Shown here piece after piece: positions 1 to 46,248 of a DNA stretch of 46,248 nucleotides. Position numbers and translations under genes: made by a program. The notes beneath the pieces were generated by a model. The model was not told where the DNA came from and searched no databases. It saw only the letters and a program-made list of their open reading frames with translations. Position 1 is the first letter of the stretch, and each line of letters starts with the position of its first letter. Where the stretch lies: positions 1-46,248 of the IMG/VR virus record IMGVR_UViG_3300049216_000064; one strand, written 5' to 3'. The stretch comes from a virus.

Positions 1-2
1 CG

Positions 3-236
3 GAGGTAGAGAAGGAATCGAAGTGGACACCTGTGACACAAGATTTACCGACAGTAGATGGGCTCTACTTAACTTTTCATGAAGATTACCAAGAGGGACT
101 ATTCAATTTTGTCGGAGCGATGTGGGATATGCACGCAGTGCGCGGAACGTCCGAAGAGTTAGGTATCACTCACTGGATGCCGCTCCCACCCGCCCCGGCC
201 TCAGATATAAAGGAGGTTGTTACCGATGGTAATTAG
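3..236 (+). CDS. DUF551-like protein, 5' partial
   Basis: The reading frame is open to the left edge, so the true start probably lies outside the window. The only start codon seen in frame is GTG at 33, but the codons before it already encode a family-like segment (KWTPVTQDLP). The protein ends with the ITHWMPLP signature and an early W-x-P-V, which together mark the DUF551 family of small phage and prophage proteins. Their function is unknown. The gene overlaps the next one by 11 bases. Codon use is richer in G+C than in the replication genes. Confident about the family, not about the start. Confidence 0.65.
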   Translation, partial: EVEKESKWTPVTQDLPTVDGLYLTFHEDYQEGLFNFVGAMWDMHAVRGTSEELGITHWMPLPPAPASDIKEVVTDGN

Positions 237-537
237 TGATCCCACGGACGAACAGTTAGTGTTATGGGCGGTTACGGGTCACAAGGCCACGCACACAACT
301 TCTAGTTGGTATTGCCGCCGAGCATACGACGATGCTGGGCATTCGGCGTACGGAGGGTGGTGCGTATTGTCTGCTTCATCTCCTACCCACATCTACAACC
401 ATCCTGCGCGGGGTATTGCTACAAGCCCGTCGCTTTACCTGGTAGCCTTTTTCGATCTTTGGATTGATCCGGGCGATGCGAAAAACACGAACGGCCCGCC
501 TCAGACGAGGCTAGAGAGGGGTAGATGGAAGCACTAA
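226..537 (+). CDS. Hypothetical protein
   Basis: I do not recognise this 103-residue protein. The start is ATG 226, set by a perfect AGGAGG at 211-216; an upstream TTG at 217 is in frame but touches the ribosome-binding site. It is rich in Trp, His and Tyr, has three cysteines and no membrane segment. It overlaps the DUF551-like gene upstream and the small membrane protein downstream, so it is probably translated as part of the same early operon. Confidence 0.6.
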   Translation: MVISDPTDEQLVLWAVTGHKATHTTSSWYCRRAYDDAGHSAYGGWCVLSASSPTHIYNHPARGIATSPSLYLVAFFDLWIDPGDAKNTNGPPQTRLERGRWKH

Positions 538-719
538 AAGTCATCGCGTCCGCATGGGCAGTGGCCTTCATCATTTTGTTCGGTCTTTGGACACTAACGT
601 TACCTACCGTCAAGCCCGACCACCGTATACTGATTTGGTTTGCAATTTGGCTAGTCCTGCTTTCCGGAGCAGTCACTGGAGCCGGTTGGCTCTACTACCG
701 TTCAACCAGCAAAACATAA
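525..719 (+). CDS. Small two-helix membrane protein
   Basis: A 64-residue protein with two hydrophobic stretches, residues about 5-27 and 36-57, separated by a short polar loop containing Lys and His. It probably sits in the inner membrane. The ATG follows a G-rich ribosome-binding stretch (GAGAGGGG) and overlaps the end of the previous gene by 13 bases. No family was recognised. Candidate roles include superinfection exclusion or membrane modification, but nothing in the sequence decides this. Confidence 0.55.
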   Translation: MEALKVIASAWAVAFIILFGLWTLTLPTVKPDHRILIWFAIWLVLLSGAVTGAGWLYYRSTSKT

Positions 720-729
720 GGAGCTACCA

Positions 730-1020
730 ATGAACCAGCCTAATCCCATCAAAACAGGAATTGTGGTGCGACTTGCCCAACAAGGAAACCCGGACATATT
801 TGTAGACGGCAGAGAGAACCGTTTTACGGTGGCTGGAAGCGAACAGGCTAACGGCCTGACATTCTATCGCCTTCGAGAGGTTGATGGACTATTCTTAGCG
901 GATAGTTTCGCCTGGGAGTTGTGCCCGCCTAACCTTGCAACAGAGAGTGCCGAGCAGTCACAGCCTTTGCAGCGGCCTGAACCGGATTTTGACCCACCAG
1001 ACAAGCCATCCAAACCCTAG
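730..1020 (+). CDS. Hypothetical protein with proline-rich tail
   Basis: A 96-residue protein of unknown function with a good ribosome-binding site (AAGGAG, 719-724). The first ~70 residues have alternating hydrophobic residues suggesting a small beta-rich fold. The last ~25 are rich in Pro, Asp and Lys and probably disordered. It is the last of the G+C-richer genes at the left end; base composition drops clearly after it. Confidence 0.55.
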   Translation: MNQPNPIKTGIVVRLAQQGNPDIFVDGRENRFTVAGSEQANGLTFYRLREVDGLFLADSFAWELCPPNLATESAEQSQPLQRPEPDFDPPDKPSKP

Positions 1021-1068
1021 TGAAATTAATTGCCCCTCACCCCCACCGCCTGCGAAGGAGAAAACAAA

Positions 1069-1308
1069 ATGACCAGCAGTAAAACCTATACTTTGCCTAC
1101 AGACTTATCAGCTCTCGCCAACCGTATAGCACTAGTTGGAGGTCCGCAGATTGATGTTAAAGCTCTTACCGGCAGTGCTTCAGGAGATGGGGTAAAACTT
1201 TCCTGGAGTATCGCTCATAATAGTGTTACTATTACTGTAAATGAAAAGCTTTTCTTTGTGAGCTACTCAACAATCTGGTCTCACGCAGACTTTATCTTTA
1301 ATTCTTAA
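1069..1308 (+). CDS. Hypothetical protein
   Basis: An unrecognised 79-residue protein. The start is ATG 1069, eight bases after AAGGAG (1055-1060); a longer in-frame reading from TTG 1030 lacks a ribosome-binding site. Its middle part, with a G+D-rich turn followed by short beta strands, suggests a small beta domain. No cysteines or membrane segments. It lies 13 bases before the next gene. Confidence 0.5.
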   Translation: MTSSKTYTLPTDLSALANRIALVGGPQIDVKALTGSASGDGVKLSWSIAHNSVTITVNEKLFFVSYSTIWSHADFIFNS

Positions 1309-1321
1309 GCAAAGGGAAAAA

Positions 1322-1675
1322 ATGAAGCCCATAAACATTGAAAGTATGAGCCACTTAACGTCAGGGTTCCCTGGACTTGTCGAGGGAGAGGAAGAAGGAG
1401 TTCACCCTAGCCAACAGACAAAGATAAAAATTAAGCTCTCTCTTATATTCGTCATACCAGGAGAGGAAGATTCCTTTAGACTGGTTTCTGTAAGAGTGCC
1501 TAGGGGTATTCCTATTGCTAAGCTAAGGCTCTTGATTCGGTATCTAGAAAATCAACTACAAGATATCTATGGAAAGAGTAAGAGAGCCAACTTTGTTTTA
1601 GTCTCTGACGATAATCTAGTTGAAAACTGGAGAGTCGAGTTTGACCTACCTACTTTTGGTGTTGTGTACATTTAA
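1322..1675 (+). CDS. Hypothetical protein
   Basis: A 117-residue protein of unknown function, preceded by AAAGGG. It has an acidic loop near residue 20, a basic strand (KIKIKL) and an amphipathic helix around residues 60-75. It closes the first group of early genes and is followed by a 235-base gap with several palindromes. No family match is offered. Confidence 0.5.
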   Translation: MKPINIESMSHLTSGFPGLVEGEEEGVHPSQQTKIKIKLSLIFVIPGEEDSFRLVSVRVPRGIPIAKLRLLIRYLENQLQDIYGKSKRANFVLVSDDNLVENWRVEFDLPTFGVVYI

Positions 1676-1910
1676 CCAGTAAAAAATGATTACACATAAT
1701 ATACTCGAGTATATCCTCTTGTGACCTCAAGTGACCCTGGTGATGTGCAAGATGTGTATATGTGTGTTATATCATTCATAATAACTGGGTCACCCGAGGG
1801 TGACGGTGAAACTATTTTATTCTACAAGTCATTTTGTTGTGTACAACTAGATATACTTTAATTTATAGTTATTCTAGGTCAATACTCTCAAAACTGATGG
1901 AGAATAGGTT
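1676..1910 (+). promoter_or_regulatory. Non-coding regulatory gap with palindromes and a promoter
   Basis: No gene is seen in this gap. It holds a perfect 16-bp palindrome (ATATACTCGAGTATAT, 1699-1714), a perfect 7-bp inverted repeat (GTCACCC-GA-GGGTGAC, 1789-1804) that could form a hairpin, and a promoter at 1836-1869. The hairpin followed by AT-rich sequence may end the upstream operon, while the promoter starts the next one. The palindrome could be an operator; no protein is known to bind it. Confidence 0.55.
1836..1869 (+). promoter_or_regulatory. Promoter copy A with dyad-overlapped -35
   Basis: The dyad GTTGT-GT-ACAAC (1836-1847) contains a -35-like TGTACA (1840-1845). It is followed after 18 bases by a -10-like TATAGT (1864-1869) and then TCTAGG. 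The same arrangement with the same spacing occurs at 3374 and 11926. Placement is right for the gene at 1911. The dyad could be an operator for the XRE regulator at 3427. Confidence 0.65.
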
Positions 1911-2156
1911 ATGCCAGCAATGATTGAGATTAAGGTAAGTTCGGCGGTTGAGTGCTCTATTCTACTCAACAAAGATAAGGCGTTTCACACTGGTTTTAGC
2001 TCTGAGCAGGAGGCCCAGATTTGGGCTGCCAAGATGGCCAAAAAGATAGAAAAGTATCAAACCTTTCTCAGAAAAGAAACAGCTATTTTTCACGAGTTTC
2101 TTATGGCTGGCTCGTCCTGCTTTAAGACTCAGAAAGAGGAATCGCATGACTGTTGA
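1911..2156 (+). CDS. Hypothetical protein
   Basis: An unrecognised 81-residue protein, first gene after promoter copy A, with GGAG upstream of ATG 1911. The middle is a Lys-rich helix (residues ~33-60). Two cysteines lie near the C-terminus and one near residue 15. It overlaps the next gene by 11 bases, a sign of translational coupling. Confidence 0.5.
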   Translation: MPAMIEIKVSSAVECSILLNKDKAFHTGFSSEQEAQIWAAKMAKKIEKYQTFLRKETAIFHEFLMAGSSCFKTQKEESHDC

Positions 2157-2418
2157 GTTAGGTCAAAGGTATAGATCTAAGTCTCCAGAGTTTAAGTCCA
2201 TTACTCGAGTCATAAGTAAGTTGGACTCTATCTCTACGTTTTCTTCAGAAAAACTTCCATTACCGTTCGTCTACTATGAGCTTTACGTAGACGGCGTGCT
2301 TAAAGGAATCTCAGGAATGACTCAGTCTTACTTTCTAGAGTGCTCTGAGCTTATTCCCTTAACTTCAACCTCCTCAGAGAGACTATTAAGTTCAATGAAA
2401 GGCGAAGCTCGTGGTTGA
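2146..2418 (+). CDS. Hypothetical protein
   Basis: A 90-residue protein with no recognised family. It has several predicted beta strands (around YYELYVDGVL) and a Ser-rich C-terminus. It starts inside the end of the previous gene, near AAAGAGGAA, and its stop overlaps the GTG start of the next gene by 8 bases. Confidence 0.5.
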   Translation: MTVELGQRYRSKSPEFKSITRVISKLDSISTFSSEKLPLPFVYYELYVDGVLKGISGMTQSYFLECSELIPLTSTSSERLLSSMKGEARG

Positions 2419-2614
2419 TAAGAGTATTCTCAAAAAGAGAAATCAAAGAAAGCTTAAAGAAGCCATTATTTCAACAGAAATAGTTACAGTCCTTAACTTA
2501 ATGACTGCTTTAAGATTTGGTACTGTTCACGGAACTAAGAGTCATTATGACATTCTGAGAGACAGATTATTCTGTCTTAGGATGGAACTGCGGTATCCTC
2601 ATTTAAGCACATAA
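2411..2614 (+). CDS. Small basic hypothetical protein
   Basis: A 67-residue basic protein starting at GTG 2411, overlapping the previous stop. Its N-terminus is Lys/Arg-rich (KKRNQRKLK), followed by two hydrophobic helices. It could bind nucleic acid, but no motif proves this. It is in a run of overlapping small early genes. Confidence 0.45.
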   Translation: MVDKSILKKRNQRKLKEAIISTEIVTVLNLMTALRFGTVHGTKSHYDILRDRLFCLRMELRYPHLST

Positions 2615-2624
2615 GGAGAAAATC

Positions 2625-2771
2625 TTGAAGAAATCTTTGTGGTACCGAGTCGATCACTCCCTCGATCGTTTTTCTGAGCCTAAAGCTCTTCCTAGTGTTT
2701 CTGCTATTACGGTTTTGGCAATAGTCTTAATGACTCTGGTCTTTTGCTACTATTCGAGGCCTTGGGCATGA
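2625..2771 (+). CDS. Small single-span membrane protein
   Basis: A 48-residue frame starting at TTG 2625, six bases after AAGGAG (2613-2618). The N-terminal half is charged. Residues ~24-43 form one hydrophobic helix, followed by a short basic end. It ends in a TGA that overlaps the ATG of the next gene, which supports real translation. Function unknown; likely in the cytoplasmic membrane. Confidence 0.5.
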   Translation: MKKSLWYRVDHSLDRFSEPKALPSVSAITVLAIVLMTLVFCYYSRPWA

Positions 2772-2920
2772 ACTTAGAAAAGAAACGTCGCCAAATCCTG
2801 GACTCTTTAAACACAGAGCCATGGAAACCAAGTCCTTTTTTCTATAAGGTTCTAACAGCAATCCTAGTCGGTTATATTCTGACTGTTCTGGCTTGGAGCC
2901 CTATAACCTCATGGCTATAG
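2768..2920 (+). CDS. Small single-span membrane protein
   Basis: A 50-residue frame whose ATG overlaps the previous stop (ATGA). A basic N-terminus (EKKRRQ) is followed by a hydrophobic helix at residues ~25-43, so the N-terminus is expected in the cytoplasm. The pairing with the preceding single-span protein is notable: the two are translationally coupled and may act together. No family recognised. Confidence 0.5.
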   Translation: MNLEKKRRQILDSLNTEPWKPSPFFYKVLTAILVGYILTVLAWSPITSWL

Positions 2921-3141
2921 CTAAAGACTTCTACATTCAAGACCAGTACGGGGACATTTGGAATGTGGAGCCTATTCCTAACAGAAAACAAGCTAATGAG
3001 TTCAAGTACTACATTCAAGGGGATTTGAACTCATATAGAGAGTTAAGGATTATTTCTCATGCCAGAAAAGTTAATGACACTAGAACAGTTAACCACAGGA
3101 GAGAAAACCGGCTCAATCTCTTTCATGGGTCTGACTTCTAA
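2911..3141 (+). CDS. Hypothetical protein
   Basis: A 76-residue protein starting at ATG 2911 and overlapping the preceding gene by 10 bases; an in-frame TTG at 2893 would extend it by six residues. It is rich in aromatic residues and Asn, with no cysteines. The C-terminal half is basic. Its end overlaps the start of the next frame by 83 bases, which is long for this genome, so one of the two starts may be wrong. Confidence 0.45.
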   Translation: MAIAKDFYIQDQYGDIWNVEPIPNRKQANEFKYYIQGDLNSYRELRIISHARKVNDTRTVNHRRENRLNLFHGSDF

Positions 3142-3370
3142 GGTTAAGGGCTGTACTTTTTGCTCTAAGTTTACCACTGCTGTCTGCTCGGTCTATTTAA
3201 GAGATCGAAACACCATTGATACCAACCTTGTTGGGCGAGCCTGTCAAAAGCACAGAGATGAGATAAAAGAAAAAAGAACTAGGCTTAAAATAGCTAAAAG
3301 TGTCAAGCCTCTTCATGTTTTAGCCAAAAGAGCTTCCAAACAAACTCTCAATCCTTTTTTCCCTCGTTAA
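3059..3370 (+). CDS. Hypothetical basic protein with Cys pairs
   Basis: A 103-residue frame. C-x2-C (CTFC) followed by a spaced Cys and a CxKH near residue 71 resembles a small zinc-binding domain. The C-terminal third is strongly basic. ATG 3059 has a weak AAGGA upstream; ATG 3125 would reduce the overlap with the previous gene from 83 to 17 bases but lacks a ribosome-binding site. Nucleic-acid binding is plausible but unproven. Confidence 0.45.
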   Translation: MPEKLMTLEQLTTGEKTGSISFMGLTSKVKGCTFCSKFTTAVCSVYLRDRNTIDTNLVGRACQKHRDEIKEKRTRLKIAKSVKPLHVLAKRASKQTLNPFFPR

Positions 3371-3373
3371 AAA

Positions 3374-3407
3374 GTTGTGTACAACCGGTTATACGTTGTT
3401 ATACAAT
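3374..3407 (+). promoter_or_regulatory. Promoter copy B with dyad-overlapped -35
   Basis: A perfect dyad GTTGT-GT-ACAAC (3374-3385) contains -35-like TGTACA (3378-3383), then 18 bases, then -10-like TACAAT (3402-3407) and TCTAGG. It drives the XRE regulator starting at 3427. The dyad over the -35 fits repressor control and possible autoregulation. Confidence 0.65.
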
Positions 3408-3426
3408 AAATCTAGGTTAAACATAG

Positions 3427-3648
3427 ATGATCTTAGAGTCAAAAGTCGACGAAGTATTGCAGTCCAGAGGAGTCAGCGTAGATACTCTGGTTGAAAAAAC
3501 AGGTCTCACGAGAATGACTATCTTTAATGCTCGCCGGGGAGCCTCTGTTAAGATTGAAACAGCAATTAAAATTGCCGAAGCTCTAGAGGTTAAAGTAGAA
3601 GACATCTGGCAAGCGGAGGATAATAGTGCAAACGTTCTTGCCGCTTAA
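3427..3648 (+). CDS. XRE/Cro-type transcriptional regulator
   Basis: A 73-residue protein, almost entirely one helix-turn-helix domain of the HTH_3/HTH_26 type: LVEKTGLTRMTIFNARRG is the turn and recognition-helix region, followed by the family-typical end (TAIKIAEALEVKVEDIW). It should bind DNA as a dimer at short dyads, and a dyad covers the -35 of its own promoter. The start is 20 bases after the -10 element, so the leader is very short and no strong Shine-Dalgarno sequence is visible. Likely an early/middle gene repressor; its operators are inferred. Confidence 0.8.
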   Translation: MILESKVDEVLQSRGVSVDTLVEKTGLTRMTIFNARRGASVKIETAIKIAEALEVKVEDIWQAEDNSANVLAA

Positions 3649-4087
3649 GTCTTTTGTAGCCTCCATGGAGGCTTTAGACTATAGAAGGCTTGGCAAGCAA
3701 AGAATAGAGGCTTGTCAAATACTCGAAACTCTTCTTAAGCAGCCTTTTTCTCCTAAAAATATAGGAGTACCTCTCAATCCAAATTTTAAAGGCTGGAGGA
3801 ATCACCCTGCTGTAAGAATGTGGGAGGGGCACGAAGAATGGCTTAAGCTGTATACCTGCTGTTGCATAGGAGAGTGGGAGTATCGAGGCTACGCCAATAA
3901 CATTCAAAGGCCAGAGTACAACACTTCTACTCAACCTCCGCCGCCTTGGCTTGGTCTTGAGGAGTTTCATCTTTCTCACCGCTCTAATCTTCTTCGTAAA
4001 GACTTTTCACACTACTCAAAGTTTTGGCCAGATGACCCAAGAGATTTGCCTTACTTCTGGCCTACACAGAATATGGAGAATCTATGA
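3626..4087 (+). CDS. Pyrimidine dimer DNA glycosylase-like protein (Pyr_excise / MSMEG_6728 type)
   Basis: A 153-residue protein starting MQTFLP with LDYRRLGKQRIEA, WRNHPAVRMWEGHEEWL, HRSNLLRKD and a closing DLPYFWP. These are the conserved blocks of the bacterial family linked to pyrimidine-dimer glycosylases (T4 DenV-like, PF03013). Such enzymes cut the glycosyl bond at UV dimers and nick the backbone. Many members of this bacterial branch are uncharacterised, so repair is inference. The gene starts inside the end of the regulator gene and ends in an ATGA overlap with the next frame. Confidence 0.7.
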   Translation: MQTFLPLKSFVASMEALDYRRLGKQRIEACQILETLLKQPFSPKNIGVPLNPNFKGWRNHPAVRMWEGHEEWLKLYTCCCIGEWEYRGYANNIQRPEYNTSTQPPPPWLGLEEFHLSHRSNLLRKDFSHYSKFWPDDPRDLPYFWPTQNMENL

Positions 4088-4275
4088 AAGATTACAGCAT
4101 CATCTTCAGAGGTGGACAGAAGCTCAAGATAGGCTCAAGCATAAGTCTAGCTGCTTTGGCTGCAGATGGTGTAGGAGACATCATCGAGATTCGTGAAGTT
4201 CTCCCCTACTTTAAACCGCGGGTGGCGAAATTGGCAGACGCAGAGGACTTAAAATCCTCTTCCCTAAAAGAGTGA
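4084..4275 (+). CDS. Small protein running into tRNA-Leu
   Basis: ATG 4084 overlaps the stop of the previous gene (ATGA), so coupling is likely. The first ~44 residues form an independent small domain. The last ~20 residues are the translation of the tRNA-Leu gene (RVAKLADAEDLKSSS is what such a tRNA reads as). Either the original gene was cut by arrival of the tRNA cluster, or the annotated C-terminus is an accident. Function unknown. Confidence 0.4.
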   Translation: MKDYSIIFRGGQKLKIGSSISLAALAADGVGDIIEIREVLPYFKPRVAKLADAEDLKSSSLKE

Positions 4276-4301
4276 GGGTTCAAGTCCCTCTCCGCGGACC
4301 A
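4216..4301 (+). tRNA. tRNA-Leu (TAA)
   Basis: An 86-base class II tRNA. The acceptor stem CCGCGGG/TCCGCGG has one G-T pair. The anticodon stem GAGGA/TCCTC encloses the loop CTTAAAA (anticodon TAA). A variable arm, a T arm (GAGGG-TTCAAGT-CCCTC) and an encoded CCA follow. It reads TTA (and TTG), a codon common in this phage and rare in G+C-rich hosts. Confidence 0.95.
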
Positions 4302-4302
4302 A

Positions 4303-4379
4303 GCAAGTATAGCTCAGATGGATAGAGCATCTGCCTTCTAAGCAGAGGGTCATTGGTTCGAGTCCAACTACTTGCACCA
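4303..4379 (+). tRNA. tRNA-Arg (TCT)
   Basis: A 77-base tRNA. Acceptor GCAAGTA/TACTTGC pairs perfectly. The anticodon stem TCTGC/GCAGA encloses CTTCTAA, giving anticodon TCT. The T loop TTCGAGT and encoded CCA are present. It reads AGA/AGG, which are very common Arg codons in the phage genes here. Confidence 0.95.
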
Positions 4380-4382
4380 TTC

Positions 4383-4459
4383 GGGCCTATAGCTCAATCG
4401 GTTAGAGCGTCGGACTCATAATCCGCGGGTTCTCAGTTCAAGTCTGAGTAGGCCCACCA
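4383..4459 (+). tRNA. tRNA with CAT anticodon, probably tRNA-Ile2 (lysidine)
   Basis: A 77-base tRNA. Acceptor GGGCCTA/TAGGCCC, anticodon loop CTCATAA, T loop TTCAAGT, encoded CCA. The CAT anticodon fits elongator Met or Ile2. Acceptor pairs C4-G69 and C5-G68 match the identity elements used by TilS on tRNA-Ile2, unlike E. coli elongator tRNA-Met. It would then read ATA after host modification, which fits the set with Leu(TAA) and Arg(TCT). One mismatch (T-C) sits at the top of the anticodon stem. Confidence 0.9.
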
Positions 4460-4474
4460 CATTCAAGGAGAAGT

Positions 4475-4696
4475 ATGACTCTAGACACCGCAACACAGAT
4501 AGTAATCGCCATGACTTCTCCTGTAGAATTGCTTGAGGAGTGGAATAAGCCTGAAAGTAAAGCTAAGATGATTCTTGCTGCTCACCTGGTAAGTGCTCTT
4601 GAGGAGAATAAAGGAAAGGTTTCTTTCTCTGATATTTCCTTTGCGTTTATTCTAGGCGTGCAGGTTGGGCGACTGATGGAGAAGAGTGATCAGTGA
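4475..4696 (+). CDS. Hypothetical protein
   Basis: A 73-residue, mainly helical protein starting 15 bases after the last tRNA, with AAGGAG upstream. It has a hydrophobic C-terminal helix (AFILGVQVGRLM). Its TGA overlaps the GTG start of the SNF2 helicase, so the two are probably translated together. No family recognised. Confidence 0.55.
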   Translation: MTLDTATQIVIAMTSPVELLEEWNKPESKAKMILAAHLVSALEENKGKVSFSDISFAFILGVQVGRLMEKSDQ

Positions 4697-6195
4697 TAGA
4701 CCTCTCAAATCTCGACTTCTCTAGATCTAAGTTTAACCTATTTGCTCACCAAAAAGAAGGCGTCAAGTTTCTAATCAAAAATAGATTCGCAGCACTACTT
4801 GACGAAATGGGCGCCGCAAAGACTCTTCAAATCATATATACAGCTTGTCTTCTCTATGAGGACAAGCAGATTGATACTGTCTTGATTATGTGCCCGGCTC
4901 AAGTTAAACCTGTGTGGACACATCCTCAGTACTCTCAGATCATTGAGCATTCCTTTGTAAGTGGAGTAATTCATGAGTTTAGGTCCCGATCGACTGCTAT
5001 CCCCTCCAAAGATCGAGGGCTTACGTGGATTGTTACTTCCGTCGAGTTGCTCCGAAACCCAGATCATGTCAAGACCCTGCTCTCACTTCTTAAAGATAGG
5101 AATTTCTGGGCTGTCGTTGATGAGTCAAGCACCATCTCTAACCCAAGGGCGTCTCAAACAAGAGGAGTACAGAAAGTTGGTCTTAAAGCAAAGCGGCGTA
5201 CAATACTCAACGGGACTCCAATCGGAAATTCCCCTCTGAATCTATACTCTCAGTTTGAGTTTTTAGACCCTATGATTTTAGGCTTTAAGAATTACTTTGC
5301 TTTTCGTAACCGTCATGCGCTGATGGGCGGCTATATGAATAAGCAAGTGGTTGGATTTCATGATCTTGAGAGTATTCAAGAAAAGATTAAGCCCTTTGCT
5401 TTAAGACGACTTAAGGCAGACTGCTTAGACATTCTACCAAAGATGAGAGCGCCTCTTATTGAGGTTAAGCTCTCTGAGTCTACCTGGGCTAGATACAAAC
5501 AGATGAGAGAGGAGATGGTAGCATACCTCGAAAATCACGACTCAGCTTCTACGGTAACGACAGCTCCAGTCAAAGCTCTTAGGTTAGCTCAAATCTGCTC
5601 AGGCTTTTTAGGAGGAATTGAGAGTGAGGACAGCGCAGAGACTGCAACTTATGAGATTGGTTCTGAGCTTACAGATGCTTTTCTATCTCATCTCGAGACT
5701 CGACTAAACATAGACGAAAACTTTAAGCTTATAGTCTGGTGCAGGTTTAGGCCAGAAATAGCTAGACTTCAGACTTTAGTTAAAGCTAAGTTTTCTAATA
5801 TGACGGTTAAGGTTTTACAAGGAGGTATGTCAAAAGGAGATCGAAATGAAGCCACTTCTCTGTTTCACCCTGATGCCCCTGAGCTTTCTGGTCCTGCTTT
5901 ACTCATTGGCCAACCGCAGTCAGGTAGGTTTGGTCTTAACTTTACTGGCTGCAGCAATGTGGATTACCTCTCCAATGATTATTCTTTTCTTACTAGGTCT
6001 CAGAGTGAGGATAGAATTCACCGGCCAGGGCAAAGATTTCAGGCGCTTTTTCAAGATTATGTAGTTGTTGGCCCCAATCGCGAGAGAACGGTAAGTGGAA
6101 TTATTCTTAAAGCCCTTAAGACTCACGAGGAAGTAGCCACCTGGACATGTAGCAAGTGGGTAGCGGAGCTTACCCAAGAAAGTGATGACCTATAA
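4693..6195 (+). CDS. SNF2-family DNA helicase/translocase
   Basis: A 500-residue SF2 protein of the SWI2/SNF2 type. Motif I is LLDEMGAAKT (residues ~36-44, with AA where the family has LG). Motif II is DESS (143-146, in place of DEAH/DEAQ). Motif III is LNGTPIGNS. The C-terminal core has SGRFGLNFTGCSNVDYL and QSEDRIHRPGQ (motifs V and VI, arginine finger). It starts at GTG 4693, overlapping the previous stop. Phage SNF2 proteins accompany replication modules and may remodel DNA or strip proteins; the exact role is unproven. It is directly followed by the next gene with no gap. Confidence 0.88.
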   Translation: MIDLSNLDFSRSKFNLFAHQKEGVKFLIKNRFAALLDEMGAAKTLQIIYTACLLYEDKQIDTVLIMCPAQVKPVWTHPQYSQIIEHSFVSGVIHEFRSRSTAIPSKDRGLTWIVTSVELLRNPDHVKTLLSLLKDRNFWAVVDESSTISNPRASQTRGVQKVGLKAKRRTILNGTPIGNSPLNLYSQFEFLDPMILGFKNYFAFRNRHALMGGYMNKQVVGFHDLESIQEKIKPFALRRLKADCLDILPKMRAPLIEVKLSESTWARYKQMREEMVAYLENHDSASTVTTAPVKALRLAQICSGFLGGIESEDSAETATYEIGSELTDAFLSHLETRLNIDENFKLIVWCRFRPEIARLQTLVKAKFSNMTVKVLQGGMSKGDRNEATSLFHPDAPELSGPALLIGQPQSGRFGLNFTGCSNVDYLSNDYSFLTRSQSEDRIHRPGQRFQALFQDYVVVGPNRERTVSGIILKALKTHEEVATWTCSKWVAELTQESDDL

Positions 6196-6738
6196 ATGGG
6201 GAAATACAGCCATCTTAAGTCCTCGTTGACCTCGCTAACGGCGGAACCTGAGTATCAGGATAAGGTCAATGCGGAAAAAGAACGAATCGGTAGACTTCTT
6301 GTAGAGCAAGGAAAGTCTGGCTCTATTAAAGACTTTGCCCTAGTTCTACTCGAAGCTCGAATTGAAAAAGCCAGACTGGAGGCTCTGGAAAAGATTCAAA
6401 ACCTAACCATTGAGGCCACTACTCAAGTCTTAGTTGAGTTACTTGAGGACCAGACTTTAACCTCTCTAAAGTTAGAGAATGGTGTCTCTATGTCTATTAA
6501 GGATGACGTCTACTGCAAAATAGAGAATAGACATGAGTTTTACGGTTGGATAAAGAACAGTGGCTTAGAAGACTTGCTTACTGTTAACTATCAAACCATG
6601 AGTTCTCTAGTCAAGAAACGCTTGACTGGTGAAATGACTGTACCAGAAAACGAAGAGTCTACTCCTCCAGGTGTTGGAGTGTACTTTAAACAAGGAATCA
6701 TGATTAGAGGAGCGAAAAATCTTGCCACAGAAGAATGA
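6196..6738 (+). CDS. Conserved phage protein of unknown function
   Basis: A 180-residue protein whose ATG directly follows the helicase stop. The N-terminal half is helical with charged heptad-like repeats (coiled coil possible, residues ~20-75). The C-terminal part has VNYQTMSSLVKKRLTGE and FKQGIMIRGAK. Its place between the helicase and the Cys-containing protein suggests a replication accessory role. Not assigned to a family. Confidence 0.6.
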   Translation: MGKYSHLKSSLTSLTAEPEYQDKVNAEKERIGRLLVEQGKSGSIKDFALVLLEARIEKARLEALEKIQNLTIEATTQVLVELLEDQTLTSLKLENGVSMSIKDDVYCKIENRHEFYGWIKNSGLEDLLTVNYQTMSSLVKKRLTGEMTVPENEESTPPGVGVYFKQGIMIRGAKNLATEE

Positions 6739-7534
6739 AATTACAAAGCATAGCCCTGAGCTGACGCAGATCGAGTCAGTTCCTGATTTTCTCAAGAGCC
6801 ACGTCGGACAGTCAACAGGATTAGAAGACGTAGAGCAGAGTGATATTCTCATCCCTAGGCTTGGGCTTTGTCAGTCTCTGTCTCCGCAGCGTAAGAAGTC
6901 AAATCCTCTCTACATCGAAGGACTGCAGGAGGGGCAACTCTTCAACACCGTGACTCAAGAGGTCTATGGAGAAAAACTTGAGGTGATTTTACTTTTCTTT
7001 TTCAAGAATCGCATCAAGTACTTTCCCATTGACTCTGGCGGTGGAATCGACTGCATCTCTCCCAACGGCATTGACCAGGGGCGCATCTCTCCTGATGGGT
7101 GCTCTGTGTGCAGGTTTTCTCAGTTTGGTAATGGAGAAGACTTAGTACAAGGAGAGAAGCAGTCAGCCCCTGAGTGTACTCTGTATCACAACTTGATGTG
7201 CCTTACTCCTCATGACAGCAGTCCTATCGCTATGAGCTTTAAGTCCACTGGGCTTAAGGTGACTAAGCAGCTGCTTGCTCAGATTCGTATGTCTCGGCTT
7301 CCGATGTACGCCAAGAAGTATGAAATCACGGTCACCACGGTAAAGTCTGGCCAGAACGAATGGTTTGAGAAGAAGATTACTCCTACTGGCTTTGTGGATA
7401 GCGTGACTTTTGCTGAGATGGAAAAGAGTTTCGAGTCTCTGAAGAAGGCCAATATCAAGGTTGATACAACTGGTGAGGGAGACGACTCTTTCCAGCCGGA
7501 TAATGGCCCTTACCACGCCGAAACTGAACTTTAA
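6722..7534 (+). CDS. Conserved replication-module protein, ssDNA-binding candidate
   Basis: A 270-residue protein. It starts at TTG 6722, supported by AGAGGAG at 6707-6713, and overlaps the previous gene. ILIPRLGLCQSLSPQ and LQEGQLFNTVTQEVYG are characteristic of a conserved protein seen in phage replication modules. Five cysteines at residues ~119-160 (including C-x2-C) could hold zinc. The C-terminus is acidic (TTGEGDDSFQPDNG), as in ssDNA-binding proteins. This is suggestive only. A strong terminator follows. Confidence 0.55.
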   Translation: MPQKNEITKHSPELTQIESVPDFLKSHVGQSTGLEDVEQSDILIPRLGLCQSLSPQRKKSNPLYIEGLQEGQLFNTVTQEVYGEKLEVILLFFFKNRIKYFPIDSGGGIDCISPNGIDQGRISPDGCSVCRFSQFGNGEDLVQGEKQSAPECTLYHNLMCLTPHDSSPIAMSFKSTGLKVTKQLLAQIRMSRLPMYAKKYEITVTTVKSGQNEWFEKKITPTGFVDSVTFAEMEKSFESLKKANIKVDTTGEGDDSFQPDNGPYHAETEL

Positions 7535-7543
7535 TTAGACTGT

Positions 7544-7580
7544 GGACCTCACCTTAAACTAGGGTGAGGTCCAAGTTTTT
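7544..7580 (+). terminator. Rho-independent terminator
   Basis: A perfect 10-bp stem, GGACCTCACC (7544-7553) and GGTGAGGTCC (7563-7572), with a 9-base loop, then AAGTTTTT. It closes the helicase operon. The primase gene begins 23 bases after the T run, so read-through or an undetected promoter must supply it. Confidence 0.85.
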
Positions 7581-7602
7581 CACGAACTAGAGGCTTCAAG
7601 CT

Positions 7603-9093
7603 GTGCTTGTTCAGTTTAAAGAACTTTTCTCTGGCTCTAGTTTGGCTCATGGTACTTGGTCAAAAGAAACCGGTAACATGGCCACTATTCAATCTGCTGC
7701 GTCCAAAGAGGATTACCAAAAGCATCTCAGCGGAGAGCTCGGCCTTGGAATTATCCCTGTCAATGAAGAAGGAATGTGCTTCTTTGGGGCAATTGACATA
7801 GACATAGACACCATCAATCATGTAGAACTTTACGCCAAGGTAAAGTCCAGAAATCTTCCTCTCTATGTGTGCCGGTCTAAGTCTGGTGGGGCTCATCTCT
7901 ACGTTTTCTTCAAAGAGCCTCAAAATGCTACTTTTGTACAGATTCTTCTTAGAAAGTGGACTGCTCTTTTAGGCTATCCTTCTAAAACTGAGATATTTCC
8001 TAAGCAAACTAAAAGCACTAAGTCCTCTCTAGGAAATTGGATAAATCTGCCTTATTTCAATTCTGAGAATACTGTCAGATACTGCGTAAATGAGGGTGGG
8101 AGTCTTACCTTTCAAGAGTTTTTAGATAGCATTAAGTACTATACTGGAAAAGAAAACGTAGACACCTCTCTAAATGAGGGTCTTATCCAGATAGACAGCA
8201 TGCCTCCATGCTTAAAGGAGCTGACAAATGAAGGCCTTCCTCCAGGAACTAGAAACGTCGGGTTGTTCTCGTATGGTGTTTTTTACCGAAAATCCAGCCC
8301 CAACGGGTGGCAAGAAAAACTTCGTCATCATAACCAGAATTACGTATCGCCTCCTCTTGGTTCTAGGGAAGTTGAAGCCCTTATCAAGTCTCTTGGCGAT
8401 AGACAGTATCAGTATAAGTGTGATGAGGAACCACTATGCTCTCATTGTGACCGTAAGACGTGTCTCACTCTCCCATATGGAGTTAGCAGCAAACCTTGGG
8501 AAGATGGGAATAACTTTGATGAAATCGTCTACGGAAACCTAAGAAAAATAGTAACCGATCCTCCAACCTACATTCTCGAGGTTAATGGTAAAGACCTTCA
8601 CCTAAACTCTGATGAGTTTAGGGATTTTGGCAAGTTTAGAAAGAAAGTTTTTGAAGTTCACGACGCTGTCATAAGAACTATTAAGCAGGCACAATGGGAA
8701 CAAAAGCTCCGAGAGATGCTTAATGTCAAAGTCGACATTGAGGCTCCTGATGATGCTTCTGACTATGGCTCAGTCACCGCTAAGATTGATGACTACCTAT
8801 CTCTAAGTGACCGGGCTAAGGGAAGAGAAGACCTTCTACGTGGAATGCCGATTGTTGAAGAAAAGTTTATTCTCTTTCAAGTTGACCCTCTTCAAAAGTA
8901 TCTCCAATCTAAGAAGACATTTATTGAAAATAAAGATTTGTTCTCAGTTCTTCACAGGCGTAACTGTGAGTATGCTCTTCTTCGAGTTAAGGGTAAGGTA
9001 GTAAGGGCTTGGAAAATTCCAATTGAATTGGTCAATAGGCAGACAGAAAACTACACAGAAACTGAATTTGACCCTGAAGAAAGTGAGTTATAG
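7603..9093 (+). CDS. Archaeo-eukaryotic-type primase (AEP/PrimPol-like)
   Basis: A 496-residue protein. The N-terminal catalytic domain has the metal-binding hhDxD motif (AIDIDID, D65/D67), the S-x-H motif (SKSGGAHLY, H98) and a third block (NWINLPYFN). These are the three AEP primase motifs, of the type also found in TOTE-like and phage primases. A Cys cluster near residues 273-287 (CDEEPLCSHCDRKTC) resembles the zinc module of such primases. The rest is helical and may bind template or helicase. Starts at GTG 7603 without a strong ribosome-binding site. It should make RNA or DNA primers for the family A polymerase. Confidence 0.82.
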   Translation: MLVQFKELFSGSSLAHGTWSKETGNMATIQSAASKEDYQKHLSGELGLGIIPVNEEGMCFFGAIDIDIDTINHVELYAKVKSRNLPLYVCRSKSGGAHLYVFFKEPQNATFVQILLRKWTALLGYPSKTEIFPKQTKSTKSSLGNWINLPYFNSENTVRYCVNEGGSLTFQEFLDSIKYYTGKENVDTSLNEGLIQIDSMPPCLKELTNEGLPPGTRNVGLFSYGVFYRKSSPNGWQEKLRHHNQNYVSPPLGSREVEALIKSLGDRQYQYKCDEEPLCSHCDRKTCLTLPYGVSSKPWEDGNNFDEIVYGNLRKIVTDPPTYILEVNGKDLHLNSDEFRDFGKFRKKVFEVHDAVIRTIKQAQWEQKLREMLNVKVDIEAPDDASDYGSVTAKIDDYLSLSDRAKGREDLLRGMPIVEEKFILFQVDPLQKYLQSKKTFIENKDLFSVLHRRNCEYALLRVKGKVVRAWKIPIELVNRQTENYTETEFDPEESEL

Positions 9094-9131
9094 GCTTGAC
9101 GGCCGCTATTCACCCATTAAAACCAGTTAAT

Positions 9132-9147
9132 TTGAGTATACACTCAA
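9132..9147 (+). promoter_or_regulatory. Palindrome, operator candidate
   Basis: An inverted repeat TTGAGT-ATAC-ACTCAA lies in the gap between the primase and exonuclease genes, about 40 bases before the ~55-bp element at 9171. It may be an operator or part of the same control region. No binding protein can be named. Confidence 0.4.
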
Positions 9148-9170
9148 GTTACCTGAGTGATTAAGGGTAA

Positions 9171-9226
9171 ATATGCGATAATTTAATGATTGAATACATG
9201 TTCAATTTTTGCACACAATTCCTGGG
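9171..9226 (+). promoter_or_regulatory. ~55-bp intergenic element, copy 1
   Basis: ATATGC, then 29 bases, then TTTTTGCA followed by CACAATTCCTGGG. The same order and exact spacing occur on the - strand at 33985-34041 and 19768-19823. In this copy the dyad is weaker. It lies 31 bases before the exonuclease gene and after the primase, so it could be a promoter/operator for the polymerase operon. No convincing -10 is seen. Confidence 0.5.
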
Positions 9227-9256
9227 ATGACTGGGAAACTGAAAGAAAGGTAAACT

Positions 9257-9958
9257 ATGAGACTCCTGGGATTAGACTTTGAAACTACAGGGCTTGACCC
9301 TAAGAATGACGTGGTAACCGAGGTAGGAGCAGTACTGTGGGACACGGAGCGCCACTCTCCTGTTTTAATAGACAATTACTTTGTTTTTAACGGTAAGACA
9401 GTTTTATCGGATCTTATCATTCGTATTACAGGAATTCAGCAGAAAGACTTAGAGGAGTTTGGTATACCTCCTCAGGAAGGTCTTATTCGGCTTGTAGAAC
9501 TTGTTGAGAAGTGCGACGCCATAGTCGCTCACAATAAGTCTTTTGATAAGGGGTTCTACGACTACTGGTTAAACACTACTGTAAGTGATGCTCAAGAAAT
9601 TAAGTCAGTTCCATGGATTTGCTCTATGAATGATATAGACTATCCAGAAGAATGCAAGAGCAAGAAGCTTAGTTATTTAGCCTCGGATCATGGGTTTTTA
9701 AACCCCTTTGCTCACCGCGCTGTATTTGACGTCCTCACGATGCTTCGAGTCGTAGATAACTATGATATCAGCGTAATACTCGAGAGTGCGGGACAACCTG
9801 ATCTAGTTATTGAGGCTTTAGTTTCTTTTCAGAATAAAGATTTAGCACGAGCTGAAGGATTTAGGTGGGATGCGGTTAAGAGAAAGTGGCTAAAGACTAT
9901 GAAAAAAGCTAAGTGGGAGGCCAGTAGATTTAGCTTTGATACGGTGGAGGTTAAGTGA
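9257..9958 (+). CDS. DnaQ-like 3'-5' exonuclease
   Basis: A 233-residue DEDD-family exonuclease. Exo I is LDFETTG (D7, E9), Exo II is AHNKSFD (D97), Exo III is HRAVFDV (H153, D158), i.e. the DEDDh type. The C-terminal ~50 residues (AEGFRWDAVKRKWLK) form a basic extra segment. It may proofread for the polymerase or trim DNA or RNA ends. AGAAAGG lies before ATG 9257. The stop overlaps the next GTG. Confidence 0.88.
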   Translation: MRLLGLDFETTGLDPKNDVVTEVGAVLWDTERHSPVLIDNYFVFNGKTVLSDLIIRITGIQQKDLEEFGIPPQEGLIRLVELVEKCDAIVAHNKSFDKGFYDYWLNTTVSDAQEIKSVPWICSMNDIDYPEECKSKKLSYLASDHGFLNPFAHRAVFDVLTMLRVVDNYDISVILESAGQPDLVIEALVSFQNKDLARAEGFRWDAVKRKWLKTMKKAKWEASRFSFDTVEVK

Positions 9959-10401
9959 TTACAGACCCTTTCCATGTTCCTTACGGCAGACTTAACTTTG
10001 ATCCTGAGATGTGGGCTGAATTCCAGAAGATGAGGAGAATTAAAGAGCTGTCAGAGGAAGTAAAAGCTATTGTCGACCAAGGACTATTAGCCGTCCTCAA
10101 GAATGATATACTCGAAGAGCTAAGCTTTGAGTCTACTTTCAATACTGAGCTTTCTCCTGCTCAAATAACTTGGTTCTCAAATCCTCACTGGTCTGGTTTA
10201 GCTATAGCCATATTTTCTCACTGCTCTAAAGAGGTATTTTCTGATGTCACAAAATTCCAGAAAAGTCCTTATGATAACCTACCTTATTTAGAGAAGAACA
10301 TTATTCCTGCTGATTCTAAGCAGCCATACTCTATCAATAGGCTTAAAGGTGAGACGGTTAAACTAATAGTAGAAGAAAAACCACAACTAAGTTTATTTTA
10401 G
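9955..10401 (+). CDS. Hypothetical protein ending in a beta-clamp-binding motif
   Basis: A 148-residue protein of unknown family, starting at GTG 9955 overlapping the exonuclease stop (GTGA). The final five residues are QLSLF, the consensus bacterial sliding-clamp-binding peptide (QL[S/D]LF), placed at an exposed C-terminus. The N-terminal half is helical. It lies between an exonuclease and a helicase, so recruitment of the host beta clamp is a reasonable inference. Confidence 0.6.
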   Translation: MITDPFHVPYGRLNFDPEMWAEFQKMRRIKELSEEVKAIVDQGLLAVLKNDILEELSFESTFNTELSPAQITWFSNPHWSGLAIAIFSHCSKEVFSDVTKFQKSPYDNLPYLEKNIIPADSKQPYSINRLKGETVKLIVEEKPQLSLF

Positions 10402-10410
10402 GAGGAAAAC

Positions 10411-11892
10411 ATGGTTAAACACAAAATCTACGGTCCTCCAGGCACTGGAAAAACAACAAGACTCATAGAACTCCTGGCCCAAGAGATAGAAAACGGAATT
10501 CCTACTCAGAGAATAGCTTTTCTAACTTTCACTAAGGCCGCTAGAATTGAGGCTCTATCCAGGACTGAAAAGAAAGAATCTGATTTTCCATACCTTAGAA
10601 CTATACACTCTATATGTTACCGTCAGCTAGGTATAAGCAGAGATCAGATAGTGGCTACTCATGAATTACAGACCTTTGGAAGGTTTATGAGTATCCCCCT
10701 TAGAGGGGGAATCGCGGATCCGTGGGTTGAGGAATTTGAGCGTAACTGGGTTGCTCCTACTCGAGAAGACCTGCTTCTTCAGATTAATCACAGTGGAAGA
10801 CACCGCGGACTTCTTTTGAAAGAATCTTTAAAAGAAGCTAACTGCGATATAGACTATAAGTACGCTGTTTGGTTTACTAAGGCCTACAGAGCCTGGAAAG
10901 AAACCAGGGGTTTGGTGGATTATACCGATCTCCTGATGAAGTATCTGGACTTTGGAAAACCCCTAGATGTTGATGTTCTCTTCGTCGATGAGGCTCAGGA
11001 CTTATCTCCACTGCAATGGGAAGTAATAGATAAGTTAAGTGCTAAAGCAAAGAAGATGTATATATGCGGAGACGATGACCAGGCGATATTTAAGTGGGCA
11101 GGTGCGGATAGCTCTTCCTTTCAAAACTACGCTACAGATACTGAAGAGATTCTTCATCAATCCTATAGAATCTCTAAGGCTGTTCATGAAGTGGCGATGA
11201 GGTTAGCCAGCAAGATTAAAGTAAGAGTTCCTAAAGACTATCTGCCTACCTCTTCCGAGGGAGAAGTGATTACAGTAGATAATCTACAAAGCGCAGATTT
11301 TAGCAAGAAAACTTTTGTTCTTTTTCGCAATAACTACAGGGGAGATGTATTGTCTAGTGCTCTTAACGGTATGGGGGTACCTTATATAGGAAAAGGAAGT
11401 CCTCTATCTGATTATAGAGTAAGAGAAGCTTTGTACTGCTGGTATAAGTTGATTAAGAATGGGGAGATTACCCGAGAAGAGTGTAGAAAACTTCTTAGAT
11501 ACGCAAATAAGGACTACACATTCTACGACTACAGAAGGCTTCCTAATAAGGCTATATTTACGCTCTCTGAAGTCTTTGCTAATCCACCTAAATGGATGTG
11601 GTGGAAAGAGTATCTTTCTAAGCTTCCTGATAAGCACATCATTGAGCACTTTATTAAAGTCTCAGGGTTTCTCAGAACAGCTAGACCAAAGGTAGAGCTA
11701 ATGTCTATGCACCAGTCCAAGGGCAGGGAAGCTCACACAGTAATCATAGACAAAGAGATAAGCAAGGCAGTGTACGACTCTACTCTTCACGATTCTGACG
11801 ATGAGTATAGAGTCTTTTACGTCGCTGTGACAAGAGCTAAAGAGAGAATCATCTTTGTAATGGCTGAGGGAAACTATGAATTTGGTATTTAA
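10411..11892 (+). CDS. UvrD/Rep-like SF1 DNA helicase
   Basis: A 493-residue helicase. Walker A is GPPGTGKT (8-15), motif Ia LTFTKAAR, motif II VDEAQD (192-197), motif III GDDDQAIFKWAGA, motif IV QSYRIS, motif V MSMHQSKGREAHTV and motif VI VAVTRAKERI. It is shorter than UvrD (~720 residues), like phage SF1 helicases. It unwinds DNA 3'-5' by family precedent. TTAGGAGG lies before ATG 10411. With the SNF2 protein it is the only helicase seen here. Confidence 0.9.
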   Translation: MVKHKIYGPPGTGKTTRLIELLAQEIENGIPTQRIAFLTFTKAARIEALSRTEKKESDFPYLRTIHSICYRQLGISRDQIVATHELQTFGRFMSIPLRGGIADPWVEEFERNWVAPTREDLLLQINHSGRHRGLLLKESLKEANCDIDYKYAVWFTKAYRAWKETRGLVDYTDLLMKYLDFGKPLDVDVLFVDEAQDLSPLQWEVIDKLSAKAKKMYICGDDDQAIFKWAGADSSSFQNYATDTEEILHQSYRISKAVHEVAMRLASKIKVRVPKDYLPTSSEGEVITVDNLQSADFSKKTFVLFRNNYRGDVLSSALNGMGVPYIGKGSPLSDYRVREALYCWYKLIKNGEITREECRKLLRYANKDYTFYDYRRLPNKAIFTLSEVFANPPKWMWWKEYLSKLPDKHIIEHFIKVSGFLRTARPKVELMSMHQSKGREAHTVIIDKEISKAVYDSTLHDSDDEYRVFYVAVTRAKERIIFVMAEGNYEFGI

Positions 11893-11925
11893 GTCAGAAA
11901 AATAAATAGTAAATCTAGTCATTAT

Positions 11926-11959
11926 TTTGTGTACAACTAGATGAATCACGGTATATTAT
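11926..11959 (+). promoter_or_regulatory. Promoter copy C with dyad-overlapped -35
   Basis: TTTGT-GT-ACAAC (one mismatch from the perfect dyad) covers -35-like TGTACA (11930-11935). After exactly 18 bases comes -10-like TATTAT (11954-11959), then TATAGA. It sits 33 bases before the GTG of the next gene and likely drives the wHTH pair at 11992 and 12630. Confidence 0.65.
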
Positions 11960-11991
11960 TACTATAGATTGATAAATGGAGTGGTCAACCG

Positions 11992-12615
11992 GTGAAAATC
12001 ATAGAGTTTACAACCTACAACGAAAGCTCTCCAGTTACCGGGTTTGGTATATGGTTAGTTCTCGATGAGGGGTTAAGAGCTCATCTTTTTCATCCCATTC
12101 ATCTGTCTGAGTTGATAGTTACTGAGTATGATTACAAGTCAGGAATAGGCAATTCTCTCTGGCCGACTAATTCTACGGGTAACCCTTTCAGTGCCTCCAG
12201 ATTCATGGAGTCTTTCAAAAAGAGAGTAGCTTTCTTTATAGAGAACAGAAGGCCTTTTCCTGTTCAAGTTGTGGCTAAGGTCATAGCTGAACTCGAAGAA
12301 ATCCCTATAGAAGAAGTTATGCTCTTTATCAGATCTCTTACTGCTGGAGATGCTGAGTTTAACAATAGTACCACAGACAAAGCCTCAAGAACTTACCAGG
12401 TAAGAAAAGATGTAGAAATCGACGAAAGTCTAATCGAACCAGGAAGAGCTAGAGTCCTGTTCGAGACGCTTAAATGTCACAATTCTCCTGCTTCCATCTA
12501 CGAAATAACATCACTAGTAGAGGGAAAACTTAAGACTAAATCTGACTTAAATAGAGTGGTGACCTATTTTGTCAACAAACTGACCTCTCGAGGTGTGCTC
12601 GAGATTGTCGTCTGA
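11992..12615 (+). CDS. wHTH-like protein, unknown role
   Basis: A 207-residue protein starting at GTG 11992 with a TGGAG upstream. The N-terminal ~100 residues are unrecognised. The C-terminal ~57 residues (from EPGRARVLFETLK to RGVLEIV) have a winged-helix pattern and resemble the C-terminal part of the next gene product. DNA binding is likely. It follows promoter copy C, so it may be a regulator or nucleoid-associated protein. Confidence 0.5.
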   Translation: MKIIEFTTYNESSPVTGFGIWLVLDEGLRAHLFHPIHLSELIVTEYDYKSGIGNSLWPTNSTGNPFSASRFMESFKKRVAFFIENRRPFPVQVVAKVIAELEEIPIEEVMLFIRSLTAGDAEFNNSTTDKASRTYQVRKDVEIDESLIEPGRARVLFETLKCHNSPASIYEITSLVEGKLKTKSDLNRVVTYFVNKLTSRGVLEIVV

Positions 12616-12629
12616 TAAGGAGATTTACA

Positions 12630-13013
12630 ATGAAGGAAGCTACTGTCGCTGAGACTGCTGTCGCGGAGGCCCCGAAGACCAAGAAGGGTACCAAGGCTGA
12701 GACCACTACTGTTGAGGGCGCTGAGCCCAAGACTCGCAAGGCTGCTCAGCCTAAGAACGGTCTTTATCGTCTGATTCATGGTGTCAGCTCTGCTGATTTC
12801 CGCGGTCAGCGTCAGATCGTTGTTAAGGCTCTGGAGTCTCTGGGTGCCGGCCATCACCCTGTCGAGAAAATTGTCGAGAAGAGCGATGGTCTTGTCTCCA
12901 AGACTCCTGTCGAGGCTTCGGTCAAGTACCACCTTCGTGGTCTGCTCGAAGACGGCAAGGTCGAAGAGATCGTGCCGGCTCCTGCTCCGGTTGCTGAAAA
13001 ACCCGCAGCTTAA
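12630..13013 (+). CDS. Abundant basic protein with winged-helix domain (DNA-binding candidate)
   Basis: A 127-residue protein. The first ~40 residues are a low-complexity Ala/Lys/Thr/Glu tail like histone H1-type tails. Residues ~45-115 form a winged-helix-like domain related to that of the preceding gene. Codons are strikingly different from its neighbours (GCT, CTG, CGT, GTC, AAG), as expected for a very highly expressed gene. A good AAGGAG precedes the start and a strong hairpin follows. A histone-like phage DNA-coating protein is a reasonable guess. Confidence 0.55.
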   Translation: MKEATVAETAVAEAPKTKKGTKAETTTVEGAEPKTRKAAQPKNGLYRLIHGVSSADFRGQRQIVVKALESLGAGHHPVEKIVEKSDGLVSKTPVEASVKYHLRGLLEDGKVEEIVPAPAPVAEKPAA

Positions 13014-13014
13014 G

Positions 13015-13046
13015 TATAAGGGCTCCACGAGTGTGGAGCCCTTATA
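13015..13046 (+). terminator. Terminator-like hairpin
   Basis: A perfect 14-bp stem, TATAAGGGCTCCAC (13015-13028) and GTGGAGCCCTTATA (13033-13046), with a GAGT loop, beginning one base after the stop of the abundant protein. No clear T run follows. Its 3' arm is shared with the next hairpin, so only one of them can form at a time. Confidence 0.75.
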
Positions 13047-13121
13047 GCTGTCTAGTGTTGGGTGCGACGCTAGGCAGCTATAAGGGCCTAACCCTTAGCC
13101 ACCACTCATTCTATTGAATGA
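13039..13121 (+). promoter_or_regulatory. Structured leader with alternative hairpins
   Basis: CCCTTATAGCTGTCTAG (13039-13055) pairs with CTAGGCAGCTATAAGGG (13070-13086) over 17 positions with a single G-U. This competes with the terminator-like hairpin upstream for CCCTTATA. TAAGGG (13081-13086) can pair instead with CCCTTA (13092-13097). A small hairpin TCATTC-TATT-GAATGA follows (13106-13121). It sits before the nucleotide-metabolism operon and looks like an attenuator or a processed RNA; no known riboswitch class is recognised. Confidence 0.5.
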
Positions 13122-13151
13122 CCTTAGGTGTGACACTACACAAGGAAATCA

Positions 13152-13469
13152 ATGCCAGAATTGGACGACCTTCTCGACACCAGAATCTATCCTTTTCCTC
13201 AAACAATAAATCTTATCAGTAGACGCTCAGCTATTCTAGAGTGTCCAGTTTGTCTCGCTCTCGACAACTTCTACAGCATGGAAGAAAGGTCTGTTTTTGA
13301 GACAATAGCCTGCAAGGGAAATCTTCCTCCTGAGTGCGAACATCAAGACTTTTTAGGCCGAAAGCATACTCATCTTGTACAGTGTGCGGGAGTCACTAAG
13401 CGGCACTTTCATGTTAAGTGCCACTGTTGTGAAAGTGTATTTTTACTGCATGTTCCGGAGCGTAACTAA
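13152..13469 (+). CDS. Cys/His-rich zinc-binding candidate
   Basis: A 105-residue protein with C-x2-C (CPVC), further Cys and His in the middle (ACKGNLPPECEH) and a C-terminal CHCC. The pattern suggests one or two structural zinc sites. The first ~30 residues are not distinctive. AAGGAAA precedes the ATG, and its stop overlaps the kinase gene start (TAATG). Function unknown; it opens the nucleotide operon. Confidence 0.5.
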   Translation: MPELDDLLDTRIYPFPQTINLISRRSAILECPVCLALDNFYSMEERSVFETIACKGNLPPECEHQDFLGRKHTHLVQCAGVTKRHFHVKCHCCESVFLLHVPERN

Positions 13470-14398
13470 TGGGACGCGTAGTAATTCTTGAAGGACCTGA
13501 TGGTGGAGGTAAGACTACTCTAGCTAAAAAGCTTGTCGACGCTGGATTTAAGTACAGGCATGAAGGTCCTCCTCCCGCTCAAGTAGATATCGTCGCCTAC
13601 TATCTAAAGATTCTCTATGACTCCCTTAGGTCTACAGACCACATTGTTCACGATAGGCTTTGGCTAGGGGAGCGCGTCTACGGTCCTGTAAGGCGCGGCT
13701 CAGATCGATTAGGGGATTTAGGCCAAAAGCTCTTTGAGCGTCTTCACCATTCTAAGCCTATTCAGCAGTACATCTGCTTGCCGAATATGACGTTGGCTAG
13801 GCAAAATTACTCAATTAAGATTAAAGAGAGCGATGACTATCTGAAGTCATTTGAGAGCTGGGAACAAGTCTTTAAGATTTATGAAGCCTGGCAAAAGTCT
13901 AACTCAATTCTTGGGCCTGTTTACGACTACTCTATAGTCTCTGCCAAGAGTGTTGTTGAGTCGGCCCTCTCCTATAAAAACACTCTACGTAACCTCCCAG
14001 AGGGAACTATAGGCTCTCCAGATGCGAAGTATCTCTTTGTAGGAGATGTCGTTAATCACGCTTCCATAGATGTGCCTTTCTTTGCGGTTACCGGCTCTAG
14101 TGGATATTTTAATAAGGCTCTTGAGCTATTAAACCTCAGAGAGGAAGACATCTCCATCACAAATGCTAAGGCGCCAAATGGTAAAAGTCATTCTCTTGGA
14201 AGTATCTTAGCTAAACTACCTAATCTCGTGTATATCATACTGATGGGTGGTGTAGCTAAGGAGTGGTTTGCTGGTCAATCTGACCTGAGAGATACCTATA
14301 AAATAGTCAATGTCCCTCATCCATCCTATCTGAAGAGATTTAGGGGCCACAACCCAGCAGTTATGGCAGAGATTCTACATAAAGGAATATATGGCTAA
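13469..14398 (+). CDS. Deoxynucleotide (thymidylate-type) kinase fused to a UDG-like domain
   Basis: A 309-residue fusion. Residues 1-~165 are a P-loop kinase: ILEGPDGGGKTTLA (P-loop 9-16) and DRLWLGERVYG (62-72), like thymidylate kinases and phage dNMP kinases. Residues ~185-309 resemble the uracil-DNA-glycosylase fold: YLFVGDVVN at the catalytic-loop position, PFFAVTGSSGYFNKAL, ISITNA and VPHPSYLKRF (HPS 284-286). The kinase would phosphorylate a dNMP, perhaps 5-hydroxymethyl-dCMP as T4 gp1 does. Whether the second domain is an active glycosylase is unclear. Overlaps the next gene by 8 bases. Confidence 0.72.
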   Translation: MGRVVILEGPDGGGKTTLAKKLVDAGFKYRHEGPPPAQVDIVAYYLKILYDSLRSTDHIVHDRLWLGERVYGPVRRGSDRLGDLGQKLFERLHHSKPIQQYICLPNMTLARQNYSIKIKESDDYLKSFESWEQVFKIYEAWQKSNSILGPVYDYSIVSAKSVVESALSYKNTLRNLPEGTIGSPDAKYLFVGDVVNHASIDVPFFAVTGSSGYFNKALELLNLREEDISITNAKAPNGKSHSLGSILAKLPNLVYIILMGGVAKEWFAGQSDLRDTYKIVNVPHPSYLKRFRGHNPAVMAEILHKGIYG

Positions 14399-15233
14399 AC
14401 AGATCGTGTCTCAGACTTTTGGAAATGCTTGGATAGCTCTTTTAGACCGTCTTGTTACTAGAGGAGAGGAGTCGTCTCCCCGTAATCTTAAAACTAAAGA
14501 GATTCTCAACGCCTCTATAACAGTAAAGAATAGCCTTCACAATATCTTAGTCAGCTCGGCGAGAGACTTAAACTATAGGTTTATGGTGGCTGAGTGGCTT
14601 TGGATTTTAGCTGGTCTTAACGACGTCAATGTCTTGGCTCAGTATAACTCTCAGATGAAGCAATTTTCTGACAATGGAGAGATTTTGTCCGGAGCGTACG
14701 GCCCTAGACTTATGCCGCAGATTCCTTATGTATTAGAGAGTCTTAAAAAGCCTGACTCTCGTCAAGCAGTGGCCACTATTTGGACTCCATCTCCTCAAGA
14801 CTCAAAGGATATTCCTTGCACAATATCTCTTCAGTGGCTTATTCGACAGGGTAAGCTTCACTGCATAGCGAATATGCGCTCAAGTGATATTTGGCTAGGT
14901 CTTCCCTACGACTTCTTTACTTTTTCTCAGATTACTAATTACTTAGCGAGTCTAATAAAGATAGATGTAGGGTCTTTGTCTATGAATCTAGGCTCTTCTC
15001 ACCTTTACGAAAATCACTGGGAACCTGCAATCCTAGCGTTACGAGGCCAAACTAAAACAGCTCGGTCTCCTAGGATTCCTTCGGTTCCTCTTCCTGACCT
15101 TAAAAGACTCTTAAATCAAGAAGATACAGCCGCTCAACATGGCGAGTTTTGGGACACGTATCGCGAGGCCTTAAGCCACAATAAAGCTCACGCCTTAGAC
15201 ATACTAGGTGAGTTTGGAGAAACTCATAAATGA
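14391..15233 (+). CDS. Thymidylate-synthase-fold enzyme, dCMP hydroxymethylase-like
   Basis: A 280-residue protein of the TS/dCMP hydroxymethylase superfamily. E68 (AEWLW), catalytic C143 (IPCTISLQW), R163/D166 (NMRSSD) and H204/Y206 (GSSHLYENH) are in place. Where TS has Asn in GLPFN, this has Asp (GLPYD, D174), the substitution that gives dCMP preference in T4 gp42. The CT after the catalytic Cys and NMRS-x-D also match gp42 rather than ThyA (CH, QRS). It therefore probably makes 5-hydroxymethyl-dCMP (or 5-methyl-dCMP) using a folate. The stop overlaps the deaminase start. Confidence 0.75.
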   Translation: MAKQIVSQTFGNAWIALLDRLVTRGEESSPRNLKTKEILNASITVKNSLHNILVSSARDLNYRFMVAEWLWILAGLNDVNVLAQYNSQMKQFSDNGEILSGAYGPRLMPQIPYVLESLKKPDSRQAVATIWTPSPQDSKDIPCTISLQWLIRQGKLHCIANMRSSDIWLGLPYDFFTFSQITNYLASLIKIDVGSLSMNLGSSHLYENHWEPAILALRGQTKTARSPRIPSVPLPDLKRLLNQEDTAAQHGEFWDTYREALSHNKAHALDILGEFGETHK

Positions 15234-15682
15234 GACCTTCTATTACTGAGTACTATACTAGCATGCTTAAGTTAGTCGCCTCAAGAGCTACCTGTCCGCG
15301 TAGACAGGTTGGAGCGATTATCACAGACAGGGAAAATCATGTTCTCAGTACAGGTTATAACGGGGTACCTTCTACTTTTAAGCATTGTACTAGCGTACCT
15401 TGTCCTGGAGTCAACGATACTAGTGGTGACTCATCAAATTGCTTGGCAATCCATGCTGAAGCGAATGCTCTGCTGCAGTGCTCTGACATTAATAGAGCTC
15501 ATACTATCTACTGTACTTGTATTCCGTGTTTTACTTGCGCAAAACTGATCTGTAACACAAAAATAGAAGCAGTGGTCTGCTTAGAAGACTACACAGATCA
15601 TAGAGGACTGGCTCTATTAGCTGAGAGAGGCTGTCTCATAAACGTAGCCGGAAAGATTTATAATGGCGAAAACACTGCCTAA
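15230..15682 (+). CDS. dCMP deaminase
   Basis: A 150-residue zinc enzyme of the cytidine/dCMP deaminase family. HAEANAL (H75, catalytic E77) and PCFTCAK (C100, C103) form the active site. TGYNGVPS matches the dCMP deaminase substrate loop. Extra cysteines (C22, C53, C58, C71) may form the second zinc site seen in phage T4 cd. It makes dUMP from dCMP. ATG overlaps the previous stop, and its end overlaps the polymerase start by 20 bases. Confidence 0.88.
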   Translation: MRPSITEYYTSMLKLVASRATCPRRQVGAIITDRENHVLSTGYNGVPSTFKHCTSVPCPGVNDTSGDSSNCLAIHAEANALLQCSDINRAHTIYCTCIPCFTCAKLICNTKIEAVVCLEDYTDHRGLALLAERGCLINVAGKIYNGENTA

Positions 15683-17543
15683 ACCCGGGATGATTGGAAA
15701 CTTGTTCTCCGGGCATCATGAGCCTACAGGATGGACTGCGCCACAAGAACTTCCTGATTTTTCAGCCTATCCTAAGGAGGCTACTTTTGGTTTTGACACA
15801 GAAACAACAAGTAAAGACCCAATGGTGGCCAGGGTCGTCGGGATTAGTGTCTGCACCCCAGACTACAAAAAATACTATTTCCCAGTTGCCCACCGAGGTG
15901 GAGGCAACATCGATGAGAATTCTGTTAAACGGTGGGCTAACTATAGTTTCCGAGGCCGTAAGCTCTCAGCGCTTAATGCTAAGTACGATGTACAGGTTTC
16001 GTACAACTGGGGTCTGGACTTTGAAAAGCTCGATGTTAAGATTTTTGACCCTGCTTTTTCGGCAGCTCTTCTCGATGAGAATAGAAGACGGTTTAATCTC
16101 AATCAGCTTTCACAGGATATACTTGGAGAGTCAAAGGAAGACCTCTCAGAAAAAGACAGCATTGCCGACATGGCCGCCAGTGAGGTTGGTGCCTATGCAG
16201 AGCATGACGCTTACCTACACCTTAAGCTCCTCGAAGCCCAGCAGTTGGAAATTGATGCTCAAGACCTTAGCCGAGTATTTAAGCTAGAGAATGAGCTTAT
16301 TTATAGCACGTGCTTTATGGAAAGAACCGGAGCTAGAATAGATAGGCCCAAGCTCGAAAGGTGGATTAGAGAGGTAGATTCTGCTCACGAGTCCGCTATT
16401 TTAGAGCTTCACAGAACAACTGGTCTTAAGATTAATCCTAACTCAGGAAAAGACCTGTCTAAACTATTTAGCCATCTTGGAATAGCGGTTCCTACTCGAG
16501 AAGAAGAGCTTGGAGGTGGTGAGACTTTTGAGGAAGAGTATCTCTCTAAAGTAGACCATCCTTCAGTTAGACTTGTGATAGCCGCCCGCAAACTCCACAG
16601 TCTTAGTACTAAGTATCTAAAAAAGTATCTGAAAAACCTCGGCCCTGATAACACTCTACGTTATGGCCTTCATCAGTTGCGTAGCGACGACTTCGGAACA
16701 GTTACCGGTAGGTACGCCTCGGCAGCTCCAAGCGGGGGTGGCTGCAATATTCAACAAGTAATGAAGTGTGAAAGTCAACTAGAGGAAAAGGAGATAGCTC
16801 AGTGGATTGTTCGAGAGCTATTTATTCCTGACAACGGTAAGATTTATGTAAGTGCTGATGCGAGTCAAATTGAGTTTAGGTGGTTTGCTCATTACTCAAA
16901 GTCTGAAAGACTTATTCGAGAATACAATGAAGATCCTACTATGGATTTTCATCAGCTTGTGGCTAACATGCTTGGTCAAAAGCGTAAAGACGCCAAGCAT
17001 AATAACTTTGGGAAGCTATACACTATGGGGATTCCAAAACTTGCTCGTAAGCTTGGTTTATCTTGTAACTGCGTCTGTGACTCAAAAGAGCAGTGGAATA
17101 GAGCTAATCATCGTCCTGAGTGTAGAATGATGAAGGCTTTTGCTATTAACAAGGAATATGATACTAAGTTTCCTGAGGCTAAGCAGCTCTCAAATCAGGC
17201 TATGAAGGTGGCCAAAGAAAGAGGTTATGTCCGTACGGTCATGGGCCGGCGGCGCAGATATCCTACGGGGGAGCGGCTACACTCTGCTCTAAATGCCATA
17301 ATTCAAGGAACAGCAGCAGATACTCTCAAGGTAAAGCTCTTAGAGTCTTACAATAACAGTAAAACTCTAGGACTAACTCTTAGGGCGACCGTTCACGACG
17401 AGCTTGATGGAGATCTGGAAAACCCAGAGAAAAAGAAAGAGTTTAAGGAGCTCTTAGAGGCTCCAGACTCCAGGATACCTTCTAGGGTCCCGCTTCTATG
17501 GGACGTAGAAATTGGAGCTAATTGGCGGGAGGCCACCGAATAA
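15663..17543 (+). CDS. Family A DNA polymerase with 3'-5' exonuclease domain
   Basis: A 626-residue polymerase. The N-terminal proofreading domain has FDTETT (D45, E47), NAKYDV and AEHDAYLHLKL. The polymerase domain has motif A DASQIEFR (D399), motif B RKDAKHNNFGKLYTMG and motif C VHDELD (~577-582). It lacks the 5' nuclease of Pol I. Between motifs B and C is a short insert with C468, C470, C472, H483 and C487 that could bind zinc. It is the replicative polymerase, with the AEP primase and the helicases upstream. Confidence 0.93.
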   Translation: MAKTLPKPGMIGNLFSGHHEPTGWTAPQELPDFSAYPKEATFGFDTETTSKDPMVARVVGISVCTPDYKKYYFPVAHRGGGNIDENSVKRWANYSFRGRKLSALNAKYDVQVSYNWGLDFEKLDVKIFDPAFSAALLDENRRRFNLNQLSQDILGESKEDLSEKDSIADMAASEVGAYAEHDAYLHLKLLEAQQLEIDAQDLSRVFKLENELIYSTCFMERTGARIDRPKLERWIREVDSAHESAILELHRTTGLKINPNSGKDLSKLFSHLGIAVPTREEELGGGETFEEEYLSKVDHPSVRLVIAARKLHSLSTKYLKKYLKNLGPDNTLRYGLHQLRSDDFGTVTGRYASAAPSGGGCNIQQVMKCESQLEEKEIAQWIVRELFIPDNGKIYVSADASQIEFRWFAHYSKSERLIREYNEDPTMDFHQLVANMLGQKRKDAKHNNFGKLYTMGIPKLARKLGLSCNCVCDSKEQWNRANHRPECRMMKAFAINKEYDTKFPEAKQLSNQAMKVAKERGYVRTVMGRRRRYPTGERLHSALNAIIQGTAADTLKVKLLESYNNSKTLGLTLRATVHDELDGDLENPEKKKEFKELLEAPDSRIPSRVPLLWDVEIGANWREATE

Positions 17544-17777
17544 ATGATAGATAAAAAATAGTTGAGTGGAGCTACCAGGACTTAAGCGGTGGCGCAAAAG
17601 ACGTCTTGAATCAGCTGATTAGGGTAACTTGGGATGAAAACATTTCATCTAAAGTAGGTCGGGACGAGCTCATCAATAAAAGGTCTTGCGACTAGATTTG
17701 AGGGTTTTACCTGTCTCACAGACAATGGGTTAAGAATGCTTCAAATTCTAGGAAAGTTAGAGGTAACTGCCGAATGA
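17544..17777 (+). pseudogene. Small wHTH-like gene interrupted by two opposite frameshifts
   Basis: The gap between the polymerase and the next gene is fully coding if two A-run changes are allowed. ATG 17544 follows the polymerase stop. A -1 shift is needed at A6 (17553-17558), then a +1 shift at A4 (17678-17681), giving about 77 residues. The end of the restored frame (GLATRFEGFTCLTDNGLRML) looks like a winged-helix protein, and its TGA overlaps the next ATG. It could be a recent wreck, sequencing or assembly errors, or slippage at AAA codons. Confidence 0.6.
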
Positions 17778-18772
17778 GAATACTAATTACAGGCTATACA
17801 ACTCGGATGACTGTTGACAGCAGTCGAATAGATAAAGACTACATTACGTTTAGTTACCTACTCAGAGACATCCTAGTAGAGATGGGGCACGAGGTAGAAT
17901 GTAGAAAAGTCGTAATGGGAGAGGATCTCTCCAGTCAGTTTGGCTTTGCTTTTTGCGGGGTGGCTCCTATTAACTCAATGACCTCCAGTAGAATCTGCGA
18001 GACTCACTACGCAATGGACAAAATGAGAGGTCGACACGTGGTGTACGCTGACGATTGGAGCTTTTGCGGTTACGGAGGTTCAATAAGATACGCTCTTGAC
18101 CGCTGGGATAAGTTTGTTAAGTACAAGGGATTTCGATACCCCGCAGAGATAGTTGAGTCTGTAAGACAATCTCTAGAAAACATGGTGGAATATAACCAAG
18201 GAAACAATGCTATGGTACTAGCTCCAATGTTCCCATGGGGTAATCACCAGTTCTTAATGAAGGACAACTACGAGGCCAAGCTTATCACCGTCGACCCAAG
18301 TGCTTGGCTTAAGTTTCCTACTCTAGATATCCCTGCTCCAAAGGATAAGATTAGGCAGTGGGTAATGGCTGCCCTGTCGGATCATACACCATGGATAAAG
18401 AAACAAAAGTTTAAACTTCCTGTAAAATATGTTGGTAACCAAAGAATGGGGGTAGACGTACTCAACGAGACGCAAACTGTAAGACTGTTTGCCCAAAGTT
18501 TTGGAGTATTGTCTACAGGCTATCCTTCTGCGGGTTCTGGCTGGTGGCGCACCCGCTATCTAAACGCCGCGTGGGCTGAGTCTCTAATTTATTCTGACGC
18601 TCGAGACGCGGTCACTATGGGTAAGGCTTTTCAGGGCTCAGCCTATGACTTTGAGAATATCCAATCTGATACTGAGTATTTAGATCGAGTTGAGTCTCAG
18701 AGGATTTGGTTAGAGAATAACATAGCAACTAAAGAATGGGTCATGGACATCATGAGAAAGATCATCAAGTGA
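17774..18772 (+). CDS. GT-B-like glycosyltransferase candidate
   Basis: A 332-residue protein. The N-terminus MRILITGYTTRM...DYITFSYLLRDILVEMGHEV is the first Rossmann unit of a GT-B fold. The C-terminal half has GYPSAGSGWWRTRYLNAAWAE with SLIYSDARD, like the sugar-nucleotide-binding part of glycosyltransferases (compare RVWETMASDAVMLID in T4 beta-glucosyltransferase). Similar phage proteins are annotated as glycosyltransferases. Given the dCMP hydroxymethylase-like enzyme nearby, glucosylation of modified bases is the best guess. The identity is by pattern only. Confidence 0.5.
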   Translation: MRILITGYTTRMTVDSSRIDKDYITFSYLLRDILVEMGHEVECRKVVMGEDLSSQFGFAFCGVAPINSMTSSRICETHYAMDKMRGRHVVYADDWSFCGYGGSIRYALDRWDKFVKYKGFRYPAEIVESVRQSLENMVEYNQGNNAMVLAPMFPWGNHQFLMKDNYEAKLITVDPSAWLKFPTLDIPAPKDKIRQWVMAALSDHTPWIKKQKFKLPVKYVGNQRMGVDVLNETQTVRLFAQSFGVLSTGYPSAGSGWWRTRYLNAAWAESLIYSDARDAVTMGKAFQGSAYDFENIQSDTEYLDRVESQRIWLENNIATKEWVMDIMRKIIK

Positions 18773-19260
18773 AAGAAGCTCCTTATAACTCATCTTTGGC
18801 AAGCGCTATAGAGAAAGAAATAGGGGGAAAAATAATCAAGATAAGTGACAGAGCTACTCTTGGTCTTCCAGACTCTTGGCACATTAAAGACGGGGTACTT
18901 ACTTGTATTGAGGCTAAGATTGACGACCACTACGAAACGGATCTTGATGGTGAGATTTTTGTTCAGCCTTGGAGAGTAATTAAAAAGCAGAGTGATGGGC
19001 TTAGACAGTACGAAGTTTGTAAGTCTATTGCAAGGCACTGTTCTGTTGTTTATGCTATATACTACCCTAAGGTGAGAATGTCGGCTATCTTACCGATTGA
19101 GATTTTTGATCAGTTTCGCCCCAATGAGGGAGAAAAAACTCTACCCTACCTTACTAATGAGGCATACTTGGCTCATGGAAAAGGAATCCGCCAACTCAAG
19201 GCTATCATGGCCTCTAACCGAAAGGAAGTATATGGAAGACTCAGTCTTGGAGTTTCATAA
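18769..19260 (+). CDS. PD-(D/E)XK nuclease-like protein
   Basis: 163 residues from GTG 18769, overlapping the previous stop (GTGA). An in-frame ATG at 18736 would add an N-terminus read from inside the preceding gene. [19 protein letters not shown] gives the nuclease core: D35, E48, K50, as in VRR-NUC and Hjc-like resolvases; E15 in the first helix fits as well. It may resolve branched DNA or degrade unmodified host DNA. No experimental family assigned. Confidence 0.6.
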
Positions 19261-19651
19261 CAAGTACGGCCACCTCGTCTCAGAAAAGCCTACAATCAAC
19301 ATTCCTCAACGGGTCAAAAATCTAAGAAAAGATTTGATGACTGAGGAACTCAAAGAGCTTAATACTGCCATAGATGAGGATAATCTTATCGAGATTGCAG
19401 ATGGCATTGCGGATCTTATCTACGTAGCGCTTGGTACTGCTATTTCCTACGGCATACCTATTGAGAGAGTATTCTCAGAGGTTCATCGCAGTAACATGAC
19501 AAAAACAAGCGGCAAAGCTGAAAGTGGAGAGAAGTATGGAACCAAGACACCGAAGGGTCCAGACTATATTGCTCCAGATCTTCAGACAATTCTCTTTGAT
19601 CCTGAGGAAAGTACTCAGCTGGAGATGAATCACGAGCTAGCCGCTGCTTAA
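19232..19651 (+). CDS. MazG-like nucleotide pyrophosphohydrolase
   Basis: 139 residues from ATG 19232, preceded by AAGGAAG and overlapping the previous gene by 29 bases; a longer frame from 19097 is unlikely. Metal-binding pattern EELKE (E38, E39, E42) with [11 protein letters not shown] (E54, D57, D61) is the all-alpha NTP pyrophosphatase signature of phage MazG-like proteins. These hydrolyse (d)NTPs to monophosphates. In this operon a dCTPase role (like T4 gp56, which keeps unmodified dCTP out of DNA) is plausible. Last gene of the left arm. Confidence 0.82.
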
Positions 19652-19673
19652 AACCTCTCTACAAACTACAAAT

Positions 19674-19705
19674 GCCCTCACCCTACATTTAAGTAGGGTG
19701 AGGGC
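19674..19705. terminator. Bidirectional terminator at the convergent junction
   Basis: A perfect 13-bp stem, GCCCTCACCCTAC (19674-19686) and GTAGGGTGAGGGC (19693-19705), with a 6-base loop. It lies 22 bases after the last + strand stop and 123 bases past the last - strand stop. Neither side has a long T run, but position and stem strength fit transcription stopping from both arms. Confidence 0.8.
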
Positions 19706-19767
19706 GTATGTACATCAACAATCATAAAACCATTGATTTGAGTCAATCCTAGAGAAACTTGAGGTAT

Positions 19768-19823
19768 CCTAGGATTCATGTGCAAAAATTGGATGATTAA
19801 TCTAATATCCAGGATTTGCACAC
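19768..19823 (-). promoter_or_regulatory. ~55-bp intergenic element, copy 2
   Basis: On the - strand: GTGTGC, 29 bases, TTTTTGCA, then CATGAATCCTAGG. The arms TGTGCAAA and TTTGCACA pair over 8 bases. It starts 5 bases after the stop of the last - strand gene and points into the convergent gap, where no gene lies ahead. It could end or process the late transcript, or start a short RNA of about 100 bases ending at the 19674-19705 hairpin. Confidence 0.5.
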
Positions 19824-19828
19824 TATAT

Positions 19829-20083
19829 CTAAGATGTTGGAGGAGTAAGAGGAGTGGGGTCAGGGGCAAGTGTCGCTATTGAAGCGTCACTTATAACAAC
19901 TGACTGAGCTGCGCTGATTCCAGATAGAGCGGAAGTAACCATATCACCAAACAGCTTAAGCAGAGTTCCTGCCTCAACAGCAGGAACATCAACTGCGGGG
20001 TCTAGAGCCTCCAGAACACTTAGAATCTGAGCACCTAAAGATTCAACATCAGTCACAATTCCTTGAACTTCAGACACAGTCAT
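19829..20083 (-). CDS. Small hypothetical protein
   Basis: An 84-residue acidic helical protein ending in a Pro/Thr-rich tail (PDPTPLTPPTS). GGAG lies six bases before the ATG. Last gene of the late operon, next to the lysis cassette. No membrane segment, no recognised family. Confidence 0.55.
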   Translation of the reverse strand: MTVSEVQGIVTDVESLGAQILSVLEALDPAVDVPAVEAGTLLKLFGDMVTSALSGISAAQSVVISDASIATLAPDPTPLTPPTS

Positions 20084-20084
20084 G

Positions 20085-20438
20085 TTAAGCTCCGCAATTC
20101 GGGTTAGAGTAGAGAGACTTTACCTGAGCAATCACAGGCACAAGAGCGGTAAGATCTGTTACTACCACCGCTTGAGTGGCTGTGGTATTTCCCTTAGCTT
20201 GCTCAATCTGATAGTAGTCGAGAAAGGCTGTCTCAGCCGTTAGCTGAACTACTTTTGCATCGGTGATAATCTTAAAATCGCAAGAGTTGTGAGGAATCTT
20301 GCCCGACTCGTAATCAGCCTGAGCTGTCTTAAGCACAGCATTTGAAGCAGACAGCGTATTGAACGTGTCTCTGTCAAAGTTAGTGCAGCCTATAAGTAGA
20401 GTGGCCGAGAATAAGCAAAGAAATATAGCCTTCTTCAT
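20085..20438 (-). CDS. Small lipoprotein (lysis cassette)
   Basis: 117 residues with a lipoprotein signal: MKK, a hydrophobic core and the lipobox LLIGC (Cys 18). The mature part is helical. AAGGAG precedes the start, and the ATG overlaps the end of the holin candidate. An outer-membrane spanin-type role (o-spanin) is possible because of the position, but the mature part is long and not Pro-rich as in Rz1. Confidence 0.65.
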   Translation of the reverse strand: MKKAIFLCLFSATLLIGCTNFDRDTFNTLSASNAVLKTAQADYESGKIPHNSCDFKIITDAKVVQLTAETAFLDYYQIEQAKGNTTATQAVVVTDLTALVPVIAQVKSLYSNPNCGA

Positions 20439-20755
20439 TTTGACTCCTTGTTAGCGGGATGGGTCTTGCGCCAATTTCCATAGGCTACAAGGCCGTTAAG
20501 TAGTAAAGTAAGCACAGCCACCGTCCAAGTCGGGAGGTGGGTGTGATACTGTAGGTTAGTCATCCAAACTCTAGCATCAATGTTGAAGTTCAGACCATCA
20601 AAATTGATTGGAGCTTTAATGCCCGTCGCCCAACTGGTGCTAAACGCGTTCCAGAAAAGCAGAAGGAAATTGGAGACCGTAGGATACTCACATAGGTATC
20701 CAGAAACTTTAGCAGGGACATACATAAGCCATCCCCAAATTTTAGCTGCCGTCAT
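20435..20755 (-). CDS. Membrane protein, holin candidate
   Basis: 106 residues with a hydrophobic segment near residues 83-100 (TWTVAVLTLLLNGLVAYG) and amphipathic aromatic stretches near residues 5-45. The C-terminus is basic. It starts inside the end of the endolysin gene with GGAGGAG upstream. Position between endolysin and lipoprotein suggests a holin or pinholin. No family recognised. Confidence 0.5.
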   Translation of the reverse strand: MTAAKIWGWLMYVPAKVSGYLCEYPTVSNFLLLFWNAFSTSWATGIKAPINFDGLNFNIDARVWMTNLQYHTHLPTWTVAVLTLLLNGLVAYGNWRKTHPANKESK

Positions 20756-21230
20756 TTGCTCCTCCGTCGTACTGAGTAAGGTCTAGTTCTTCTATTAAAG
20801 AGTCCAGCGTCGCCCCATAGGTGGGAGAAGTCGAATACCCGCAAGACTGAAGCTTATTACAAAAAGCAAAGGCATCTCCAGAGACTGCCATAGCAGGAGC
20901 ATATCGAGAAGCCATAGCTAAGAGTCTAGCGTGATCTCTAAAGCTGGCTTCAACATCTGGGTACTTTTCGAAGTCGGCTTTGACTAGAGTCTCAACCCCA
21001 TGAATGTACTCGCTAGTTGGAAACTCTTGATAGGTAGACGGGTCATCTAAGTGTTCTGCTTTGATCCCAAAGTAGTTGTTGCAGTCTCTAGATAGCTGAG
21101 TAGTACCCCAACCAGACTCTAGAATACACTGGGCTAGGGTTACTGAGGCAGGGACCTTAAAGACTTGTTCTGTTGCCTGGGCGGCTGGGACCAGGGACTT
21201 AAGCCAAGTAAGTTGTTTAGGTGAAGGCAT
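20742..21230 (-). CDS. Endolysin, glucosaminidase type
   Basis: 162 residues of the glucosaminidase family (FlgJ-like, PF01832). SVTLAQCILESGWGTTQLSR carries the catalytic Glu; NNYFGIK and the closing YSTSPTYG are family blocks. It cleaves peptidoglycan between sugars during lysis. No signal peptide, so it needs a holin. GGAGG lies 11 bases before the ATG. Confidence 0.85.
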   Translation of the reverse strand: MPSPKQLTWLKSLVPAAQATEQVFKVPASVTLAQCILESGWGTTQLSRDCNNYFGIKAEHLDDPSTYQEFPTSEYIHGVETLVKADFEKYPDVEASFRDHARLLAMASRYAPAMAVSGDAFAFCNKLQSCGYSTSPTYGATLDSLIEELDLTQYDGGANDGS

Positions 21231-21231
21231 T

Positions 21232-21582
21232 TTAGGGTGTTCCTCCGTAGTGATGATCGAGCCAATGCGATAGCAACATCAAGGCTAATCCACAGATGCC
21301 GCCTGCGACCCATTTTGCGAGAGCCCATACGTTCTTTTTGTTCCAGCTCTGTGACCGATTTACGAGCATGTCCAGTTTCACATCCATTGCCTGCATCTTC
21401 TCATCCTGCTTTTGCAAGACCCCAATGCGGCCAGTTCCGTTTCCATCAATGCCAATGAGGCGTTCCCGCAACTCTGCTTGATTCCGCTGAATTGGAACAA
21501 GTGCCGCTGCTACCGCTGCGCTAATCATGTCTTGCACCTGCTCTCTCTCCACCTTGATACCCCGATTTCTTATTATGCCCAC
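21232..21582 (-). CDS. Single-span membrane protein (holin/XhlA-like candidate)
   Basis: 116 residues from GTG 21582; GTG 21552 (after GGGG) and an internal ATG are alternatives. A coiled-coil-like region (VQDMISAAV to QAMDVKLDMLV) is followed by one membrane helix (WVAGGICGLALMLLSHW) and a short His-rich end. This layout recalls hemolysin XhlA-like and other phage holin-associated proteins. It lies in the G+C-richer block and may have arrived with the tailspike. Confidence 0.55.
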   Translation of the reverse strand: MGIIRNRGIKVEREQVQDMISAAVAAALVPIQRNQAELRERLIGIDGNGTGRIGVLQKQDEKMQAMDVKLDMLVNRSQSWNKKNVWALAKWVAGGICGLALMLLSHWLDHHYGGTP

Positions 21583-24540
21583 CGTCTCCGGCTTGCTATT
21601 ACTGCACTAGGGCTTCGTGTTCCTTCCCCACTCTCCGCCTCGCGGGTGCGGTTGTTAGGGCAGCTTGACGATTTTGCATGTGGCGCTGTAAACGCCATCG
21701 GTCGTCGCTGTCGATTGGTTGATTGACTTGCAGTACACTTGGTCTCCCGCCGCGAACAGTACGCTGATGACGGACGGGTAAGAGCTGTTGTTCGAGCACT
21801 GACCTGCTCCCTGTCCCATCTGAATGTTTCCCACCTGTGTGTTGGTCTCTGAAACACTAGGGGTTGTCATGTTCCAGTAAAACTGTAGAGCCGTACCTGT
21901 GGTCGATGGCGTTGTCACGCGACATCCGAACTCCAGTTCATACAGCCCCGCACTGGCAATCGTAAACGGGCTGCCTGTCTGCGGCCCTGTCGCTCCAGTG
22001 AACGTAGTTGTTGATACCACAGCCGGTGTCGGTTTGTAGTTTCCGTCGTTGTAGAGAGATTGCGTGCCGTCCCCTGTGTTCGTGAGGGATACTCCGTTGA
22101 AGCTCGGAGCCGTTACTGCCCCAGTGTATTGCGCGATGGAGGTGTTTACGTCCATCGCAAGCGCCCACGTTTCTGCTCCGAGCGCGTGGTTGTTGCTCAC
22201 GTAAAGCAGAATGAGCCCATACGTGGATTCTTTGTTATTGCAACTCGCGAAGCCGTTGTAGACAGAACCGGAGATCAAGGTGCGAATGATGGAGCAAGCA
22301 TATCCCGCCGCGATACCAGCGGTGCTGAGCTGATGCGAGGCTGGAGAGGTTATCGTTCCTGCTGCGTTTGTGCTGGTCACGTAGTCAAACAGCGACGGAG
22401 TTGAGGAAGTGTCGCCCTGTGCGTTTAGCGTGGTAAACGTTCCTGCCCCTGGAGTCGTGCCACCGATGGGCCCTGGAGATGCCGGGTTGAAGCTGCTGCC
22501 ACTGCCGCAAGGACTTCCCGCATCCGCCAACGTTCCTGCCGCATCCGCAAACTTGGCACAGTCATTGGCCGTGGTGGTTGTCGGGCCACTGGTCAACCCA
22601 GCCCCACTGCCAGCGATGGCCTTGGAGGTCGTGGCAGTCGTGGCAGTCGTGGCAATGGGAACGCGTCCTGCCGTCATGCCGGAGAGCCCTGTGGGGCAGT
22701 AGCCATTGCTGGCCGAACACACCTGAACACCACCTATGGCGGTGTTTGCCGGGAGCATCATGAATCCGCCAGCTCCGGTCAGAAACACGTTCGGCTGAAC
22801 GTTCGCAACCTCCCATGTGTTTGCCAGCGAGCCGCTGTCGAACGTTGCGAAATTGAAGTTTGGCCCTGCCACTCCCTTGAACACGTTTCCCGTGCTGCTG
22901 TTGGCAACATTGCCCAGCGTCACCGGTGCTCCAGTGCTGTTCGCCAGCGTCATATCAAACGTGCTGTTCGTCGTGGAGTTCACGCTGAACGCGTTTGTAA
23001 CGTGTAGCGCGTCATACCATTTGATGCTTGAGTTCGTCGTTGCGGTCGTGCAGACGTTGGCTGCCTGGTTCGTCGCCATGTACGGCAGGTTCGCTTGCAA
23101 TCCCTGCACGTTGTTCGTGTAAAGGCCGCACACGTTTGCTGTGGCGTCTCCGGCAACCCATCCTCCATCAATGTGAATCCCGCCCGCACCTGTTCCTATT
23201 CCGCTCGGTACGTTCGTAATTTTGTACCCATACGTGCCGTAGCTGTCGATGACAATGTCTTCGTAGTCGATGTCTTGAGCGTCACCGCACGTCCCGCCTG
23301 TCGCACAATCAATCAGCACGCCAATGCCAGGGGAGCTAAACTCTGCGTGCTTTAGGTGAACATCGGCGATCTGCGTGCCCGAGTGATTCACGCCGTTCGC
23401 CGCGTAGCCGTACACATCATCCACCCAAAGCGAACTTGATCCACCACCCGTTTGCGAATCGAAGTACAAGCAGTAGTCGTTTGCCGAGTTTGGGCCACTG
23501 AGTGTCTGCCCGCAAAACAGGTGGTCAACTCCCACCTTGGAGCTTCCTGAGGAAGGACCAAAGCGGAAGTTGTAGTTACTCTCATACGCGCCCACGTTCT
23601 CGTCGGTAAGGTTGAGCGAACTGTCGAAGTCCAACCCAAACGAACCACTTCCACCGGCCACGGAGCGCGTCAGCGTCACATTCCTCACCACCGGATTCGT
23701 GATTCCAGAGGCGTGAACGATGATGGCGCTCGTAGAAGTTGATCGAATCGCCGATGGAACGGGATACCCGGGATACCAAAGGAAGTTATTGACCCCATCG
23801 AAGCCCGTCCCATTGTTCACGATGTTCAGCACTGTTGATGTGTTGCTCCAGCCGAGAGGCACTTGGCATAACGCCCCAGAGGAGAGTGATGCCAAGCAAG
23901 CTTGCAACGCAGCCGTGTTGTCCGTAGTGCCGTCTGGAACATCCCCAAACCACTGCGCCGGAACGTCTCGCAGCGTTAGCCCCACCACAGTCAACGTTGA
24001 ACCGAAGATCTTCTGCGATGCCGAAGCAATAGGATTGCTCCCGTTGAACGTCAGCGTGTACGCACCCAGAATCTCGCCGCCCGACTGGAACAAAGGCACC
24101 ACGTTCGCCGGGATGCTCAGGTTCGCCGCCAGAGTAATCCCCACCGGAATCTGAATCGTCGTAGGGTTAGACCCAGCCGCCGCAATGGCCGCGAGAAGCT
24201 GTGAGTAGCTGATCACAGTCACTGGAGCTGTGCAGCCAAAGGCCCCTGAGTTGTTGTACTGCCCCGCACCCATTGTGGATGTGCAGGGCGTTGCCCCCGC
24301 ATTCGCCAGCACAAACGCATCTGTTGCCACGTTCGTTGTGTTGTCGCCCGGTGCCTGCGTCGTCGCTGTCGTGCCGTTGGGCAACGCGCTTGCCGCACTC
24401 AAACTCGCCGCAGTACCGCTGGTGTTTGCCGCGTTGTTTGGTATGTCCGCGCTCACCAGAGCTCGCGCTGCGCTGTCTTGCGCCCCGCCAGTGACGTGAA
24501 CGAATCCTGTCCCGGTTGGTGGAGTGTAAGAGCTAGGCAC
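21240..24540. other. G+C-rich block of foreign composition
   Basis: From about residue 155 of the tailspike to the end of the XhlA-like gene, the DNA is clearly richer in G+C and codons shift (GCG, CCC, GTC, AAC) away from those of all neighbouring late genes. Flanking sequence on both sides returns to the usual A+T-rich style. This suggests replacement by recombination, as is common at receptor-binding genes. Boundaries are approximate, read by eye. Confidence 0.65.
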
Positions 24541-25005
24541 GGTACAGGTTCCTGCCCCACTTAGATAGCAGCCCGTAGTAAGTGTCCCAAAGAGATTGGT
24601 AATATCTGAGCTAATAGCAGCTCTTGGAGGAGTACTGGGACTAAAGACAGAAATTCCATTAAGTAGGATTCCTGAGACTGTAGAAGCTGTTCCTGAAGCA
24701 GAAAAGAAAGAAGCGCTATACTGAGTTGCCCCTGGAGTTAGAGCAAATCCTGTGCCACCCGCACCAACAAAGCCTCCAGCTGTAACAGTGCCTCCCACAG
24801 TAAGGTTATTGGTAATCTTAAGTGCAGGAATGTATGCTGTTCCACCCAGTAACTGGTCAAGGAGGTTAAAGTTAAAGTTAAGAGGAACATTCCAGTTATT
24901 AGACCCGTTGGCTGGAATCTGAAGTCCAATATTAGGAGTAGGGGTGTACTGAGCACTAGCCTTTAGGCTAAAGAAAAGAGCTATGAAGAGTAGGTACTTT
25001 TTCAT
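21655..25005 (-). CDS. Chimeric tailspike/tail fibre with signal-like N-terminus and beta-helix domain
   Basis: 1116 residues. The first 19 residues look like a Sec signal (MKK, hydrophobic core, ASAQ). Residues ~20-150 carry NWNVPLNFNFNLLDQL and Gly-rich repeats. Around residue 350, WFGDVPDGTTDNTAALQACL marks the start of a pectate-lyase-like right-handed beta-helix, running to about 700, as in depolymerase tailspikes. Later parts have Thr/Ala tandem repeats and a C-terminal beta domain (FTGATGPQTGSPFTIASAGL). It probably binds, and may cleave, a host surface polysaccharide. Confidence 0.72.
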   Translation of the reverse strand: MKKYLLFIALFFSLKASAQYTPTPNIGLQIPANGSNNWNVPLNFNFNLLDQLLGGTAYIPALKITNNLTVGGTVTAGGFVGAGGTGFALTPGATQYSASFFSASGTASTVSGILLNGISVFSPSTPPRAAISSDITNLFGTLTTGCYLSGAGTCTVPSSYTPPTGTGFVHVTGGAQDSAARALVSADIPNNAANTSGTAASLSAASALPNGTTATTQAPGDNTTNVATDAFVLANAGATPCTSTMGAGQYNNSGAFGCTAPVTVISYSQLLAAIAAAGSNPTTIQIPVGITLAANLSIPANVVPLFQSGGEILGAYTLTFNGSNPIASASQKIFGSTLTVVGLTLRDVPAQWFGDVPDGTTDNTAALQACLASLSSGALCQVPLGWSNTSTVLNIVNNGTGFDGVNNFLWYPGYPVPSAIRSTSTSAIIVHASGITNPVVRNVTLTRSVAGGSGSFGLDFDSSLNLTDENVGAYESNYNFRFGPSSGSSKVGVDHLFCGQTLSGPNSANDYCLYFDSQTGGGSSSLWVDDVYGYAANGVNHSGTQIADVHLKHAEFSSPGIGVLIDCATGGTCGDAQDIDYEDIVIDSYGTYGYKITNVPSGIGTGAGGIHIDGGWVAGDATANVCGLYTNNVQGLQANLPYMATNQAANVCTTATTNSSIKWYDALHVTNAFSVNSTTNSTFDMTLANSTGAPVTLGNVANSSTGNVFKGVAGPNFNFATFDSGSLANTWEVANVQPNVFLTGAGGFMMLPANTAIGGVQVCSASNGYCPTGLSGMTAGRVPIATTATTATTSKAIAGSGAGLTSGPTTTTANDCAKFADAAGTLADAGSPCGSGSSFNPASPGPIGGTTPGAGTFTTLNAQGDTSSTPSLFDYVTSTNAAGTITSPASHQLSTAGIAAGYACSIIRTLISGSVYNGFASCNNKESTYGLILLYVSNNHALGAETWALAMDVNTSIAQYTGAVTAPSFNGVSLTNTGDGTQSLYNDGNYKPTPAVVSTTTFTGATGPQTGSPFTIASAGLYELEFGCRVTTPSTTGTALQFYWNMTTPSVSETNTQVGNIQMGQGAGQCSNNSSYPSVISVLFAAGDQVYCKSINQSTATTDGVYSATCKIVKLP

Positions 25006-25017
25006 TCGTTCTCCTAA

Positions 25018-25971
25018 TTATTGGTAGTAAGTTTCAACCCAGTCATTGAGCCCCATGCCCCCACCAGAGGTAGCGCTATAGAACCAACCTTGAGGAACTT
25101 CAAAAGTCATGGACATCTGCTGATAAGGATCAGAATCAGCGGCAGGAACTCTAGATTGATACCCTGCAATTATACTAGGGGAAAGAGGACCTACATTAGC
25201 CTGCATTTGCCCACCAGGACTACCTGCTCCTGCAATAATCGTAACCAGTATACTTCCTGGAGTATTATTTTGGTACGTTACTCCAAAATACTTAGGAACT
25301 ACAGCAACTATTCTAGTTCTTCCAGAATAGGAAGTACCATTGCTCACCAAGATATCCCCAACTGTGGAAGTAGCTAGCTGCAACTGTAAAGCTGCTACCT
25401 CAGAAACTAAAAGCCCAATTTCACTCTCAGTGGGCCAGACGGTACCGTCTGCTCTAACAATGAAGGTCTGAACAAATACCGTATTGGCTGTGACTGGAAC
25501 AGGAATCCATCCATTAATGTTAGGAGGAGGGCTAAAGCTATAAGGCGTGGCTCCCTGAGCAACTACAAAGGTTAGTGTCTGGCCAACTTGGTGCCCTGTA
25601 AGTGTAGAGGAGGTGACGTTAGCGGCGAGAGTAAAGTCAAAGCCGTTTGTTGCGGTGGCGTTAAAGTTTGGCGTAGTCGAAAAAGCTACCGTAGAGAGAT
25701 TGGCCTTTAGATCGGCAAAAGTTACGATGTTAGACAGCACACTCTCTAGAGTTGCTAAGCTAGCATCGCTAGTGCTATAGCCTTTATTAGCTAGAGTGTT
25801 TGCTAGAGCTGCAATGAAAGTAGAAGACTGGTAAAAGACTTTATTAAGAAGAGCAGAGGCAAAAATCCCAGTTACCGCTCCACCACTTCTAGAGGAGTCG
25901 GCGGTATACTGAGAATCAGTTTCTTGGTTTACTGCTCCGGGATTAAACTGAAGAAAGTTAGTACTTGCCAT
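25018..25971 (-). CDS. Tail fibre / baseplate-linked fibre protein
   Basis: 317 residues, just upstream of the tailspike and just after the DUF2612 baseplate gene, with AGGAG before the ATG. The N-terminal part (FNPGAVNQETDSQY, then helices) fits attachment to the baseplate; the rest is beta-rich and repetitive. It could be the adaptor that holds the tailspike. No enzymatic motif is seen. Confidence 0.6.
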   Translation of the reverse strand: MASTNFLQFNPGAVNQETDSQYTADSSRSGGAVTGIFASALLNKVFYQSSTFIAALANTLANKGYSTSDASLATLESVLSNIVTFADLKANLSTVAFSTTPNFNATATNGFDFTLAANVTSSTLTGHQVGQTLTFVVAQGATPYSFSPPPNINGWIPVPVTANTVFVQTFIVRADGTVWPTESEIGLLVSEVAALQLQLATSTVGDILVSNGTSYSGRTRIVAVVPKYFGVTYQNNTPGSILVTIIAGAGSPGGQMQANVGPLSPSIIAGYQSRVPAADSDPYQQMSMTFEVPQGWFYSATSGGGMGLNDWVETYYQ

Positions 25972-25979
25972 CTATTCTC

Positions 25980-26567
25980 CTAACTAAAGTGCCCTACGTC
26001 AAGACCGGCTATAAAGGCATCTTCTCGGTCAAGCCCAAAGTAAGGCAAAGTACCAAACTCGTAGGTGTACTGAACAGCCTGAGGTCTTGGAACAATCAAA
26101 CCATTAGTTATTAAATCTCGAATAATGGAGGTGAAAGTTCCGGTAAGGATGACATTTGCTGTCATGTTCTGGTTATCTACGATGACTATCGTTCCGGTTG
26201 GAAAGAGACTCTTCCAGATAGGGTATAAACTAGTTATAGTTCCATCCCACCTGTTATTGGCTATAGTAGCTTGAAGAAGAATCCTATAGGTGGCGTCATC
26301 TAGCACTGGGCTAACCCCGCCGCTTGGCTGAAAATTAAGAGTTCTAGATACGCCTACGATGTCTCCCAGTATGTCTAGTTGAACACCACTAGCAAACTTA
26401 AGATTAAAGGCAGAACTAATAAACTGTAAGCAGTTTGAAATGTCACTAGCAATGTTCAAGACAGTGTATAGCCACTGATTGAACATTGGAGCAGTTCTAT
26501 ACTCTGACGTCAACAGGCTGAGATAGTACCCTATTGGAAGAGATTGAGTAGGAACTTGTCCAGCCAT
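25980..26567 (-). CDS. DUF2612 baseplate protein
   Basis: 195 residues with GVQLDILGDIVGVSRTL, LDDATYRILLQATIANNRWDGT, the block from IVDNQNMT to VILTG, and YFGLDRE. These are the conserved blocks of DUF2612 tail proteins (gpI/baseplate wedge-like) that follow gpJ in simple contractile tails. Starts one base after the gpJ gene. It likely links the baseplate wedge to the fibres. Confidence 0.82.
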   Translation of the reverse strand: MAGQVPTQSLPIGYYLSLLTSEYRTAPMFNQWLYTVLNIASDISNCLQFISSAFNLKFASGVQLDILGDIVGVSRTLNFQPSGGVSPVLDDATYRILLQATIANNRWDGTITSLYPIWKSLFPTGTIVIVDNQNMTANVILTGTFTSIIRDLITNGLIVPRPQAVQYTYEFGTLPYFGLDREDAFIAGLDVGHFS

Positions 26568-26568
26568 C

Positions 26569-27768
26569 TTAAACCACCGTCAGTATCACGTTTCCAGTTA
26601 CTCCCGAGGAAACTTGATAAAAGTTAAGAGAAATGTCAGTAGTACCTGTGGGAGAAGCGGAGGTTCCCAGGGTAAGAGCTCTTATAGAAAAATAAGGCTG
26701 TGATAGGTTAGCCATCACAGAAAGAGCAGCCCCATAGAGAGCGGACTGAGTAACTTCTTCTCCAATTTGGAGACTATTAAGGTAAGCAACTATCGCGGCA
26801 ATAATAGCAGCCTGAGTAGCCGTCGTAAAACTGGCGTTTAGGCCATGAACCGATAGACTTACGTAAACGGGAACCGCTGTCGGCCGGATAAAGCCAATGC
26901 TAGTAACGTTTCCTGTATTAGGATCAGTCACGGGGACTATGGTCATGGCCGTAGATGTTGCTCCTTGAGTGTTGCAGCCTATTCCACGATTATTGTAGAT
27001 AGCTGTAGCAACGGCAAGATCAGAGCCTCCTAGAACTACGCAAGTAAGAGAGTGACCCTCATTCCCGTAAGAGTCAGTCGTGCCTGTCTGATTTTCTAGG
27101 ATATTTGTAAGAGTAACTCCAGGTATTGCCAGAATTTCAGCGGTGGTTCCTGCAAGTCTAGTACTAGATGGTAAAGCAACTGAAATGGCGTATCTAGCTC
27201 TAAGAGAGGAGTCAGCCTCAACTGAGGTTCCCAGAGTGGCGGCTAATGGATTGGTAACCGCTGTCCAACCCGCAGTAAAGCCTCCAACAGGATTTGTAAT
27301 GGTATTAGCTTCGGCACTTATAGGACCTGCTTGCTGACAGGTTGCCGTGGAGACAACGGAGCCGCCACCGCCTATAGTTACTCCAGAAGGAAGTGACCAG
27401 AGTATTCCATTCTCATCCTGAATGACTGCGCTGTTGATTACTTTTCCAGGGGTTCCAGACAGCAAGAGAGCCGCAAAAGAAGCAGAAGAAGAAAGTCTAG
27501 TTAACCCACCCAATTCGACGACGGCATCTAAATCTGCCCCAACCGCTGTTAGTGGTGACCTGGAATTGTAAGCTAATTGGCAAAGTCCGCAGTTGTCGCT
27601 GAGCTTTAAGGCTAGCGCAGATAAAAATTGATAGTCAGCTGAGTCGTTTCCCAGGTAAGTAGTCGAGCCGTAGATTGAAGAATAGGCGTCTAACAGAGCC
27701 TGTTGAATGTCAGAAAAACTCGGAACAGATAACCCGGCCGGAGTAATAACCGGTGGAAAATATGCCAT
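26569..27768 (-). CDS. Baseplate J-like protein
   Basis: 399 residues. The baseplate J family blocks are visible: SSIYGSTTYLGNDSADYQFL near the N-terminus, LTAVGADLDAVVELGGLTRL, then EADSSLRARYAISVALPSS and the IPGVTLTNILEN region. It forms the wedge of the baseplate. It follows the gp25-like gene and precedes DUF2612, the usual order. Confidence 0.88.
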   Translation of the reverse strand: MAYFPPVITPAGLSVPSFSDIQQALLDAYSSIYGSTTYLGNDSADYQFLSALALKLSDNCGLCQLAYNSRSPLTAVGADLDAVVELGGLTRLSSSASFAALLLSGTPGKVINSAVIQDENGILWSLPSGVTIGGGGSVVSTATCQQAGPISAEANTITNPVGGFTAGWTAVTNPLAATLGTSVEADSSLRARYAISVALPSSTRLAGTTAEILAIPGVTLTNILENQTGTTDSYGNEGHSLTCVVLGGSDLAVATAIYNNRGIGCNTQGATSTAMTIVPVTDPNTGNVTSIGFIRPTAVPVYVSLSVHGLNASFTTATQAAIIAAIVAYLNSLQIGEEVTQSALYGAALSVMANLSQPYFSIRALTLGTSASPTGTTDISLNFYQVSSGVTGNVILTVV

Positions 27769-27780
27769 GTCGTGGTTTTC

Positions 27781-28185
27781 CTAACTGCTAGTCGTAGTAC
27801 TTAGACTGGCGGATATCGCGGAAGAATTGTTTATGGAAACAGTACCAAACTGAGTAGAGACAACTGCGCTAAACTGAAACTTTCTATCAGCATACGAGGT
27901 TAATAAAGAGGCTATTCCAGTGACGTAGGGAGTTCCCAGAATCCTAGCAGATAGGAAGTTTGTTATCACATCTAGATTTCTTTGACTCCCAGAAGAGCCT
28001 AGCATAGACTGAAAAAGAGGAAGTCCATCGCTAAGATTAAGAAACCACTCGCCCTGAAAGAGTCTTAATCTAGTGGCTATTATTTGAGCGACAGCTTGAA
28101 GGTCAGATATAAAGTTATTTAACCCATTCCCTTCCATTGGCTCCCATGTCGTAGGGTTTAGTTGACGAACTGTAATAGTAGCCAC
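27781..28185 (-). CDS. gp25/W-like baseplate wedge protein
   Basis: 134 residues. EWFLNLSDGLPLFQSMLG, the RNLDVITNFLSARILGTPYV region and a beta C-terminus match gp25/gpW-like baseplate proteins of simple contractile tails (DUF2634-like). The ATG overlaps the spike gene stop by one base. It starts sheath assembly by family precedent. Confidence 0.75.
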   Translation of the reverse strand: MATITVRQLNPTTWEPMEGNGLNNFISDLQAVAQIIATRLRLFQGEWFLNLSDGLPLFQSMLGSSGSQRNLDVITNFLSARILGTPYVTGIASLLTSYADRKFQFSAVVSTQFGTVSINNSSAISASLSTTTSS

Positions 28186-28904
28186 TATTGAGCCTCCAGT
28201 ACAGTAGTCAAAGACGAAGAACTAGGGGTTGGACCGGTAGGTCCGGTATAGCCTTTACTCTGAAGAAAAGGTAGAATGTCGGTGTTAAAGAAAGTTAACC
28301 AGTCCGCGGTAACTAAAGGCTGACTGGTTCCTCCTGCTTCTTTTATCTCAACAGTTGGAGCTGCTATAGTTACTTTTCCGGATCTGAGGTCAACGACCAC
28401 CGACTGGTCATCAGACCTAATCTGTAGAGAATCAGTGGAATAGTTCTCAAGAGCACTAGGCTGCGACCAAGGCCCAAACAGGGCCATTGCGTCAGAGAGG
28501 TCATGTCTCCGCCTATCAAACTGCGCATTTACTCCTCCGTTCTGCCACCAACCATCTATACAGCTATCCGCAAAAATAAGAAGACACTCAGCCCCTTCAG
28601 TTATAGGCAACGTTATAGACCACCCAGGAACTCTCATCATTATGATGGGCACATCCTGTAGAGGCTCTATAGAAACTGAAGTGGGTATGTTTTGCGTTGA
28701 ATCCGGGTTAGAGTTTTGAGGAGTAGCTGGAGGAGGCAAAAGAACAAGCTCTTGAATTGCAGGTTGAACTACACAGGTCTGCTTATCTGGGTCAAATGAG
28801 ACTACTATTCCAGGTATAGCTGATCTCAGGCGGCAGGCCCACTGCCACAAAGCTCCTTCAACTGGCTCAGAAGCTACAGAAAGTCTTTCTGCTATAGAGA
28901 TCAT
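28185..28904 (-). CDS. Gp138-type membrane-puncturing spike
   Basis: 239 residues with an N-terminal OB-like domain (GIVVSFDPDKQTCVVQPAI and ITEGAECLLIFADSCIDGWW), as in Gp138 spikes. A short beta segment (VVVDLRSGKVTIAAPTVEIK) forms the spike stalk. It has a C-terminal TADWLTFFNT helix. Trimeric tip protein of the baseplate. One-base overlap with the hub gene. Confidence 0.83.
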   Translation of the reverse strand: MISIAERLSVASEPVEGALWQWACRLRSAIPGIVVSFDPDKQTCVVQPAIQELVLLPPPATPQNSNPDSTQNIPTSVSIEPLQDVPIIMMRVPGWSITLPITEGAECLLIFADSCIDGWWQNGGVNAQFDRRRHDLSDAMALFGPWSQPSALENYSTDSLQIRSDDQSVVVDLRSGKVTIAAPTVEIKEAGGTSQPLVTADWLTFFNTDILPFLQSKGYTGPTGPTPSSSSLTTVLEAQ

Positions 28905-30043
28905 TAGCCATTACCGCCCATCGGAAGAGCCTGCTTATTTTGTCCTAGCATAGCTATGACATCTGTGATAAGAGTAACAGCAGTAAACTCACTGTACCAC
29001 TCATTTCCTCTAGTGTCTCCACTGAGTCTTACTCCGATAACGATGTACTGGCCATTCTCAGATAGAGGTCTTGGAGGCCCTTGTCCTTGCGGCAAAGGAT
29101 AGGAAATAGAAGCTTGACGAATATACTGAGTCTGTAGACCGACCTGAGGAAGAGGGGCCACAATTTGAACTCGGGAGTCTAAAAGAACTCTAAAGTTTAC
29201 TCCAAACTGAGTCTGTTGAGGCTGACCTATTAAACTTAAAGTCAAATCTCCTACCAGAGAAGGAGGCTGACCTATAGTTTGAACAGGGGCGTAAGTAGTC
29301 ACCAGGGGTCCCGCGGGATTCTGAAGAGAGTCAGTATTCCAGCCCTTCCCGTCAAACCAGCTTAATAGACCATTCTGATCAGCTAAGGACTTTAAGTAGT
29401 GGTGAGGGTTTCCAAAGAATGACTTACCTCGCGGAAGTTGAACAGAACCCCTTTGAGGTATAGCGCCCTCTACGTTAGTCTTAAACTGATCAGAATTAAA
29501 AGCTATAGGGTTCTTAGACTGAGAGGCTATAAATTGAGCTTGTGTAAATTGAGTAGAGGTTGCGGGAAGAGTGGCATTAAGAAAGTTTTGAGTCGTAAGC
29601 GCCCTACTTAAAAGACAGTGAAAGGTTAATCGTCTGTCAGTGGCGTTTACTCTATCTTGAGTAGTGTAGAAAACCTGACCCTCAAAGATAACTCCAGAAA
29701 ATCCATTCGCTTGGTAGCCAGCAGATAAAGAAACTGTACTTCCCTCTTGAATTACAGACTGATAGAGATTTACTCCCTTAGAAGGTCCAGCTGTGATGTT
29801 GCCGTCTGCGTTCCAAACAGTTATTTCCGCGGACCAAAAGGCTGAGAAAGCCAGTTGATTAATCTCAAAGGTTATTCTAAGCGCGTACTGGTCAAAGGAG
29901 TCGTCAGAGATAGTTATTGGAGTTTTGGCGCTTGGGCCTTGAGCAGGAGTTACAACGAGAGAGTAGGCTCTTCCAAAGAATGGAGTAGTTGAAGGATTAG
30001 ACACTTGGGGTATCCCCCCACCACAGTTGAAAGGTTGTACCAA
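28904..30043 (-). CDS. Baseplate hub protein
   Basis: 379 residues in the hub position between the plug and the spike. The N-terminal half (ITFEINQ, FEGQVFYTTQDR) and a C-terminal YIVIGVRLSGDTRGNEWYSEFTAV segment are typical of hub proteins of Pam3/Bcep-type tails. The frame begins at TTG 30043 without a clear ribosome-binding site and overlaps the plug gene by 47 bases; no ATG is available early, so the start is uncertain. Confidence 0.7.
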   Translation of the reverse strand: MVQPFNCGGGIPQVSNPSTTPFFGRAYSLVVTPAQGPSAKTPITISDDSFDQYALRITFEINQLAFSAFWSAEITVWNADGNITAGPSKGVNLYQSVIQEGSTVSLSAGYQANGFSGVIFEGQVFYTTQDRVNATDRRLTFHCLLSRALTTQNFLNATLPATSTQFTQAQFIASQSKNPIAFNSDQFKTNVEGAIPQRGSVQLPRGKSFFGNPHHYLKSLADQNGLLSWFDGKGWNTDSLQNPAGPLVTTYAPVQTIGQPPSLVGDLTLSLIGQPQQTQFGVNFRVLLDSRVQIVAPLPQVGLQTQYIRQASISYPLPQGQGPPRPLSENGQYIVIGVRLSGDTRGNEWYSEFTAVTLITDVIAMLGQNKQALPMGGNG

Positions 30044-30422
30044 GGTTAAATTGATTGGGGTAGTCTACTCCGCCTTGGCCTTCTTGACCTCCGTAGGGGC
30101 CCTGACCGTAGCCTCCCTGACCGTACCCAATGTTTCCTCCACCAACTGAAGAAGTATTGCCGACGTTAACTATGAAAGCAGAGCCTATAGCTAAGTACCT
30201 CTGCTGCTGAAGTAAGTTAGCGGCAGGGTAAGCTCCGCAGATCATTGGAATAGAGTCGATGAGAAGGTTATTGCTTATGTCTGAAATAGACATTATCCAG
30301 TAACCCGCCATATCATCGTACTTAATAATTAGATTCAGGGTTAAAGTGTTTCCGTCTACCTGAAGCTGAACAGTCAACGACTGATTTGGAGAACTAGTCA
30401 AGGGAATCAACTGAAGAGACAT
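29997..30422 (-). CDS. Baseplate plug protein (DUF6983-like)
   Basis: 141 residues. QLQVDGNTLTLNLIIKYDDMAGYWIMSISD, summarised as a beta-strand ladder with Y-W-M, and PMICGAYPAANLL match the phage baseplate plug family. A Gly/Tyr/Gln-rich stretch (GGGNIGYGQGGYGQGPYGG) near residue 95 is a flexible loop. It closes the tail tube end in related phages. Confidence 0.72.
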   Translation of the reverse strand: MSLQLIPLTSSPNQSLTVQLQVDGNTLTLNLIIKYDDMAGYWIMSISDISNNLLIDSIPMICGAYPAANLLQQQRYLAIGSAFIVNVGNTSSVGGGNIGYGQGGYGQGPYGGQEGQGGVDYPNQFNLGTTFQLWWGDTPSV

Positions 30423-30431
30423 GCTGACTCC

Positions 30432-31265
30432 TTAAGGGACTTGGCTTAAACTGGTTGAGCTAACGTCTCCAGCCCCAGGAACGTTAGGATAGGTAGGAGC
30501 GTCTGGGTATAGACTAGAAGGAAAGACGTTCTGTTCCTGTTGAGTTGAGTTAATTGACGTTCCCTGAATAGTACCTAGAGATGTAGACCCAGATGCTTGG
30601 TCTCTAGAGCTTGCTCCGGCGGTTGATACCACGGCGGCGGAAAGTAATTCCTCTAGAACTACAGAAGCTCTTAACCCATGAAGTGTCTTGTGGTCATCAG
30701 AGGTATCTAGGTCTATAATCATCATGTTATAGTACGTGTCTAGACGAGTTGTTAAGGTAAACAGAGTTCCTGCGATTTGAAGAGACTTAAGAATTTGCCA
30801 AGCAGATACGCTCTTTGTTGAAGCTCCTACCCAAACTCCTGCTGTAAATGAGGACATTGCGTCACTCATTCCAATCTCTAAGACTACTCTAGAAGGCTTA
30901 ACGTAAAAGTGGTCTGAAATGTTAGCTCCTGTAAGGACAGGATGACTAGTCTTTTCTATAGACCGCTTATGGTTGAGTCTTAGAATAGCATCAAAAACAT
31001 AATCAGATGCTGGAGTTCCTCCCTGGTAGACAGGAGCTGATGTGGTCCCGTCAGTCCCTGTGATAGGAGCTTGAACTAAAACAGGATTACCTGAAGAAGG
31101 TACGGTAAGAATAGTTACTGCAGGTTGAGAATACTGGGGAGGAGTCCAGGGTCCAGTTAATTCACTTGTATAGTTTCCAGACTGACTAGAAGAGCCTTTA
31201 TAACGCGGTAACGACTTAGCATAGACCTCACTAATCACAGGAAACAAAATGCCTGAAGTAGCCAC
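30432..31265 (-). CDS. Dit-like tail protein
   Basis: 277 residues. FDAILRLNHKRSIEKTSHPV, the TGANISDHFYVKP block, VLEIGMSDAM and KSVSAWQILKSLQ are the signature of Dit-like baseplate proteins (N-terminal part). The C-terminal ~60 residues are Ser/Thr/Gln-rich and likely flexible. It joins tube and baseplate. Overlaps the tape-measure stop by one base. Confidence 0.8.
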   Translation of the reverse strand: MATSGILFPVISEVYAKSLPRYKGSSSQSGNYTSELTGPWTPPQYSQPAVTILTVPSSGNPVLVQAPITGTDGTTSAPVYQGGTPASDYVFDAILRLNHKRSIEKTSHPVLTGANISDHFYVKPSRVVLEIGMSDAMSSFTAGVWVGASTKSVSAWQILKSLQIAGTLFTLTTRLDTYYNMMIIDLDTSDDHKTLHGLRASVVLEELLSAAVVSTAGASSRDQASGSTSLGTIQGTSINSTQQEQNVFPSSLYPDAPTYPNVPGAGDVSSTSLSQVP

Positions 31266-32863
31266 TAGTAATACGCTCCTGCTGCCATCTGGGCTGTAGT
31301 TTGTTTAATGGCTTTATCTGTTATGTTACTCATTGAATCCTTAACAAAGCGACTCATCTCGTGAGGGGGAATTGAGTGCGGTACGTTAATGACGACAGAA
31401 CCTATACTAATACTTGCGGAAGAAGGACTATATTGACCAGCAAATCTTTTTACTGCTCCGATGTACCTAGAAGGATCAGCCTTCTTAAATCCACCATAGT
31501 CAGCTAATGCCGCCGCATCATTGTTTTTGTGCTTAATAAGAAGATCTCTAAGCAGACTGGCTGCGGCTAGAGTATTTCCTTCTTCTGTGTTAATATCGAA
31601 CCCATACTTCTTAGCAGAAGAAGGAAAAAGTTGATACTTACCAACGGCTCTCTCAGGAAGAGGATTACCAAAGTTGTCTGTAGCAGGACCTTGAGTAGGG
31701 CGACCGTTGATATCAAACTGATGGCCACCGGACTCTCTCATGCCTACTCCGTAGAGTAAGGCTTGAAATTGAGGGTTGGCTAAGTAAGGCTTTAAAGAAT
31801 CAGGGGCAGATGCTGTAGAAGGCATATCTGAAGAACTGGTTTTATTTCTCCAGGAGTAATCCCCTCCAGTAAACTTAGTGTTATACTGCCCATAAAGAAA
31901 GTCGATAATCTTATCGCTTTCCTTATCCCCCATGTTAAGATACTTAGAAGCCTCATCAGTTTTTCCATGAGCCAGAGCTCTCATAGCCATACCAGAATAG
32001 ATAGCAGACTTAAAGGCGTGGTCAACGGCCTTGATTGCAGTTAAACTCTCATTGACAATCTCGAAGACATCGTTAAAGCTTTGCTTTATTGATTTCCCAA
32101 AGTTGGTCCAGCTTAACTGTGCGTTTTGGACAGAGTCATCGCCTCTAACTAGTGCGTCTAGTAGGGTATAGTCTCCTATGAAGGATTTAGCAATATCCCA
32201 AGACTCTGAAAGAACAAGCTTAAATTCATTCCAAACAGGAATAAGATTGGAACTTATCTGCTCAGACCAGTAAGGTATGTCTTTCATAAACTCATCGCTG
32301 AGCCTATCTAATCTATTCTGCAAGTCTCCTATGCTGTAACCTAACTTCTCAAAAAGCTTAGAGATACTGCCCATAGCCAGGACTTCGAGCTCATCCCCAA
32401 AGAACTTAACTTCAGTTCTTAAACCTCTAATCCCAATCATGTTTTTATCGAAATTGGGCCCAAGAGTTTTTCCGAGCTTCTCGTTCTGCTCATAAAGATA
32501 TTGAAATCTCTGATTGAGCTCTTTGTCGTAAGAGACTTCGTCTAGAGTGGCATCTAATTGGCCTAGAGCCATCTGCATAGCTCGGGCAGAGTCCTTGGTC
32601 ATGAGCATTCTCATGCCAAACAGACGGTACTGCTGGTCCGCCATGGCTGTCTTATCCGCCAATCCAATAAGACCAATTCCTACTGAAGTTAGAGTTGAGA
32701 TTGCAGCAAACTCAAACTTAAGAAACTGAGAAAGTGCTCCTGAGGTAAAGGAAGTTACCGTATTCTCAGAGCCCTTTAAGACCGCGTTAAATCGCACAAA
32801 AGAGGAAGTATCAACCGTGGCCCCCAGGCGAACGAGATAGGAGTCTAATACATTATCCGGCAT
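31265..32863 (-). CDS. Tape measure protein with C-terminal lysozyme-like domain
   Basis: 532 residues, short for a tape measure and so suggesting a short tail. The N-terminal ~330 residues are helical with hydrophobic segments (AISTLTSVGIGLIGLA). Residues ~355-470 form a transglycosylase/lysozyme-like domain with the likely catalytic Glu377 in GMRESGGH and AVGKYQLFPSSAKKYG. The domain would open peptidoglycan during injection. Follows the chaperone pair, as usual, with an 11-base overlap. Confidence 0.82.
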   Translation of the reverse strand: MPDNVLDSYLVRLGATVDTSSFVRFNAVLKGSENTVTSFTSGALSQFLKFEFAAISTLTSVGIGLIGLADKTAMADQQYRLFGMRMLMTKDSARAMQMALGQLDATLDEVSYDKELNQRFQYLYEQNEKLGKTLGPNFDKNMIGIRGLRTEVKFFGDELEVLAMGSISKLFEKLGYSIGDLQNRLDRLSDEFMKDIPYWSEQISSNLIPVWNEFKLVLSESWDIAKSFIGDYTLLDALVRGDDSVQNAQLSWTNFGKSIKQSFNDVFEIVNESLTAIKAVDHAFKSAIYSGMAMRALAHGKTDEASKYLNMGDKESDKIIDFLYGQYNTKFTGGDYSWRNKTSSSDMPSTASAPDSLKPYLANPQFQALLYGVGMRESGGHQFDINGRPTQGPATDNFGNPLPERAVGKYQLFPSSAKKYGFDINTEEGNTLAAASLLRDLLIKHKNNDAAALADYGGFKKADPSRYIGAVKRFAGQYSPSSASISIGSVVINVPHSIPPHEMSRFVKDSMSNITDKAIKQTTAQMAAGAYY

Positions 32864-33062
32864 TAGCTTTCCTCTCTCTATACTCTTCTGCCCTGAGTCT
32901 ATTCTCTACTCTAACGTCTAGGAGTTCTAAGATGTCGAGAAGGTCATCTCCAGTGTAAGTGCCATCAAAAGTCTCGTGAAGTCTCCATAGCCCTGATTCA
33001 ACAGGTCTCATGAGAATTTCACTAAGATTAAGGTATTCAGCGGGTTCCCAAGCAGAGCCCAT
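32853..33062 (-). CDS. Tail assembly chaperone, frameshifted extension
   Basis: 69 residues if read from ATG 33062, but the frame is open upstream and connects to the gene before it by a -1 shift at 33095-33101. The fused product would carry TRTQVEIPNRQM as linker and then this domain (AEYLNLSEILMRPVESG, ending in a basic helix). This is the lambda G/GT arrangement: a short and a long chaperone that bind the tape measure. ATG 33062 itself has no clear ribosome-binding site, supporting the fusion. Confidence 0.75.
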   Translation of the reverse strand: MGSAWEPAEYLNLSEILMRPVESGLWRLHETFDGTYTGDDLLDILELLDVRVENRLRAEEYRERKANAG

Positions 33063-33101
33063 TTGCCTATTGGGAATCTCTACTTGGGTTCGGGTAAAAA
33101 A
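33047..33101 (-). promoter_or_regulatory. Programmed -1 frameshift signal
   Basis: On the - strand the zero frame reads CCT TTT TTA, containing the heptamer T TTT TTA (33095-33101). A spacer of six bases (CCCGAA) follows, then an 11-bp stem: CCCAAGTAGAG (33088-33078) pairs with CTCTGCTTGGG (33057-33047) with one G-U, enclosing 20 bases. Heptamer, spacer and stem are those of classical -1 sites. The zero frame stops within the stem. Confidence 0.85.
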
Positions 33102-33445
33102 GGAGCCACATTAAACATGATGGACTCTGAGGTAAGCCTAAAGACTAGGTTGCCATCTGTTCCAAGGCTAGGGTCTGCGAACTTTCCTTCTCCAGAGAGA
33201 ATAGGAACAGGAAATACGTTTCCATCCTTATTATCTAAAAGCATGACGTGTCTGAGAGCGTGACCTTGAATCTCATCAAATTGAGCGTGAGTACAGCTCC
33301 CTAGAGTCGATAGAAGAAGACCGCTAGAACTAGCATTTGCACCAAGAGTAGCAAAGAGCCAGCAGGCCAGTCTTGCGTCCATCTTAGACAATCTAAAAGA
33401 CTTATCATCTATTGTTATGTCCTTAGTCGTAACTCGGGGGTCCAT
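33080..33445 (-). CDS. Tail assembly chaperone (G-like)
   Basis: 121 residues between tube and tape-measure genes. DARLACWLFATLGA and the ending FNVAPFLPEPK match phage tail-assembly chaperones of contractile tails. AGGAG precedes the ATG. Its last codons contain the slippery heptamer that gives the longer fused product. Confidence 0.75.
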   Translation of the reverse strand: MDPRVTTKDITIDDKSFRLSKMDARLACWLFATLGANASSSGLLLSTLGSCTHAQFDEIQGHALRHVMLLDNKDGNVFPVPILSGEGKFADPSLGTDGNLVFRLTSESIMFNVAPFLPEPK

Positions 33446-33464
33446 ACTCTCTCCTATTTAAGTT

Positions 33465-33908
33465 TTACTGCTGAACGAGATTTGCTGCCGGCAGTCTCCA
33501 GGTGGTTGTGCTGCCTGAAGGCCCGTACGGCTTGTCAGGAATCTTCATCGGGGATACTCCGGTAATCGTGTGATTCGCCCCTGAAAGAGTGTCGATGATC
33601 TTAATGGCAGCAGCAGCAAACAGGGCCGCTCCACCATTCTCACTCTCAGTAAACTTATAGTTTGCCCAATTCACGAGAAACTGATGAAGACTGCTGTTTT
33701 GCTGAGTCTCAATCTCAACATAGCCATTAGCACCAGAAACATAGCTAACCATCACAGTACCGTCGGCGGCAACGTCTTGAACTGTGCGATCAATGGTGTT
33801 ACCTACGGTAATGTGCTTGACACCCTCTTGACCTGCAAAAATATAGGTTCCTACATCAGGGTCTGTAAAGCTCCCGACGATACTCTTAAAAGCGTACGTA
33901 GTTGCCAT
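33465..33908 (-). CDS. Tail tube protein (DUF3277)
   Basis: 147 residues from ATG 33908, preceded by GGAAAGGAA; an upstream in-frame ATG at 33932 would place the ribosome-binding site inside the gene. MATTYAFKSIVGSFTDPDVG, the beta-rich core with NSSLHQFLVNW, and DKPYGPSGSTTTW match DUF3277 tube proteins. Follows the sheath across a regulatory gap. Confidence 0.85.
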   Translation of the reverse strand: MATTYAFKSIVGSFTDPDVGTYIFAGQEGVKHITVGNTIDRTVQDVAADGTVMVSYVSGANGYVEIETQQNSSLHQFLVNWANYKFTESENGGAALFAAAAIKIIDTLSGANHTITGVSPMKIPDKPYGPSGSTTTWRLPAANLVQQ

Positions 33909-33984
33909 AGATTTCCTTTCCGCTACGGGCATTAAAATGATAATTTTGAGAAATCCAGGTCAACCTTGGGGATATCTAGGAGTT

Positions 33985-34041
33985 CATAGGATTCATATGC
34001 AAAAATTAGATGATTAATTCAATGTCCAAGATTTGCATATG
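33985..34041 (-). promoter_or_regulatory. ~55-bp intergenic element, copy 3
   Basis: On the - strand: ATATGC, 29 bases, TTTTTGCA, then TATGAATCCTATG. The arms CATATGCAAA (34041-34032 region) and TTTGCATATG (34003-33994 region) pair perfectly over 10 bases. Relative to copy 2 both sides of the stem change together (GTGC/GCAC to ATGC/GCAT). It lies just after the sheath stop and before the tube gene. It may be a promoter for the tube or a processing element; no convincing -10 is seen. Confidence 0.55.
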
Positions 34042-34045
34042 ATTT

Positions 34046-35506
34046 CTAAATCTGTACTAGAACTTCCACGGTAACAAAGTGTACCGCTCCCGCTTCAATG
34101 AGCGCCACGTAGATAGGAGGAGCCTGCCGAAGAGCCAATAGAGCTGGGTTGGCTTTACCCCATACGCTATAGCTAGGAGATAGCACAAGGTAGCCGTTAG
34201 GAAGAGAAGTTCCAGGAGTTAGACTATTGTTTCCACCGAGACTTATAGTCTGGCCTTCCCAGATGCCAGAAGCAATGAATCCAGTAGATGCTGATTGGGC
34301 AAGAGCAGCCTCAACTGCTTGAATCAGTAGCTGCTGCCCGCCGTCCGTCTGGGGAACCTTAGGAAGAGTAGTCAGCAGATTCATAATGTTGAACTGGATG
34401 TTTGAGCCCAAAATATCAAGATTCAATATCTGGTCAAAGAACACCCCAGGTGCCATCATAGTACCTTGCTCTATAGCATTGAAAGAGCTTCCGTAGTTCA
34501 GGTATAGATTTCCGTTAGGACCAGCTGTCGTGCTCGTTCCTTCAATGTTGCTTATCTGAGTAGTAGACAAACCGCCAGGACCAGTAGGCTCAACATATAC
34601 TCCGACTAGAGGAACTCCCCCGCTAAACTTCTCAGTAAAGGCTGAGTTTGAAAGCTGAGTATTAGAGGCCATAGCTTGGCCAATAACAGCCGCAGTAAAG
34701 TAGATCTGATTAGGGTACAAACCGCTCTGAGTGGTTGCCCACTGCATCCATGTCCGCTTGGAGTTAGCTCCAAATAGTGTGGAGAACACATTTCCGGCAA
34801 CGGCATTTGCGACAGCCGCTTCAGAGTTATTCCCAAAGTAGGTTGTTCCTGCTTGACTGAGGACCCAAGCGGAGATAGCTATGTGGTCGGCGTCAACCGC
34901 GGTCGTGACCATTCCAGCATACCAGATAGCGTTAGCAGATCGGCAAGCTTGGAAGGCTTGTAGAGCACTTTCTCCAAGAGCAGTGACGTCAACCTCTAGA
35001 CCTGTGCCAGATCCAGTAAGAGCAATTGTGGTAAGCCCGTTAGCTACAGTATAGCTGGTCCCCTGCTGATAGATAGAAACCCCAGTGACTGCGCCATTAG
35101 TGCCAATAGTGGTCACTTGACCAATGCCAAAGCTGGCCCCGCCTTGAGTAATGCTGAAACGGTCTCCGACAGCATAGCCTGTTCCAGCATCTCCCGACAT
35201 AATGGTTAAAGCGGAAATGGCCGTAGCATCTTGTCTACCGATTGCTATCTGGGCAGGAGCAGGAGACTGACTGAAATAGATCTGAGCGCAGATATACTCA
35301 GGGCTATTGATAGTAAAACCGTCAGTAAGCATTGAAGACGAATACGTGCCATACTGATAGATTCTTACTCTGGAGTTAACTCCATAGGAAGGAATAACTG
35401 TCGAGTTACCGATTACTAAGCCTGTATTAAACTTAGGAGCCGCTACCTGCGGAGAACTGGTGACTACAGTCACATCCGCAATAATCGAAAGGGGTAATGT
35501 GCTCAT
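34046..35506 (-). CDS. Tail sheath protein (DUF3383)
   Basis: 486 residues. MSTLPLSIIADVTVV with FNTGLVIGNS, PAPAQIAIGRQDA, NAIWYAGMVT and the C-terminal APPIYVALIEAGAVHFVTVEV match DUF3383 sheath-like proteins. Residues ~105-180 hold an inserted domain with GTGYAVGDRFSITQGG and GSGTGLEVDV, a repeat known from phage surface proteins. AAGGAG lies before the ATG. Its presence makes the tail contractile. Confidence 0.85.
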   Translation of the reverse strand: MSTLPLSIIADVTVVTSSPQVAAPKFNTGLVIGNSTVIPSYGVNSRVRIYQYGTYSSSMLTDGFTINSPEYICAQIYFSQSPAPAQIAIGRQDATAISALTIMSGDAGTGYAVGDRFSITQGGASFGIGQVTTIGTNGAVTGVSIYQQGTSYTVANGLTTIALTGSGTGLEVDVTALGESALQAFQACRSANAIWYAGMVTTAVDADHIAISAWVLSQAGTTYFGNNSEAAVANAVAGNVFSTLFGANSKRTWMQWATTQSGLYPNQIYFTAAVIGQAMASNTQLSNSAFTEKFSGGVPLVGVYVEPTGPGGLSTTQISNIEGTSTTAGPNGNLYLNYGSSFNAIEQGTMMAPGVFFDQILNLDILGSNIQFNIMNLLTTLPKVPQTDGGQQLLIQAVEAALAQSASTGFIASGIWEGQTISLGGNNSLTPGTSLPNGYLVLSPSYSVWGKANPALLALRQAPPIYVALIEAGAVHFVTVEVLVQI

Positions 35507-35517
35507 GCTTTAGCTCC

Positions 35518-36327
35518 TTATTCCGTAACAACAAAATCTTTTTGAAGGCCGCTATCGTCGTAGACCTTAACCTCGACGCTTCCAACGGTGCCAATGGTCC
35601 AAGTCTCGGTAATTTGCTCGTTAAAGTCCGCAGAAAGATCGGCTCTTTCCCACCAAGAACCCTGAAAGTTTTCTGGAAAAGAATCAGGTTCTTCCACGTC
35701 TGCTTTAATGTAGAGATTTAAAGCAGAAAGAAAATCTACTGTAAACTGCTGTGTCATCAAAGCAGAACGTACTGCTCTGGCATTGTCTAGAGCATCAGGC
35801 CCATAAAACACCCATGAAGTTCTCCAGCAACGAGTAAACACGTCTGTATGAGTTACTGTGTCTTCATTACCTGAACGAGTAATATCCCTCATGTTGCTGT
35901 ATTCCTTCTTAACAGGATTACAGTAGACCGTTACTGTATCGCTATAGATAGAAGGACCTGGTTGACCTTGCTGCTGCCAGCCTACTCGAACTTGACTAGA
36001 AACACTCGGAGAAGCTACAGTCACTATATCAGTAGCTGTATTGAGAGCACTCTCACTCATTGTAATGGTGTCAGTGCCTACGGCTATAATTGTCGGGGCT
36101 GGAACTCCACTGGGGATGTCTGGCCCAATAAGAAGCTGACCAACAGCTAAATTAGCCATACTTGAGGGGTTAGCTATAGGACTCCCAGCCACCAACGCCA
36201 TAGAAACTTGAATCATGACCAGCCCAAGAGATTGAGCTGTAATTATCTGAAAAGCAGATTCAATCTGCTGACGGGTTAGAGCGGTGGAAGTAAGAGACCC
36301 TCCATTAGGGTAGTTGATAACTGACAT
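35518..36327 (-). CDS. Tail terminator / neck protein (gp12-like, LIC_12616 type)
   Basis: 269 residues. SLGLVMIQVSMALV and, later, VRVGWQQQGQPGPSIYSDTV, RCWRTSWVFYGPDALDNARA and SWWERADLSADFNE fit the phage neck terminator family. Residues ~45-105 (AGSPIANPSSMANLAVGQLL) are an insert also found in the DUF4054 protein upstream. Acts where the tail joins the head. Confidence 0.68.
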   Translation of the reverse strand: MSVINYPNGGSLTSTALTRQQIESAFQIITAQSLGLVMIQVSMALVAGSPIANPSSMANLAVGQLLIGPDIPSGVPAPTIIAVGTDTITMSESALNTATDIVTVASPSVSSQVRVGWQQQGQPGPSIYSDTVTVYCNPVKKEYSNMRDITRSGNEDTVTHTDVFTRCWRTSWVFYGPDALDNARAVRSALMTQQFTVDFLSALNLYIKADVEEPDSFPENFQGSWWERADLSADFNEQITETWTIGTVGSVEVKVYDDSGLQKDFVVTE

Positions 36328-36330
36328 AAA

Positions 36331-36717
36331 CTAGTTACCCTGCAATCTAACAGCAATCGCCTTCCAGTAGTTTCTATTGGGGTATGGAAACACAGCAAGA
36401 ACTCTCCAGACCTGATCGTACCAGATCATCTTATCAGAAACTCTCTGCTGAGGATTACCAACCAATACCCCGTCAAGCTGAGTTTCGTAGATTCTTTCCA
36501 TTGAGTGAAAAACCATAGCACCAGTAACTCTATCGCCCTCAGGAAGCATCTTAAGCTCTTCTTCACGAGCTGTAGAAACTACTCCCCACCCAGGAAGATT
36601 TGTAACCGCCGTGACCCACCCGCCAGGTTGAAGCTGACCAACTGAGCGTTGAATGACATAGACCTCAGATAAAGTTCCATCATCGACTACTTCAGAAAGG
36701 TCTGAAACCTCACTCAT
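36331..36717 (-). CDS. Head-tail connector/tail completion protein
   Basis: 128 residues in the neck cluster. GWVTAVTNLPGWGVVSTA, QPQQRVSD-like segment QQRVSDKMIWYDQVWRVLAV and KAIAVRLQGN suggest a small beta-rich connector. ATG overlaps the preceding gene by 8 bases. Assigned by position; no family named with certainty. Confidence 0.6.
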   Translation of the reverse strand: MSEVSDLSEVVDDGTLSEVYVIQRSVGQLQPGGWVTAVTNLPGWGVVSTAREEELKMLPEGDRVTGAMVFHSMERIYETQLDGVLVGNPQQRVSDKMIWYDQVWRVLAVFPYPNRNYWKAIAVRLQGN

Positions 36718-37279
36718 TAGAATCCTCTCTGACTACATAAACTATGGAATCTCTCATTGCTCCAGTATCAATACCTGGGCGATCTGAGCCTTTTTCTCTG
36801 ATTGTTTTCTCAGCATTAGGAGGCCAGCCATTCCTAGAGTCTCTAAACCAAGCTCTTGAGGCATTTTGACCAGCGATGCCTGCTCTCTTGAGTCTGGAAG
36901 AAGCTTCTTGCTCGTTTCCCTGAAGAGTAGCCTTAGTAGCCTTAGCAAGTTCGTGGCTTATGGCTTCTTTGTTTCCCTCAGCCACAATAGCAGGCTCAAT
37001 GACCGGCCTCGGGGGTTGACTATTCGCTGGAGATCCTTTAGAGAAGATATACAAAAGCTCAGCATTGTTCACATCGGCGGCAGCAGCCTTAACTACTCTA
37101 GCCTTTTTGGTCTTATTCTGAGTAGGAATGTTTCCAGCTATTTTCATTAGCTGAGAGCGTCTAGCTGCCGTATTGGTAGAAGGAATTCCTACGTAGACTG
37201 CTTTACCCTTAATTCGATTTAGACGGGTTTGAAGACTTTTGGAGTTGCTGGTTTTTACCACCGATACTGTGGGCTTCAT
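36710..37279 (-). CDS. HK97 gp10-like tail completion/neck protein
   Basis: 189 residues. ELLYIFSKGSPANSQPPRPV with IEPAI, later GQNASRAWFRDSRNGWPPNA and DRPGIDTGAMRDSIVYVV form the typical head-tail neck protein pattern (HK97 gp10 / virion morphogenesis). N-terminus is basic. It overlaps a small gene upstream in another frame. Confidence 0.68.
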   Translation of the reverse strand: MKPTVSVVKTSNSKSLQTRLNRIKGKAVYVGIPSTNTAARRSQLMKIAGNIPTQNKTKKARVVKAAAADVNNAELLYIFSKGSPANSQPPRPVIEPAIVAEGNKEAISHELAKATKATLQGNEQEASSRLKRAGIAGQNASRAWFRDSRNGWPPNAEKTIREKGSDRPGIDTGAMRDSIVYVVREDSNE

Positions 37280-37367
37280 CCACCACTCCAGTCTTTATCA
37301 TCCAATAGAAGATTTCTCTATCGGTCCAAGAGTTATCCGGCTCGTCTTTTTCGAGGTTTTTGCGCAT
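37209..37367 (-). CDS. Small overlapping protein in the neck cluster
   Basis: A 52-residue frame: ATG 37367 lies 3 bases after the stop of the DUF4054 gene, and the frame ends inside the next gene (71-base overlap). The N-terminal half (WTDREIFYWMIKTGVVDEA) is a credible amphipathic helix. It is probably a small coupled gene. No function known. Confidence 0.45.
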   Translation of the reverse strand: MRKNLEKDEPDNSWTDREIFYWMIKTGVVDEAHSIGGKNQQLQKSSNPSKSN

Positions 37368-37370
37368 AAT

Positions 37371-38117
37371 CTAAGAGACAAGGATAGGACCAGCGTTTAC
37401 CGCTCGGGCTATAGTTATAAACTGTTCCCCGTATTGGGTCTCCATCCAAGCTCCCCACTGCTCATAGCCTTGAATCAGCTGAGAACTAGCTCCAACGTCT
37501 CCAGCATGTCTGGAGATAAGAACTCCCTTAGTTAGACCAGAAGAGGCAACTTGAGAGGCTGTACTGTTAGGACCAGACTCTGTTCTCATAAAGAGGGTAA
37601 GGTAGTGAGCCACAAAAAATGAAACACACATAAACCAAAACTCTTGATACCTACTAAACATCACCGAGGCTAACGCGAGATAAACGTAGTTCAAAATGAT
37701 GAGGATAGGAACAAAGGGAGTCTGATAGACTACAATAGACTCGGAGGAGCTAGAGGCTATTGCGTTGTTTGTTACTGTAATACTACCAGTAGACACAGTT
37801 AAAATCAAAGTGTCTTTTGCAAAGTTAGGGTCAACTAGTAACTGGCCAGGGGCTAAACCTGAAGTAGAAGTAAACCCAGAAATAGTTGGTGTGCCAGCCA
37901 CAGTTGATAAACCAGAAAATGGAGTAGGAGGGCCAAGGAACTTGGGATAGACACTAGCAAAGTCAGTTACAGTATAGGGGGGATTACCGCAAAAGACAAC
38001 ACCCGAAGCCCCACCAAAGCCATTAAGAGTTAATGTTTGCCAGTCTACGCCGCCAGTGCCGTAGAGCATGTCTATGAAGGCATTAATGGGCGGCCACCCT
38101 GTGCTATAAGTTCCCAC
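37371..38117 (-). CDS. DUF4054 head-tail adaptor with inserted domain
   Basis: 248 residues from GTG 38117, with AGGAGG upstream. The first ~65 residues (TVTDFASVYPKF) and the last ~115 (VSFFVAHYLTLFMR, SRHAGDVGASSQL, WMETQYGEQFI) are DUF4054. Residues ~68-130 are an inserted beta domain (VAGTPTISGFTSTSGLAPGQLL) similar to one in the neck terminator. Forms the head-to-tail ring. Confidence 0.75.
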   Translation of the reverse strand: MGTYSTGWPPINAFIDMLYGTGGVDWQTLTLNGFGGASGVVFCGNPPYTVTDFASVYPKFLGPPTPFSGLSTVAGTPTISGFTSTSGLAPGQLLVDPNFAKDTLILTVSTGSITVTNNAIASSSSESIVVYQTPFVPILIILNYVYLALASVMFSRYQEFWFMCVSFFVAHYLTLFMRTESGPNSTASQVASSGLTKGVLISRHAGDVGASSQLIQGYEQWGAWMETQYGEQFITIARAVNAGPILVS

Positions 38118-38133
38118 TTGGCCCTCCTAACTT

Positions 38134-38481
38134 TTACTTAGTTTCGTCTTCGTCAATCTCTTCTTCTGAGTCTTCTTCAGTCTCTTCCTTTGGGTCTTGT
38201 TCCGCTTTGAGCCTATTGGCTGCAATAACCTCATTGTCTCCCATAGACCCGGTATGCTCACTCTTTGACAGAAGAGCGTCCTTATCGTCCTGAGACTGAG
38301 CTTCTGCCGCTGGAGTCTTTACCTCTATGATCAGACCGTCGTCAATCAAAATCTGAAAACCGGGGTGGTCTTTAACTGTGTCTGGGACTACGGTATTCAC
38401 ATTCTTGGGGACGTGAATAACCTCAGTACCCTCTGGAGCAGTAAAGAGGTTCAGTGGCTTAATGGAGCGAACGGTAATCAT
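38134..38481 (-). CDS. Acidic head-associated hypothetical protein
   Basis: 115 residues directly after the capsid gene, with CAGGAG upstream. The first ~50 residues are a small beta domain (MITVRSIKPLNLF, VIHVPKNVNTVVP). The last ~60 are charged and strongly acidic at the end (DPKEETEEDSEEEIDEDETK). Similar small acidic proteins accompany DUF2184 capsids; role unknown. Confidence 0.6.
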   Translation of the reverse strand: MITVRSIKPLNLFTAPEGTEVIHVPKNVNTVVPDTVKDHPGFQILIDDGLIIEVKTPAAEAQSQDDKDALLSKSEHTGSMGDNEVIAANRLKAEQDPKEETEEDSEEEIDEDETK

Positions 38482-38502
38482 GGTTACATCTCCTGGGGAA
38501 TT

Positions 38503-38530
38503 AAGAGGGCCTCGTCTCTGAGGCCCTCTT
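38503..38530 (-). terminator. Hairpin after the capsid gene
   Basis: An 11-bp perfect stem, AAGAGGGCCTC/GAGGCCCTCTT, with a 6-base loop, placed four bases past the major capsid stop. It has no T run on the - strand, and the ribosome-binding site of the next gene follows at once. It may act as a leaky terminator or RNA stabiliser that raises capsid mRNA over downstream genes. Confidence 0.6.
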
Positions 38531-38533
38531 GTT

Positions 38534-39538
38534 TTAGCAACCGTAGTACTGCTGGACAGTCTGGGGACGATTAATCTTGACTACGCCAATGTTGGCGAGG
38601 TACAAGAACTCAAACGCACCCGAAACAATCGACGGAGGAGCACCAAACCGAGTGATCTCCTGCGGGATACCTAGCGACAGGCAATCCTTATCATACTTGT
38701 AAGCTACGATAAGCTGCGTACCGCCAGGACCCTGAGCGTCCAACCACTGAGGAAGCGGGTAGAACTCAGGAATAATGCCAAAAGCCGAACCAAGATAATT
38801 CTTCTTGACATAGTCTTGAATCGAGGCATAACCCGAAGGTCCACCAACTACCGCCATTGGCTGAGTGATCTGGAGGTACTGAGCCGTAGGAATCAGAAAC
38901 CGGTCAGGCATAGCTCCCGGCGCATTACCACTGGCGTTCCAGTTGGTTTGAGCCATGAAGTTAAAGTCCTGAAGAATCTGAGTCGCCGTCTTAGTTGACC
39001 AGGTCGTCGTGGTCCCTGTACCAGTAGCCGGCAGAGAAGTGCTGGTTACTGCTGGGTTGTTGACAAGCCCAGCTTGACCACCGAATCCCGCATAAGTGCG
39101 AGTATCGAGGGTCTTGCTGTAGTCAACCCGAACTCCCTTATCAAGGAGGTCCTGAGGACTCCGACCAACCTGAGCCATCCGAAGAGACTCAACGATCGGA
39201 ATACGGACCCGAACCTGATAGGGGAATACCGGCCAGGTATCCTGATTGACGTTGTACTCAATCACTCGCGAATCGTTGGTCTGAGAACCGGCCGAATTAT
39301 CCCGGGGTCCGCGGAAATCAACGTTGTGAGCGATGTGGTTCATAATCCAGCCACCGCCCCGATCGATTGGAATGTCGCGGAGATACGTATAGTTCTCCAG
39401 CGGCAGTCTTACGACTGGGTCAAGCTTCGCAAGCTCTGCCATGAGAAAAGTCTGACCGGTAGCAGCCGCGGCGGCATCGGACAGAATCTTTCCACTGCGC
39501 AGAGCGATGAGACTCTGTTCGTATTGTTTGGGATTCAT
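38534..39538 (-). CDS. Major capsid protein (DUF2184)
   Basis: 334 residues. MNPKQYEQSLIALRSGKILS, RDIPIDRGGGW, MPDRFLIPTAQYLQI and ITRFGAPPSIVSGAFEFLYL match DUF2184 major capsid proteins of the E217/Bcep-type phages (HK97 fold). Follows the cement protein; AAAGG precedes the ATG. Codons here are more biased than in neighbours, as expected for the most abundant virion protein. Confidence 0.88.
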   Translation of the reverse strand: MNPKQYEQSLIALRSGKILSDAAAAATGQTFLMAELAKLDPVVRLPLENYTYLRDIPIDRGGGWIMNHIAHNVDFRGPRDNSAGSQTNDSRVIEYNVNQDTWPVFPYQVRVRIPIVESLRMAQVGRSPQDLLDKGVRVDYSKTLDTRTYAGFGGQAGLVNNPAVTSTSLPATGTGTTTTWSTKTATQILQDFNFMAQTNWNASGNAPGAMPDRFLIPTAQYLQITQPMAVVGGPSGYASIQDYVKKNYLGSAFGIIPEFYPLPQWLDAQGPGGTQLIVAYKYDKDCLSLGIPQEITRFGAPPSIVSGAFEFLYLANIGVVKINRPQTVQQYYGC

Positions 39539-39557
39539 CTTTTTACCTTTCCGCCGA

Positions 39558-40118
39558 TTAGGCTATGGTCCGAGCTAAGATAGTAACCTGAGCCGTAAGA
39601 TCAGTTTCGAGATAACCTGTCTTCCACTTCAGATTGGTGAGAGCGACAGTGTTGGCACCATCAGTAACAGCCTCAAGACCACCAACAACGCCGTTAGGAA
39701 TAGCCCCATTCAGAGCCACTCGAATGTAGACGGTACCACCCGCAGTAGGAGTTCCATTGTTGCAGGTTACGTTAACCGTCCCCTGAACCAGGCCATCCAT
39801 AATCGTGCCAGGCAGATAAACACCACCAGGAGTTACAGCATCAAGAGAGCCTTGAGAGTTGTAAGCTGGATTAATGTTTACGTTGCTGACAGCAATCCCC
39901 ATAGGAGTAGCTGCTGTAACCGTACCGCCACCAGCGACAAAAGTCTTAACGCTGGAGTAGGTGTTGTTAGTGTTGAGAACAATGGTCTCGCCAAAAGCAA
40001 CAGAGAGAGTGTCCGTAGGATTGACTTGCCGGGCAGTGCGGAGTGAGTAACCCTCGTTACTGATGTTACCGACGAAGCCGAGATAAAGTCCTTTAACAGG
40101 AATTATAGTCGCGGGCAT
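39558..40118 (-). CDS. Capsid cement/decoration protein
   Basis: 186 residues, beta-rich, with FGETIVLNTNN, PMGIAVSNVNINP, GGVYLPGTIMDGLVQGTVNV and a Thr/Ala-rich C-terminus. It matches structural cement proteins that sit next to DUF2184 capsids. AAAGGAG precedes the ATG, which overlaps the scaffold stop by one base. Confidence 0.75.
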   Translation of the reverse strand: MPATIIPVKGLYLGFVGNISNEGYSLRTARQVNPTDTLSVAFGETIVLNTNNTYSSVKTFVAGGGTVTAATPMGIAVSNVNINPAYNSQGSLDAVTPGGVYLPGTIMDGLVQGTVNVTCNNGTPTAGGTVYIRVALNGAIPNGVVGGLEAVTDGANTVALTNLKWKTGYLETDLTAQVTILARTIA

Positions 40119-40843
40119 TATTTATTCTCCTTTAAGCAGGTATTTTGATGCTTCTCCATACCTACTCGGTACGGCACTCCCTCGAAGCAAGTACACACAG
40201 GCCCCTCAGTCTTGGTCACAGAGGATGAGTCTGTGGCAAGCTTTTCAGGAATCTTTGAAACAGCCAAGGCTTTGTAGGGATTAACCTTAGCCGCGTTAAG
40301 CGACTTAACCGCTCCATTATAGCCATCCAGAGCGAGCTGTTCCATCTGAGTCCGCTTTGCCTTGGGCTTAGAGGCAATGACAGCTACAATTGGCTTCGTG
40401 GACTTAATGTATTCACGAACAGAGTCATTGGCCTGCTTGAGAACACTCTCGCCTGGGTCATTGATCTCATCAGCGTCGGTAACCATCTTTTCATCCTCTT
40501 CAGCGGCAGGTTTTTCATCCTGCTCTTCTTCGCCTTCAGTCTTGTCGCCCTTACCGGAATTTCCGGTCTGCTCTTCGAGGTCTTCGAGGCTCTCATCAGC
40601 ATCGTGAGCAGGTTTGTGCTCACCCTTAAGGAAAGACATCAGAGCTTCCTTATCACCACCAGCATCGCAGTAGCCTTTGCAGGCAGCCATGTGCTCAGCG
40701 TGAGGCTCATCGTCTTTCTTCTTTTCAGGTTCTTTGACCTCAGAGCCTTTCAACTCCTTAGCCGCCTCTACAATCTCCTCAGGACTGGCGTCAGTAGCAA
40801 ATTGCTTCCACCCCAATCCGAGAATCTTATCCATCAGTGACAT
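40118..40843 (-). CDS. Nested scaffold protein from internal start
   Basis: Within the DUF2213 frame, ATG 40843 (residue 216) is preceded by AAGGAG (40855-40850), six bases away. It would give a 241-residue product starting MSLMDKILGLGWKQF, exactly the scaffold part without the protease. This is the C/Nu3 arrangement of lambda. The internal ribosome-binding site is as good as those of real genes here. Confidence 0.65.
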   Translation of the reverse strand: MSLMDKILGLGWKQFATDASPEEIVEAAKELKGSEVKEPEKKKDDEPHAEHMAACKGYCDAGGDKEALMSFLKGEHKPAHDADESLEDLEEQTGNSGKGDKTEGEEEQDEKPAAEEDEKMVTDADEINDPGESVLKQANDSVREYIKSTKPIVAVIASKPKAKRTQMEQLALDGYNGAVKSLNAAKVNPYKALAVSKIPEKLATDSSSVTKTEGPVCTCFEGVPYRVGMEKHQNTCLKENK

Positions 40844-41488
40844 AGTGTTCTCCTTCTTAACTGATTTAGTTTCTGGTTGAGGAGGAACGAACTCAACCTC
40901 TGGAATAGCTGAGTCTTTGATAGCTATCAAAGGTCCTGCGCGTCCCTTTTCTACTATGGCCACGTGATTACCGCGAAGTTTTGTCATCACGATAGTCCCG
41001 TCGTCCAATCTTTTAAGTACGAGACTGTAGCCTAAACTAACATCACGTACCGCATCCTCAGAGTCTGGATTATTCTCTGGGTAGACCTTCTCGATAAGAG
41101 CAGGGTCCTTAATATGAATATCGCCTTGAAGAGTTACTTCGTCGTCGACTTCAGGACCAGGCTTTATATTCTGAACATGACCGCAGTGAAGTTCTCTTTC
41201 GTTATCAGCCAAGACAGGCTTACCACTAGGATGCTCATCTACAGCCGTTTTACCCTCAAGAGACTTAATAAAGTCTTTGTCTAGGACTTCATTCTTGGGT
41301 CTAAACACCTTATAGCGGGTATCGGGCTCTAGTCCCCAGTCAGGGTCATAACCAGGAAACCCTACAAGCTCTTTTCCGAGATACTCCTGAAATCCCGATC
41401 TACAAAGGGGTACATTCTCGCAGATAAGATAACCTTCAGGAGTCTTGGAAATGTTTTTACTCAGCATTAGTGAGTAATACTTTGCCAT
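40118..41488 (-). CDS. DUF2213 prohead protease with C-terminal scaffold
   Basis: 456 residues. Residues 1-~190 are DUF2213: LEGKTAVDEHPSG, EDAVRDVSLGYSLVLKRLDD and LRGNHVAIVEKGRAG (protease-like His and Ser regions). The remaining ~250 residues are charged, helical and Glu/Lys-rich with a small Cys/His-containing end, as in scaffolds. It probably cleaves itself and the scaffold during capsid maturation. A second start inside the frame may make the scaffold alone. Confidence 0.8.
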   Translation of the reverse strand: MAKYYSLMLSKNISKTPEGYLICENVPLCRSGFQEYLGKELVGFPGYDPDWGLEPDTRYKVFRPKNEVLDKDFIKSLEGKTAVDEHPSGKPVLADNERELHCGHVQNIKPGPEVDDEVTLQGDIHIKDPALIEKVYPENNPDSEDAVRDVSLGYSLVLKRLDDGTIVMTKLRGNHVAIVEKGRAGPLIAIKDSAIPEVEFVPPQPETKSVKKENTMSLMDKILGLGWKQFATDASPEEIVEAAKELKGSEVKEPEKKKDDEPHAEHMAACKGYCDAGGDKEALMSFLKGEHKPAHDADESLEDLEEQTGNSGKGDKTEGEEEQDEKPAAEEDEKMVTDADEINDPGESVLKQANDSVREYIKSTKPIVAVIASKPKAKRTQMEQLALDGYNGAVKSLNAAKVNPYKALAVSKIPEKLATDSSSVTKTEGPVCTCFEGVPYRVGMEKHQNTCLKENK

Positions 41489-41497
41489 GGTTACTCC

Positions 41498-42340
41498 TTA
41501 TTCTAAGCTCTCTATGGGCTCAGATTCTTCACTGGATACTAATCCATGTTTTGAGTTATGTTCGATATCGAGATGTTTACCTGTTGTATGATTCTTTAAT
41601 CTCACCACTTTATTAGACCCATTTTCATGTCTAGAGCTAGACTTATTAGGGTCAGCACCATGAGTATGGTATGTATGTTCATACGGCTTAAATCCACTTT
41701 CACGGGCTTCTTTGAAATGTTTATGAAGTTCTGGATTAAAATCCTCAGCTAATTCTTTTTCCTCATAAGCATATGGATAACTACTATTTCCACCACCATG
41801 CTTTTGAGATATTCTCTGAGCTAACGCATGAGCTTGACTTTTATAGCTATTATAGTCACTATTATTAGGATGTTCTCCACGATGATGAGCAGCTAGCATT
41901 TCACGAGGAGTTTTATAGGTTTCAGTATCAGCGTGCTTTTTAGCATCCTCAGCTAATTCTTCTCCATCATCATGCTGTAAACTCTGCTTAGCAATCTTCC
42001 TCTGCATCGTGCTTCCCCACTTATAGGCAGACTTTGCATCAGGGAAACCGCCTCTAACTGCCTTATCCCGCTCGTGGCCAGCTCCAGCTGCGTAAGAACC
42101 TTGCTCATTAGGACCAGAAATCTTGACCCTAACCTTCTCAGGAGAGACTGCATCTTCCATTGAATCCATCGCAGGAATATCTTGAAAGCGACCATCAGTG
42201 TTTTCAAAAGCAGAGTCCAGACTCATTGAAGGTATTCCAAACTCAGTAGGAATAACAGGAGTTCTCTGAGCCACCGGTACTGATTGCGTGATGGAGGGGC
42301 CAGAGCTGAACGTGTGAATCATGTCGTGAATTGGTTTCAT
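41498..42340 (-). CDS. Hypothetical His/Asn-rich protein in head operon
   Basis: 280 residues, A+T-richer than neighbours. The N-terminal ~70 residues are Pro/Ser-rich; residues ~80-200 have many His, Lys and Glu. The C-terminal part (HKHFKEARESGFKPYEHTYH) resembles a segment of the 45.5-kb gene. AAGGA precedes the ATG. Function unknown; perhaps a minor head protein. Confidence 0.5.
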   Translation of the reverse strand: MKPIHDMIHTFSSGPSITQSVPVAQRTPVIPTEFGIPSMSLDSAFENTDGRFQDIPAMDSMEDAVSPEKVRVKISGPNEQGSYAAGAGHERDKAVRGGFPDAKSAYKWGSTMQRKIAKQSLQHDDGEELAEDAKKHADTETYKTPREMLAAHHRGEHPNNSDYNSYKSQAHALAQRISQKHGGGNSSYPYAYEEKELAEDFNPELHKHFKEARESGFKPYEHTYHTHGADPNKSSSRHENGSNKVVRLKNHTTGKHLDIEHNSKHGLVSSEESEPIESLE

Positions 42341-42342
42341 GT

Positions 42343-42525
42343 CTAGGGTCCTTGTCTTTTAGGAAGTGGTTTCACCGGAACTGAAGCATCCTGATACGCA
42401 CTCAGGCCAAGTCCTGGTGCTGGCGAGATAACGCAGCCGCTGTTTCCACCGCCGTTGCCCGCGTCGTAATAGCCAGAAGAAGCAGGAGGCTTATACTGCT
42501 CTAAAGCGGAGTTTCCAGTGTTCAT
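42343..42525 (-). CDS. Small Gly/Pro-rich protein
   Basis: 60 residues, rich in Gly, Ser and Pro, likely disordered. ATG overlaps the stop of the Mu F-like gene (ATGA) and the frame ends 2 bases before the next gene, so it is probably real. Role unknown. Confidence 0.5.
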   Translation of the reverse strand: MNTGNSALEQYKPPASSGYYDAGNGGGNSGCVISPAPGLGLSAYQDASVPVKPLPKRQGP

Positions 42526-43385
42526 GCGGCTAACCTCGATTCGATGCCTGACAGATTAGCAAATTTCTGTCTAGTCATATACTCAATATGACCATTGAGA
42601 TAGACTCTTACTGAAGTTTTCTTAGCTGAGAATAAATCCTCAAGCGTAAGAACAGGTCGGCAGAAACAACGACAGTTAGGGGCATCTCCTGCGATGTATC
42701 TTCCAAGAACTGGCTTTCCGCCGTTAAGTTCTTCAGGAGAAGGTAAGTCACTCCAGAAAACCACGACTCCGTCCATGATTCTATGGGATGGTCGAACTCT
42801 CTGATCCTCAGAAGTGTCCCAAACAAAGCAAGGTATTCCAAGGTCCTCACTACGAATTCTGGTAAGGTTGGAACTAGCCGAACTAGTTCCTGTTCTAGCC
42901 AACATCTTAATCTTAGTGTTAACCAGAGTTGGGAATTTCAGCTTTAAAATGCTTGAGATAGCATCAGGCCGGATTCCTCGTTGTTGCGCTCCTGCAATCT
43001 CTTCCATAAGAGATTTAGCCACATCAGCAGGTATATCAGAAATGTAACGTGCTGTTTCTGAGATGTAGTCATTAAGTTGTTTCCGCCCTCTTGAATCAAG
43101 TTCCTCTTTTAGGAGGTTGTAGATTTGAGGCCCGCCCTGAGCTTTAAAGGCGGCTTGTCTCCAGTCTTTTAAGTTGGAGACATTCACTCGTGTTATCATA
43201 TTGACAGCCACAGAAGTAGCCGACTGGATAACACTCTTTCTGGTGCTTAGATCAACAAGCTCTCTAAGCCAATACTCATCACTGACGTCCTTAAGTCTTA
43301 CAGGTAACCAAGATCGAACTACTTTCGAGATTAAAGTACGGTAGGTAACTTCCAGTTGTGTAGGAGGAGAAAATAAAGCACTCAC
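42522..43385 (-). CDS. Phage Mu F-like head morphogenesis protein
   Basis: 287 residues starting at GTG 43385 with AGGAG. The second half has IKMLARTGTSSASSNLTRIR, VWDTSEDQRVRPSHRIMDG and GDAPNCRCFCRPVL, the SPP1 gp7/Mu F signature (PF04233). It is a minor capsid protein ejected with or packaged beside the DNA. Follows portal and InPase-like genes. Confidence 0.85.
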   Translation of the reverse strand: MSALFSPPTQLEVTYRTLISKVVRSWLPVRLKDVSDEYWLRELVDLSTRKSVIQSATSVAVNMITRVNVSNLKDWRQAAFKAQGGPQIYNLLKEELDSRGRKQLNDYISETARYISDIPADVAKSLMEEIAGAQQRGIRPDAISSILKLKFPTLVNTKIKMLARTGTSSASSNLTRIRSEDLGIPCFVWDTSEDQRVRPSHRIMDGVVVFWSDLPSPEELNGGKPVLGRYIAGDAPNCRCFCRPVLTLEDLFSAKKTSVRVYLNGHIEYMTRQKFANLSGIESRLAA

Positions 43386-43386
43386 T

Positions 43387-43821
43387 CTAAACTCCTGCAG
43401 GCTTAGACTTATCTGCCGTCTTTAACCATTCTTTAAACTTACTTACAGTCATTAAGATGATTGACTGGAAAATAGATGCACCCGAGGTATGATTGATTAT
43501 ATAGCGATTTTTTGCATATGACTCTGAGGGATACCCTAGCATCACCTTGTGTTCATCAAATTCACTAGGATTGCCCATCACACCCTGGTTTACAACGTAG
43601 ACCCTCCTGGCCTCAAGATGTTTTCCAAGGTAACAGTCGACGTCATCGCCGTCTGCTCCTACGTAGCCTTCGATGTAGCCGTAGTCGTCGAGCATCTTAT
43701 GATGCCAGTCTTTACCGTATCGAATACTTCCAACAGGATTTTCGATAACTACGGTAAGACCTTTAAAATGCTTTACGTCAGGAGCAAGCCTTGGAGGAGT
43801 ATGACCTAGAGGAAGATTCAC
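43387..43821 (-). CDS. InPase-like (inorganic pyrophosphatase-type) protein
   Basis: 144 residues starting at GTG 43821 directly after the portal stop. LTVVIENPVGSIRYG, DYGYIEGYVGADGDDVDCYL (with the DGDxxD metal motif of pyrophosphatases) and FDEHKVMLGYPS match the phage InPase domain. These stand alone or fuse to head proteins. Enzyme activity and role in the virion are unknown. Confidence 0.75.
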   Translation of the reverse strand: MNLPLGHTPPRLAPDVKHFKGLTVVIENPVGSIRYGKDWHHKMLDDYGYIEGYVGADGDDVDCYLGKHLEARRVYVVNQGVMGNPSEFDEHKVMLGYPSESYAKNRYIINHTSGASIFQSIILMTVSKFKEWLKTADKSKPAGV

Positions 43822-45483
43822 TCACTTAATCCTCCAAGAATTGATTTTTCCAAGCATCCACTCAAGCAGGCTATCCGCATCTTTAGGAGCGGAATCTGTA
43901 AGGTACTTAGCCGAATCTCTTAACTCGTGCTTAGTGCCCTTGGGTTTGTCACCAACCCTAGGAGGCTCCTTAGCCTCTTGATCTTGATCACCCCCTTCTT
44001 GCTGTTCCCCTGGCGCTTCTCCTGCTATTTCCTGCTCGAGCTCCATCTGATCTAAGCCGATCTCACTGGCAAACTTATCAGGAGTAGCTTCAATGGCCGC
44101 TTGAGTAATGTTGGTTGCGAAGCCGTTTCTCTTGCTGGCCTGCATAAGCTCTGTGCGAGCTTCTTTCTTGGTCAGTAGATCGGCATTGTAGGCTTGAACC
44201 ACGGTGTTTGTAGTCACTGTGGCCATGTCCATGCGTTCTCGCTCGGTCATGGTACGAGTCGGCGCCCAGTGGTATTCTAGGTCATCTGGGACCATTCCCC
44301 AGGTGCTCATAGCGATAATAGGCAGGAGCTTGTCGATGATGGCCCCGTCTTCACTGGTTCTCTTCTGGTCTACTTTATCATAGTAGAGCTGGAGTCCCGA
44401 CTCACCAGTGTTGCTTAAACCGCCTTCGCGGCCAAAGATAAGCTCATAAGGAATCTCGCAGGCAGCGGCTAAGTCCTTCATGAATTCGTGGTACATCTCA
44501 GAAACGCCACCAAATCCATACTGAGTCTGTTCTAAGTGGCCGTCCTTGCCGAGGACCAGCAACCCCTGATTGTTGAGAAGAGTACTAATCTCAGACATAC
44601 GAGACGCAAAGTTATTGTAAGACTTGTTAGTCCCACCAGCGCCAGACATCAATGTGGCCAGTTGAGGCTCTACAATAGAAAGAATCTGAGCTCTAGTCAG
44701 TAGAGAGACGATGTTCCAAGAACTGTAGTCTCTCTTACGAAGCTCATCAAACACAATCTCTACTTCAGACATTCCCCAATAGAGTTCAACCTGAACTTCC
44801 CACTGAGGAAGCTCTCGGCCAGTAAACCGAAGAATCCGACTGTGGTGTATATTGACGTTGCCTGAGTCCATGATGGCGTTATAGTAAGTCGGCAGGCCAA
44901 AGCTAGTCGGGTCTTGAATGTTACTGTTGATCTGAGGACCAGGGATAATTCCCGACCAGCGGTCTAAGGGTATGAGCCCCTTATAAGTTCCCAGATTAAT
45001 GTCGTCTAGATTTAGAGGCTGCATCAGATCATCATGACCGTCGATGACTATGACGCAGGCGGCTCCACCAAAGAGTCTACCCCACTTACGAGCTGTCCTT
45101 AACTTAGACAGAGTAGCGGTATCTTTGACTACCTTGTTGAACATGTTAACTTGTTCAGGAGATAGCTCAGTGTCTAAGATTGGGAATGATTTGTAGATGT
45201 CTTCAGCAAACTGATCGATTACTTTACGAATAACCCATGAGCTGCGGTACAAACTCAAAATTAGGGGATAGTCTTCAGTAAGGCGAATCAAAGGATACTG
45301 GCCAGCTTGGGCTAAGTTAGGGGTACCGTCACCAAGTCTAGCTGGGGCGTTGCTGTAAGAGTCGGTAGCTATTCCTCTTACGTAGTTTTGATCATCATTC
45401 TTAGGAAGAGGACGATTTCTTTTAGAGCTAGGCTTAGCCTTTGGTCCACTAGACAATTTTACAGCTGTCTTCTTGGGTGCCAT
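43822..45483 (-). CDS. Portal protein (DUF1073)
   Basis: 553 residues. SSWVIRKVIDQFAEDIYKSF, WGRLFGGAACVIVIDG, LIPLDRWSGIIPGP and CEIPYELIFGREGGLSNTGE are DUF1073 blocks. The C-terminal ~90 residues are acidic with Gln/Glu repeats and probably disordered. Portal rings pass DNA through the head vertex. AAAGGA precedes the ATG. The terminase genes should lie further upstream, outside the window. Confidence 0.88.
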   Translation of the reverse strand: MAPKKTAVKLSSGPKAKPSSKRNRPLPKNDDQNYVRGIATDSYSNAPARLGDGTPNLAQAGQYPLIRLTEDYPLILSLYRSSWVIRKVIDQFAEDIYKSFPILDTELSPEQVNMFNKVVKDTATLSKLRTARKWGRLFGGAACVIVIDGHDDLMQPLNLDDINLGTYKGLIPLDRWSGIIPGPQINSNIQDPTSFGLPTYYNAIMDSGNVNIHHSRILRFTGRELPQWEVQVELYWGMSEVEIVFDELRKRDYSSWNIVSLLTRAQILSIVEPQLATLMSGAGGTNKSYNNFASRMSEISTLLNNQGLLVLGKDGHLEQTQYGFGGVSEMYHEFMKDLAAACEIPYELIFGREGGLSNTGESGLQLYYDKVDQKRTSEDGAIIDKLLPIIAMSTWGMVPDDLEYHWAPTRTMTERERMDMATVTTNTVVQAYNADLLTKKEARTELMQASKRNGFATNITQAAIEATPDKFASEIGLDQMELEQEIAGEAPGEQQEGGDQDQEAKEPPRVGDKPKGTKHELRDSAKYLTDSAPKDADSLLEWMLGKINSWRIK

Positions 45484-45500
45484 TAGCTAAGTCCTTTCTT

Positions 45501-45773
45501 TTAATCTTTTAAACTTCTCTTTAATCCAGCAGGAGTTTTAAAGTTTTTATTACCTCCAGTACTACCACTAATTCCTTTTTCAGAGTGACTAAATATTGTC
45601 ACTAAAGGTTTTTCAGGGTTTTGTTTATTGTGATAAGTGTTTTGGCGTTCATCACTGCCTTCATATCTAGTTTGTCCAGATGAAGGAGCATATCCTTTTT
45701 CTCGAAGAACATTGTGATAAGGCTTAATAGGATGAGCATCGTTAAGAACAGAATAACCACCATCGATAGCCAT
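45501..45773 (-). CDS. Hypothetical A+T-rich gene
   Basis: 90 residues; the ATG overlaps the previous stop (TAATG). It has PYHNVLREKGYAPSSGQTRYE, IFSHSEKGISGSTGG and FKTPAGLKRSL. Base composition is more A+T-rich than the portal gene. The pattern recalls a small fold with a G-aromatic and a His strand; see the 41.5-kb gene. Function unknown. Confidence 0.5.
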   Translation of the reverse strand: MAIDGGYSVLNDAHPIKPYHNVLREKGYAPSSGQTRYEGSDERQNTYHNKQNPEKPLVTIFSHSEKGISGSTGGNKNFKTPAGLKRSLKD

Positions 45774-46072
45774 TAGGTTTTTCTCCTGCTGTTCTTAGTC
45801 TTTCCACTAGAAAGAATAAAGCGACCATCATCTTTACGAGCGTGAAGAGACTCGGTAAAGCGCTTGTCATCAACTATAGCATCCTCGGCGTCGTGTCCTA
45901 AAGAAGGGCTTCTCTCTCCTTTTTCAAGGGGATGAAGACTAAGACCGGTACCCCAGCCGCCGTCTGGGTCCTGCTTTAAAGAAGTATGAAAAGGCTTGGC
46001 CAGACTGTCAAACTCGCCAGAATCCCCTATGATAGGAAGATTGTAAGCAGAGGAACCCATGGGGATTGGCAT
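45773..46072 (-). CDS. Hypothetical protein
   Basis: 99 residues starting at ATG 46072 with AAGGAG upstream. It has SLGHDAEDAIVDDKRF and a Lys-rich basic end (KTKNSRRKT). Mostly polar, likely partly disordered. It belongs to the pre-portal group of small genes. Confidence 0.5.
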   Translation of the reverse strand: MPIPMGSSAYNLPIIGDSGEFDSLAKPFHTSLKQDPDGGWGTGLSLHPLEKGERSPSLGHDAEDAIVDDKRFTESLHARKDDGRFILSSGKTKNSRRKT

Positions 46073-46076
46073 TAAG

Positions 46077-46247
46077 CTACTCCTTAATCTTCTTGGCGTA
46101 CTCTTTGATTTCTCCTGGCTTCATCTTAGAAGGAAGACCTTCTGGGGCTCGATAAGACTGAGCATGGATGTTTCGATCAAGTTTCTCAGGACTGTTGTTA
46201 TACCGAGGAATTCCAGCCTCAGGATCACCAGAATGAGTCTCAGTATC
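46077..46247 (-). CDS. Hypothetical protein, 5' partial (cut by right edge)
   Basis: An open frame with no stop back to the right edge; 56 residues are seen, ending SKMKPGEIKEYAKKIKE and TAG at 46077. The visible part is polar with RYNNSPEKLDRNIHAQSYR. It lies one operon position before the 45773 gene and carries that gene's ribosome-binding site in its last codons. Function unknown. Confidence 0.5.
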   Translation of the reverse strand, partial: DTETHSGDPEAGIPRYNNSPEKLDRNIHAQSYRAPEGLPSKMKPGEIKEYAKKIKE

Positions 46248-46248
46248 G

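Follow-up and report, generated by a model that had tools for sequence, protein, structure and literature searches.

Why would a single virus carry the same promoter-like element, with its -35 hexamer set inside an inverted repeat, ahead of three operons? The element lies in the genome of an uncultivated bacterial virus, IMGVR_UViG_3300049216_000064, of which the whole stretch analyzed (the window) covers positions 1-46,248. An earlier note had described copies of a GTTGT-GT-ACAAC dyad promoter at 1836, 3374 and 11926, and all three were present at these places. The string TTGTGTACAAC matched the window three times (1837, 3375 and 11927), always on the plus strand and never on the minus strand; it was absent from the reversed window and occurred on average 0.015 times (maximum 1) in shuffled sequence. 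A -10-like hexamer followed each of the three copies.

At site 1, the dyad (1836-1847, plus strand, as are all features below) contains the -35 TGTACA (1840-1845) and is followed 18 nt downstream of this hexamer by the -10 TATAGT (1864-1869), a distance at which -10 hexamers are enriched (see below). The first gene behind it (1911-2156; 81 amino acids, no assigned function) opens an operon of small genes extending to 3370. Site 2 consists of the dyad at 3374-3385 (-35 TGTACA, 3378-3383) and the -10 TACAAT (3402-3407), again 18 nt downstream. Its spacer holds a third half-site, GTTGT (3395-3399), which together with the right arm forms ACAAC-N9-GTTGT, the main arrangement in one group of relatives (clade B). 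The ATG of the next gene, which encodes a regulator of the XRE/Cro-C1 type (3427-3648; 73 amino acids), lies only 19 nt past the -10, and its mRNA is predicted from these positions to be near-leaderless. Site 3 has its dyad, TTGT-GT-ACAA(C), at 11927-11937 (-35 TGTACA, 11930-11935) and the -10 TATTAT at 11954-11959 behind an 18-nt spacer, with an alternative reading of TATATT at 16 nt. It precedes genes at 11992-12615 (207 amino acids) and 12630-13013 (127 amino acids), both of which encode alternative regulator candidates. Thus, the dyad is complete (5+5) at sites 1 and 2, but only 4+4 at site 3 (TTTGT-GT-ACAAC). A conserved element directly upstream of the dyad, TCATTTT at site 1 (1829-1835) and TCATTATT at site 3 (11919-11926), had been missed by the earlier note. 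A further near-copy at 1661 (GTTGTGTACATT) was rejected: it encodes the last residues of gene 1322 (...FGVVYI), and no -10 follows it at 17-18 nt.

To judge by its sequence, the promoter family is of the sigma70 type, TNTACA-N17/18-TATAAT, and in the clade of the window the -35 is embedded in a GTTGT-NT-ACAAC near-palindrome. Among 21 matches to TTGTNTACAAC, 15 had a -10 hexamer agreeing in at least 5 of 6 positions at a spacing of 17 or 18 nt, while no other spacing yielded more than 2; within the 16- to 19-nt range typical of sigma70 hexamers, enrichment was thus confined to 17 and 18. The exact 18-base spacer claimed previously is correct for all three window copies in the reading given above, but relatives use either 17 or 18. 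Likewise, spacer sequences vary in part but are not entirely free, the XRE promoters being alike just upstream of the -10, and the TCTAGG-like start region is present at sites 1 and 2 but less pronounced at site 3 (CTATAGATTGAT); relatives share a loose TWTAGRTTRAT there.

Relatives were drawn from IMG/VR by protein similarity and fall into clade A (including the window, G005, G007 and G019, the four that cover the XRE gene), clade B (G003, G004 and G006) and clade C (G020 and G021). The closest relative, G019, carries the element at all three orthologous places, with its site 1 copy at 8773. The TCATTTT element recurs in the G019 and G007 counterparts of site 1 (TCATTTTG) and in a relocated copy in G005. 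Counterparts of site 2 are GTTGTGTACAAC in G019, GTTGTTTACAAC in G005 and GTTGTATACAAC in G007. Eight of 11 records preserve the 11-mer of site 3 as TTGTNTACAAC, whereas agreement in flanks and spacer drops to ∼55%; the dyad is the best conserved of 101 11-nt windows (98% versus 53 to 58% outside). The upstream element there is identical in G001, G002, G005 and G019, and the dyad is retained even where TCATTATT shifts to GAAAACAG (G020 and G021) or GAAAAAAG (G007). Since the element is kept at orthologous places, it is under selection. In the distant relatives G008 to G018 (SNF2 identity, 36 to 40%), the exact element was absent, and homologues of the XRE and 11992 proteins were undetected in protein searches run without an accompanying positive control.

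Scanning the window and seven relatives for the promoter yielded 39 sites scoring above 16 (including 14 training sites, with G019 kept out of training) compared to 0 in shuffles, and the core TNTACA-N17/18-TATAAT occurred 50 times in noncoding DNA compared to once in reversed sequence. These promoters head genes for small DNA-binding proteins and replication operons. Orthologous conservation and the extra copies in larger relatives, which reach 60 to 79 kb, strongly support the earlier note's proposal of functional promoters that share one element over three operons. As the same promoter stands on three operons and was kept by relatives at matching positions while the surrounding DNA changed, early genes of the virus are probably regulated together as a single set.

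In IMG/VR DNA, repeat matches to the dyad with an 18-nt spacer and TATAAT were limited to G007 (3), G019 (2) and one other contig, and a scan with the XRE protein found only 8 loci, every one in this lineage. As single query sequences, neither the XRE nor the UvrD protein gave a match in IMG/VR, and alignments were required; an exact 21-nt pattern search gave none either. Against a phage collection, the window matched only tRNAs at the nucleotide level, and the genes tested found nothing above 60% protein identity, hence no close cultivated relative. A profile search of genome contigs with a primase alignment revealed no prophage relative, and a literature search on the motif strings found nothing relevant. 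The lineage apparently comprises contractile-tailed, virulent phages: the integrase family PF00589 had no match in 8 records, which may be incomplete, while all 14 control genomes were positive. The sigma-4 domain PF04545 was not found in the phage records, with positive controls; PF00940 (single-subunit RNA polymerase) was likewise not found there, but its controls were also silent.

We consider it about an even bet that these are three host-sigma70-type promoters for early expression, with the dyad acting as the operator of a phage repressor, most likely the XRE protein encoded at 3427. Each site would open one of the successive early or replication operons, which host RNA polymerase would read early in infection. 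A small dimeric repressor encoded by the phage would then build up and occupy the near-palindrome GTTGT-NT-ACAAC around the -35, blocking access of sigma region 4. Early operons and the repressor's own gene would be shut off together, in a negative feedback resembling that of Cro or controller proteins. The start sites, the operator role of the dyad, this negative sign of regulation and the choice of binder are inferred, whereas the promoter family with its conservation and its genes, as well as the XRE fold, are shown. An RNA-level reading (hairpin or riboswitch) was dropped because the predicted start lies downstream of the dyad and three tRNAs were the only Rfam matches.

The 73-amino-acid protein passed the family cutoffs for an XRE/Cro-C1 helix-turn-helix (HTH) protein (Pfam HTH_26, 1.3e-7 and 32.2 bits, cutoff 22; HTH_3, 24.9 bits, cutoff 23). 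Its AlphaFold model is a five-helix fold nearest to C.BclI and C.AhdI; 2b5a topped both the profile (8e-4) and Foldseek searches, and 1y7y was third in the Foldseek list, although identities to C proteins were only 25 to 27% and Foldseek E values were above 0.001. Its own promoter carries the dyad in all four clade A genomes covering the gene. The C-protein-like fold, the equal 7-bp half-site spacing and the dyad at its own near-leaderless gene make the XRE protein the leading candidate for dyad binding. Against this candidate stand the XRE promoters of clades B and C, which by sequence retain a TNTACA -35 without the left arm (TATTTTACAAC, GATATTTACAAAG and GATATATACAAG) and show other half-site arrangements (ACAAC-N9-GTTGT and ACAAG-N8-CTTGT), as well as the presence in the regulon of two further genes for predicted DNA-binding proteins. 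Annotated neighbors of the XRE gene were a Pyr_excise glycosylase, an SNF2 helicase, a primase and a UvrD helicase; no adjoining restriction or modification gene was found. The C-box GACT-N3-AGTC was absent from the promoters, its single, chance-level match lying at 34240 among structural genes.

A more far-reaching version, which we regard as tentative, is that this virulent lineage uses a stripped-down, controller-like XRE autoregulator genome-wide. One GTTGT half-site grammar would persist while the second half-site moves, lying upstream of the -35 in clade A and in the spacer in clade B, and having a changed outer base in clade C alongside a change in the XRE recognition helix (NAR, NAK and NAS).

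It is rather unlikely that TTGTNTACAAC is only an extended -35, a strong early promoter of the lineage or of the host sigma, with no dedicated repressor and incidental symmetry. Indeed, conservation of the right half, TNTACAAC, extends further than that of the left (clade B and several G007 sites), and one promoter class has upstream TCATT plus TTTTG in its core whether or not the right arm is present. Because family promoters without any right arm exist (G019, 1165 and 1402; G020, 2153, 3061, 3342 and 3950), the left arm is in part core promoter sequence. However, a sigma70 -35 needs neither the TTG before nor the AC after the hexamer, both arms at site 3 survived the change of upstream class, and perfect palindromes exist (GTTGTATACAAC in G007). 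Half-sites also recur in other arrangements, a pattern more in keeping with a DNA-binding dimer than with sigma.

We judge it unlikely that the operator belongs instead to the 11992 protein or the 12630 winged-helix family, whose genes directly follow the best-conserved copies. The 11992 promoter carries the dyad in every clade A and clade C genome, including those that lost it at the XRE gene; in clade C, the perfect dyad is found on this promoter and not on that of the XRE gene. The C-terminal helix-helix-helix-strand domain of the 11992 protein looks winged-helix (residues about 150 to 207; pLDDT, 83 to 89), but confidence is limited to this part; no Pfam family matched, and whole-protein Foldseek gave no clear relative, as much of the model is unreliable. 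Paralogues of the 12630 protein matched the winged-helix family HTH_20 (1.7e-5) and lie behind the same promoter family, directly behind dyad promoters in G005, G007 and G019, but in G020 behind promoters without the right arm.

It is quite improbable that the dyad binds a phage or host activator recruiting RNA polymerase to a poor -35, like MotA or lambda cII. TGTACA agrees with TTGACA at only 4 of 6 positions, and conserved sequence surrounds it; yet the dyad has the -35 at its very center, where a bound dimer would compete with sigma region 4. Moreover, many family copies pair TTTACA with the consensus -10 TATAAT and require no activator, and operons holding the first replication genes should fire early. 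A functionless chance repeat, conceivable in that 24 different 11-mers occur at least three times in the window, is refuted by intergenic conservation at orthologous places in divergent genomes and by the counts against controls (39 versus 0 and 50 versus 1).

These results provide a first regulatory map for this phage lineage, with operon starts, co-regulated genes and three candidate regulators. If the XRE protein is the repressor, controller-protein-style autoregulation would extend to early shutoff in apparently virulent phages, and the clades would offer a series for repressor-operator co-evolution; if the half-sites have been re-targeted, they would form a natural series of a regulator and its whole regulon changing together. 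Were only sigma involved, the motif would still mark early promoters cleanly and so help to find and annotate such phages.

Among known systems, T4 middle promoters also combine a family-wide element around the -35 position with a -10 of the sigma70 type. MotA boxes are asymmetric, centered near -30, and replace the -35, whereas the element here is symmetric and encloses a -35 hexamer. The C1 operators of P1 are a dispersed operator system of a temperate phage, in which one repressor serves many copies, as proposed here. The stoperators of cluster A mycobacteriophages, also temperate, resemble the proposed arrangement in the same way (PMC9283540). Unlike in these two systems, almost all copies here sit at a -35 with its -10, and the phages look virulent. 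With Cro and C1 of lambda-like and 434-like phages, the proposed repressor would share a small XRE fold, an operator over an early promoter and feedback shutoff; no integrase was found here, and isolated operators on successive codirectional operons replace their tripartite operators between divergent promoters. The closest parallel in fold is to the C proteins of restriction-modification systems (C.BclI, C.AhdI and C.Esp1396I), small XRE proteins whose operators, GACT-tat-AGTC, overlap the -35 on leaderless transcripts (PMC4824078). Both have near-palindromic operators overlapping the -35 with half-site centers 7 bp apart, a near-leaderless mRNA (predicted here) and autoregulation (proposed here) (PMC4824078, PMC4041747). 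In the phage, however, the XRE gene is followed by a pyrimidine dimer glycosylase, helicase and primase in place of an adjoining restriction-modification gene, the half-site is GTTGT instead of GACT, and the copies are spread over several operons.

Three copies of a promoter whose -35 (TGTACA) lies inside a near-palindromic dyad (GTTGT-GT-ACAAC) had been described in an earlier note, and their positions were confirmed: TTGTGTACAAC was found at 1837, 3375 and 11927 (sites 1, 2 and 3), all on the plus strand, and nowhere on the minus strand. The sites head three successive rightward gene blocks: small genes of unknown function (1911-3370, plus strand); a block encoding an XRE regulator, a glycosylase, tRNAs, an SNF2 helicase, a primase, an exonuclease and a UvrD helicase (3427-11892, plus strand); and the plus-strand genes 11992 and 12630, followed by nucleotide-metabolism genes and the genes from DNA polymerase A onwards. 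Dinucleotide shuffles of the window contained a mean of 0.015 copies of TTGTGTACAAC, and the dyad with TANNNT at the same distance occurred in 0 of 200 shuffles. Repetition inside the window is weak evidence, since repeated 11-mers are not rare there (24 different ones are present at least three times). As judged from sequence, the case for function is carried by comparison with relatives, not by repetition.

The gap upstream of site 1 also holds a perfect 14-bp palindrome, TATACTCGAGTATA (1700-1713), without a second exact copy in the window, and, shortly upstream of the site, a hairpin (GTCACCC-GA-GGGTGAC, 1789-1804) that is possibly a terminator dividing off an upstream operon. Strong terminator-like hairpins of 14 and 13 pairs lie downstream of gene 6722-7534 (7543-7573) and where the early and structural arms converge (19674-19705), respectively. 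Between the primase and exonuclease genes, an ∼100-nt noncoding element (9128-9235; blocks AGTATACACT, AGTAACCTGAG, GGTAAATATGC and CCTGGGATGAC) is conserved in the related records G005 and G019 and may be a replication origin. Gene 13469-14398 (309 aa) combines a kinase-like ATP-binding N terminus with a uracil-DNA-glycosylase-like C terminus; the matching open reading frame of the related record G001 has just 171 aa.

The window belongs to a contractile-tailed phage, with sheath, baseplate, portal and capsid genes on the minus strand, and by the genes tested the phage collection gave no match of at least 60% identity. Since no terminase was recognized among the proteins searched and the relatives are larger, the IMG/VR record of 46,248 bases is probably incomplete. 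Three consecutive tRNA genes (Leu-TAA, Arg-TCT and Met-CAT) occupy 4216-4459; the tRNA-Arg is ∼93% identical over 56 bases to that of Acinetobacter phages, a weak hint at the host. Relatives were retrieved by aligning the primase with distant phages (G001, also handled as L011; primase 71% identical), the SNF2 helicase (G002 to G007, 66 to 71%) and XRE (G019 to G021), and most window genes recur in them in conserved order. In G005 (L185 to L189), structural genes lie in mixed order at both ends of the 79-kb record, as if the contig were terminally redundant or misjoined. Groups were assigned by XRE protein form and promoter form, not from a tree: group A comprises the window, G001, G002, G005, G007 and G019 (the XRE gene lies outside the G001 and G002 records), group B comprises G003, G004 and G006, and group C comprises G020 and G021.

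Across the window and seven relatives, 15 of 21 matches to TTGTNTACAAC had a -10 of at least 5/6 located 17 or 18 nt from TNTACA, while no other spacing between 8 and 29 nt gave more than 2 of 21. The exact 18-base spacer of the earlier note was thus a small-sample effect; relatives use 17 or 18, with 17 at the site 3 counterpart of G001. A two-block profile trained on 14 sites scored 39 sites above 16, compared with 0 in shuffles, although fewer than 39 are independent, given the 14 used for training and the presence of some orthologues or near-duplicates. A simple core pattern matched noncoding DNA 50 times and reversed sequence once. Two upstream classes were distinguished, TCATTATTTT (sites 1 and 3) and an A-rich AAAAARG (site 2), and the putative start region follows a loose TWTAGRTTRAT.

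In G019, the closest relative, TTGTGTACAAC is present at all three orthologous places: downstream of the 1322 gene (8773), upstream of the XRE gene (11275; gene at 11325) and upstream of the 11992 gene (20069; gene at 20152). The XRE place was located by protein alone, and an independent scan of DNA then recovered the contig again. Eight records, namely the window, G001, G002, G005, G007, G019, G020 and G021, retain the site 3 element as TTGTNTACAAC; with 98% agreement, against 53 to 58% in flanks and spacer, no other 11-nt stretch of the region is as well conserved. Group B has TTGTATCAACTTGTGCAAAGTTGG and a downstream TATAAT, or a variant of this, in place of that promoter. Within group A, the XRE promoter carries GTTGTGTACAAC in the window and G019, GTTGTTTACAAC in G005 and GTTGTATACAAC, a perfect 12-bp palindrome, in G007. 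The original finding is sound, and better than could be known from the window, because divergent genomes conserve the element and some have about ten copies of it.

In G019 and G020, a number of family members have no AAC right arm but still carry TCATT or TCACT, a T-rich stretch, TNTACA and TATAAT. The core promoter is thus separable from the dyad, which points to a core able to function by itself, with the dyad added to it. On the minus strand of G020, four adjacent promoters (2153-3950) share TCATT..TTT[AG]TNTACAG without the AAC arm, two of them preceding 12630-like winged-helix genes; they resemble a branch of this promoter family that escapes regulation or is regulated differently. The members without a right arm also show TTTTG of the first upstream class to be partly core, which makes the symmetry of site 3 (4+4) weaker operator evidence than the 5+5 symmetry at sites 1 and 2. 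Site 3 argues most strongly for treating the dyad as a unit: both its arms are retained despite a changed upstream class in G007, G020 and G021.

These promoters would be recognized by the host polymerase. The search for a phage sigma region 4 was negative, and one for a single-subunit polymerase gave no match, being silent on control genomes too. A dimer on a dyad centered at -35 should exclude sigma region 4 and hence repress. No tyrosine integrase turned up, which makes a circuit for early shut-off or autoregulation likelier than a lysogeny switch. The analysis establishes the promoter family, its placement, its conservation and the XRE fold; the start points, operator function, repression and the choice of XRE as binder are proposed.

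As binder of the dyad we favor XRE, a 73-aa Cro/C1-type protein modeled with five helices. Half-site arrangements vary with the group: group B promoters mostly lack the left arm and have GTTGT 9 nt past ACAAC, immediately upstream of the -10, an arrangement also present in the window XRE promoter and several G007 promoters, and the G021 XRE promoter reads ATACAAG-N8-CTTGTAT, with the same base altered in both arms. The recognition helix of XRE has one form per group, RMT[IL][FY]NAR (group A), [KR]MTLWNAK (group B) and RMTLYNAS (group C), suggestive of operator-protein covariation, but in few independent cases. The main difficulty for XRE is group C, where a perfect dyad is retained at 11992 and lost at XRE. 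Two other proteins compete for the role: 11992, with a C-terminal part modeled as a winged-helix-like domain, and 12630, which has HTH_20-matching paralogues encoded immediately downstream of dyad promoters in G005, G007 and G019. Membership of XRE among true C proteins was rejected, as neither a restriction nor a modification gene was detected adjoining its gene and the GACT C-box was absent from its promoter.

The nearest solved relatives of XRE are restriction-modification controller proteins: C.BclI in the sequence-profile comparison (E = 8e-4), and C.BclI with C.AhdI among the best four matches in the fold comparison (E-values 1.6e-3 to 2.4e-3). The motif strings had no relevant context in the literature searched, and the arrangement is not a new kind of system. 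Controller proteins (mechanism in PMC4041747) recognize near-palindromes of the form GACT-tat-AGTC; their repressing operator lies across the -35 of the promoter that drives their own gene, and the transcripts are leaderless (PMC4824078). Likewise, the half-site centers of the window dyad are 7 bp apart, the dyad is placed over the -35, and the XRE gene of group A begins 6 to 19 nt past the -10, similar to these leaderless transcripts.
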